Shown here: positions 1 to 40,937 of the stretch, one piece after another
Layout: each line of letters begins with the position of its first letter
How positions within the stretch are numbered: position 1 is the first letter of the stretch
DNA from: Melioribacter sp.
GTDB taxonomy: Bacteria > Bacteroidota > Ignavibacteria > Ignavibacteriales > Melioribacteraceae
DNA: 40,937 bases
Assembly (NCBI GenBank): GCA_003155655.1
Contig: PMDS01000035.1
Location: 1-40,937, forward strand
Reading direction: 5' to 3'
Position numbers and translations under genes: made by a program
The notes under the pieces: generated by a model
What the model was told of the DNA's origin: nothing
The model's input: the letters and a program-made list of their open reading frames with translations, nothing else
Database searches by the model: none

Positions 1-18
1 GATTAGTTATGCAACAGA

Positions 19-126
19 CTCTGAAGGACGTGGTTAATAATATTATAACTCCACCGTTCATGAAGAAGTGGCAAGCTAATAACGAAATTATTTGTCCATT
101 GAATAACTCCGCCGTTCACGACGGAG
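19..126. repeat. Short palindromic repeats (types A and B)
   Basis: Two related motifs occur here. Type A (CTGAAGGACGTGGTTA, near 21-36) recurs at 279-329 and, inverted, at 16239-16292. Type B begins ATAACTCC and occurs twice (45-65 and 103-126); the second copy forms a hairpin with arms CTCCG (107-111) and CGGAG (122-126) and an inner CGT/ACG pair. The pattern resembles REP-like interspersed palindromes. No transposase gene is in the window. Whether they are mobile or simply structured 3' ends is not known. Confidence 0.55.
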
Positions 127-149
127 AAAAAGAACAACAAAAAAGAAAA

Positions 150-161
150 GGGCTTTAGCCC
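150..161. repeat. Hairpin GGGCTTTAGCCC
   Basis: A 12-base hairpin (GGGCT, TT, AGCCC) lies downstream of the lepB stop. It has an A-rich 5' side on the plus strand (a T-rich 3' side when read on the minus strand), so it could end lepB transcription. It sits in the same cluster as the type A and B repeats and may be another member of a dispersed family. Confidence 0.45.
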
Positions 162-278
162 AAATATTTATCAACGACTTAAAGAGCCTATATTAAAAGT
201 GTCAAAATTGTATGAGATGGATTTGATTTCATTTTATAATCGAAACTTTTTGGTGTTAAAAATCAATTTTCACACACT

Positions 279-329
279 CTCTGAAGGATGTGGTTATAAA
301 TTTAATTATGTGTAAGGTAAATTAATAAA
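279..329 (+). repeat. Type A repeat, long copy
   Basis: This copy runs from CTCTGAAGGATGTGG through TTATAAAT and GTAAGGTAA and reaches the lepB stop codon. It aligns along about 48 bases with the reverse complement of 16239-16292, with only a few differences. The repeat is therefore longer than its palindromic core, and both long copies abut the 3' ends of genes. Confidence 0.55.
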
Positions 330-1212
330 CAATTTTCCCCACCCTGCTTAATCTAATTGACGAAAGCAGGTTAAAGAAATCTGAAAATGGTATATCGCTG
401 TTCCATGACCAATACACAAAAAGCGGCTTGCCAATAACATTTCTTCTCGGAACAAATCCCCAGTACCTGCTATCTAAACTGTTATCGCGGTTGTCTCCCA
501 TCATAAAATAATAGTCATCTTTAACAGTATACTCATTTGTTTCTTTGCCGTTAATAAAAATTTTTCCGCTTGATATTTCCACAACATCATTTAAAAACTC
601 ACGGTCTATAAAAGTTTTCCATTGGTCAATATTATCAAGCGAAAGCACAATCTTATCTCCCTTGCTTGGAACAACAAGAGGGCCATAATTATCAGAATTC
701 CAATTTTTGCTTATTGGAAAAATGTCAGAATCAACAGATTCTGCGGGTAGTGAGTAACTCTTTAAATATTGAATATGTGCCGGGCGGGGAAATTCTTTTC
801 CGTTTACATACAACACACGGTCAACAACGCGCAGTGTATCTCCCGGAACAGCAATGCAGCGCTTAACATAATTTTGAATTACTGTGTCTTTTATCTGGTC
901 TCTCATTCCTGGAAATTGAAATACTACAATATCATTTGGTTTAGGATCACCCCACTTAAAAATAGTAACGTGCGGAAGTTCAATATTTGTAAACGGTATA
1001 TTGCGCGGTGTTGTTAACTCAAATGCCAGTTTGTTTGTCATCAGCCAATCGCCGGTCATAATTGTAGTTTCCATTGAACCGGTTGGAACACGGGAACCCT
1101 GAATTATGGAAGACGTTATTACAAATAAAATCAAAAAATATTTCCCATATTCTTTGATTGTATTGATAATTGTTTGACGTGTTAGTTTTCTTTTTAAATT
1201 CTGATTTTTCAT
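322..1212 (-). CDS. lepB: Signal peptidase I
   Basis: Membrane-bound serine protease (family S26) that removes signal peptides from exported proteins. The N-terminal membrane segment is near residues 24-40. The catalytic serine lies in PTGSMETT (Ser46), the general-base lysine in VKRCIAVPGD (Lys117), and the conserved box GDNRDNSLDSR is at 239-249. At 296 residues it is longer than minimal Gram-positive versions, with an insert between the lysine box and the GDNRD box, as is common in diderms. It is the last gene of a run in which glnA lies about 110 bases upstream. No clear ribosome-binding site precedes the ATG. Family assignment is secure; which substrates depend on it is not visible. Confidence 0.95.
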   Translation of the reverse strand: MKNQNLKRKLTRQTIINTIKEYGKYFLILFVITSSIIQGSRVPTGSMETTIMTGDWLMTNKLAFELTTPRNIPFTNIELPHVTIFKWGDPKPNDIVVFQFPGMRDQIKDTVIQNYVKRCIAVPGDTLRVVDRVLYVNGKEFPRPAHIQYLKSYSLPAESVDSDIFPISKNWNSDNYGPLVVPSKGDKIVLSLDNIDQWKTFIDREFLNDVVEISSGKIFINGKETNEYTVKDDYYFMMGDNRDNSLDSRYWGFVPRRNVIGKPLFVYWSWNSDIPFSDFFNLLSSIRLSRVGKIVY

Positions 1213-1321
1213 AAGAATTAATTTTTGTTTAATAATATGACGAGTTGAAGACGAATTTGTTTGCTAATTTATACTCATTCGGCAAGAAAGAAGTTTCAAG
1301 GGTTACCGGGATAAAAACAAA

Positions 1322-2671
1322 TTAAAAAAGCGGCAGATACTTATCTAATTCCCAAGGATTGACTTCCAGTCTATAATCTTCCCATTCCAATCTTTTTGCA
1401 TTTATGAATCTTTCAAATAGATGAGCGCCCAATGCTTCACGCAGCACAGAATCTTTCTCAAGTTCATTTATTGCTTCGTTTAAGGCTTCGGGAAGTATGT
1501 CTTTGGATTTCGGCAGTGTGTTTGTCTGCAAGTAAATATTTTCTTCAGTTGCATCAGGTATTTGTAGCTCACGGCGGATTCCATCTAACCCGGCAGCAAG
1601 CATAACTGCAAAAGCAAGATACGGATTACAACTAGGATCCGGGCACCTCAATTCAATTCTCGTCGATTCAGGAGTGTGAGCCCTTGGAATTCGAATCAGA
1701 GCGGATCTATTAATTCTTCCCCAGCTTAAATAGACCGGCGCCTCATATCCGAGCACCAATCGCTTATAAGAATTAACAAGAGGTGCAAGAATAGCAACCA
1801 TTCCTCTTGCATGAGCTAACTGCCCGGCAATAAAGTGTTTGGCAATTTTTGAAAGCCCATGTGAATCTCCGGGATCTGAAAATGCATTTGTTCCGTTTGC
1901 TTTGTAGATTAAACTTTGATGTACATGCATACCGCTTCCGCTTAAGCCGCGTACGGGCTTAGGCATAAAAGTGGCATACAGACCTTTCTGCTCGGCAAGT
2001 ATTTTTACCAGAACTCGAAATATAACAGCATTGTCTGCCGTTTTGAGAGCATCCGAATACCGGAAATCAATCTCATGCTGACCTGTAGCAACTTCATGGT
2101 GCATAGCTTCTATTTCAATATCGAACGCCGAAAGAGCTTCAGTAATTTGCCTCCAGAGACTTGTTGCAACCAAATCAAGCGGCTGGTCAAAATATCCGGC
2201 ACCGTCCTGTGGATGCGGCGGAATTAAATTTCCGTCGGCAGATGGTTTGAAAAGAAAAAATTCCAGTTCAGGTCCGGTAGTATAGATAAAACCCATTTTC
2301 CCGGCATCGGCAAGAACGCGTAATAACACAGCACGGGGATCCCCTAAGAATGGCTGACCATCGGGAGTATAAACATCACAAATAAGCCGCGCTGTTGTTT
2401 CATTGCCGGAGAGCCATGGCAGTACTGCAAATGTTGAAATATTAGGAATCAGATACATATCACTCTCAGCTATGCGCGCATATCCTTCAATAGATGAACC
2501 GTCAAACCAGATTCCGTGGTTTAAAGTTGATTCCAATTCCTTTATTGGAATTGTAACGTTTTTTATCGCGCCACCGATATCGGTAAACTGCAGGTCAATA
2601 AATTTGACGCCCCTTTCTTTGACCTGTGCCAATAATTGTTCGCTGGAAATATTTTTTGTCATATCTGCCAT
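1322..2671 (-). CDS. glnA: Glutamine synthetase type I
   Basis: Makes glutamine from glutamate, ammonia and ATP; the central nitrogen assimilation enzyme, a dodecamer in this family. Visible signatures are DGSSIEGY (57-64), GPELEFFLF (133-141), HHEVATGQHEIDF (191-203), the ATP-binding stretch KPVRGLSGSGMHVHQS, NSYKRLV and RIELRCPDPSCNPYLA. At 449 residues, without the longer tail of the adenylylated beta class, it fits the GSI-alpha type usually controlled by feedback and protein partners. It starts 14 bases after the upstream Ser/Thr kinase gene and is probably co-transcribed with it. PII is encoded about 5 kb upstream on the same strand. A weak AAAGA ribosome-binding site precedes the first ATG; a second ATG three codons later is possible. 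Confidence 0.95.
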   Translation of the reverse strand: MADMTKNISSEQLLAQVKERGVKFIDLQFTDIGGAIKNVTIPIKELESTLNHGIWFDGSSIEGYARIAESDMYLIPNISTFAVLPWLSGNETTARLICDVYTPDGQPFLGDPRAVLLRVLADAGKMGFIYTTGPELEFFLFKPSADGNLIPPHPQDGAGYFDQPLDLVATSLWRQITEALSAFDIEIEAMHHEVATGQHEIDFRYSDALKTADNAVIFRVLVKILAEQKGLYATFMPKPVRGLSGSGMHVHQSLIYKANGTNAFSDPGDSHGLSKIAKHFIAGQLAHARGMVAILAPLVNSYKRLVLGYEAPVYLSWGRINRSALIRIPRAHTPESTRIELRCPDPSCNPYLAFAVMLAAGLDGIRRELQIPDATEENIYLQTNTLPKSKDILPEALNEAINELEKDSVLREALGAHLFERFINAKRLEWEDYRLEVNPWELDKYLPLF

Positions 2672-2685
2672 TTATAATCTTTAAT

Positions 2686-3672
2686 TTATTTATGAAACGA
2701 TTGCAGTATCAATGCCAAGACAGCAAGAATCAATAAAATCAAAAACCCGGAGCCGATAGCTTTCAATACCGGTGAGCGCCAGAAAGGAGCCGCAGACTGC
2801 AAGCCGGTTACGCGATCAAGGATTGTAATATCTACGCCTTCCTGATTCTCGAGCTCGTCCAAAAATTCTTTTACTGTTTTGTATCGGTGATCAGGATCTT
2901 TCTGTAAACATTTTGCAACAATAGCGGCAATTTGGGGAGAAACATATTTTATTTCTTTATCGAGACGGGGAACCGCATGCTGAAGATGTTGGGCCATTAC
3001 AGCAAGATTATTGTCGCCGTGGAAAGGAACTTCTCCCTTAAGAAGTTCGTAGAACATAATTCCTAGTGCATAAATATCGGTCCGTTGATCACCACGGTGT
3101 CCTTCAATTTGTTCCGGAGACATATAATCCGGAGTTCCGGCAGCACTGCTTAAATTTGCATAAGTAACGCGATGAGCATTCTTTGTAAGAGCTAAACCGA
3201 AATCCATTATTACCGGTTGTCCGCTCGATGTCATTAAAATATTTTCAGGCTTCAAATCTCGATGAATAATTCCGTTCTCGTGGCAGTGGTTTAATCCATC
3301 TGCAATCTTTTTAATGAGATTAACGGCGTCTTCAACGGGCAATGGTGCTGATCTACTAATAAGGTCCCGCATCGATTCACCATCAATCAGCTCCGTTACC
3401 AAATACGGCGTATTATTGAATTTTCCGGATTCTAATCCTTTTTGAATACTCGGATGATTTAATGTCCGCATTACTTCCAGCTCACGCTGAAATCTTTCGT
3501 ATTGAGCCGGGTCGCCGATAGTCATTCTATCCGGAATTTTCAGAACGACCTCTTTGCCGCTTAAAAGATCATAAGCGCAATATATATCGCTCATACCGCC
3601 CTTGGCGATGTGATTGCGAATTTGAAAATGATCAAATTGATCGCCAATCTGTAGTCTTGTAGATATTGCCAT
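2686..3672 (-). CDS. Hanks-type Ser/Thr protein kinase, membrane-anchored
   Basis: A eukaryote-like kinase. The glycine loop is AKGGMSDIY (23-31), the ATP lysine lies in VVLKI (Lys45), the catalytic loop is HRDLKPEN (137-144), the metal site is DFG (157-159) and the activation-segment end is GTPDYMSPEQ (179-188). One membrane helix is predicted near 306-325 at the extreme C-terminus, with almost nothing beyond it, so there is no PASTA or other sensor domain outside the membrane. A tail-anchored kinase of this kind would face the cytoplasm. The partner phosphatase gene lies immediately upstream and glnA immediately downstream. Its own promoter is seen at 3707-3735. Targets are unknown; glutamine synthetase or PII are guesses from context only. 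Confidence 0.92.
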   Translation of the reverse strand: MAISTRLQIGDQFDHFQIRNHIAKGGMSDIYCAYDLLSGKEVVLKIPDRMTIGDPAQYERFQRELEVMRTLNHPSIQKGLESGKFNNTPYLVTELIDGESMRDLISRSAPLPVEDAVNLIKKIADGLNHCHENGIIHRDLKPENILMTSSGQPVIMDFGLALTKNAHRVTYANLSSAAGTPDYMSPEQIEGHRGDQRTDIYALGIMFYELLKGEVPFHGDNNLAVMAQHLQHAVPRLDKEIKYVSPQIAAIVAKCLQKDPDHRYKTVKEFLDELENQEGVDITILDRVTGLQSAAPFWRSPVLKAIGSGFLILLILAVLALILQSFHK

Positions 3673-3706
3673 AAATTTATTTACGAGTCAATGAGTTACT
3701 TTGTGA

Positions 3707-3735
3707 ATTATAATAAACGTTCATGTTAGAATCAA
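3707..3735 (-). promoter_or_regulatory. Sigma-70-like promoter of kinase-glnA unit
   Basis: Read on the minus strand, TTGATT (3735-3730) and TATAAT (3712-3707) are separated by exactly 17 bases. The -10 lies 35 bases from the kinase start codon, inside the 121-base gap after the phosphatase gene. This suggests that the kinase and glnA can be transcribed apart from the PP2C gene. It is an inference from sequence alone. Confidence 0.5.
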
Positions 3736-3793
3736 CGTAAGCTGCGTTTATATATTGCTATCAAGCATTTTTCCACGATTCCAAAATAATCTT

Positions 3794-4618
3794 TTATTTA
3801 ATAAAACGGTTAAAAACACCTGGTAAAAACCGGAATTTTCTAGATTCTTCAGAATTCAATTTATCTGAAAGCCGTGCAAGATGTATTACAATGATTGATA
3901 AATTATCGTCATGTTCCCTTTCCAGGGCCAAATCGAGAACCTCTTGCCCTAAATCTTTTATGTCTTTAATAGAATCGGCTAATTTTGCAAACTCATCGTC
4001 TTCAATTACCGACCAAACACCATCGCTGCATAATATTATTATATCATTATCTTGAGCCTGCAATTTGAATACATCGGGCTGAACAAAAAGATTGAAGCCG
4101 AGGCATTTTTCCAAAATAGAGCGTTGATTATGTGAACGAACTTTTTGAGGCGAAAGAAGTTTCATACGAACCAACCCGCCAACCCTAGAGTGATCATTAG
4201 TTAAACACTTAGCTTTATTGTTTCTTATTAAATATGCCCGGGTATCGCCGACGTGACCAACAAACAGATTTTTACCAACTATATTAACCGCTGTAAGAGT
4301 AGTGCCCATATGGCCGACACCCATCTTTTGTGCCGTTTGGTATACATGTAAATTTGCATTTTGTATGCTGATTTTAAATTTCTGAATAGGTGTAGGGACA
4401 TCCGCAACATAAAATGTGTCAAAAAAAGTTTCTAAAGCTAAAAAACTTGCCATCTTTCCCATTGCATAGCCTCCCATACCATCGGCAATTCCGTACAAGT
4501 GACCGTTAGCAGCAGTAAATTCATCATCCGGGTTGCATAATTGTATGGAGTCTTCGTTTTCCTTCCGGACTTTTCCAACATGAGTAAAACTATAAGAGTT
4601 AATTTTTACAGCCGTCAT
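3794..4618 (-). CDS. PP2C-family Ser/Thr protein phosphatase
   Basis: A metal-dependent phosphatase (PPM/PP2C, bacterial PstP/Stp type) expected to reverse the neighbouring kinase. Motifs in order: RKENEDS (18-24), GIADGMGGYAMG (43-54), GTTLTAV, GHVGDTRAYL, NDHSRV, ILCSDGVWSV and HDDNLSIIVI near residue 240. The aspartates of these motifs bind the two metal ions. The protein is soluble and lacks extra sensor domains. At 274 residues it is slightly longer than minimal members because of a basic C-terminal tail. Its gene lies just after the terminator of the PII operon, so it probably starts a new transcript; I see no obvious promoter in the short gap. Confidence 0.92.
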   Translation of the reverse strand: MTAVKINSYSFTHVGKVRKENEDSIQLCNPDDEFTAANGHLYGIADGMGGYAMGKMASFLALETFFDTFYVADVPTPIQKFKISIQNANLHVYQTAQKMGVGHMGTTLTAVNIVGKNLFVGHVGDTRAYLIRNNKAKCLTNDHSRVGGLVRMKLLSPQKVRSHNQRSILEKCLGFNLFVQPDVFKLQAQDNDIIILCSDGVWSVIEDDEFAKLADSIKDIKDLGQEVLDLALEREHDDNLSIIVIHLARLSDKLNSEESRKFRFLPGVFNRFIK

Positions 4619-4644
4619 CGGCGTTTCCCAAATAAATAGAAAAA

Positions 4645-4668
4645 GGAGGAGTGATTTAACACTCCTCC
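4645..4668 (-). terminator. Intrinsic terminator after the permease gene
   Basis: Perfect nine-base stem GGAGGAGTG (4645-4653) / CACTCCTCC (4660-4668) with a six-base loop. On the minus strand it is followed by TTTTT and a T-rich stretch. It lies between the permease stop (4693) and the phosphatase start (4618) and cleanly closes the PII-porin-permease unit. Confidence 0.85.
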
Positions 4669-4692
4669 GGGATAATTTTTATTCATAATCGG

Positions 4693-6222
4693 TTATACTT
4701 TATTAGCTACCCTTACCGGTGGAATAATATGTTTGCCGCTTCGTTTACTATTCCAAACAAGATAGGCAACACTAATAATTCCCCAACCACCTGTAATCCA
4801 TAGAGCCATTGTAGTTGCATCTTGCGAAACGCCGGGTGTTGTAAGACCAATTACAACAATTCCCACGAGAAGGGCTATGTTGCCTAACAAACCCAAAAAG
4901 GGAACAACAGCATGTTTGATACTGTGGAATTCGCTTCTTCCAACAAATGTTACAAATGTGAAAATGCATATAAGGGCATAAAGAATAAACGTGCCGATAT
5001 TGGATGCGAGAGTAACACCTGTTAATGCTGTAACACTCAAAACACCAACACTACCAATAATTGCCGAAACAGCCACAAGCATCCATACTCCCATATGAGG
5101 AGTTGCATGTTTATCGTGTAAAGCTCCAAGTAAACTTGGCATTTCATCATCCTGAGCCATCGCAAAACTAATTCTTACCGCAGTGTTCATGGCTGCCAAA
5201 GTAGTTCCCAATACTGCCAAACCAACAGTTGCGGCAATAACAATCATTAACGCAAATCCGTTTCCGCCAAGCATCGAGTCACCAATTAAACGAGTGAGAT
5301 CTCCAATTGGCGCACCCGAAGCTGCAGCAGCTGCCATTCCGGTTAATACCGATCCGTCCGGATTTGTAAAAGTTAATTTTTCACTGACAGCATAATTTGC
5401 CGCGAAATATTCAAATAAGTATGCAAATAATCCTTGAATGATTAACGATAAAACAACACCGCGTGGGATATCGCGTTTAGGATTTATTGCTTCACCTGCA
5501 AGTGAAGTAGAAGATTCAAATCCAACCAATATTAAGATGGCAATGGTTGATTGGAAAAGCATTGCAGATAAATTATGCGGAAAAACAATTGAACCCGTCG
5601 ATGCATGAGCCCATTGTGTGGCGTGTAAAGGATTTTGAACCCGGAACATAATAGCCAGAATACTAAATCCGATTAATGAAACTAACTGAATTACATTGAT
5701 GGCAATAGCAACATTAGTTGATCCGCTTATTCCGCGAACAGCAATAAATCCGACAAGAATTGAGAATACAAGGGCGATACCAATTTGTACCAGTATTGGA
5801 AGATTCAAACCGAACTGACTGCAAATATATGTGACCAAAACCGCCATCATTGCAACCATCACACCGGGGTAAACCCAATAAAACAAATGAGCCGCCCAGC
5901 CGGTTAAAAATTTTGCAAGACGTGCAAAACGGTGATGCGCAGAATTTTCTTTATCAAGAAAAGCTTTTTCGGCAAAATAATAAGATCCGCCGGCACCTGC
6001 TTCTGGGTAGCGCCGAGCCATTTCTGAAAATGAAATTGCAGTAAGAAATGCAACAATTAAAGCTGCAACAATTCCCGTCCACATATCGGTATCGCCGCCG
6101 TTATTGGAAGCCTGAATTTGGTAAGTAATCCAGAGAAATGCGCCTGGCGCTATAAGAGCCATCGCATTTACTGTTACGCCGGTAAGTCCCAGCGATTTTT
6201 TCAAAGTTGGTGTATCAGCCAT
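4693..6222 (-). CDS. APC-superfamily amino-acid permease
   Basis: An inner-membrane secondary transporter of the amino acid-polyamine-organocation superfamily, with about 12 hydrophobic helices over 509 residues. Family marks are the N-terminal GLTGVTVNAMALIAPGAF, the ARRYPEAGAGGSYYF segment, and the loop FESSTSLAGEAINPKRDIPR in the middle of the chain, which is typical of permeases in this superfamily. The substrate cannot be read from sequence; an amino acid or amine is likely. It is the third gene after glnB and a porin, 28 bases after the porin stop, and is followed by a strong terminator. Its start is preceded by an AAGGAG site. Context suggests uptake of a nitrogen-containing solute under PII control. 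Confidence 0.88.
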   Translation of the reverse strand: MADTPTLKKSLGLTGVTVNAMALIAPGAFLWITYQIQASNNGGDTDMWTGIVAALIVAFLTAISFSEMARRYPEAGAGGSYYFAEKAFLDKENSAHHRFARLAKFLTGWAAHLFYWVYPGVMVAMMAVLVTYICSQFGLNLPILVQIGIALVFSILVGFIAVRGISGSTNVAIAINVIQLVSLIGFSILAIMFRVQNPLHATQWAHASTGSIVFPHNLSAMLFQSTIAILILVGFESSTSLAGEAINPKRDIPRGVVLSLIIQGLFAYLFEYFAANYAVSEKLTFTNPDGSVLTGMAAAAASGAPIGDLTRLIGDSMLGGNGFALMIVIAATVGLAVLGTTLAAMNTAVRISFAMAQDDEMPSLLGALHDKHATPHMGVWMLVAVSAIIGSVGVLSVTALTGVTLASNIGTFILYALICIFTFVTFVGRSEFHSIKHAVVPFLGLLGNIALLVGIVVIGLTTPGVSQDATTMALWITGGWGIISVAYLVWNSKRSGKHIIPPVRVANKV

Positions 6223-6250
6223 ATCGATCTCCTTTTTTTATTATTCGTAA

Positions 6251-7354
6251 TTAAAAACTATAAACTGCGCCTATCAGAATCGTATTCTGACTATCTTTAA
6301 CAAATGAACCCGTTTCATCTTCAAATGCGGATGCATTATTGGACCAATCGCGCCTGAATTCGATTCTTGTTAGTAAACTATTTGCAAACTTGTATTCATA
6401 AGTAAGAGTGATTTCTCTCAAAGTCTGCATTAAGCCGGTAGTGAATCCAACCTCATCGTCATATATCTCTCCCCGTAATGCGAATGTAGATTTATCGTTA
6501 AATTGGTATTTACCTGTTAATGCCGCACCTCTCCAGATTGCATAACCGCCGGTTTCCAGGGATTCCTGACCATAGTCAGCATTAACTGTTAGGAAAAGGG
6601 AACTGGTTGCCTGGTAGTTAATAATTGAATCAAAGACATGTCTCTGTTTTGTTGAGTTATTTTCTTCCGGTCCGCCAATCCAATTCTGAATGAAAGTGAA
6701 ATCAGACGAAGGGCTCCAGGTGATCTCTGCCCCTAAGGTTTTGTCCTTGTTGTTATCAACAATATTATTCCATCCATTATAAACATAAACAGTTGCGCTA
6801 AATTGTGGGCTGAACGGATAGCTTGCCATTGCCCCTAAATGGAAATAAGGGATAGCATATGCAAAAAGAAGAGACCTGCTGTAATTAATATTGGATGATG
6901 TTTCAATTACTTCGCCACCCATGTGAGTAGCCATTTTTCCGGCATTTATAGTCAATCCATTGCCAATGGGTATAACAGCCGTAAAATAAGCTTGTTCAAT
7001 GTTTTTCAAGGCTTTTTCAGAGCCGAGACTTGCATCGCTATTAACCAAATCCATAGCGTGCCCGAACGCGATGTCTACTCTAAAACCAATAGGAGCTGCC
7101 TGTTTCTGAAAAACAATTTTAGCCAAATTTATGTCAAATTGATTTTCAGTTACGTCGAAATTCCTGTAACCATTAATGTGACTTGCCGGGTTGTTGAAAT
7201 TTTTACTGAAATACATATCAAACATTCCGGTTATAGTAAGTGGTTTGTTTGTCGTGTCTGGCGCAGCATTTTGTGCTAAATAGGCAGAATTCATATATAG
7301 CACTATGAAACTGACTAAAAGAATAAACCGATACTTTGTTTTAACTGTTTTCAT
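6251..7354 (-). CDS. Outer-membrane beta-barrel porin (BBP2/OmpL-like)
   Basis: Signal peptide at about 1-27 (hydrophobic core, cleavage near YLAQ), then a chain of alternating beta strands ending in the C-terminal phenylalanine VYSF that marks outer-membrane barrels. The segment GYRNFDVTENQFDINLAKIV and the later GKMATHMGGEVIE and NINYSRSLLFAYAIPY stretches match the putative beta-barrel porin-2 family. It is clearly paralogous to the protein at 31969-33057. It sits between PII and the permease, so it may pass the permease substrate through the outer membrane. Specificity is not readable. Start chosen from the signal peptide; GGAG precedes the ATG. Confidence 0.85.
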   Translation of the reverse strand: MKTVKTKYRFILLVSFIVLYMNSAYLAQNAAPDTTNKPLTITGMFDMYFSKNFNNPASHINGYRNFDVTENQFDINLAKIVFQKQAAPIGFRVDIAFGHAMDLVNSDASLGSEKALKNIEQAYFTAVIPIGNGLTINAGKMATHMGGEVIETSSNINYSRSLLFAYAIPYFHLGAMASYPFSPQFSATVYVYNGWNNIVDNNKDKTLGAEITWSPSSDFTFIQNWIGGPEENNSTKQRHVFDSIINYQATSSLFLTVNADYGQESLETGGYAIWRGAALTGKYQFNDKSTFALRGEIYDDEVGFTTGLMQTLREITLTYEYKFANSLLTRIEFRRDWSNNASAFEDETGSFVKDSQNTILIGAVYSF

Positions 7355-7401
7355 GTTTTCTCCTGAATTATTAAAAAAAGAAATGTTTTATTTCGCAAAT
7401 T

Positions 7402-7752
<351 letters not shown>

Positions 7753-7811
7753 TTAAATTGTTATAAGGGAATTGTTGATAATTTATTAATTAATTAAGGT
7801 TATTTTATGCA

Positions 7812-7840
7812 ATTGTATTAATTATTTAGGAAATTGTCAA
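7812..7840 (-). promoter_or_regulatory. Strong sigma-70-like promoter of glnB operon
   Basis: On the minus strand a perfect -35 TTGACA (7840-7835) and a -10 TACAAT (7817-7812) are separated by 17 bases. The -10 lies about 70 bases from the chosen glnB start. No sigma-54 element (GG, ten bases, GC) is evident, so nitrogen control of this operon, if any, would be of another kind. Confidence 0.65.
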
Positions 7841-8004
7841 GAGGGGGCAAATAATTTTTGCGAATTTTTTTGTTTTACACAAAAACAAATAAAATATGGT
7901 GAAAAAGAGTATTTTTTGTCCGACAATTAGATGGGTGCTTATATGTCTTTAAACTATCGATCATGTTATATAGAGCATTAAGCCGAACAACTTAAGTTAT
8001 CGTG

Positions 8005-8314
8005 ATGAATGAAACTGAAGTTAAATTTACACCATGCAAAGATTATGTATACATTTCGCCACCTTCCAATTCTGATTTTATTTCAATTATTATAGAAGAT
8101 AGCGAAATAGGAATGACCTTTCAGCAATAGCAGAAATTATTTAAAATAGAGAGTGTGTTCAGCCTGAAAGGAACGGAAAGAGAAAAAGAACAGGTCCTGG
8201 TTTAATTATAGTTAAGGAAATGCTTGAAAAGCGAATGGAAGCATTTTTGTTGAAAGCCAGATTGGCAAGGGTTCAAAGTTTATAATTAGCCCGCCACTAA
8301 TTAAGCAACTTTAA
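8005..8314 (+). pseudogene. Decayed histidine-kinase ATPase tail
   Basis: Three frames together give the C-terminus of a two-component histidine kinase. Frame one gives VKFT, IIIEDSEIGM and, after a TAG stop at 8128-8130, QKLFKIESVFSLKGTEREK. A one-base loss near 8188 shifts to GTGPGLIIVKEMLEK (the GTGLGL ATP lid with one change). Another shift near 8232 gives NGSIFVESQIGKGSK and FIISPPL, ending at TAA 8312-8314. The N box, G1 and G2 boxes are recognisable, but there is no dimerisation domain or sensor. It is dead by at least one stop and two frameshifts. The surrounding 7841-8004 and 8315-8481 hold nothing else I can identify. Confidence 0.8.
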
Positions 8315-8481
8315 TATAACTCAATCCCATAGTTCAACAAACCAAATTACGGTATTAAATTTATGTTGTGGATTCCTGTTTCCAGACTTTTTATCTTACG
8401 CCGGTAATATTCATTTCGAGTATCATTGAAACTTCTCTTGAAGCAATTTTTGTTTAGCAATTAATAGCTGGAGAATAAAAC

Positions 8482-9327
8482 ATGAAAAATTTTTTTGCAG
8501 TCATTTATTGTATGTTGACTATTTCGACCTATTCACAAGTTGACTTACCACGTATAAGTCCACCGGCATCCGTATCTCAAACAATTGGTTATACAACTAT
8601 TATAATAAATTATTGCAGACCGGCAGCGCGGGAAAGAAAAATTTGGGGCGCACTCGTTCCTTATAATCAGGTATGGAGAACAGGAGCAAACGAAGCGACT
8701 ACCATCCAATTTACGAACGATGTGACTGTGGAAGGAAATAAAATTCCAGCAGGAAGATATTCCCTTTTCACAATTCCACTGGAGAACAAATGGACAATAA
8801 TTTTAAATAAAGACGATAAGCAATGGGGCGCTTTTAATTATAAACAGCAGGATGATCTGATTCGATTTGAAGTAAAACCGCGTAAAGGAGTTTTTTATGA
8901 GAGGTTACAGTTTTCTTTCGGTGATGTAACAGACCTCTCAGCTTCGGTATTAATGAACTGGGAAAACCTTGAAATAACTTTCAAGGTTGAAAGTGATGTA
9001 TATGTGCAGGCATTTGCAAAAATTAAAGAAGCAATTGCATTACAACCGGATAGATGGCAGAACTATACAGAGGGCGCAATTTATGCAGCTGACAATAAAG
9101 TTTTTCTTGATGAAGCTTCTCAATGGGCAGATAAGGCAATTTCGTTTGGGCAGGACTATTATCCATATTTTGTAAAATCCAAAGTTTTATTTGCCCAGGA
9201 TAATTATAAAGATGCACTGAATTCACTTATCAAATGCAGAGACATCGGGCGTACTGATAAAAATTGGGATACATTTGTTGCCCAGGTTGATTTTTTAGAA
9301 AAGCAGATTAAATCATTGATGAAATGA
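8482..9327 (+). CDS. DUF2911 secreted protein with C-terminal helical repeats
   Basis: Signal peptide at about 1-18 (MKNFFAVIYCMLTISTYSQ), so it is exported. Residues 20-150 match the DUF2911 family, recognisable from RISPPASVSQTIG, RPAARERKIWGALVPY, VWRTGANEATTI and AGRYSLFTIP. Residues 170-280 are helical with TPR-like spacing (EAIALQPDRW, ASQWADKAISF, KDALNSLIKC). DUF2911 has no established biochemical role. A GGAG site eight bases before the ATG fixes the start. It is followed 35 bases later by ispH on the same strand, though a functional link is not evident. Confidence 0.85.
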   Translation: MKNFFAVIYCMLTISTYSQVDLPRISPPASVSQTIGYTTIIINYCRPAARERKIWGALVPYNQVWRTGANEATTIQFTNDVTVEGNKIPAGRYSLFTIPLENKWTIILNKDDKQWGAFNYKQQDDLIRFEVKPRKGVFYERLQFSFGDVTDLSASVLMNWENLEITFKVESDVYVQAFAKIKEAIALQPDRWQNYTEGAIYAADNKVFLDEASQWADKAISFGQDYYPYFVKSKVLFAQDNYKDALNSLIKCRDIGRTDKNWDTFVAQVDFLEKQIKSLMK

Positions 9328-9362
9328 TAATATTGGAAATTGTCCAGATAAGGAAGTAATGA

Positions 9363-10571
9363 ATGAAGAAATTTGATATCCCGGATTTTTATAAAAGTCC
9401 TATTATTGCTAAAATAAAAGAACTGCGGAAAAATGAAGACCCACGGAAACAGGATTATTCACCAACAGCTTTAGATTTTGGACCTATAAAATTTTTGATA
9501 GCCCGCCATTTTGGTTTCTGTTATGGCGTTGAAAACGCCATCGAGGTTGTATACAGGATAATAGATGAAAATCCGGGTAAAAGAATTTTTCTCTTAAGTG
9601 AAGTAATTCATAATCAAGTAGTCAATTTAGATTTGCAAAGCCGCGGTGTAAAATTTATCATGGATATTTATGGCAACCAATTGATTAATTGGGAAGAAAT
9701 TAATTCCGCGGACATTGTTATTATTCCCGCATTTGGAACAACAATAGAAGTAGAAAAAATACTGCTTGAAAAAGGAATTGACACAAAACGTTTTAACACA
9801 ACCTGCCCCTTTGTTGAAAAAGTCTGGAATAAAGCCACTGAATTAGGAATAAAAGAGTACACGGTTATTATTCATGGTAAGGCGAGGCACGAAGAAACAC
9901 GGGCTACGTTTTCACATAGTATGCAGAATGCCCCTTCTTTAATTGTGAAAGGAATTGAGGAAACAAAATTTCTCGCCGACTATATTTTAGGAAAAGAAGG
10001 AGAACATGAGTTTTCCAATTTCTTTAGTGGAAAGTACTCGCCAGGGTTTAATCCGCAAAAAGATTTACAGCGTATAGGAGTAGTTAATCAAACAACAATG
10101 CTTGCAGGCGAGACACAAGAGATTGCCGATCTTTTAAAAGAAGCAATGTCAAAAAAATATGGCGGTGAAAATCTTAAAGACCATTTTGCCGAAACACGCG
10201 ATACACTTTGTTATGCTACAAACGATAACCAGGGAGCAACATTAGAATTGTTAAAACACAAAGCAGATTTTGCCATTGTAATTGGAGGGTATAACAGTTC
10301 GAATACAAATCATCTTGTGGAAATTCTTCAAGAGAAATATCAAACATATTTTCTTTCCAGCGCCCAAAAGATAATCTCAGAAGAACTTATCAGCCATTTT
10401 GATATTCAAGAAAGAAAAGAAAAAATAACTGAGAACTATTTACCACTTAAAGAGAAAATAGTTATTGCTGTTACAAGCGGCGCATCATGCCCGGATTCAG
10501 TCGTTGATGAAGTTTTGAATAAGCTGCTTTCATTTTTTAACATAAGAAAATTTGAAGAAGTCCTGGAATAG
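9363..10571 (+). CDS. ispH: 4-hydroxy-3-methylbut-2-enyl diphosphate reductase
   Basis: Last enzyme of the MEP isoprenoid pathway; a [4Fe-4S] enzyme that reduces HMBPP to IPP and DMAPP. Cluster cysteines are visible at FGFCYGVENA (Cys53), TTCPFVEKVW (Cys148) and DTLCYATNDNQ (Cys283). Substrate residues include EVIHNQ (His83), IIHGKARHEE (His171) and VNQTTMLAGET. At 402 residues with a 40-residue leader and internal insertions it belongs to the long, cyanobacterial/plastid-like form rather than the roughly 315-residue E. coli form. AGGA lies eight bases before the ATG. Assignment is secure. Confidence 0.96.
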   Translation: MKKFDIPDFYKSPIIAKIKELRKNEDPRKQDYSPTALDFGPIKFLIARHFGFCYGVENAIEVVYRIIDENPGKRIFLLSEVIHNQVVNLDLQSRGVKFIMDIYGNQLINWEEINSADIVIIPAFGTTIEVEKILLEKGIDTKRFNTTCPFVEKVWNKATELGIKEYTVIIHGKARHEETRATFSHSMQNAPSLIVKGIEETKFLADYILGKEGEHEFSNFFSGKYSPGFNPQKDLQRIGVVNQTTMLAGETQEIADLLKEAMSKKYGGENLKDHFAETRDTLCYATNDNQGATLELLKHKADFAIVIGGYNSSNTNHLVEILQEKYQTYFLSSAQKIISEELISHFDIQERKEKITENYLPLKEKIVIAVTSGASCPDSVVDEVLNKLLSFFNIRKFEEVLE

Positions 10572-10578
10572 ATGCTTA

Positions 10579-10615
10579 ATAAAAAACCCAGCTACCGGTA
10601 AGAGTATACTGGGTT
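10579..10615 (-). terminator. Intrinsic terminator between convergent genes
   Basis: Inverted arms AACCCAG (10585-10591) and CTGGGTT (10609-10615) with a 17-base loop. Read on the minus strand the stem is followed by TTTTTATT, so it best serves the gene at 10649-11068. It also lies just after the ispH stop and could act for both. Confidence 0.6.
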
Positions 10616-10648
10616 CATTTATACCAAGGAGGACAATCTAATTTTAAT

Positions 10649-11068
10649 TTACTTTGTCGCCAAAGTATTTGTTTCGATCTTTTCAGTTATCATTCTGTAG
10701 AATTGATCAGGATCTTCTTTACTTACATTTACTTCTTTAAAGAGATCATGATAGTTAAAATACAGGCTTGTTAATTGTGCTTTATACCTGATTGGTAAAG
10801 TAGATCCATTGTTTGCCAGTTCATTAAACTTGTCAAGCAATTTATCATAATTCTCGTCTGGAAATCTATCCTTCAGCTCAAGAGTTACAAAGAGTGAAGA
10901 TTCTACAATTGCCGGGACTTCGTTTTCCATCCCGCAGATCAGGTTTTTAACAGCTTTGTCCTTAAATGTTTTTTGCAATACTGGTTTTTGTGCAAAAGCA
11001 GTTGATGTAAATGCAAATAGAACAATCGCTGCCATCATTTTTCCTATACTTCCGTTACTTAGTTTCAT
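10649..11068 (-). CDS. Small secreted protein of unknown function
   Basis: I do not recognise a family. A clear signal peptide (KMMAAIVLFAFTSTAFAQ, cleavage near residue 26) precedes about 113 mature residues that are mostly helical and charged. One cysteine remains in the mature part (NLICGMENEVPAIVESSLF). The central part suggests amphipathic helices (DENYDKLLDKFNELANNG). The start is fixed by AAAGGA seven bases before the ATG. It is transcribed alone between a terminator downstream and a 200-base intergenic region upstream. That region contains a partial sigma-54-like element next to an NtrC-type activator gene. Confidence 0.7.
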   Translation of the reverse strand: MKLSNGSIGKMMAAIVLFAFTSTAFAQKPVLQKTFKDKAVKNLICGMENEVPAIVESSLFVTLELKDRFPDENYDKLLDKFNELANNGSTLPIRYKAQLTSLYFNYHDLFKEVNVSKEDPDQFYRMITEKIETNTLATK

Positions 11069-11107
11069 TTTTTGTTCCTTTCTTATTTATTAATGATTGT
11101 TCGCTAT

Positions 11108-11130
11108 TATCTGATCAATTGGAATGCCAA
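11108..11130 (-). promoter_or_regulatory. Possible sigma-54-like element
   Basis: On the minus strand TTGGCATTCCAATTGATC has the -24 GG and the correct ten-base spacing, but GA where the -12 GC should be. It lies about 45 bases upstream of the small secreted protein gene. The neighbouring gene encodes a sigma-54 activator. This is a weak candidate only; the rest of 11069-11269 shows nothing else clear. Confidence 0.2.
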
Positions 11131-11269
11131 AAGAATTAGAGGTGTTTAAGTTATTATATTAATTATAGATAGGAGAAAATGAGACGGTATAACCAGGTTA
11201 GTTGACGGTGCTACATTCCAGTAACTTTAAAGAAATTAATGCAAAAATGTGGCACCCATTTAAAAGAAA

Positions 11270-12691
11270 TCAGTCTTGCTGTTTTCTGTTCAAACGGTTG
11301 TTTAATGCACGTCGTGTTATACCAAGCAGATCAGCGGCAATACTTTGATTTCCTTCGGCTCGTTTTAACGCTTCATTGATAACGGCATCTTCTGCCTCTT
11401 TCAGAGTAGGAAATTGTTCGCTGAATATAATTTTTTCTTCATTTTCAGGTGCAGAAAAATTATCTGTAAAATCATTTCCCTTTTGCTTTGGAAATATTTT
11501 CTCTCTTATTAACTCAAGAGACATTATCCCGGAGGAGTGAATGCTTACCGCGTTGAAAATAATTCCTTCAAGCTCGCGTATGTTACCGGGGAAATGATAA
11601 TTAGAAAGCAGAGTATAAAATTCTTTAGGGGGCGTTGGCCGTTTTTTATTAAGCTGAAGCGCTGCTTTATCCAAAAAGTGATTTACCAAAAACGGAATGT
11701 CGCTCTTTCTTTCACGCAAAGGAGGAATATGAACTAAATGTGTTTGCAGCCGGTAATAAAGATCCTTTCTGAAAGATTTATCCTGACGCATTGTTTCAAT
11801 ATCTTTATTTGTTGCGCATATTATACGCACGTCGGCAAGTTTAGCTATATCTGAACCAAGAGGATAGTATTTTCCTTCCTGGATTAAACGCAATAATTTC
11901 ACCTGAGATTCCAGGCTCAAGTCGCCAATCTCATCTAAAAAAAGCGTCCCTTTTTCAGACTGTTCAATCAAACCTTTTCTATCTTGCTCGGCACCTGTAA
12001 AAGCCCCCTTTTTATGTCCAAATAAAGTATCGGAAAATAAATTATCATCAACACCGGCAACATTAAGCGCGATCAATTCCCCGGGACGTTTACTTAACTT
12101 GTGAATAGCTTTAGCAATCAGCTCTTTGCCAACGCCGGTTTCTCCGGTAACTAAAACCGGCAGAGGAGTTTTGGCAATTGCTTCAATATATTTGAATATT
12201 GCGCGCATGGAATTGCTTTTTGTTATAATCTCCTTGAATAATTCAGGATTTTCGAGTTTGTCTTTCAGTAAATAATCTTTCAGTCTACGGTTTTCGTCCT
12301 GTATGTCCCTCAAATCGAGCCCGCTTTTAATTGTTCTAACCAAACGAGTATCATCAACCGGTTTTAGCAGATAATTAAATGCGCCCCCTCTAATACTTTT
12401 CACGGCGCTGTCAATATCATTGACAGCAGTAACAACAATTATGGGAATAGAAGGGTCGATTTCAACTATACGCGGAATTAGTTCAAGTCCTGTTATATAA
12501 GGCATATTCATATCAAGAACAACAATAGAAAATTCTTCTTTTTCCAGAAGAGGAATTACCTCCCTGCTGTCATTAATAGTCTTGATGTTGTTCAAGCCGT
12601 TAGCAGTTAAAGTTAACTCAACGCTCAGAAGAAATTGTTTTTCATCGTCAATCAAAAGAATCGGCAATGCGGGAAAAATTGCAGCAGCCAT
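11270..12691 (-). CDS. NtrC-family sigma-54-dependent response regulator
   Basis: Three domains are visible. Residues 10-125 are a receiver (acidic pair Asp15/16, phospho-acceptor Asp60 in VVLDMNMP, Lys110). Residues 150-390 are an AAA+ ATPase with Walker A GETGVGKE (183-190), the sigma-54 contact loop GAFTGA (229-234) and Walker B LFLDE (250-254). Residues 425-470 are a Fis-type helix-turn-helix (GNQSIAADLLGITRRALNNR). It should activate sigma-54 promoters after phosphorylation by the kinase encoded 12 bases upstream. GGAG seven bases before the ATG supports the start. Target genes are not known; resemblance is to the AtoC/ZraR/NtrC group in general. Confidence 0.93.
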   Translation of the reverse strand: MAAAIFPALPILLIDDEKQFLLSVELTLTANGLNNIKTINDSREVIPLLEKEEFSIVVLDMNMPYITGLELIPRIVEIDPSIPIIVVTAVNDIDSAVKSIRGGAFNYLLKPVDDTRLVRTIKSGLDLRDIQDENRRLKDYLLKDKLENPELFKEIITKSNSMRAIFKYIEAIAKTPLPVLVTGETGVGKELIAKAIHKLSKRPGELIALNVAGVDDNLFSDTLFGHKKGAFTGAEQDRKGLIEQSEKGTLFLDEIGDLSLESQVKLLRLIQEGKYYPLGSDIAKLADVRIICATNKDIETMRQDKSFRKDLYYRLQTHLVHIPPLRERKSDIPFLVNHFLDKAALQLNKKRPTPPKEFYTLLSNYHFPGNIRELEGIIFNAVSIHSSGIMSLELIREKIFPKQKGNDFTDNFSAPENEEKIIFSEQFPTLKEAEDAVINEALKRAEGNQSIAADLLGITRRALNNRLNRKQQD

Positions 12692-12703
12692 TCTATTTCT
12701 CCA

Positions 12704-13906
12704 TCAAGTTATTGGAAGAATTATTTCGCATTTAGTACCCATGCCTTTTTCGCTTGTAACAGTTAAATCACCGCCATGATCCTTAATAATCTTGTATGAA
12801 ACATACAATCCAAGACCAGTTCCGCCGGAACTTCTTTTTGTTGTAAAAAAAGGATCGAAAATATTTTTCAGATTTTCTTTTTCAATTCCAACCCCCTCAT
12901 CTTCAATTCTTATTGAAATCACAGGCGGTTGGCCGTAGATACTTATAATAATTAAAACTTTTTGATTTTTATTTGTTAATGATTGGCACGCATTATTAAT
13001 AAGGTTTATCATCACCTGCTCAAGCTGTTGTGCATTGCCTTTAATTAGTGGGAGTTCTTTTTCGTAATTACATTTAACCGAAAAATTGTCTGTAGAGTTT
13101 TTCACGAGGTTTCCTGTAAGCAAAACCGCATTGCTGATAACGTTGTTGATATCAACAGGAAGATCAAGCTCACCGGCATCAACCCGAGCAAAATTAGTAA
13201 GGCTTTTTGTAATTTTTTGTATTCGAAGCGCTCCGTTGATAATTCCCTCTAAGGACTGAATTATTTTCTCATTTGATTTATTTGCCGGAAATCCCGCAAC
13301 AGAATAATCATCATGAGTTTGTGAATATTCCCTCACTATTGGAATAATGTCTTCCCAAACCTTTTGAAGAAATCTGGCATTCAGCAGAATAAAATTATTC
13401 GGATTGTTTACTTCATGTGCAATCCCGGAAATCATTGTTCCCAGAGTAGCCATTTTATCTGCCTGGATCAACTGTCGCTGCTTAGCTTCAGTCTTTTCTT
13501 CGGCTATTTTTAATTCTGTAATGTCGTTTATCAATCCATCATAAGAAATAACTTTGCCTTTATCATCTTTATATAATACAATACTGTTGCGCACCCAGCG
13601 TATAGACCCATCCTGATGAATTATTCTATGTTCAAGAGGCTTCAGATCAATTCCTTGAATTGCCTGCTCGGCGCGTTGTAACACAACCGCCTTGTCTTCA
13701 TTATGAACCATGCGGTGCCAGAGATCCGGATCAGACGCATAATTTTCAGAAGTATATCCGGTTACTGCAAAACAACCGGGACCATGATGGGTTTCAACAG
13801 CTTTTCCATTCTCAATTCTTACAGTATAAATATAGTCTGTCAAGTAACGAATAAGACGGTCGTACCGGTTTTCGCTTGTACCCAAATTAATTTTCAAATT
13901 GCTCAT
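12704..13906 (-). CDS. PAS-domain sensor histidine kinase
   Basis: Cytoplasmic sensor kinase without membrane helices. A PAS fold with its PAC tail covers about residues 15-138 (EHRIIHQDGSIRWVRNS, SYDGLINDITELK). A short coiled linker leads to the dimerisation domain with phospho-accepting His164 in GIAHEVNNPNNFI. The ATPase domain has LINNACQSL (N box), IEDEGVGI (G1), DPFFTTKRSSGGTGLGL (F and G2 boxes). The EVNNP and NF residues after the histidine are typical of the NtrB-like kinase group. It pairs with the response regulator 12 bases downstream and follows dgt by 33 bases. The ligand of the PAS domain is unknown. Confidence 0.92.
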   Translation of the reverse strand: MSNLKINLGTSENRYDRLIRYLTDYIYTVRIENGKAVETHHGPGCFAVTGYTSENYASDPDLWHRMVHNEDKAVVLQRAEQAIQGIDLKPLEHRIIHQDGSIRWVRNSIVLYKDDKGKVISYDGLINDITELKIAEEKTEAKQRQLIQADKMATLGTMISGIAHEVNNPNNFILLNARFLQKVWEDIIPIVREYSQTHDDYSVAGFPANKSNEKIIQSLEGIINGALRIQKITKSLTNFARVDAGELDLPVDINNVISNAVLLTGNLVKNSTDNFSVKCNYEKELPLIKGNAQQLEQVMINLINNACQSLTNKNQKVLIIISIYGQPPVISIRIEDEGVGIEKENLKNIFDPFFTTKRSSGGTGLGLYVSYKIIKDHGGDLTVTSEKGMGTKCEIILPIT

Positions 13907-13939
13907 TTTTATTAATGTTTTATACGGTTCAAAAAATTA

Positions 13940-15217
13940 TTACACAAGATCAGAAAGTGAACTATATTCAGGATCAAACAGGCGGCGGTACATTCTCATA
14001 GCATGAGAATCAGTTGAGCCTGAAATGTAATCGCAAATCATGCGCGCGCGTTTAATTTTGTTTTTTTCATTCCTAATAATTTTATCATTGAAATCAGGGA
14101 GCAGTTTATTTTCGCTTATTGAGGTAACATAATTCTCCTCAAAACGTGTAAACAATTTTTCGATCATGTGGTTTCCTTTAAACTCAATTTGATGCAGCTG
14201 AGAAGAACGAAACACACAATCGACAGAAAGTTTCTTATATATTTGAGCCCTGTCAAAAACATCTTTATCAATCACAAGAATGTATTTATAACGGTTTGTC
14301 CAATCATCCAAAAAAGTTTTTCTTGTGTTTAAACTGCATGCGCTTACAAACTTGCCAATCAATGCGCCAAATTTCTTTTTAAAATTATCGGCTTTTATCC
14401 AATCTATTATTTCTTCAACAATCATTGACCGGGATTCATCAAGTTTGTTTTCTTCCTGCCAGCGGGAGAGTTTTTGTATGTTTATAAATCCGCCGGAGAT
14501 GCTGTCAACTAAATCGTTTATGCAATAAGCTGCATCATCCGCCCAGTCCATTATCTGGCATTCTATACTTTTAAATTGATTCAGCTTAAGAGGCGCGGAT
14601 AATTCCTTTGGTATTTTCTTTCCTCCAAAAACAAATTGTACCATTTTTACCTGATCATCATAGATAAAATGGTTTAAAGGCTTCTTAAATAAACTGTGCC
14701 TGGCTTTATACTTAAAAATTCCGTCAATAAAAGCGCGGGTAGGATTCATTCCCCTGTGGTGATCATCATCCCTGTAAAAAATTTCAGAAATCATTCTTAG
14801 CGTTTGAGCGTTGCCCTCATAGCCGCCGTAATTTTTCATTAAAAGATTGAGCATTCTTTCGCCGGCGTGTCCAAACGGGGGATGCCCAAGATCATGTGCA
14901 AGGCAGACAGATTCAACAAGGTCTTCGTCAATAAAAAACTCCTCGTTCAATAAATCTTTTTCTTTTGCCAGCAGGTAATTACAGATTGCTCTTCCAATTT
15001 GAGCAACCTCGATTGAATGAGTCAAGCGTGTCCTGTAAAAATCATATTCACCGGGCAAAAAGACTTGAGTCTTTCCCTGAAGCCGTCTGAATTCGGAAGA
15101 GTGAATAATCCTATCGCGGTCAATTTGAAAAGGCGTACGGTAGTCGTTATCGCGCAGGCTTGGTTTAAGTCTTTCTAAATCAAAATTGTTATAAAAGTTG
15201 TTTTTCATCAAGTTCAT
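13940..15217 (-). CDS. dgt: dGTPase-like HD-domain triphosphohydrolase
   Basis: HD-superfamily enzyme that cleaves dNTPs (classically dGTP) to deoxynucleoside and triphosphate. Visible signatures are the N-terminal DRDRIIHSSEFRRLQGKTQVF region (two overlapping motifs), RLTHSIEVAQIG, the HD pair in CLAHDLGHPPFGHAGE, and MDWADDAAYCINDLVDS. At 425 residues it is in the shorter group of Dgt-like proteins. The gene begins a run with the histidine kinase and its response regulator; the short spacing suggests co-transcription, though a functional link is not known. ATG at the first or fourth codon are both possible; neither has a clear ribosome-binding site. Confidence 0.9.
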   Translation of the reverse strand: MNLMKNNFYNNFDLERLKPSLRDNDYRTPFQIDRDRIIHSSEFRRLQGKTQVFLPGEYDFYRTRLTHSIEVAQIGRAICNYLLAKEKDLLNEEFFIDEDLVESVCLAHDLGHPPFGHAGERMLNLLMKNYGGYEGNAQTLRMISEIFYRDDDHHRGMNPTRAFIDGIFKYKARHSLFKKPLNHFIYDDQVKMVQFVFGGKKIPKELSAPLKLNQFKSIECQIMDWADDAAYCINDLVDSISGGFINIQKLSRWQEENKLDESRSMIVEEIIDWIKADNFKKKFGALIGKFVSACSLNTRKTFLDDWTNRYKYILVIDKDVFDRAQIYKKLSVDCVFRSSQLHQIEFKGNHMIEKLFTRFEENYVTSISENKLLPDFNDKIIRNEKNKIKRARMICDYISGSTDSHAMRMYRRLFDPEYSSLSDLV

Positions 15218-15272
15218 TCACATTTTTGTGAAGCAATAGAACAATTTAATAAATATTCGGTAGAATAATAAA

Positions 15273-16193
15273 TTGCCACATAACCATTCACATAATAGTT
15301 CAAATGAAAAGTTCCTGAATACGACAACAGCAAGACTTGCAATTACTATGCTTCTAAATATTTTGATCTCTGTTGTTCAAATTCTAGGCGGGATAATTTC
15401 AGGAAGTCTCGCACTAATCTCAGATGCGCTTCATAATCTTAGCGACGGAGCAGCAATAATTATTTCTTACATAGCACTCAGACTTAAACAAAAGGATAAC
15501 TCGCAGAGTCACACATTCGGATTAAAGCGGGCGGAAATTCTTGCCGCCGTTATTAATGCTTCTGCTTTAATTATTATCTATGTTTTTCTCTTTTATGAAG
15601 TTATAAAAAGGCTTTATCAGCCACACAAGATTGAAGCTGAAACCATGGCTGTTGTTGCATTTATAGGATTAGTGGCAAATGTAACAGGAACAATTTTACT
15701 GAAGCGGGATTCCCAAGATAATATTAACATTCGTTCATCATACGTACACTTATTGGGTGATTCAATTTCTTCTGCTGCAGTTATTGTTGGAGGAATTGCA
15801 ATTGCAATCTGGAATATTGTCTGGATTGATGCCCTCCTGACAATTCTGATTGGAATTTATGTTATAAAAGAAAGCTGGGATATTTTAAGCGAGGCAATTC
15901 ATGTTTTAATGGAAGGCGCACCCAACAACATTTCCCTTGATAAAGTAAAAGATGAAGTTGAAAAATTTTCCGAGGTGCGGGATATACACCACATTCATCT
16001 CTGGATGGTTGGCGATAATGATATACATCTGGAAGCGCATGTAAACGTAAATGATATGAAAATTAGCGAGAGCGACAAATTGCGCAGCAAAATTGAAGTA
16101 ATGCTTGAATCAAAGTTTGATATTCACCACATAACATTGCAGTTTGAATGTAACCAATGCCTCGAAGAAGGTTTGATAGGTCAGCACAAATAA
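15273..16193 (+). CDS. Cation diffusion facilitator (Zn/Co/Cd efflux, CzcD-like)
   Basis: Inner-membrane metal/proton antiporter. Six hydrophobic helices cover about 20-205. The metal-site motifs are HNLSDGA in helix 2 and HLLGDSISS in helix 5 (HxxxD pairs typical of zinc transporters). The cytoplasmic C-terminal domain has HHIHLWMVGDNDIHLEAHV. The N-terminus is His-rich (PHNHSHN). The start appears to be a TTG at 15273: no ATG gives this His-rich leader, and the next ATG would cut into helix 1. It is divergent from dgt across 55 bases and convergent with kdpE. No metal-sensing regulator is seen nearby. Confidence 0.9.
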   Translation: MPHNHSHNSSNEKFLNTTTARLAITMLLNILISVVQILGGIISGSLALISDALHNLSDGAAIIISYIALRLKQKDNSQSHTFGLKRAEILAAVINASALIIIYVFLFYEVIKRLYQPHKIEAETMAVVAFIGLVANVTGTILLKRDSQDNINIRSSYVHLLGDSISSAAVIVGGIAIAIWNIVWIDALLTILIGIYVIKESWDILSEAIHVLMEGAPNNISLDKVKDEVEKFSEVRDIHHIHLWMVGDNDIHLEAHVNVNDMKISESDKLRSKIEVMLESKFDIHHITLQFECNQCLEEGLIGQHK

Positions 16194-16238
16194 GTGCAGA
16201 ACAATGAGGGAAAAGTGTAAAATGCAGAGTAAAGAATA

Positions 16239-16292
16239 ATTAACTTACCTTACGCATAATTTGATTTATAACCATGTCCTTCAGGACGTGGA
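16239..16292 (-). repeat. Type A repeat, inverted long copy with hairpin
   Basis: It contains CCATGTCCTTCAGGACGTGG, a near-perfect hairpin with a two-base centre, and matches the reverse of 279-329 through TTATAAAT and GTAAGGTAA. It lies between the convergent CDF and kdpE stops. A T-run about ten bases beyond on the plus strand means it may work as a terminator as well as being a dispersed repeat. Confidence 0.55.
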
Positions 16293-16321
16293 GTGTTGGA
16301 TTCTTTTTTGATAAACATTAA

Positions 16322-17014
16322 TTAATTGCCGAGGGATTTCATCCTGTAACCAACTCCTGATGCTGTAATAATATATTTTGGCTGTGCAGCATCGTCCTCA
16401 ATCTTTTTCCTAATTTGTCCTATAAACACGCGCAGGTATTGCGAATCTTCGGTATGGGAAGGTCCCCAAATTTCTTTTAATACTAAATTGTGTGTTAATG
16501 TTTTATCAATATTTTTAAAGAAAAGCGATAATAGAAGGTACTCGGTATTTGTTAGCTTTAGTTCTTTATTGTTTTTATAGATGATTCTCTGCACAAAATC
16601 GATTTTTAATTTTCCATTAACAATTGAAACTTTATCATCAAGCTGTTGAGTTCTTCTGATATTAGCACGGATTCTAGCAACAAGTTCGGCAGAGTTAAAT
16701 GGTTTTGTAATGTAATCGTCTGCCCCAAGATCCAATGCTTTAACAATATCCTCTTCAGAGTTTTTTACTGTTAGAATTATAACGGGTACATTAGACCAGG
16801 AGCGGATTTCTTTTAGAACTGAAAAACCATTTTCATCGGGGAGTCCCAAATCTAATATTACAAGCTGGGGATGATAATTAGCGACGGCAACAATTCCGTC
16901 TTTACCTTTTGCCGCTTCAATAATCTTATAATCGGCAGCTTCAAGTGTAATTGATAAGATTTTCCTGATCTGTGCTTCATCGTCAATTATAACTATCGTA
17001 TTCTGGATTGCCAT
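16322..17014 (-). CDS. kdpE: KdpE potassium-responsive response regulator
   Basis: OmpR/PhoB-type regulator that activates kdp transcription. The receiver domain has the acidic pair at residues 11-12, phospho-acceptor Asp55 (LDLGLPD) and the switch lysine in KPFNSAELV. The C-terminal winged helix shows KdpE hallmarks: LTNTEYLLLSLF, LKEIWGPSHTEDSQYLRV and a terminal GVGYRM. The gene is the last of the kdp1 operon, seven bases after the histidine kinase stop. It is the natural candidate to bind the paired TTTAYA sites at 25875-25924, 31878-31927 and 33475-33524. Confidence 0.94.
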   Translation of the reverse strand: MAIQNTIVIIDDEAQIRKILSITLEAADYKIIEAAKGKDGIVAVANYHPQLVILDLGLPDENGFSVLKEIRSWSNVPVIILTVKNSEEDIVKALDLGADDYITKPFNSAELVARIRANIRRTQQLDDKVSIVNGKLKIDFVQRIIYKNNKELKLTNTEYLLLSLFFKNIDKTLTHNLVLKEIWGPSHTEDSQYLRVFIGQIRKKIEDDAAQPKYIITASGVGYRMKSLGN

Positions 17015-17020
17015 AAGTTT

Positions 17021-18553
17021 TTAATTTATTGGTAAAAATATAATGAATTCGGCGCCGCCTTCCCTTTTGTTTTGAGCAAAGATAGTTCCTTTGTGAGCTT
17101 CTATAAATCCGCGTGCAATAGATAAGCCCAGACCTGTACCGCCAGATCTTGTTCCAGGCGCCCGGTAAAATTTCTTGAATAAATTGGGTATGGCTTCTTC
17201 CGGGAATCCTTTTCCATTATCCGAAATATTTATTACAATATCTTTGTCACTCTTGTTTACCGCAACAACAATTTTACTGCCCGGAGGGGTATAGTTAATA
17301 GAGTTAAGAAGAATGTTCACAATTGCCTGCTCAAGAAGGGCAAAATCGAACTGTAAAAATTCTCCCTCTACTTTTTCTACGAAAAATATTTCGTACTGGG
17401 AAGATTCGTTACTTAATCTTCCTATTGCCGAACTAATCAAATCTGAAACTGAATGCCATTCAAGTTTTGGTTTTAAATTACCGCTTTCAAGCCTCGTCAT
17501 ATCCAGTAAATTCTCAACTAACCTGTTTAACCGTTCAGCGGCAATAGTTATTTCATTTATCAGCCCGGAGAGCAAAGATGCATTCTGTTTTATCTTTTTA
17601 TCTTTAAGGGAACTTGTAGCGCCTATAATAGCAGTAAGCGGGGTTTTTAGTTCGTGAGAGACGGAATCGAACAACGATTTATAGAGTTTTTCTGATTCTG
17701 AAATTATTAAAGATTTTTTTGCCTCTTCATTTAATTTTTCCTTTTCAATTGCTGTTGATAACTGCGTAATAAAAGCATTGAGTAAAGTTTCTTGACCCTG
17801 GCTTAAAGGAAGATTGTTTTTGTATTTTAATCCGAGAACCCCTAATGATTTATTAACACTGAATAAAGGGATTTGTGTTATTTCGGAAGAGGGCAGTGTT
17901 TTTGTAAATTTTCCTGCGGGCTGCCTGGTTTCAAAAACCCAGTTTGAAATTTGCCAATCGGAATCAGTTATTGTAAATGAACTCTTAATGTGTTCTTTAG
18001 GCGATAGCTCCCCATTTGGTCCGCTTAGTATTAGCGCTATATCTAAATTAAAAGTATTACCAATGTTACTAACCGCTATTTCAACTACGTTATCCAAATT
18101 GTATGCAGCAGATAATTCTTTGGAAAACTTATAAAGTGCATTTGTTCTTTCTTCCCTGAGGCGGACAAATTTTTCCTGCTTTCTTATTCGCGCCGATAGT
18201 ACGCCGGTAACCATTGCAACAATGAAGTACATTATCAACATCAAAAAATCTTCAATCTTATAGATGTCTAAAGTAAATTGAGGCGGAATGAAAAAATAAT
18301 TCCAGCTGAATGCGCTCAATGTAGCCGCAAGAAATATTGGTCCCGGACCAAAATTGAACAATGGCAGAAGCGAAATAGTTAATAGGAAAAAAAATGAAAC
18401 AGTCTGATAACCTATGCTTGTGTGGATAACATAACAGATAATAGTTATTACTGCAATAACTAATATTGAGGATAAATATTGTTTTAGACTAGATTGAAAA
18501 ACAAATAGTCTGAAGATTTTTTTTTGGATATTATTTTTATAATTATCCTGCAT
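17021..18553 (-). CDS. kdpD: KdpD-like sensor histidine kinase (catalytic half)
   Basis: This protein carries the kinase end of KdpD. Residues 25-125 hold the KdpD-type membrane bundle (DUF4118, four helices; FGPGPIFLAATLSAF). Residues 135-270 look like a GAF domain. The dimerisation domain has His300 in FDSVSHELKTPLTAIIG, and the ATPase domain ends with GTRSGGTGLGLSIARG. It lacks the N-terminal KdpD ATP-binding and USP domains, which are in the separate protein encoded 35 bases upstream. It should phosphorylate KdpE, encoded seven bases downstream. Confidence 0.92.
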   Translation of the reverse strand: MQDNYKNNIQKKIFRLFVFQSSLKQYLSSILVIAVITIICYVIHTSIGYQTVSFFFLLTISLLPLFNFGPGPIFLAATLSAFSWNYFFIPPQFTLDIYKIEDFLMLIMYFIVAMVTGVLSARIRKQEKFVRLREERTNALYKFSKELSAAYNLDNVVEIAVSNIGNTFNLDIALILSGPNGELSPKEHIKSSFTITDSDWQISNWVFETRQPAGKFTKTLPSSEITQIPLFSVNKSLGVLGLKYKNNLPLSQGQETLLNAFITQLSTAIEKEKLNEEAKKSLIISESEKLYKSLFDSVSHELKTPLTAIIGATSSLKDKKIKQNASLLSGLINEITIAAERLNRLVENLLDMTRLESGNLKPKLEWHSVSDLISSAIGRLSNESSQYEIFFVEKVEGEFLQFDFALLEQAIVNILLNSINYTPPGSKIVVAVNKSDKDIVINISDNGKGFPEEAIPNLFKKFYRAPGTRSGGTGLGLSIARGFIEAHKGTIFAQNKREGGAEFIIFLPIN

Positions 18554-18588
18554 CGAGAACCATTACTGCAATTATTAATGGTGTATTA

Positions 18589-20619
18589 TTAAATCCAGTT
18601 AGCAATTGCAATGGAGGAAAGTTTTGAAATTGTATTAATTAGATTTCTTTGTTCAAGCAAAATTTCCTTATAATTAATCTTAAATCCAATCACACCGATA
18701 GTTCCGCCTGAAGGAAGTGAAAGCGGTGTGAAAAACCAAGATGTTTCAGAAAGATTATCGGTACCGCTTCCAGCCAATAAATTTTTATTAAATGCCCAAT
18801 CTGCAACGCCGCTCTCTTTGGCATCAAGCTGAATCCCTGAAGAGCTTTTTGACAAAACGCGCAGATTATTTTTTTCATCCTTAAGCATCATAATGCTGTC
18901 TGCTTTAACAAATTTGCCCAAATTATTAATAACTATTTTTGAAATTTCCTCTTGAACTGAAATATTAATCATTTTCATAACATTATCGCGCTGGCTGCCG
19001 GGATCTTCAAAATCCCTAAAAATTTCTTCGTGAAGGGGAATGTTCAAAAGCTCTTTGCTCAAATCTTCAATCAAGCTCAAACTTTCTATTCTCATCTTTA
19101 ATGCTGAAAACTGGTTCTTCGATTGATTTATCAATTGGCTCACCACAGCAGAGACAGCAAAGAATATTATTAAACTAATGAAATGCTCCGGTCTGTTTAC
19201 AGTGAAGCTAAATCTTGGATCGACAAAAAGAAAATCATAAGTTAAAACGCTCATTATGGATGTAAAAATTGCAGTGCCAAAGCCATAAAATATTGCCGAC
19301 GCTATTGGTGCAATAATAAAAATAATTTCATAGGAAGGGAGGAAAAAAATTTTTTCCAATATACCTACAACTATTGTAACCGGCACCAGACTGAGGAGAG
19401 AAAGTAAATAATTATTAATATTGAATCTCTTCTTGCTTCGTTTTATAGGTTCTGTTGCTCCGGGTTCATCCTTTTCGGAAAAAGGTGTAATAAGCTGAAG
19501 ATCGAATGAACTTTGGTCGTACATTAATTTAAACGTTGGAGATCTCTTTAAAAATTCGTGGAAAGGTGACTTGAGCGGTTTTCCAATCAAAACTCTTGTA
19601 ATATTTTTATCTCTGGCAAAATTTATTATTTCATCAGCAATATCCGATCCCGAGAGAGTATATATTTTCCCTCCTAATTTTTCGGCAAGATTCAATGCGT
19701 CGGATAGGTATACCTGCTCTTTCTTCGATAATGTTTTTAATTTAGGAGTAGCTACATAAACAGCGAACCACTCTATTCCAGCATCATAAGCAGCGTTGTA
19801 CGCCCTGCGTACAATCTGTTTTGAAAAAGGGCTTGGTGAAATGCACACCATAATTTTATCAACGACATGCCAGGGGTTGTTTATGGCTCTGGACTTGATA
19901 TAATTTAAAAGTTCGCCATCTATTTTTGTTGCAACTTTTCGAAGCGTGATTTCACGTAGAGCGTTCAGGTTTCCTTTACGGAAAAAATTTTGAATTGCGC
20001 GCTGAGCCTGTTCTGCAACATAAATTTTTCCCTCTTTAAGTCTGAGGAGAAGCTCTTCAAGAGGAATATCAATAAGTTTAACCTCATCAGCTTCATCCAG
20101 GATGCTGTCGGGAATTGTTTCCCGGACTCTGACCCCGGTTACTTGAGCAATAATATCGTTTTGACTTTCGAAGTGTTGAATATTAATCGTAGTTAAAACA
20201 TCTATTCCGTGTTCCAAAATTTCTTTAATATCAAGATAACGTTTCGGATGACGGCTTCCCGGAGAGTTTGTGTGAGCTAATTCGTCGACAATTACAACCT
20301 GTGGATTTCTTTTTAAAATTGCATCAACGTCCATCTCCTCAAGAACCATTTCTTTATATTGAAGTTGATGCCGGGGAATAATTTCAAGTTTATCAAGAAG
20401 TGCATTGGTCTCATCTCTTTTGTGAGTTTCAACGTAACCCACTATTACATCGAATCCCCTTTTTTTAAGGGCATGGGCTTCTATCAGCATAGAATAAGTT
20501 TTGCCAACGCCCGGCGCATAACCAAGAAATATTTTTAGCTTGCCCCCTTTTGTTTCCGCGCGATTGATCTCGGATAAGAGAGCATCGGGGTCGGGGCGGC
20601 GTTCTTCCAGATCATCCAT
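18589..20619 (-). CDS. kdpD: KdpD sensory half without kinase domain
   Basis: Residues 1-235 are the KdpD N-terminal domain with Walker A GYAPGVGKT (33-41) and the conserved VIVDELAHTNSPGSRHPKR near 110. Residues 250-370 are a universal-stress-protein-like domain. Four membrane helices follow near 400-500 (DUF4118, with LTYDFLFVDPRFSFTV). The last 150 residues resemble a GAF domain and stop there: no histidine box or ATPase domain is present. At 676 residues it is shorter than full KdpD (about 890). Together with the protein at 17021-18553 the kinase is split, with membrane bundle and GAF present in both halves. It may act as a sensing partner of the kinase half. Confidence 0.92.
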   Translation of the reverse strand: MDDLEERRPDPDALLSEINRAETKGGKLKIFLGYAPGVGKTYSMLIEAHALKKRGFDVIVGYVETHKRDETNALLDKLEIIPRHQLQYKEMVLEEMDVDAILKRNPQVVIVDELAHTNSPGSRHPKRYLDIKEILEHGIDVLTTINIQHFESQNDIIAQVTGVRVRETIPDSILDEADEVKLIDIPLEELLLRLKEGKIYVAEQAQRAIQNFFRKGNLNALREITLRKVATKIDGELLNYIKSRAINNPWHVVDKIMVCISPSPFSKQIVRRAYNAAYDAGIEWFAVYVATPKLKTLSKKEQVYLSDALNLAEKLGGKIYTLSGSDIADEIINFARDKNITRVLIGKPLKSPFHEFLKRSPTFKLMYDQSSFDLQLITPFSEKDEPGATEPIKRSKKRFNINNYLLSLLSLVPVTIVVGILEKIFFLPSYEIIFIIAPIASAIFYGFGTAIFTSIMSVLTYDFLFVDPRFSFTVNRPEHFISLIIFFAVSAVVSQLINQSKNQFSALKMRIESLSLIEDLSKELLNIPLHEEIFRDFEDPGSQRDNVMKMINISVQEEISKIVINNLGKFVKADSIMMLKDEKNNLRVLSKSSSGIQLDAKESGVADWAFNKNLLAGSGTDNLSETSWFFTPLSLPSGGTIGVIGFKINYKEILLEQRNLINTISKLSSIAIANWI

Positions 20620-20690
20620 TCCGTAAATTCATTTTATCTGATTCTAAATTTAATAAAAGAACATTAATAACTGCATCACCAAAAAAATTA

Positions 20691-21020
20691 TTAAGTTCTT
20701 GGAGCATAATATATTATACAAACACCTATTACCGCAACAACCGCACCGATGATGTCATACTTATCCGGTGTATAATTATCAATTTTATATGCCCATAAAA
20801 GGGACATCACAATAAATATTCCCCCATACGTTGCATATACCCTTGCAAAGTTTGAGCTCTGCAAGGTTGCCACAACACCGTAAAGAGCTAGAATTATACC
20901 GCCAGCCAAACCGAACCATAAAGGTTTACCATCTTTTAACCAAAGCCATATAAGATAGCCGCCGCCAATTTCGCAAAAGCCAGCAAGTATAAAAATTAAA
21001 GCTGAACGTAATACTTCCAT
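20691..21020 (-). CDS. YnfA-family small membrane protein
   Basis: About 109 residues with four hydrophobic helices and the family marks [35 protein letters not shown] and [13 protein letters not shown] (UPF0060/YnfA, small multidrug-resistance-like fold). Its biochemical role is not settled; some members have been linked to small drug or cation efflux. I choose the ATG at 21020, which gives the usual short N-terminus; the frame continues to a TTG at 21044. It lies between kdpC and the KdpD sensory half, about 70 bases from each, so it probably rides in the kdp1 transcript. Confidence 0.87.
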
Positions 21021-21087
21021 AATGGTTTTATTCCGGCTTAACAAAAACTTTGGTTAAAGATGATCTCTCGATTTGAACTTGCGATCA

Positions 21088-21660
21088 TCATATTTTATCC
21101 AATTCCAGATTTAACAAAAGAACATTAACAACGGCATTACCTAAAAAGCCGAATTGAGGCTTCTCGGTCAAAGAATCAACAAGAAGATACAGCTTATCTT
21201 TTTTAGATTGATCGAAATTTCTAGCCTTTGAAACTCTTTCCACCTGCAAAATAGCAGATACCGGGGAAATATGCGGATCCACTCCGCTGGCTGAGGCAAA
21301 AAACATTTCGTTGGGAATTGACGTAGTATCAACAACAGAATTTTTTAAAATAAAATTCTTTCTCTTATCGTCGTAAAATTTTTTCAATGCCGCGCTTGTC
21401 GGTCCAAGATTGCTGCCGCCTGAAGGTGCCGGGTTATAATCAACCGCGGATGGGCGCGACCAAAAATACTTATCGCTCTCGAATTTCTGTCCGATCAGTT
21501 CCGAGCCTAAAACCTTGCCGTCTTTTTCAATCAAGCTGCCGGATGCTTTACCTGGAAAAACAATCATTGAAACTGCACTGATAAATAGCGGGTAGATCAA
21601 CCCGGTAACAATAGTTATGGCAACAAAGTATTTTATAGTAATTAAAAGTTGTTTTTTCAT
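21088..21660 (-). CDS. kdpC: KdpC, K+-ATPase subunit C (kdp1)
   Basis: Single-helix subunit that stabilises the KdpFABC potassium pump and assists ATP binding. One membrane helix near residues 10-35, then the conserved GSLIEKDGKVLGSELIGQKF, YFWSRPSAVDYNP, FFASASGVDPHISPVSAILQ and a C-terminal VNVLLLNLELD. The 190-residue length is normal, unlike its paralogue at 26269. It starts 29 bases after the kdpB stop. The assignment is firm. Confidence 0.94.
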   Translation of the reverse strand: MKKQLLITIKYFVAITIVTGLIYPLFISAVSMIVFPGKASGSLIEKDGKVLGSELIGQKFESDKYFWSRPSAVDYNPAPSGGSNLGPTSAALKKFYDDKRKNFILKNSVVDTTSIPNEMFFASASGVDPHISPVSAILQVERVSKARNFDQSKKDKLYLLVDSLTEKPQFGFLGNAVVNVLLLNLELDKI

Positions 21661-21689
21661 TTTATCATCTCTTGAGTTTTGAAATTTTA

Positions 21690-23795
21690 TTATATCAATC
21701 CAATTGAAGTTATTAATAAGTCAATCAATTTTATTCCTATGAACGGCACTATCAATCCTCCAACTCCATAGACCCAAATATTTCTTCTTAAGATTGCCGC
21801 TGCTCCCTTAGGTCTGTATTTTACACCTTTAAGAGCCAACGGAATTAAAAGAACAATTATTAATGCATTAAAAATAACGGCACTAAGAATAGCGCTTTGA
21901 GGTGTTGCAAGTTTCATTATATTAAGGGCAGATAGAGGACCATCTGTTAAATGAGTTGCGTAAAGGAAAGTTGATATTGCAGGGATGATCGCAAAATATT
22001 TTGCAACATCGTTTGCAATGCTGAATGTTGTAAGAGCGCCGCGGGTCATTAATAACTGCTTGCCTATTTCCACAACTTCAATCAGCTTTGTAGGGTTGCT
22101 GTCAAGGTCAATCATATTTCCGGCTTCCCGTGCTGCCTGAGTTCCGCTGTTCATTGCAATTCCCACATCTGCTTGTGCAAGCGCCGGCGCATCGTTAGTT
22201 CCATCGCCTATCATTCCTATCATTCTGCCGCCGGTCTGTTCCTCGCGTATTCGTTTTAATTTATCTTCCGGTTTAGCCTCAGCAATAAAATCGTCAACGC
22301 CCGCTTCAGCGGCAATTGCTGTTGCTGTAAGTGAATTGTCGCCGGTGATCATGATTGTTTTGATACCCATCTTTCTTAATTGCGCAAACCGTTCTTTGAT
22401 TCCGCCTTTTACAACATCTTTAAGCTCAATTACACCGAGCACTTTAAAATTTTCGGCAACAACAAGTGGGGTGGAACCTGCTTTGGAAAAATCGTTTACG
22501 ATCTGTTGAACTCCGGAGTTAAATACCCCGCCGTTACTTTCCACATAATTTTTTATAGCATCTGCCGAACCTTTGCGAATAATTCTTTTTGCTTTACCGC
22601 TCGAAGGATGATTTATATCCACCCCGCTCATTCTCGTCTGGGCGGTGAACGGAATAAAATGCGCATCCAATTTTGAAATGTCTCTTCCTCTCAATCCGAA
22701 TTTTTCTTTAGCCAGAACAACAATGGATCTTCCCTCGGGGGTTTCATCGGATAGAGATGAGAGCTGTGCTGCGTCTGCTAAATATTCAACTGATACATCA
22801 CTTACAGGAATGAACACCGAAGCCATTCTGTTGCCTAAAGTTATTGTACCTGTTTTATCAAGAAGCAAAACATCTATATCGCCTGCGGCTTCCACTGCGC
22901 GCCCGCTCATTGCAATAACATTATGTCCTAATAATCTATCCATTCCGCTGATACCGATTGCGCTTAATAATCCGCCGATTGTAGTAGGAATCAAACAAAC
23001 TAAAAGTGCAACAAGTACCGGCACAGAAACAATTTCACTAACATTCACAGAACCTGTCTGATTGTATTCAATAAAAACTCTTATTGTTAGAACAACAAGT
23101 AAAAACACCAGGTTGAATCCTGCGATAAGAGTTGATAATGCAATTTCATTAGGGGTTTTTTTACGTTTTGCACTTTCAACAAGAGAAATCATTTTGTCTA
23201 AATAAGTTCCGCCCGGATCGGCAGAAATTCTAATAACTATTCTATCGCTGATTACTTTTGTTCCGCCTGTAACAACGCTTCTGTCTCCGCCGCTTTCACG
23301 AATAACGGGAGCAGATTCACCGGTTAATGCAGATTCATCTATACTTGCCGCACCTTCTGTAACCTCTCCGTCGGAAGGAATAATATTTCCCGCTTCGCAA
23401 ACAACAAGATCGCCGGTTCGAAGCTCTATAGCCGGCACGTTCACTTCCTTGCCGTTAACTAACTTTCTTGCAATGGTAAGAGTGCGGGTTTTCCGGAGAT
23501 TTTCTGACTGTGCTTTTCCTCTTCCTTCGGCGACAGCTTCCGCAAAATTGGCAAACAGTACAGTGAACCAGAGCCAAATAATTATTTGCAGGTTGAATCC
23601 GGAAAAAGTGCCCATGAAAATATTTTTAAAAAAGAAGATTGTAGAAAGAAGAGCTCCTACAGCTACGATAAACATAACCGGATTCTTAACTAAGGACTTA
23701 GGATTAAGTTTCTTAAAAGAATCTATTACCGCCTGGATAATAATTTTTTTATCGAAAAGTTTTCTATTATAAGATTTATTTGAGTTCATTTTCAT
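21690..23795 (-). CDS. kdpB: KdpB, K+-ATPase catalytic subunit (kdp1)
   Basis: P-type ATPase subunit that hydrolyses ATP to drive K+ uptake. The phosphorylation site is [11 protein letters not shown] (Asp313), the actuator motif is [10 protein letters not shown] (155-164), with [10 protein letters not shown] in the membrane and [12 protein letters not shown] and [19 protein letters not shown] in the P domain. Seven or so membrane helices and 701 residues fit the family. Two ATGs two codons apart can start it; the AGGA site is better spaced for the second. It is followed by kdpC and preceded by kdpA with short gaps. Confidence 0.96.
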
Positions 23796-23816
23796 TTTCC
23801 TATTATTTCAATGCAG

Positions 23817-25511
23817 TTAAAAAGTTATTCCCTGTCCCATAAGCAGATGTTCGAGTACCGGACCGAACGACAATGCAGGGAAGAAAGTTAAAGCTCCTAC
23901 TATTAGAATAACGCCCAATAACAATATACCGAACAGTAAATTTTCCGTAGAGAGAGTACCGGAAGATGAAGGCGTAATGTTTTTCTTAACTAAACCGCCT
24001 GCAATAACCATTACCGGGATGATCGCGCCGAATCTAGCGATGAACATTGTCAGGGCTAACATTAAATTCCAGAAAACCGTATTTGCATTTAAACCGGCAA
24101 ATGCGCTTCCGTTGTTACCAGCAGCTGAAGAAAAAGCATAAAGTATTTCAGAATAACCGTGAGGTCCTGCATTAGCGAGGCTGGATAATCCTGCAGTCGT
24201 TTTCATAGCGATTGCAGAAAAGATAAGTATACATGCACTTGGCAATAGTATTGCTATTATAGACCATTTTACTTCCCGCGATTCAATCTTTTTTCCCAAA
24301 TATTCGGGAGTTCTTCCTATCATCAATCCCGCAATAAAAACAGTTAGAAATACAAAAAGTAACATTCCGTAAAGACCGCAGCCGTTACCGCCGAATATAA
24401 TTTCCCCGAGTTCCATATTAAACATTGTGATCATTCCTGCAAGCGGCGATAAACTGCTGTGCATTGCATTAACCGAACCGTTTGATGCCGCTGTTGTTGC
24501 AGTGGACCAGAGAACGCTGTTCGCAACTCCGAAGCGGACTTCTTTTCCTTCCATCAATCCGCTTGTATTAAAGATTGGATTGGTAGAATACTCCGCGTAA
24601 ACCGAGACTGACAATCCGACAACAAAAAGGAAAAGCATAACTCCGTAGATCACCCATGCATGTTTTTTCGAGCCGATCATTCTGCCGAATGTAAAAACTA
24701 AAGATGCAGATATTAAAAGTATTCCAAGCACCTGAATGAAATTTGAAAATGGTGTTGAATTTTCGAATGGGAACGCGCTGTTAACATTGAAAAATCCGCC
24801 GCCGTTCGTTCCCAACATTTTTATTGCTATCTGCGATGCTGCCGGACCCAATGGAATTACCTGTTTAGCTCCTTCAAGCATTGTTACTTCTTTATAAGAG
24901 GAAAAAGTTTGTACAACTCCCTGGCTGACTAATACTAAAGCCCATATTATAGCCAGAGGCAAAAGTATATAAACCGTTGAGCGGGTTAAGTCCACCCAGA
25001 AATTTCCAAGTGTAGTTCCTTTTCTTGTTTTCAGTGCGCGGATTAAAACCAGCAAAACAGCAATTGCAGTTGCAGCGCTTACAAAATTTTGAACGGTTAA
25101 TCCAATCATCTGAACAAAATAACCGAGCGTTGTTTCACCGCCATACGACTGCCAGTTAGTATTTGTTACAAAACTGACTGCTGTGTTTATTGCAAGAGTT
25201 ATCTCAACGTTCGGAAGCCCTTGAGGATTTAAAGGCAGATAAGATTGTATTAGTTGAATGACTACCAAAAAAATTATTCCAAAGAAATTAAAAGCCATTA
25301 AAGCGAAAGTATAAACCTTCCAATCCATTTCTTCTGAAGGATTAATTTTGGAAACTTTATAAATAACAGATTCAAGCTTTCCGAATACCGGGGTTAGAAA
25401 AGTTTTCTCGCCCTTTAATACTTTTGCGAAGAATCCGCCTAAGAGCGGTGCGAGCGCCGTTAATACAACTATGTAAAAAACCAGTTGAATTATTTCATGT
25501 ATAGTTATCAT
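23817..25511 (-). CDS. kdpA: KdpA, K+-ATPase channel-like subunit (kdp1)
   Basis: Membrane subunit that binds and selects K+, related to four-repeat potassium channels. The four filter-like segments are visible: FVTNTNWQSYGGE, LGTNGGGFFNVNSAF, FGGNGCGLYGML and SAAGNNGSAFAGL. About ten hydrophobic helices and 564 residues match the family. An AAGGTGAT site precedes the ATG by five bases. It follows the tiny kdpF and begins the pump proper of kdp1. Sequence similarity to the paralogue at 29554-31350 is obvious but well short of identity, with different third-filter residues (GGNGCG here, GGKGVG there). Confidence 0.96.
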   Translation of the reverse strand: MITIHEIIQLVFYIVVLTALAPLLGGFFAKVLKGEKTFLTPVFGKLESVIYKVSKINPSEEMDWKVYTFALMAFNFFGIIFLVVIQLIQSYLPLNPQGLPNVEITLAINTAVSFVTNTNWQSYGGETTLGYFVQMIGLTVQNFVSAATAIAVLLVLIRALKTRKGTTLGNFWVDLTRSTVYILLPLAIIWALVLVSQGVVQTFSSYKEVTMLEGAKQVIPLGPAASQIAIKMLGTNGGGFFNVNSAFPFENSTPFSNFIQVLGILLISASLVFTFGRMIGSKKHAWVIYGVMLFLFVVGLSVSVYAEYSTNPIFNTSGLMEGKEVRFGVANSVLWSTATTAASNGSVNAMHSSLSPLAGMITMFNMELGEIIFGGNGCGLYGMLLFVFLTVFIAGLMIGRTPEYLGKKIESREVKWSIIAILLPSACILIFSAIAMKTTAGLSSLANAGPHGYSEILYAFSSAAGNNGSAFAGLNANTVFWNLMLALTMFIARFGAIIPVMVIAGGLVKKNITPSSSGTLSTENLLFGILLLGVILIVGALTFFPALSFGPVLEHLLMGQGITF

Positions 25512-25531
25512 TGTTAATCACCTTAGTGTTA

Positions 25532-25627
25532 TTAAAATTTTTCGGGTTTAATTAATGTGTAAACCACGTACACAAAAAGAGCCAATGCTACTATCAATGT
25601 AAGAACCAGTTCAAATGTACTTTCCAT
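25532..25627 (-). CDS. kdpF: KdpF-like single-helix peptide (kdp1)
   Basis: A 31-residue ORF starting MESTFELVLTLIVALAL and ending VVYTLIKPEKF. It is a single membrane helix with the C-terminal KPEKF typical of KdpF, the small lipid-like stabiliser of the Kdp pump. GGAG lies five bases before the ATG, and it ends 20 bases before kdpA. It begins 12 bases after the stop of another tiny ORF. It has a close homologue at 31641-31739. Confidence 0.8.
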   Translation of the reverse strand: MESTFELVLTLIVALALFVYVVYTLIKPEKF

Positions 25628-25639
25628 TTTATCTCCAAA

Positions 25640-25726
25640 TTATTGTTTGTATTTACTTGTTTTATAAAATCTAAATGCCATGTAAAAAAGCAGTAATAAT
25701 AAAACTATTAGAATAATTATATCCAT
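25640..25726 (-). CDS. 28-residue membrane peptide, copy 1
   Basis: A tiny ORF of 28 residues: a very hydrophobic helix (MDIIILIVLLLLL) then FYMAFRFYKTS and a basic tail. A GGTGAG ribosome-binding site is five bases before the ATG; an in-frame ATG four codons upstream overlaps that site. It leads the kdp1 transcript. The same peptide, with near-identical DNA, leads kdp2 at 31752-31838. Its position before kdpF and its conservation argue for expression. The function is unknown; a second KdpF-like subunit or a leader role are both possible. Confidence 0.65.
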   Translation of the reverse strand: MDIIILIVLLLLLFYMAFRFYKTSKYKQ

Positions 25727-25742
25727 CTTACTCACCATTTAA
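25656..25742. repeat. Leader block shared with kdp2 (copy 1)
   Basis: About 85 bases match 31768-31854 with three mismatches. The block covers most of the 28-residue ORF and its ribosome-binding site. Flanking sequence on either side diverges abruptly. Confidence 0.85.
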
Positions 25743-25874
25743 AATTTTAAGAATATTAAAATTAGATTTGAACTTTGATTTCGCCAAGGTTTTGCCGGCT
25801 ATCAAAAAATTATTTACCTGATTGTCCATTTATTAAAAACTATATTTTTCTTAGTTAAAATTAGTTTTTAGTTT

Positions 25875-25924
25875 ATAAAGTGGCTGTAAATTAATGAGTT
25901 AGAAGTATAAAGATTTTATAAAGA
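25875..25924 (-). promoter_or_regulatory. Paired KdpE-box-like operator, kdp1
   Basis: In transcription direction the distal pair is CTTTATAAAATCTTTATA (25924-25907) and the proximal pair is TTTACAGCCACTTTATA (25891-25875). Half-sites TTTAYA recur every 11 bases within a pair; the pairs start 32 bases apart. The same layout is found at 31878-31927 and 33475-33524. The E. coli KdpE site is, as I recall, TTTATA and TTTACA half-sites with the same 11-base period. It lies about 150 bases before the first tiny ORF. Confidence 0.75.
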
Positions 25925-26268
25925 GGCTTAGTATTTCTGTGATATTTTATAGCCGAAGCCTTGAATTTGAAAAAATGGCAAAATTTAGCTACAAGGTGTT
26001 TTAATCTTTCATTACGCGAATATAGTTCCTATAGTCGAAGACATAACTTACAATCAATCTTTTACATTCCTTAAAAACGAATAAACAGCGCCTAAATAAA
26101 TCTCTTTTCTGATTTCACGCGAGCGAATTTCCAGGTTGCAGCAAGATGAAAAAATCTGTTGTTTTGAGAACTAGATACCTAATTTCAAAAACAACCTCAT
26201 CAACGAGAATTTTACCGGCGCCGATCATTCATTCTATAAATTTAAAACATTTATTCCTACCTAACATA
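25925..26268. other. Intergenic region between kdp2 and kdp1
   Basis: No intact gene is seen on either strand between the kdpC2 stop and the kdp1 operator. It is AT-rich. The only recognisable trace is a possible beta-barrel protein tail on the minus strand near 26072-26140. No convincing terminator follows kdpC2, so kdp2 transcripts could read toward kdp1. Confidence 0.5.
26072..26140 (-). pseudogene. Possible degraded beta-barrel C-terminus
   Basis: On the minus strand the frame gives REIRKEIYLGAVYSF, close to the porin ending ILIGAVYSF. Removing one A from an A-run near 26073-26077 would place a TAA directly after the phenylalanine. Upstream, another frame gives LAATWKFAR, also barrel-like. 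DNA at 26071-26110 aligns with the 3' end of the porin gene at 6251. It would lie upstream of the kdp1 operator just as the intact porin lies upstream of the kdp2 operator. Short and frameshifted, hence tentative. Confidence 0.3.
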
Positions 26269-27285
26269 CTACTGCGGTTTTCCAAAATGATTTCGAAGGT
26301 CAAGATTTACTTGAAGAACATTGACCATCTTCTCTCCCGCCAATCCAGCGAGAGGAGCAAATGAATTCTTTTCCAGAATATCTTCAACTTCATTACGTAC
26401 TTCAACAGGGCTCCGTTTCAGGTCGGCTGCCCACTTTGAAGAAACACGGTCAAGCTGATAGTTCGCATTCTGCATTGTGATATGGGGATCAAGACCGGAG
26501 GCAGACGTGGTGACCAAATCGCCTGGAATATCCTGTAAGTTTACGTTAGGATGATCCTGCCGCCACATATCAAAAAAGATTGATTGGATATCGGAACCGG
26601 TGTTGACAGGTTTGATTACCAGTACAGTTTTATGGTTAGCTCCGGTATCAGTCATTACAGAAAGAAACTTGCCGGGATTGCCATTTGAAAAACTTTGGAA
26701 GAATGTTGTTGCAAGGTCTGTAGGCGCCGGTTGCGGCGTGTTTGGATTATCCTTTACAAATTTAGCTACTAAATCGGCATGCACCTTTGCCCAATCCGCA
26801 ACATAGGCTGTGTGCAATGAATCCGTGCTAACCCATGCCTGTGCTAAAGAAGGATGATTGCCAGCCCACTGGCTAACGATATGTCCGGCTCCCTGGAATA
26901 TATCTTGGTGGAACCAACTTTCGATATCATGAGCAACAAGTTGTCCGGCTTTTGCACCGTCAGCGTATCTTACTATCGGACCAAGTGTGGATGCGACACG
27001 GTTGCGCAAAGCATAGTTGGAAGCCGCCAAAGCTGATGATGATGATGCAGTGCCGTTGAAACCCGCTGCGGATGGACGAGGTTGGAAATATTCGTCCTTC
27101 GTGAATGGCTGTGAGATGAGCAATGAGCCGACAGGCTTGCCATCCGGACCATTCACTATGCTTCCGTTTGCCTGGAATGGAAAGAATACCTGTCCAACCA
27201 CTAATAATACAAGTGGAAAAATCACGCAGCAGATGACAACTGCGAATAACAGAAGCAAAAAACTTTTTGAAATAATTTTAGACAT
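26269..27285 (-). CDS. kdpC: KdpC with large internal insertion (kdp2)
   Basis: The ends are KdpC: a membrane helix (residues 7-34), GSIVNGPDGKPVGSLLIS, YFQPRPSAAGFNGTASSSS, then near the C-terminus TTSASGLDPHITMQNANYQL and MVNVLQVNLDL. Between about residues 105 and 255 there is an insertion of roughly 150 residues not present in the 190-residue kdp1 KdpC, rich in Ala, Trp and polar residues (SWFHQDIFQGAGHIVSQWAG, DIQSIFFDMWRQDHPNV). The chosen ATG (27285) is eight bases after GAGG; an ATG two codons earlier is too close. Longer KdpCs occur in some other phyla; the role of the insert is not known to me. Confidence 0.9.
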   Translation of the reverse strand: MSKIISKSFLLLLFAVVICCVIFPLVLLVVGQVFFPFQANGSIVNGPDGKPVGSLLISQPFTKDEYFQPRPSAAGFNGTASSSSALAASNYALRNRVASTLGPIVRYADGAKAGQLVAHDIESWFHQDIFQGAGHIVSQWAGNHPSLAQAWVSTDSLHTAYVADWAKVHADLVAKFVKDNPNTPQPAPTDLATTFFQSFSNGNPGKFLSVMTDTGANHKTVLVIKPVNTGSDIQSIFFDMWRQDHPNVNLQDIPGDLVTTSASGLDPHITMQNANYQLDRVSSKWAADLKRSPVEVRNEVEDILEKNSFAPLAGLAGEKMVNVLQVNLDLRNHFGKPQ

Positions 27286-27312
27286 TTTCATATCCTCTAT
27301 TTTTATTAAACC

Positions 27313-29481
27313 TTAACTCACTAAGTGAAAAAATACCATGAACATATCGATCAGCTTGATGCCGATGAACGGTAATATGACACCGCCGAGTCCCCAATTA
27401 AATAAGTTTCTCTTGAGGAGTTCGTCGGCACCCATGATGCGGTACTTAACCCCTTTAAGAGCAACCGGAATCAATGCGGGAATAATCAAAGCATTGAAAA
27501 TCACGGCGGATAAAATTGCGGATGTCGGCGAATGCAGGTTCATTATGTCTATAGCCTTCAACCACGGCAGCGTGCCTGCAAAAAGTGCAGGTATGATTGC
27601 GAAGTACTTTGCAACGTCGTTTGCTATCGAAAAAGTGGTTAAAGCGCCGCGGGTTATCAAAAGCTGTTTCCCGATATGAACAACTTCAAGCAATTTCGTC
27701 GGATCGCTGTCTAAGTCAACCATATTAGCAGCTTCCTTTGCTGCCTGGGTTCCTGCATTCATCGCCAATGCGACATCAGCTTGAGCAAGAGCCGGCGCGT
27801 CATTCGTTCCGTCGCCCATCATGGCAACAAGTTTTCCCCCGGCTTGTTCTTTTCTTATAAACTCGAGTTTTGTTTCCGGCGTAGCTTGTGCGAGATAATC
27901 ATCAATACCAGCCTGTGCAGCAATGAAAGCTGCAGTTATAGGATTATCTCCTGTGATCATTACTGTCTTTATTCCCATCTTTCTCAGCTGATCAAAACGC
28001 TCTTTCATATTAGGCTTAAGTATATCCTCAAGAGAAATCACGCCAGCCACATGCGAATCGTCTGTTACAACTAAAGGAGTTGCGCCCTTTCTCGCGACAT
28101 CGGTAACTATCGAATTAATCTCCGGGGGAACCGTACCATGATTATCCCGAACAAATTGCAACACTGAATCCGGCGCTCCTTTTCGTATCTGTCTTCCGCC
28201 TGAAAAGTCTATGCCGCTCATACGAGTCTGTGCGGTAAATGGCACAAACACAGAGTCTGCCGGCACATTAATCGGATCTTTGCTTAGCTTTTCATAAAGC
28301 TTTACTATGCTTTTGCCTTCCGGCGTTTCATCGGCAGCAGATGCCAGTGCAGCAAGACGCGCCAGGTCGGACTCTTTGTATCTTCCAACGGGTAAGAATG
28401 CTGTTGCATGCCGATTTCCAAGTGTGATTGTTCCGGTTTTGTCAAGCATAACTACATCTATATCGCCTGCAAGTTCAACTGCCTTTCCGCTTTTTGATAT
28501 TATATTTGCTTGCATTGCCCGATCCATTCCGGCAATTCCAATTGCAGCAAGCAACGCCCCTATAGTTGTTGGAATAAGACAAACGAGAAGAGCAATCAGA
28601 GTCGGCACATCCGTACCTAGACTCTTCAAAGGGTCAGAAATTCCGAGGTAGCCAGCCATATATTGTTCAGCATTCCACGCCATTGGCCAAAGTGGAATAA
28701 CAACAATTAAAAAGATCAATGTGAATGCCGAGAGGACAAGTGTTAGAGCAATCTCATTAGGACTGCGCTGGCGGATGGCACCTTCAACGAGAGCAATCAT
28801 CCTATCAAGAAACGATTCCCCGGTACCGCTAGTTATTTTTACGACAATCTTATCAGAGAGTAGAAAAGTTCCACCGGTCACTCCAGATGCGTCGCTATTA
28901 GCAGCTCGAATTACCGGAGCTGATTCGCCTGTAATTGCCGATTCATCAACCGATGCAATACCCTCAATAATCTCGCCATCGCCTGGAATCATTTGTCCGG
29001 CTTTCACTACGACGCGGTCGCCGGGCTTAAGTTCTGTTGAGGAAACTTGCTCAACGGCTCCAGCAGCAGACAACCGATATGCTATCGTGTCGCGGCGTGC
29101 TTTCCTCAGAGAATCTGCCTGTGCTTTGCCTCTTGCCTCTGCAAGAGCAGTCGCAAAGTTAGCAAACAACACGGTGAGAAAAAGCCATACTGTAAGTGCA
29201 ATGAAGTATGTAATTGGCACCTGGCTTACTTGACTGCCGAATGCCGCCGCCAGCACATACAGAAGCGTTAATATTGCGCCAACCTCCACAACGAACATTA
29301 CGGGATTCTTCCACTGGAAGTCTGGGCGCAGCATTATAAATGATTGCTTCAACGCAGAAATTGCGGTCTTTTTCTCAAGCAGCGCTCTCCCTTTAACCCG
29401 GTGCGGCGGCTTTTTTATTTTTGAAGAAAGGGTTCCTGCAATCTCTTCTACATTTTGTACTTTATTTTGAATTTCACTCAT
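27313..29481 (-). CDS. kdpB: KdpB, K+-ATPase catalytic subunit (kdp2)
   Basis: Second catalytic subunit, 722 residues, with all P-type marks: [52 protein letters not shown] and [19 protein letters not shown]. It carries an extra N-terminal stretch of about 20 residues compared with the kdp1 copy. GGAG lies six bases before the ATG. A homologous 60-base line has about 50% GC (28501-28560) against 40% in kdpB1 (22921-22980), supporting a separate origin. No damage is seen, so it should be functional. Confidence 0.96.
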
Positions 29482-29553
29482 TTTTAACTCCTTAAGACTT
29501 ATTTATCACAAATTCTTTTTTCTATGTCTGATCTATGAAATTGCATTGTTTTC

Positions 29554-31350
29554 TTACCCGCCAAATGGAATTGGTCCTAAATGTTCAGCCAATGGTCCAA
29601 GCACAGCAATCGGAAGAAAGAGCAACGCGCCTACAATAAGAATTGTACCCAATAAGAGAAATGCGAAAGTGGTTGTATCAGTTCGCAAAGTTCCAAGGCT
29701 ATAAGGGCTTGTCTTCTTTCTACCTAGAAACGCAGCCATTGCGACCGGGGCGATTATCGGGAGAAAGCGACTAATCAACATTACAATTCCTGTAGCAATA
29801 TCCCATGCTGCTGCTTCAGGAGCGGGATTCGGGTTATTGTAGGCTCCATAAGTGACCCCCAAACCGTCAAAAGCTGAACCGTTATTTGCAGACGCAGAAG
29901 AAAACTGATAAAACATCTGTGAAAGTCCATGTGGACCGGGGTTGCTAACGGCTTTCATTCCCCAATCAGTTGCTGCAAATATTCCTGTTGGCAAGAGAAT
30001 CATAAGAGGATGAATCAAGAGTGCGATGACCGCCAACTTGACTTCTTTTGCCCCAATCTTCTTCCCAAGGTATTCCGGAGTTCGCCCAACCATCATGCCG
30101 GCGATAAATATCCCGATTATTATATAGAGAAGCATGTTAATCATGCCGACTCCTTTTCCTCCAAAAACACAATTCAGCCACATCCCGACCATCGGTGATA
30201 AAGCCGCAAGTGGATTCAAGCTGTCATGCTCGGCATTTACAGCACCGCAAGTCACATCTACAGTCGTCGCAGCATAAGTTGCACCTGCGGATGTTCCGAA
30301 GCGCATTTCTTTACCTTCGAGATTGCCTAAATGCTGATCAACCGGCAAACCTGCTACTGCGGGTAATGTCACCAGGCGCTTTCCATCGGGAGACGAAGCG
30401 CTCTGGACATCATATGTCCGCGCTATGGAGTTACTGGTGAATGCCGGGTTAGGTGAATATGTATCGAAAACGATCGACCAAACATAAGTGCCAGCCATAA
30501 GAAATATCATCACAGAAAATATTACATAAGCATGGCGCATTTTTTTCAGCATACGGCCGAACATCAGTACAAGCGCAAACGGGAATAGCATCATCGATAG
30601 TGTGTTGAAATAATTTGAAAGTGCCGTCGGATTCTCGTATGGATGTGCAGAATTCATTCCAAAGAAACCGCCTCCGTTTGTGCCAAGCATCTTGATTGAC
30701 TCAACTGCCGCTACGGGTCCTGTAATGATACTCTGCTGATTAGATTCAAGACCTGTAACCTGATAGACGCTCTCAAGAGTCATCGGACTTCCCTGTGTGA
30801 TGAAGATAACGCTAACGACAAACGCAACCGGTATGAACATGTAAATCAATACACGCCACATGTCGAGGAAGAAATTTCCCAGATGTGAATCGCTTCTTAG
30901 AGCCCGTATGATTGCCGTCAAAGCACACAAACCAATTGCAGCCGACATGAACATATTTGATATGTCAAAGAAAATCTGGCTGAAGTTGGAGAAATGTTGA
31001 TCTCCGGAATAGTGCTGAAGATTTGTATTCGTCATGAACGAAATAACGCTATTGAAAATCGCGCTCGGCGCTATCATCGGACGATGCAATGGGTTCAGCG
31101 GCATCCATTCCTGAAGCGCAAGAACAATAAAGCCGAAGATGAACAGTGCAATATTGAAAATCAGCAATGACCCAACATACTGTTTCCAGTTTTGCTGTCC
31201 ACTGTCCAGCCGATTCTCAAACCACGCAAAAATCTTGAGTGGTTTATACTCACCATTCATGATTCTTGCCATGTAGCGACTTAGCGGGAAAGCTAAAAGC
31301 GTTGCAGAGGCGAGCAGGAGAACCGGTAAAAACCAAATTTGAAAAGTCAT
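29554..31350 (-). CDS. kdpA: KdpA, K+-ATPase channel-like subunit (kdp2)
   Basis: 598 residues with about ten hydrophobic helices. Filter-like segments are FMTNTNLQHYSGDQ, LGTNGGGFFGMNSAH, FGGKGVGMINML and SASANNGSAFDGL. The first and third segments differ from the kdp1 copy (NLQHY for NWQSY, KGVGM for NGCGL). The chain is 34 residues longer, mainly in an external loop around residues 305-345 (SPDGKRLVTLPAV region). GGAG is eight bases before the ATG. It follows its own small kdpF. Confidence 0.95.
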   Translation of the reverse strand: MTFQIWFLPVLLLASATLLAFPLSRYMARIMNGEYKPLKIFAWFENRLDSGQQNWKQYVGSLLIFNIALFIFGFIVLALQEWMPLNPLHRPMIAPSAIFNSVISFMTNTNLQHYSGDQHFSNFSQIFFDISNMFMSAAIGLCALTAIIRALRSDSHLGNFFLDMWRVLIYMFIPVAFVVSVIFITQGSPMTLESVYQVTGLESNQQSIITGPVAAVESIKMLGTNGGGFFGMNSAHPYENPTALSNYFNTLSMMLFPFALVLMFGRMLKKMRHAYVIFSVMIFLMAGTYVWSIVFDTYSPNPAFTSNSIARTYDVQSASSPDGKRLVTLPAVAGLPVDQHLGNLEGKEMRFGTSAGATYAATTVDVTCGAVNAEHDSLNPLAALSPMVGMWLNCVFGGKGVGMINMLLYIIIGIFIAGMMVGRTPEYLGKKIGAKEVKLAVIALLIHPLMILLPTGIFAATDWGMKAVSNPGPHGLSQMFYQFSSASANNGSAFDGLGVTYGAYNNPNPAPEAAAWDIATGIVMLISRFLPIIAPVAMAAFLGRKKTSPYSLGTLRTDTTTFAFLLLGTILIVGALLFLPIAVLGPLAEHLGPIPFGG

Positions 31351-31388
31351 TTTCTAAACTCCTTTTGTTTTAATTTCGGATGCTTCAT

Positions 31389-31469
31389 TTAAAACTTTTC
31401 CGGTCTTAAAAGCGCAACGACCAGATAAACGAAAAGAAACAACGCAACAACTGCAGTTAAATAAATCAT
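31389..31469 (-). CDS. kdpF: KdpF, canonical form (kdp2)
   Basis: A 26-residue ORF, MIYLTAVVALFLFVYLVVAL followed by LRPEKF, the classical KdpF pattern of one helix plus RPEKF. GGAG lies eight bases before the ATG. It ends 38 bases before kdpA2. A different frame through the same DNA also opens, but only this one gives a KdpF-like peptide. Confidence 0.82.
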   Translation of the reverse strand: MIYLTAVVALFLFVYLVVALLRPEKF

Positions 31470-31492
31470 TTTTCATCTCCTTTTTCTTTAAA

Positions 31493-31594
31493 TTAGATTT
31501 TCTCACAGGCTTCCATGAAGAGATAACATAACCCCATCAGGACGAGGCCGAGGAAAAACATTGCTGGTAACCAGAATAAGAGATTCATTTCCAT
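31493..31594 (-). CDS. 33-residue membrane peptide of kdp2
   Basis: A tiny ORF: MEMNLLFWLPAMFFLGLVLM then GLCYLFMEACEKI. One long hydrophobic helix with a short acidic and lysine end. GGAG six bases before the first ATG supports that start over the one two codons later. It ends 23 bases before kdpF2. I recall similar short ORFs upstream of kdp genes in other phyla, but I cannot name a family. It is absent from the kdp1 leader. Confidence 0.6.
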   Translation of the reverse strand: MEMNLLFWLPAMFFLGLVLMGLCYLFMEACEKI

Positions 31595-31640
31595 TTGAGA
31601 CTCCTTTTTTATTTTGCTGAATCATTTCATACTTAATTAT

Positions 31641-31739
31641 CTATTTGGATTTTCCCGGTCTTATAAATGTATAAACTTGATATACAATTAGAGCGACCAG
31701 GGCGACTAATGAAAGCGCTATTTCAAAATTGTCTTCCAT
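31641..31739 (-). CDS. KdpF-like peptide, second copy in kdp2
   Basis: A 32-residue ORF, MEDNFEIALSLVALVALIVY then QVYTFIRPGKSK. It aligns with the kdp1 KdpF (MExxFE, VYxVYT, I+P+K) much better than with the canonical KdpF of its own operon. It follows the 28-residue ORF by 12 bases, the same arrangement as in kdp1. The ribosome-binding site is weak (AGAAAAAAG). It looks like the native kdpF left in a duplicated leader. Confidence 0.65.
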   Translation of the reverse strand: MEDNFEIALSLVALVALIVYQVYTFIRPGKSK

Positions 31740-31751
31740 ACTTTTTTCTGC

Positions 31752-31838
31752 TCATGATTTATAGCGGCTTGTTTTATAAAATCTAAAGGCCATGTAACAA
31801 AGCAGTAATAATAAAACTATTAGAATAATTATATCCAT
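31752..31838 (-). CDS. 28-residue membrane peptide, copy 2
   Basis: Paralogue of 25640-25726: the same MDIIILIVLLLLL helix and YMAFRFYKTS, with one F to C change and a slightly different basic end. The same GGTGAG site lies five bases before the ATG. It lies 40 bases after the kdp2 operator and leads the transcript. Function unknown. Confidence 0.65.
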   Translation of the reverse strand: MDIIILIVLLLLLCYMAFRFYKTSRYKS

Positions 31839-31854
31839 CTTGCTCACCATTTAA
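31768..31854. repeat. Leader block shared with kdp1 (copy 2)
   Basis: Matches 25656-25742 over about 85 bases with three mismatches, ending abruptly just before the ribosome-binding site region. It suggests recent duplication or gene conversion. Confidence 0.85.
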
Positions 31855-31877
31855 TGAGTGAAACATAGTTGATGATT

Positions 31878-31927
31878 TATAAACTATCTGTTAAAATGAA
31901 ACCGTTTTGTGTAAAGATTTTATAAGC
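31878..31927 (-). promoter_or_regulatory. Paired KdpE-box-like operator, kdp2
   Basis: In transcription direction: distal GCTTATAAAATCTTTACA (31927-31910) and proximal TTAACAGATAGTTTATA (31894-31878). Half-sites again have an 11-base period and the pairs a 32-base offset. It is slightly more degenerate than the kdp1 and 33-kb copies. It lies 40 bases before the first tiny ORF and 42 bases after the porin stop. Confidence 0.7.
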
Positions 31928-31968
31928 GACCATTGTTTTGAGCATAATTTTATTTTCGTACTTTTTCA

Positions 31969-33057
31969 TTAGAAAGAAACAACCGTGCTTATTAATAAAG
32001 TGTTCTGGTCTGTTCTTGAGTTAATATTGTTCGCATCATCAAAAGCTTTAACATTTGACCAATCTCTTCTGTATTCCAGGCGCACCAGTAAATTTTCAAA
32101 AAATTTGTGCTCATATGTAAAAGTGATTTCCTTTAAATCCTGCACTGTCCCGGTAGTAAAGCCGTAAGGATCGCTATAAATTTCGCCTCTTAATGCAAGT
32201 GAAGAAGTTCCGGTCAGAGAATATTTTCCAATAACTGCAGCGCCTTTCCAAATTGCCATATCACCATTCGGTTGTTTTTCAAATCCATAATCGGCATTAA
32301 AAAAAAGGGCGACCTTATCAGATACCGTTAAGTTTATGATTGTATCGAATACATGCCTAGCATTCGATGAAACCGAATCCGGTTCTTCAATACCGCCAAT
32401 CCAATTTTCAGTTATTGTCAAATTGCTCGAAGGTGTCCAGGAGAGGGTTGCGCCCAGAGTTTTATATTTATTGTTGTCCTGCATAATGTTCCATCCGTTA
32501 TAGACGTATCCTGTAAACGATAAATTATCAGTCACGGGATAAGCGGCGCATATACCGACATGATAATATGGGACTGCATATGCAAACAAAAATGATCTAC
32601 TGTAATTAGGATTTGAACTTGATTCGATTACCTCGGCGCCCATATGAGTAACCATTTTTCCTACATTAATAGTTAAGCCCTTACCGATAGGAAGTACCAC
32701 GGTGATTAAGGCTTGTTGTAAAAAATTTAAGGATTTATTCTGTTCAGCGCTTTGAACGATATCTGCGGTAGTTCCGTAAGCAAAATCTAATTTAAACCCT
32801 AATGGGGAAGCCGGTTTTTGAATTGTAAGTTTTGCCAGGCTTATGTTAAACTGATTTTCCGTTACGTCAAAATTTCTGTATTTATTTATTGAATTTGCCG
32901 GTGATGCAAAATTCTTAGAAAAATAAACATCTACAAAACCGTTTATTGTTGTTTTAGTTGAATCGGTTGAGCTCTGTGAATAAATGACAGAAGTATTAAT
33001 TATTACAACCGAAAAGAGGACAACTAAGTTTGTGTATGTAAAATACTTGCTCTTCAT
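31969..33057 (-). CDS. BBP2-type porin of the potassium island
   Basis: Signal peptide at about 1-28 (LVVLFSVVIINTSVIYSQ), then a beta-barrel ending in VVSF. It is a clear paralogue of the protein at 6251-7354: KYRNFDVTENQFNISLAKL, GKMVTHMGAEVIESSSNPNY, SRSFLFAYAVPYYH and LEYRRDWSN recur. It is 362 residues. It follows the small membrane protein by 52 bases and precedes the kdp2 operator, so it is probably driven by the operator at 33475-33524. An outer-membrane route for K+ or another ion taken up by Kdp is an inference from context. Confidence 0.83.
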   Translation of the reverse strand: MKSKYFTYTNLVVLFSVVIINTSVIYSQSSTDSTKTTINGFVDVYFSKNFASPANSINKYRNFDVTENQFNISLAKLTIQKPASPLGFKLDFAYGTTADIVQSAEQNKSLNFLQQALITVVLPIGKGLTINVGKMVTHMGAEVIESSSNPNYSRSFLFAYAVPYYHVGICAAYPVTDNLSFTGYVYNGWNIMQDNNKYKTLGATLSWTPSSNLTITENWIGGIEEPDSVSSNARHVFDTIINLTVSDKVALFFNADYGFEKQPNGDMAIWKGAAVIGKYSLTGTSSLALRGEIYSDPYGFTTGTVQDLKEITFTYEHKFFENLLVRLEYRRDWSNVKAFDDANNINSRTDQNTLLISTVVSF

Positions 33058-33109
33058 GTTTAGCCTATTTTTATTAATAATTAGTTAAATGTTCAATTAG
33101 TAATTGCAG

Positions 33110-33430
33110 CTATTTCTTAAATGCGTTTCTTATAACAAAGAATAAAATGTATAGTGCATAAAAAATTACAAGCATTATTGCCGGGATAAATAAATCCAGA
33201 TAGATAATCGACAGCACGAATGACGGCACTGCTTTTAAATATTGCGGCAAGTCTGTAAAATATGCAGCATATTTTTCAGGACGACTACTTGCCAAAATCA
33301 AAGAGATTACAAACCAGACTCCGTAAATAATAGCAGATAGTTTCAGAATATTTTTCCGCAAGAATATTTTTGATTTTATCATATCAAAGTTGCCGGATTG
33401 ATTATTAATTGTATTGAATAATTGTTCCAT
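33110..33430 (-). CDS. Small membrane protein of unknown function
   Basis: 106 residues, no family recognised. The N-terminal 28 residues are polar; hydrophobic helices follow near 29-47 (LKLSAIIYGVWFVISLILA) and 68-100 (FVLSIIYLDLFIPAIMLVIF and on), separated by SSRPEKYAAYFTDLPQYLKA. The short SRPEKY stretch recalls the end of KdpF, which may be chance. The first ATG has only a weak ribosome-binding site; a second at residue 17 is possible. It is the first gene after the operator at 33475-33524 and is probably co-transcribed with the porin. Confidence 0.65.
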   Translation of the reverse strand: MEQLFNTINNQSGNFDMIKSKIFLRKNILKLSAIIYGVWFVISLILASSRPEKYAAYFTDLPQYLKAVPSFVLSIIYLDLFIPAIMLVIFYALYILFFVIRNAFKK

Positions 33431-33474
33431 AAAGATCTCTCGTAAAAATTCTGGCGTTAAATTAACTTCCAGAA

Positions 33475-33524
33475 TATAAAGGGGCTGTAAAATGGTTTAT
33501 GGATATTATAAAGATTCTATAAAG
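33475..33524 (-). promoter_or_regulatory. Paired KdpE-box-like operator, porin unit
   Basis: In transcription direction: distal CTTTATAGAATCTTTATA (33524-33507) and proximal TTTTACAGCCCCTTTATA (33492-33475). It has the same 11-base period and 32-base offset as the two kdp operators, and shares GGGCTGTAAA / GTGGCTGTAAA wording with kdp1. It lies 45 bases before the start of the 106-residue membrane protein. Confidence 0.73.
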
Positions 33525-33566
33525 ATCGGGTGGTTTTGGGTAAAATTGAGAACAAAAAACAATCCA

Positions 33567-33590
33567 CCACAGAGTCACAAAGGCACAGAG
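33567..33590. repeat. Three tandem octamers (CACARAG type)
   Basis: CCACAGAG, TCACAAAG and GCACAGAG stand in tandem with an 8-base period. This kind of wording is, in my memory, common as a dispersed element in environmental genomes. No gene is attached to it here. Confidence 0.5.
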
Positions 33591-33657
33591 AAAAAATTAA
33601 TTTAGTATTCTTTTTTTAGCTCGCATAAAGAAATTGCAGGGTAAACCCACCAAGCAA

Positions 33658-33961
33658 TCCGTCAGCCTCCGACAAAAAACGCCGGAGCAGGCTATGCTAA
33701 AGGAAGGTAAACTGACGGAGGCGGGCAAGCTTCAGAATCCCGTAAAAGCAAAATGGTTCTTCTACCTTTCCCCACCGAAGCGGGAAAAGCCAGCCCAAGG
33801 CTGGTAAACTGCACTATAAAAAAAATGGGGAAATCCCCGACAAATCCGTTAGCTAACGGACGTCGGGACAAGTATTTTGAAGTGTTCAAAATTATTTATT
33901 AAAAGAGTTTTGCATATTCGCAAAGGGTATTCCCGCCTACGCAATAAATGGCTTAGGCGGG
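33658..33961. repeat. Cluster of hairpin-forming palindromes
   Basis: At least five hairpins in 300 bases: TCCGTCAG (33658-33665) / CTGACGGA (33712-33719); CCAGCC/GGCTGG (33790-33804); GGGG/CCCC (33827-33838); TCCGTTAGCTAACGGA (33845-33860) enclosed by CCCGAC/GTCGGG (33836-33841, 33862-33867); CCCGCCTA/TAGGCGGG (33932-33961). The stretch is locally GC-rich. I see no intact gene. The remaining gap (33962-34320) is AT-rich and holds no gene or clear signal. Confidence 0.6.
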
Positions 33962-34320
33962 AAAATTAGATGTAAAAATATTTTACCCTTAAAAAAAGTT
34001 CTTTGACATACTGACTATTCCATAGATGCCTAATGGTGAAAAAACGGGCCAAAAATGGGATAATAATGGAACAGGAATGGGTGGAAAATTGAGGACTAGC
34101 ATTATAAGAAGACTTGTTATATTCTGAGAAAAAAGATTCTGAAAAAAAATTAAAAGTTTTGTAAAAAATTTTGATGTTTACCAGACTCTGAGCCGCTACC
34201 GAATTACTGAAGTAATACATTGCTGGTAGGCAGGTGGAGAATTAAATTGTTGTTCTATGAATTGATATTATTATTCGACTAGTTTTCAATAAGTGGGGAT
34301 GATATAACGAATTTTACCTC

Positions 34321-34755
34321 TCACTTCTTACTTCTAGCCTCTAGCGACTTAAAAGCAACGGCATACATTTGAATTTGTTTCATCATTGCACCAAGACCGT
34401 TCTGGCGGGTTGGGGAAAGATGATTGTCAATTCCAATTTTTTTTAGAAATTCAGGAGGAGAGGAAAGTATTTCATCCGGCGTATGATTTGAATATACTTT
34501 TATCAGCAATGCAATCAAACCTTTAACAATAGCGGCATCGCTATCAGCTTCAAAAATAATCTTGCCGTCTTCTAATTTCGCATTTGTCCATACCTGTGAT
34601 TGACACCCGCCAAGTTTATATTTATCATTTTTATAAGAGGGATCTAAAACTTTCATCTCCCTGCCAAGATCAATAATGCGTTTGTATTTATCTTCCCATT
34701 CAGTCAACTGCTCAAATTCTTGTGTAATATTGTTCTGAACTTCCTGAATTGTCAT
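34321..34755 (-). CDS. sufE: SufE-like sulfur acceptor protein
   Basis: Cysteine-desulfurase partner that accepts persulfide sulfur for iron-sulfur cluster assembly. The acceptor cysteine is Cys51 in YKLGGCQSQVW, the same position as in E. coli SufE. Other family marks are FEADSDAAIVKGLIALL and LSPTRQNGLGAMMKQI. It is 144 residues, a normal length, with a single cysteine. No sufS, sufBCD or iscS is in the window, so its partner is encoded elsewhere. It lies 32 bases after the DUF3078 gene and may share its transcript. Confidence 0.93.
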   Translation of the reverse strand: MTIQEVQNNITQEFEQLTEWEDKYKRIIDLGREMKVLDPSYKNDKYKLGGCQSQVWTNAKLEDGKIIFEADSDAAIVKGLIALLIKVYSNHTPDEILSSPPEFLKKIGIDNHLSPTRQNGLGAMMKQIQMYAVAFKSLEARSKK

Positions 34756-34787
34756 GATTATTTCTATTTTATTAACCGAAGTAAAAT

Positions 34788-35624
34788 TTATAAAAGATTA
34801 TAAGTTATTCCAATCTGCATTCCTTCTTTAGCCTGCGTGTATGGAGACTGGGCTTTTTCGTAAATCATCAGGTAAGAAAAATTTACTGAAAAATATTTGC
34901 TTATTTTAGCTGCAATAATATTATCTAAACGCACATCCCAAACATCCATGGATTTAAACTGAGAAAAAAATCTAAATTTTCCCGTGTAAATAACATTATT
35001 GTCAATTGTATAATTAACGTCTGTAACCGATTCAATACCCGTTTCAAGCTGAAATGCTTTTTTAGAATTATCCGGAGCGCTGTATTGGCGGTAGATGTTA
35101 GTAAATACTTCCTGCAAACCAATACCGAGGCGGGTTACAATATGCGGATATTTATCGTAAGTAACACCCAAAGTCTGGGTAACATAACCTGGATCAAAAA
35201 AATCTGCTACAGGTATGGCTGGAGTTGTCCTGTAATCATAGCCGGTAGAAATTTGTGTACGAATTGAATTTGAAAAATATGGACTCACCGGCCATCCAAC
35301 ATTATAGCTTAAAACATTCTCGACGTAAAGGTCGTTATCCGTTGTTTTATAAACACCATCTCCGTTTTTTGATCTGCCATAAGTTGCTTTAATTTGGTTT
35401 TTGAAATTCCATAGTGGACCAATCATATCATAATGGAAATCGCCGAGGAAAGTCCACGAAATAGAATTATCGCCACCTTTAACCCAATTACTGAAAGCAA
35501 TCTGATTAATTCCAAATCCGACCAAAAAAGAAGGAACCCATTTATTTGTTTTAATTGTGTCTACTCCTTGAGCGTAAATATCCGCCAGGGAGATAACCAT
35601 TATTATTACAATAATTTTTCTCAT
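34788..35624 (-). CDS. DUF3078 outer-membrane-like protein
   Basis: Residues after a signal peptide (MRKIIVIIMVISLADIYAQ) match the DUF3078 family: VGFGINQIAFSNWVKGGDNS, the WNFKNQIKATYGRSKNGDGV segment, and a series of beta strands ending ITYNLL. It is probably a beta-barrel or periplasmic protein of the outer membrane; its role is unknown. I choose the ATG at 35624 because it starts the signal peptide; the frame extends 11 codons further to 35657, which would put charged residues before it. It is divergent from uvrB. Confidence 0.85.
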   Translation of the reverse strand: MRKIIVIIMVISLADIYAQGVDTIKTNKWVPSFLVGFGINQIAFSNWVKGGDNSISWTFLGDFHYDMIGPLWNFKNQIKATYGRSKNGDGVYKTTDNDLYVENVLSYNVGWPVSPYFSNSIRTQISTGYDYRTTPAIPVADFFDPGYVTQTLGVTYDKYPHIVTRLGIGLQEVFTNIYRQYSAPDNSKKAFQLETGIESVTDVNYTIDNNVIYTGKFRFFSQFKSMDVWDVRLDNIIAAKISKYFSVNFSYLMIYEKAQSPYTQAKEGMQIGITYNLL

Positions 35625-35759
35625 TTTTTCCCGAGTATTTTTTGAAATGCATGACAAATTAAAAAAATATTTTCACAATTGTCGTACGTCTAATTTTTGT
35701 AAAGATTTCAAACGTTTTCATATATTACCAGTTGCTCTTTAACGGACACAGCAAAAAAG

Positions 35760-37775
35760 ATGAATAAATTTGAGTTAGTTTCCAATTACCAGCCGGCGGG
35801 TGACCAGCCTCGTGCAATCACAGAATTGCTCGAAGGATTAAAACGGGGCGATAAACACCAGGTTCTTCTTGGCGTTACGGGCAGCGGCAAGACGTATACA
35901 ATGAGCAACATCATTAAAGAATACAATAGACCAACACTAATAATATCGCATAACAAGACTCTTGCGGCTCAGTTATATTCTGAATTTAAATCGTTCTTTC
36001 CTAATAACGCCGTAGAATTTTTTATCAGTTATTATGATTACTACCAGCCGGAAGCTTATGTAGTTAAACGCGATTTATTCATTGAAAAAGATTTTTCTGT
36101 TAATGAAGAGATTGACCGCCTGCGTCTTAAAGCAACAACAGCACTGATAGAAGGGAGGAATGACGTAATAATTGTTGCAAGCGTCAGCTGTATTTATGGA
36201 ATAGGAGCGCCTAACGAATACGCAAGGCAAATTTTATTTTTGCGCAAAGGGCAGTCTGTAGACAGAAAAAAAATTCTCCGCAGTTTGATAGACATTTACT
36301 ATACCCGTAATGATGTTGATTTTACCCGCGGGACATTCCGCGCACGCGGGGATGTAGTGGAAGTAATTCCTGCTTATCAGTATGAGGAGGCAGTAAGAAT
36401 AGAATTCTGGGGCGACGAGATTGAGCGATTATCTATAATTGATTCAGTTACCGGGGACGTAATTAATGAAGTTGAATCAATACCAATTTACCCGGCAAAA
36501 TATTTTGTTACAACACGGGCACAGGTTAACCGGGCAATTCAAACAATAGAAGAGGAATTAAAAGAGCGGTTAAAATATTATTGGCTGCAGGAAAAATATG
36601 TTGAGGCACAGCGCCTTGAGCAGCGTACTAAATATGATATTGAAATGATGCGAGAGCTGGGTTATTGTTCGGGAATTGAAAATTATTCGCGTCACATGGA
36701 TGCGCGCCCAGAAGGCTCACGGCCGTATTGCCTGTTTGATTATTTTCCGAAAGATTATTTATTAATAATTGACGAATCCCACGTCTCGGTGCCGCAAATC
36801 AGGGGCATGTACAATGGAGACAGATCCCGTAAAGAAGTTTTAGTTGAATATGGATTCCGCCTGCCCTCTGCTTTGGATAACCGCCCGCTTAAGTTCGAAG
36901 AGTTTGACGGGTTGACCAACCAGGTAATTTATGTAAGCGCAACACCTGCAGATTATGAGTTTCAAAGAAGCAATGGAACATTTGTTGAACAAATAATCCG
37001 CCCGACCGGGCTGCTCGATCCGGGAATTGAAATACGCCCCGTTAAAGGACAGATTGATGATTTGATAGGAGAAATCCGCAAACGGGTTGTTCTGAAGGAG
37101 CGCATTCTTGTTACAACACTAACAAAAAAAATGGCAGAGGATTTAACAGACTACCTTGATAAGCTGAAAATAAAAGTACGTTACATTCATAGTGAAGTTG
37201 TTGCCCTTGAACGCGTTGAGATTATACGCGATCTGCGCATCGGTGAGTTTGATGTTCTTGTTGGAGTAAATCTGCTGCGAGAGGGACTGGATTTGCCGGA
37301 AGTTTCTCTTGTTGCAATTATTGATGCTGATAAAGAAGGGTTCCTGCGCAGTGAAAGATCGTTAATGCAAACCGCAGGACGTACTGCCCGAAACGTAAAT
37401 GGTAAAGTAATTATGTATGCAGATAAAATTACGGAATCAATGCGCAAAACAATTGATGAAACTACGCGCAGGCGTAAAATTCAAACTGAGTACAATGAAA
37501 AAAATAACATAACTCCCCAGACAATCTATAAAAGCGTCGAGGAGATTATGTCGTCAACTTCAATTGCGGATGTAAGAAAAAAGGATTATGATAAAGAAGA
37601 AGCGGCATTTCTTAAAGTTGCGGAGCCTGTCATTAAGTTTATGACAAATGACCAGCGCAAGGAGCTGATAGATCAGATGACGGAAGAAATGCTTGCCGCT
37701 GCAAAAGATTTAGAGTTCGAGCGCGCCGCAAACATGCGCGATGAAATTGAAAAACTAAAAAAACTTATCAAATAA
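35760..37775 (+). CDS. uvrB: Excinuclease ABC subunit B
   Basis: DNA damage-recognition helicase-like subunit of nucleotide excision repair. Walker [14 protein letters not shown] near 37-49, beta-hairpin [15 protein letters not shown]-like [18 protein letters not shown], helicase motifs [13 protein letters not shown] and QTAGRTARN, and the C-terminal UVR domain ([17 protein letters not shown]) that binds UvrC. 671 residues, normal length. It is alone on the plus strand and meets the next gene head-on with a four-base gap. The 100 bases upstream show no clear LexA-like palindrome. Assignment is certain. Confidence 0.98.
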
Positions 37776-37779
37776 ATTA

Positions 37780-40146
37780 TCATTTTACCAGATTAGTCAA
37801 TTCAATTATTATAAACAGCATCATTAACCAGCCCCATAATTTTAGAATAATTATATAAGCATAAGCAAGTTTATTCGGTCTGCGTGGCGCCCAATCTTCT
37901 CCATTTTTTAAATTTACTATCGGTAAAAATAAAGCTAATGAATAAGTAATAGGGCTGTAATATCCAATTTCTATGTCTTTTGTGGAGATCATTTTCTTTC
38001 TCCTAAATAAAAAGCAACCAATAACTATCGATAAAAAACTCCAGAATAATAATAACATAGGATTTTTACCATAACCGTATATTATTTTAAATAACCTATT
38101 CCATAACCAATAAATAATATTTGTTGTTAATTGTGCTTCTCTTTCTTTTCTAGCAATAAAAATTTCATTTGCATCAGATGATTGTCCAATATCATTAAAA
38201 TAATTAATGGCATGATTGTAAGCATTAACATTAAACATTGAATGATCTAACAAATACTTTAATTGATTGATTGATTCACCCGTCCCGTTATGAGAAAGGA
38301 TATTAAAAAAGAAATTGGCGATTTTATTTGAATCAACAGAGAAAGGAATAACTAATTGATTTATTTTGAGAATATTTAACGAGGAATTTGAGAATTCTAG
38401 CACTTCTTTTATCTTTGTATTTATCAGATTTGTTTCACCCTCAACACGGCAGTCATTAAAAATAAATTTTTTGAATATATTGTTGTTAGTTATAAAATCT
38501 CCCTCAAATAATGAATATGAAAAATCTGCTGAAATATTGAATGTTGAATTTTCAACCAGGCACATTTGATAAATATGTATGCCCTTCATTTCTATTTGGC
38601 CTTGAAACACAGAATGTAAAATATTCAAACCGAGGCCTGTATTTATACCGGAACAAAAAATTATTGATTTTGGATCATTGAATTTAGAGCTTTCTATTAT
38701 TAAATAACCTTCAAATTGTGAATTGCTCCATGTAACATTCGAAAGAAAAATAGAATTCTGGCAAAAAAAACTATTCTGAGACTTAATGAAACTAAAATCA
38801 GTTTTTCCTTTGAAATAAGTAGAATCAAGATAAATACCCTCAGATATTGTAATTTTGTGAAATAGGGTTTCGTCTGAGAATAGAGCACCTTCTAAATGTA
38901 GATCTCCAATAATAGAGGCATAACTGAAATCTGCCGCCCCCCAAAAATTAGATCCTTCCATAAAAAATCCGGACTTTGATTTGATACTATTAAAGTTTAC
39001 ATCAGAGACGAATGTTGTGTTATAAAAAATAAATTGTAAAGCGTCATCAAAAGCAAAATTTACATAGCTTTTAAAAATTGAATTTCGGAAGTCTAATAAT
39101 CCTTGAATAAAAACACTTCCAAATTGAAAATCACCGTTTATATTTTCTGTCTTTATATTTTCGGCCATGAAACCACCAGCAACTTTTGAAAACCCAAAAT
39201 TTGTAGAATCATAAAAAACAGTTTTATTAAAAAAACAATCGCCGTTACAAGTGAAACTATTAAATACTGTTTTTCCATGAAATTCAACATTATTTGCTGA
39301 CAAAGTGGCACCGACCTCTAATTTTGCAAAATATGCATTTTTAGCAAAGCGCGAATTGTTTATTGATAATCGCGCCCCAATTTTTGCTCCACCAAAAGAT
39401 ACATTTGAATTAAAAATAGTTGAATCTAATAAAGCGTCAATACCAATATTTACATCAAAAAAACTAATTTTGCAGTCGATAAAAGAGTGTTTCAAGCTTA
39501 ATATCTTACTAATTGTTGCCCCAGTTAATGATAATCCACTACTATTATCTAAACAGTTAATCTTATTTAATTGTAATGCATTTTTTACAGTTAAAGCCGT
39601 TAGATCAAACGTGCTATAAAAAGTGGATCCATTAAATATCAGACTATTGTTTGATATTGCCCCTTCCAAACTTATCATCTTTTTAAAAATACAATCTGTA
39701 GAAAAAATGATTTTATTAAATGTTGTATTATTAAAATATACTTCATCATTAAATTCACAATCACGTAAATCCAATTCATAGTTTATTTCAATATTATTTA
39801 AAAATAATGGATCTATAAAAGATCCATGCGAAATTTGAATTCCAAAATTTGTAATCCTAGCTTCTTTAATATTGCCCGAAATCAGATCCTTTAGAAAGGA
39901 AGAACGTATTACATCATTTATTTTTCCCTCAAAATTTTTTGATAAATCAGCAATTTTTCCTTCACTTATCATTTTGATTATATAATGTTCAGCGGGTTCG
40001 TAGCGGGGGGGACCTACATATTCGGATTTAATTTCAATTTGACATTCAATATTTATCGTGAATAGTAAAAAAAAACATAAAAATTCAAGAAGATGTTTCC
40101 TTATAATATTCTCTTTTTTAAAAGTATAAATAATAATTAACCCCAA
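37780..40146 (-). CDS. Beta-helix (pentapeptide-like) protein with C-terminal membrane helices
   Basis: 788 residues, family not recognised with certainty. A hydrophobic segment near 18-36 looks like a signal or anchor. Residues 100-600 are a long run of quasi-repeats of roughly 20 residues with F at fixed spacing (such as VYFNNTTFNKIIF, FSYASIIGDLHLEGALF, GIYLDSTYFKGKTDFSFI), typical of a right-handed beta-helix. The last 100 residues hold about three membrane helices (MLLLFWSFLSIVIGCFLF, PITYSLALFLPIV, KLWGWLMMLFIIIELTNLV), like tails seen on some pentapeptide-repeat membrane proteins. GC is about 27% in a sampled line against 48% in uvrB, a sign of transfer. Function unknown. Confidence 0.75.
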   Translation of the reverse strand: MGLIIIYTFKKENIIRKHLLEFLCFFLLFTINIECQIEIKSEYVGPPRYEPAEHYIIKMISEGKIADLSKNFEGKINDVIRSSFLKDLISGNIKEARITNFGIQISHGSFIDPLFLNNIEINYELDLRDCEFNDEVYFNNTTFNKIIFSTDCIFKKMISLEGAISNNSLIFNGSTFYSTFDLTALTVKNALQLNKINCLDNSSGLSLTGATISKILSLKHSFIDCKISFFDVNIGIDALLDSTIFNSNVSFGGAKIGARLSINNSRFAKNAYFAKLEVGATLSANNVEFHGKTVFNSFTCNGDCFFNKTVFYDSTNFGFSKVAGGFMAENIKTENINGDFQFGSVFIQGLLDFRNSIFKSYVNFAFDDALQFIFYNTTFVSDVNFNSIKSKSGFFMEGSNFWGAADFSYASIIGDLHLEGALFSDETLFHKITISEGIYLDSTYFKGKTDFSFIKSQNSFFCQNSIFLSNVTWSNSQFEGYLIIESSKFNDPKSIIFCSGINTGLGLNILHSVFQGQIEMKGIHIYQMCLVENSTFNISADFSYSLFEGDFITNNNIFKKFIFNDCRVEGETNLINTKIKEVLEFSNSSLNILKINQLVIPFSVDSNKIANFFFNILSHNGTGESINQLKYLLDHSMFNVNAYNHAINYFNDIGQSSDANEIFIARKEREAQLTTNIIYWLWNRLFKIIYGYGKNPMLLLFWSFLSIVIGCFLFRRKKMISTKDIEIGYYSPITYSLALFLPIVNLKNGEDWAPRRPNKLAYAYIIILKLWGWLMMLFIIIELTNLVK

Positions 40147-40277
40147 TCCTTTACAACAAAATAGTGAATTAATATTTTAGGATAAATATAAAACCAACCG
40201 ATTTAAAGATATCTAAATAAATTATTGAAAAAGCTTGAATAATGAACTTTCTTAGAGTAATTATATAATTAAGTAAA

Positions 40278-40937
40278 TCATTTCTTTAAGTTAAAACTTC
40301 TCAAATCTTCATCGGTGAAATGGAAAATATTTTTGAAATTCTCAATTATTTTATCTATATCCTTATGTGGGACCATTAAGGGGAATGTATAGTTTTCTTT
40401 CACAAAATCAATTTTGTCGTAAATAGACTTTAATTTTAATTTTTCTGGTTTATTTTTACCGGGGTCGATTTCATTTTCATAATGGATTATCTCACTTAAA
40501 TAACGATAATCACAAGTAGGAAGCGAAGGGGGAATAAAACACCTTTTTCCCTCTTCTATTCTTGGGGCGCTTTCTATTGGCCCATCCCCCAGTGGCGTAA
40601 AAAATGTAACAACTTCTTGCCCTTCTGCTATCTCAGCATAATTTTCTATATGTTTTTTAAGAAGATCATACATTTTAGTTATGCTTTGCTGTTGTAGTTT
40701 TAGTGAAAAATTAATTCTATATAAACCGCTCCTAGATAATGGTTCGGCAAAAGCGTCAGAAAATTGTTTCCAAATAATAAGTTCTATAGCTTTCCTCAAT
40801 TCTAAAGCACAATAAGTTAAACTTACTTCATCATCGTTTTTAAGTAATGAATCGGCACAATCAAGATATTCTGTTAATAATTTCTGGTATCTAAACATTG
40901 TATTCGCACTAATTGGTATAAAGTCAAATTTAGTTGA
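40278..40937 (-). CDS. Unknown protein, possibly 5'-partial
   Basis: The first ATG in the window is at 40898 (206 residues), but the frame stays open for 13 more codons to the window edge (TKFDFIPISANT precedes the ATG) and no ribosome-binding site is clear, so the start may lie outside. The N-terminal 70 residues are helical (YLDCADSLLKNDDEVSLTYC, ALELRKAIELIIWKQF), reminiscent of HEPN-like helical bundles, but I see no clear RxxxxH catalytic motif. The rest is rich in charged residues. It is AT-rich like its downstream neighbour, 131 bases away. No function can be given. Confidence 0.6.
   Translation of the reverse strand, partial: STKFDFIPISANTMFRYQKLLTEYLDCADSLLKNDDEVSLTYCALELRKAIELIIWKQFSDAFAEPLSRSGLYRINFSLKLQQQSITKMYDLLKKHIENYAEIAEGQEVVTFFTPLGDGPIESAPRIEEGKRCFIPPSLPTCDYRYLSEIIHYENEIDPGKNKPEKLKLKSIYDKIDFVKENYTFPLMVPHKDIDKIIENFKNIFHFTDEDLRSFNLKK

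Follow-up and report, generated by a model that had tools for sequence, protein, structure and literature searches.

Candidate four-half-site KdpE operators at three promoters of a Melioribacter potassium-uptake locus

Introduction

What reads an operator that recurs with the same internal geometry at three promoters of one locus? The locus lies in a 40,937-nucleotide stretch of DNA from Melioribacter sp., referred to here as the window, and holds two kdp clusters, the first of which (kdp1) includes kdpD and kdpE. In Escherichia coli, KdpE half-sites of the form TTTATA-N5-TTTACA are described upstream of kdpFABC (PMC3264566). A preliminary description of the window had proposed that paired TTTAYA-like sites tie both pumps, a porin and an unknown membrane protein into a local K+ regulon under KdpE. 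We put a probability of about 0.76 on the reading developed below from sequence comparison, namely that these are activator sites of four half-sites at fixed spacing, which would take two KdpE dimers per promoter, the proximal one placed as PhoB is, and would respond to K+ limitation.

Results

On the minus strand of the window, the pattern TTTAYA-N5-TTTAYA-N15-TTTAYA-N5-TTTAYA stands at three promoters, with a half-site period of 11 and a pair-to-pair offset of exactly 32 in all three operators. Both values agree with the preliminary description, which had located the right sites with positions 1 to 2 bases off and had overlooked the fixed distance from the operator to the -7/-10 element (half-site at 43, element at 59). 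The operators and these elements are as follows.

25874..25922, minus strand: operator 1, upstream of kdp1; TTTATA/TTTATA/TTTACA/TTTATA at 0/11/32/43; 0/24 mismatches to TTTAYA
25856..25863, minus strand: -7 element of TAnnTTTG type, TAATTTTA, at offset 59 of operator 1
31878..31926, minus strand: operator 2, upstream of kdp2; CTTATA/TTTACA/TTAACA/TTTATA; 2/24 mismatches
31860..31867, minus strand: -7 element, TATGTTTC, at offset 59 of operator 2
33475..33523, minus strand: operator 3, upstream of unk106-porin; 0/24 mismatches
33457..33464, minus strand: weak -7 element, TAATTTAA, at offset 59 of operator 3

The three-promoter architecture is confirmed. Dinucleotide shuffling of the window, repeated 100 times, never produced an operator match at up to three mismatches, and the window operators are the sole matches at up to two mismatches in the organism's own genome (4.62 Mb); three further matches appear there at exactly three mismatches, and the backwards control pattern gives four at three or fewer. 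Written with a 16-base gap the pattern found no match, the gap being 15. Between operators, the half-sites are identical at 21-24 of 24 positions and the 15-bp gap at 2-4 of 15, so the half-sites are the conserved part. Since the kdp1 and kdp2 leaders are 76% identical over 212 bp, operators 1 and 2 are perhaps not fully independent. A ydaO-type riboswitch, considered for kdp1 and kdp2, had no Rfam match at the gathering score in seven sources.

Downstream of the operators lie kdp1 with kdpD/kdpE, kdp2, and unk106 with a BBP2 porin, in line with the two pumps, the porin and the unknown membrane protein of the preliminary description.

16322..17014, minus strand: kdpE, presumed regulator
17021..18553, minus strand: KdpD C-terminal histidine kinase (split KdpD)
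18589..20619, minus strand: KdpD N-terminal sensor (PF02702, DUF4118; Usp slightly under cut-off; no kinase domain found)
20691..21044, minus strand: YnfA/UPF0060 family membrane protein, within kdp1
21088..21660, minus strand: kdpC1
21690..23795, minus strand: kdpB1, assigned by similarity to the other kdpB
23817..25511, minus strand: kdpA1, assigned by similarity to the other kdpA
25532..25627, minus strand: KdpF-like hydrophobic ORF of 31 aa immediately upstream of kdpA1, named from size and position
26269..27291, minus strand: kdpC2, with a large insertion and two matched stretches
27313..29481, minus strand: kdpB2 (TIGR01497)
29554..31350, minus strand: kdpA2 (TIGR00680)
31969..33057, minus strand: BBP2 beta-barrel porin (PF07642, E 1.8e-80; 271.2 bits against a gathering score of 26.2)
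33110..33430, minus strand: unk106, hydrophobic protein of 106 aa

Sensor domain, kinase domain and OmpR-type regulator are all present, with KdpD split over two genes, neither of whose products reaches the NCBIfam KdpD equivalog cut-off. The best PDB match of the window KdpE is E. coli KdpE (E 1.3e-55), whose DNA-contact residues R193, R200 and T215 are retained as R195, R202 and T217; it scores 215.9 bits against the 325 required by the NCBIfam KdpE equivalog NF007820, which is still the best of 98 matching models. As the preliminary description had it, the half-sites equal those published for E. coli KdpE (PMC3264566), and the window sites conform to a KdpE operator defined as two TTTA(T/C)A direct repeats 5 bp apart. 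The KdpE reading of the operators is well supported by this comparison with E. coli and by the co-occurrence of sites and KdpE in the order described below. They depart from the E. coli description of a single two-half-site recognition site per promoter, having two pairs at each of the three promoters.

The preliminary description had named the absence of sites upstream of kdp in relatives as an outcome that would speak against it; we searched 164 genomes of the order and 198 of Bacteroidota, and sites are conserved there. At 0-1 mismatches, the order yielded 12 sites in 11 of the 164 genomes against 2 backwards-control matches, and in all 12 cases kdp or kdpD genes lie no farther than about 2.6 kb away. 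Scans at up to two mismatches were noisy (33 matches in 27 genomes against about 23 control matches in 21). KdpE (E<=1e-70) occurs in 22 genomes of the order, including 10 of the 11 with a 0-1-mismatch site, and sites and KdpE co-occur with a Fisher value of 2e-9 when phylogeny is ignored. Seven of the 22 KdpE genomes have no site at up to two mismatches; siteless KdpE genomes include one with the distal pair only (G058) and one with a poor proximal pair (G070), and another KdpE genome (G094) has no operator within the stretch examined. When the distal pair was selected alone in the order, exact TTTAYR half-sites downstream of it clustered at 32 and 43. In the eleventh genome with a 0-1-mismatch site, the contig stops within kdpD.

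Among the Bacteroidota, 9 sites were found at 0-1 mismatches in 7 genomes, with no control match, and six of these seven belong to the 17 genomes with KdpE at E<=1e-60 (four of the six are also in the order set). The other 11 of the 17 have no 0-1-mismatch site, and several of those examined have only the distal pair in good form. At up to two mismatches, 14 genomes had matches against 9 with control matches. As a contrast set, loci with a more distant KdpA (43-47% identity to kdpA1) had the full site in 0 of 14 cases, the best at 7-9/24 mismatches; one of them (L062) has a lone pair with 1 mismatch.

Among 84,980 species, exact matches turned up at 22 loci, and 19 of these lie close to K+ genes, namely those for Kdp, TrkH, Kup, KimA, BBP2 porin and KdpDE. 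The description of the regulon as local is not borne out, the same layout being widespread and exact sites occurring in several phyla. Elsewhere, nine loci were examined from 60 listed plasmid matches (461 records matched), and the three non-Proteobacteria among them (one Levilactobacillus, one Synechococcus and one Deinococcus) had no site.

At the E. coli kdpFABC promoter itself, hexamers resembling half-sites stand at 0/11/32/43, followed by TACCCT at 59, with a degenerate proximal pair (TTTGCG/TTTGCA), and six other named Proteobacteria share this layout to varying degree. With TTTRYR as the scoring pattern over these seven, pair mismatches sum to 11 at offset 32, the next best offset reaching 29 and the mean being 52; 1 of 42 positions is mismatched in the half-site at 43, and TAnnnT is found at 59 in 6/7. 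Selection of the distal pair alone in Pseudomonadota again revealed clustering of exact TTTAYR half-sites, here at 32, 43 or 44 (in L041 the proximal pair was counted as the first pair). In roughly 10 of the 30 loci half-site 3 is missing and half-site 4 lies at 44; in 14 of the 30, no distal pair appears within one mismatch.

Because the last half-site (offset 43) begins 16 bp upstream of the -7/-10 element, the proximal pair falls at about the position of the -33/-35 box. TAnnTTT is conserved at offsets 59-65 among 34 collected sites (L084 being entered by its second site), though it was absent from every query; its TA lies exactly at 59 in 26 of them (18/20 from the order and 8/14 from the species-wide scan). 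In G109 and G118, half-site and element move together, to 42 and 58. The repeats thus lie upstream of the -10/-7 element at a set spacing and replace a -35 box, as the pho box also does.

Discussion

The geometry suggests how the operators may work. Under K+ limitation, KdpD would phosphorylate KdpE, and two KdpE dimers would sit on the same side of the helix, some three turns from each other. The distal pair (0/11) would correspond to the known E. coli site, and the dimer on the proximal pair (32/43), at about the -33/-35 box, may recruit RNA polymerase as PhoB does. PhoB belongs to the same OmpR/PhoB family, likewise uses 11-nucleotide direct repeats and recruits polymerase through sigma70 (PMC4415409); unlike the present operators, with two TTTAYA pairs and a 15-bp gap, the pho box has the motif CTGTCAT (PMC4415409). 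The E. coli KdpE operator resembles those of the window in its half-sites, its position upstream of kdpFABC and its OmpR/PhoB-family regulator, and differs in that the literature examined describes one pair (PMC3264566), whereas the window has two full pairs at three promoters, including those of a second pump and a porin. A second pair beside the -10 element offers a testable answer to the question of how KdpE could make contact with RNA polymerase from its known E. coli site at -72 to -50.

One might instead suppose that KdpE recognises the distal pair alone, and that sigma reads the proximal pair as a core-promoter (-33/-35) or A/T-rich feature whose resemblance to half-sites is fortuitous. 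The E. coli site was described as one recognition site of two half-sites, with a footprint covering the distal pair alone (-72 to -50; PMC3264566), and a published model has two KdpE-P per promoter (PMC3938482). The open-licence literature searched yielded no second KdpE site. In E. coli the proximal half-sites are degenerate, and the distal pair is better kept at several Bacteroidota loci. We nevertheless regard this explanation as unlikely: in lineages whose core promoters differ, the hexamer and the 5-bp spacer of the distal pair recur in the proximal one. Among 20 order sites gathered with TTTAYA at up to two mismatches, 15 read TTTACA at half-site 3 and 14 read TTTATA at half-site 4 (the 14 sites of the species-wide scan are unusable for this tally because the query fixed both). 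Bacteroidota primary-sigma promoters are described with TTTG near -33 and TAnnTTTG at -7 (PMC7366714). The operators share the latter feature, as TAnnTTT at offset 59, and lack the TTTG motif, from which the proximal pair standing in its place differs.

Use of the sites by a different OmpR-family response regulator is quite improbable. The listed genomes of the order do each hold 30 to 111 first-look candidate sequences resembling the KdpE query, and a few operators (L071, L084) have no kdpDE in view, but the half-sites are identical to those of E. coli KdpE, the sites co-occur with KdpE and the KdpE-specific R193 is retained. Chance in A/T-rich DNA, or passive copying by duplication of a kdp leader, deserves hardly any credence: it could draw on the similarity of the kdp1 and kdp2 leaders, on a copy of the L083 promoter (L077) with no evident K+ gene nearby in the ORF list and on the frequent control matches at two mismatches, but is already contradicted by conservation, by the shuffles and 0-1-mismatch controls, by gaps that diverge while half-sites agree and by the occurrence, in several phyla, of exact sites beside K+ genes.

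If the four-half-site reading is correct, activation by two KdpE dimers at a fixed distance from the -10/-7 element may be common to both Bacteroidota and Proteobacteria, a proximal pair would have gone unnoticed in the -35 region of the E. coli kdpFABC promoter, and Bacteroidota KdpE would be a general regulator of K+ uptake (Kdp, TrkH, Kup, KimA, BBP2 porin) rather than a single-target one. We lean toward this broader view. One published listing gives E. coli KdpE a single target (PMC8249747), and Kdp has been reviewed as the sole K+ transport system under strong transcriptional control (PMC3610689). Across Bacteroidota the same site marks K+ importers besides Kdp; the motif finds K+ regulons across phyla and links KdpE to non-Kdp importers.

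In Melioribacter sp., the sites would turn on the two Kdp pumps, the split KdpD/KdpE of the kdp1 cluster, the BBP2 porin and the kdp-linked unk106. Linkage to the operator proposes a role in K+ uptake for the porin, presumably at the outer membrane, and for unk106, and it recurs in relatives. A Bacteroidia locus (L085) has the gene order KdpE, operator, BBP2 porin. A kdp2-type pump in G012 carries a site with two mismatches, and the other kdp2-type operons of G012 and G024 have no upstream site that we could see. In G109, an operator (4 mismatches)-unk106-porin unit adjoins kdpFABC, and unk106, present in 7 of the 164 genomes of the order, lies behind an operator in all seven.

Operators in the window

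Three operators, each oriented toward genes on the minus strand, were confirmed in the window:

Site 1, 25922-25874, minus strand: operator upstream of kdp1 (small ORFs, among them a KdpF-like peptide; KdpA, KdpB and KdpC; a YnfA-family protein; KdpD in two separate parts, N-terminal and histidine kinase; and KdpE)
Site 2, 31926-31878, minus strand: operator upstream of kdp2 (KdpA2, KdpB2 and an insertion-bearing KdpC)
Site 3, 33523-33475, minus strand: operator upstream of unk106 (33110-33430), a 106-aa hydrophobic protein without a match in Pfam or NCBIfam, and then a BBP2 beta-barrel porin

The preliminary description had proposed a shared architecture of 11-base period and 32-base offset at these promoters, and this proved real. 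Each site reads half-site-5 bp-half-site-15 bp-half-site-5 bp-half-site, with a distal pair at offsets 0 and 11 and a proximal pair at 32 and 43. Compared with TTTAYA, sites 1 and 3 agree at 24/24 positions and site 2 at 22/24 (mismatches 0/2/0 of 24), and 100 shuffles of the window gave no match at ≤3 mismatches. Throughout the genome (4.62 Mb) the three sites are the only matches at ≤2 mismatches; three more places match at exactly 3, the same level as the backwards control (the reversed pattern in the same scan, 4 at ≤3). Among the sites the half-sites are 21-24/24 identical and the 15-bp gaps unrelated (2-4/15 identical).

Judged from sequence, the window operators represent a variant of the known KdpE operator that is widespread and ties a porin and many K+ importers together. 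The earlier proposal of a local K+ regulon was thus largely right, "local" being too modest for so widespread a layout.

Conservation in the Ignavibacteriales

A scan of related genomes, as had been suggested, showed that sites upstream of kdp are kept in relatives within the order (164 genomes; the site/KdpE and site/kdpA counts given here are uncorrected for relatedness). With 0-1 mismatches allowed, the scan gave 12 sites in 11/164 genomes and two backwards-control matches; none of the 12 is more than ~2.6 kb from kdp or kdpD genes. Of the 164 genomes, 22 encode a close KdpE (E≤1e-70), including 10 of these 11; the eleventh, G105, has a contig that breaks off within kdpD. The scan is noisier at ≤2 mismatches, with 33 sites in 27 genomes versus 23 control matches in 21. 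KdpE is found in 15 of the 27; of the other 12, two (G096, G105) carry their site close to kdp genes, and the remaining ten, with no kdp gene inside the 1.5 kb searched, look like chance matches.

Seven of the 22 KdpE genomes lack a site at ≤2 mismatches. A 3-mismatch site is present in G097, G095 and G070, in the last with a perfect distal pair; G109 has a 4-mismatch site and also a perfect distal pair, the remainder being shifted by 1 base; G118 has a perfect distal pair with the same shift; G058 has the distal pair alone; and G094 has no site within the 10.5 kb examined. Loci with a kdp1-type KdpA (≥62% identity) carry both pairs at ≤2 mismatches upstream of the operon in 11/16 cases and partial sites in the other five (G097, G109, G118, G070, G058), and a full site was found at none of the 14 loci with a distant KdpA (43-47% identity).

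Promoter geometry and proposed mechanism

In 34 sites hand-picked from scan matches (each ≤2 mismatches), columns 59-65 read TAnnTTT, outside all query patterns, which ended at 48. TA falls exactly at 59 in 18/20 order sites and 8/14 from the species-wide scan. This is the Bacteroidota -7 element, given as TAnnTTTG in PMC7366714.

Circularity was avoided by choosing the distal pair alone and then counting exact TTTAYR half-sites downstream, at offsets 18-60. Among 30 order kdpA loci the distal pair is present at ≤1 mismatch in 15, and exact half-sites fall at 32 (6), 43 (9) and 42 (2), with one each at 20 and 56. The corresponding Pseudomonadota sample (30 kdpA loci of 47 matching genomes among 150) has the distal pair in 16, with half-sites at 32 (3), 43 (3) and 44 (8) and at no other offset. 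About 10 of these 30 loci (L124-L153) have half-site 4 at 44 and no half-site 3, a three-half-site variant in which a CGTCTCGA- or ATCGCTCC-like stretch often stands in place of half-site 3.

The kdpF promoter of E. coli MG1655 has TTTATA, TTTACA, TTTGCG and TTTGCA at 0, 11, 32 and 43, and TACCCT at 59. To varying degree, six proteobacterial plasmid-collection records (Enterobacter, Duffyella, Proteus, Cupriavidus, Mycetohabitans, Azospirillum) have the layout in common, the Azospirillum record lacking half-site 3 and TAnnnT. When the distal pair was fixed beforehand and half-sites were scored as TTTRYR over these seven proteobacterial loci, offset 32 gave 11 summed mismatches (next best offset, 29; mean, 52), the half-site at 43 had 1/42 mismatches, and TAnnnT stood at 59 in 6/7. 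Single loci from Levilactobacillus, Synechococcus and Deinococcus had no site.

PMC3264566 describes two 6-bp half-sites for E. coli KdpE, TTTATA and TTTACA, 5 bp apart, with a footprint from -72 to -50, whereas the window operators have four half-sites in two pairs. If that footprint begins 3 bp ahead of half-site 1, the E. coli proximal pair would lie at about -37 to -21. The same source reports that R193 (KdpE-specific), R200 and T215 are required for binding; the window KdpE retains all three, with 88 residues identical versus the 225 of E. coli KdpE, and scores below the NCBIfam KdpE equivalog cut-off.

In G109 and G118 the proximal pair and the -7 element move together by 1 base (31/42/58), so this pair keeps its phase with the promoter. 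From these observed sequence features we infer KdpE binding, its stoichiometry, sigma contact and a response to K+, and the best reading is two KdpE dimers per promoter. The proximal dimer would sit next to the -10 element, as PhoB does, able to contact sigma, and the distal dimer would strengthen recruitment. The main rival is that KdpE binds the distal pair only, the pair that corresponds to the two published half-sites.

In the literature, a model places two KdpE-P at each promoter (PMC3938482), E. coli KdpE is listed as single-target (PMC8249747), Kdp is called the only K+ transport system under strong transcriptional control while S. aureus KdpE acts on many virulence genes (PMC3610689), and a motif reported in mycobacteria has no noticeable similarity to the others (PMC5401905). 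Neither these papers, as far as consulted, nor the results of literature searches in an open-licence collection mention a second KdpE pair.

Other phyla and other K+ importers

An exact scan covering 84,980 species, each represented by a single genome, returned 22 loci, whose neighbour genes were identified by similarity to window proteins, Pfam and PDB sequence search. Nineteen lie near K+ genes:

Exact-scan loci near K+ genes
Upstream of kdpA (5): L066, L072, L073, L075, L076
Upstream of kdpD/kdpE (6): L065, L070, L078, L080, L083, L086
kdpD farther downstream (4): L067, TrkH first; L069 and L074, KimA relative first; L081, beside a divergent KimA relative
After kdpE, before another gene (2): L068, Kup; L085, BBP2 porin
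Upstream of TrkH, kdpDE not in view (2): L071, L084

Four of the 19 are order genomes already counted (L066 = G104, L073 = G023, L076 = G105, L081 = G098). L070 carries the label Latescibacterota; L072 comes from Craterilacuibacter, a betaproteobacterium. The KimA relatives match PDB 6s3k (KimA) best (E 6e-60 to 2e-61), and divergent ones also stand beside operators in G098, G105, G145 and G148. No K+ gene was found near the site at L077, L079 or L082. L077 duplicates the kdpD promoter of L083 within one genome (91 of 91 compared bases agree); it has no obvious K+ gene close by and may be an orphan promoter.

Among 198 Bacteroidota genomes, 0-1 mismatches gave nine sites in seven genomes and no control match. 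KdpE at E≤1e-60 occurs in 17 of the genomes, six of the seven included; four of these six also count in the order set, which makes the two tests overlap. The other 11 of the 17 have no 0-1-mismatch site. Loci from eight of them show the distal pair (0-1 mismatch) with a proximal pair at 2-3 mismatches (G360, G433, G398, G415), the distal pair only (G459), a single 4-mismatch site only (G467) or no site (G411, G338).

KdpD-kinase/KdpE pairs occur without a kdpA match in six order genomes, several of them incomplete assemblies (L104, L105, L106, L095, L225 and L226, in G145, G148, G038, G098, G094 and G095). Three pairs adjoin a KimA relative, one of the six also adjoins TrkH/TrkA genes, and four have an operator at ≤2 mismatches. 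KdpDE of such genomes apparently serves other K+ importers.

unk106 and the BBP2 porin

An alignment of unk106 and six relatives, searched against the 164 order genomes, found unk106 in seven, all within the window's genus and all with kdpA. It stands directly behind an operator in 7/7 (0-4 mismatches, weakest in G109). G103 has kdpA without unk106, and unk106 was likewise not found in the four genus members without a kdpA match, two of them assemblies only 66% and 72% complete. The gene orders are as follows:

G101, G104, G107: operator, unk106, KdpF-like, kdpA
G108: operator, unk106, BBP2 porin, kdpFABC
G109: operator, unk106, porin (74% identical), immediately upstream of a kdpFABC with a site of its own
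G105: operator A, BBP2 porin and kdpFABC; operator B, unk106 and kdpD

On these gene orders, the porin and unk106 are genuine members of the kdp neighbourhood.

Other features of the kdp loci

KdpD is split in the window (17021-20619), its histidine kinase and its non-kinase sensor being encoded separately; in G109 (L090) a KdpD N-terminal protein precedes an 882-aa KdpD. Between kdpC1 and kdpD lies a YnfA/UPF0060 family membrane protein (20691-21044), and G360 (L190) has a 107-aa weak relative between kdpB and kdpD. KdpC2 (26269-27291) has a large insertion between two conserved halves, and its alignments with relatives in G012 (L096) and G360 (L190) span the full length. A 32-aa hydrophobic ORF in the kdp1 and kdp2 leaders (25640-25738 and 31752-31850; copies 90% identical) was apparently duplicated together with its surroundings, the leaders being 76% identical over 212 bp.
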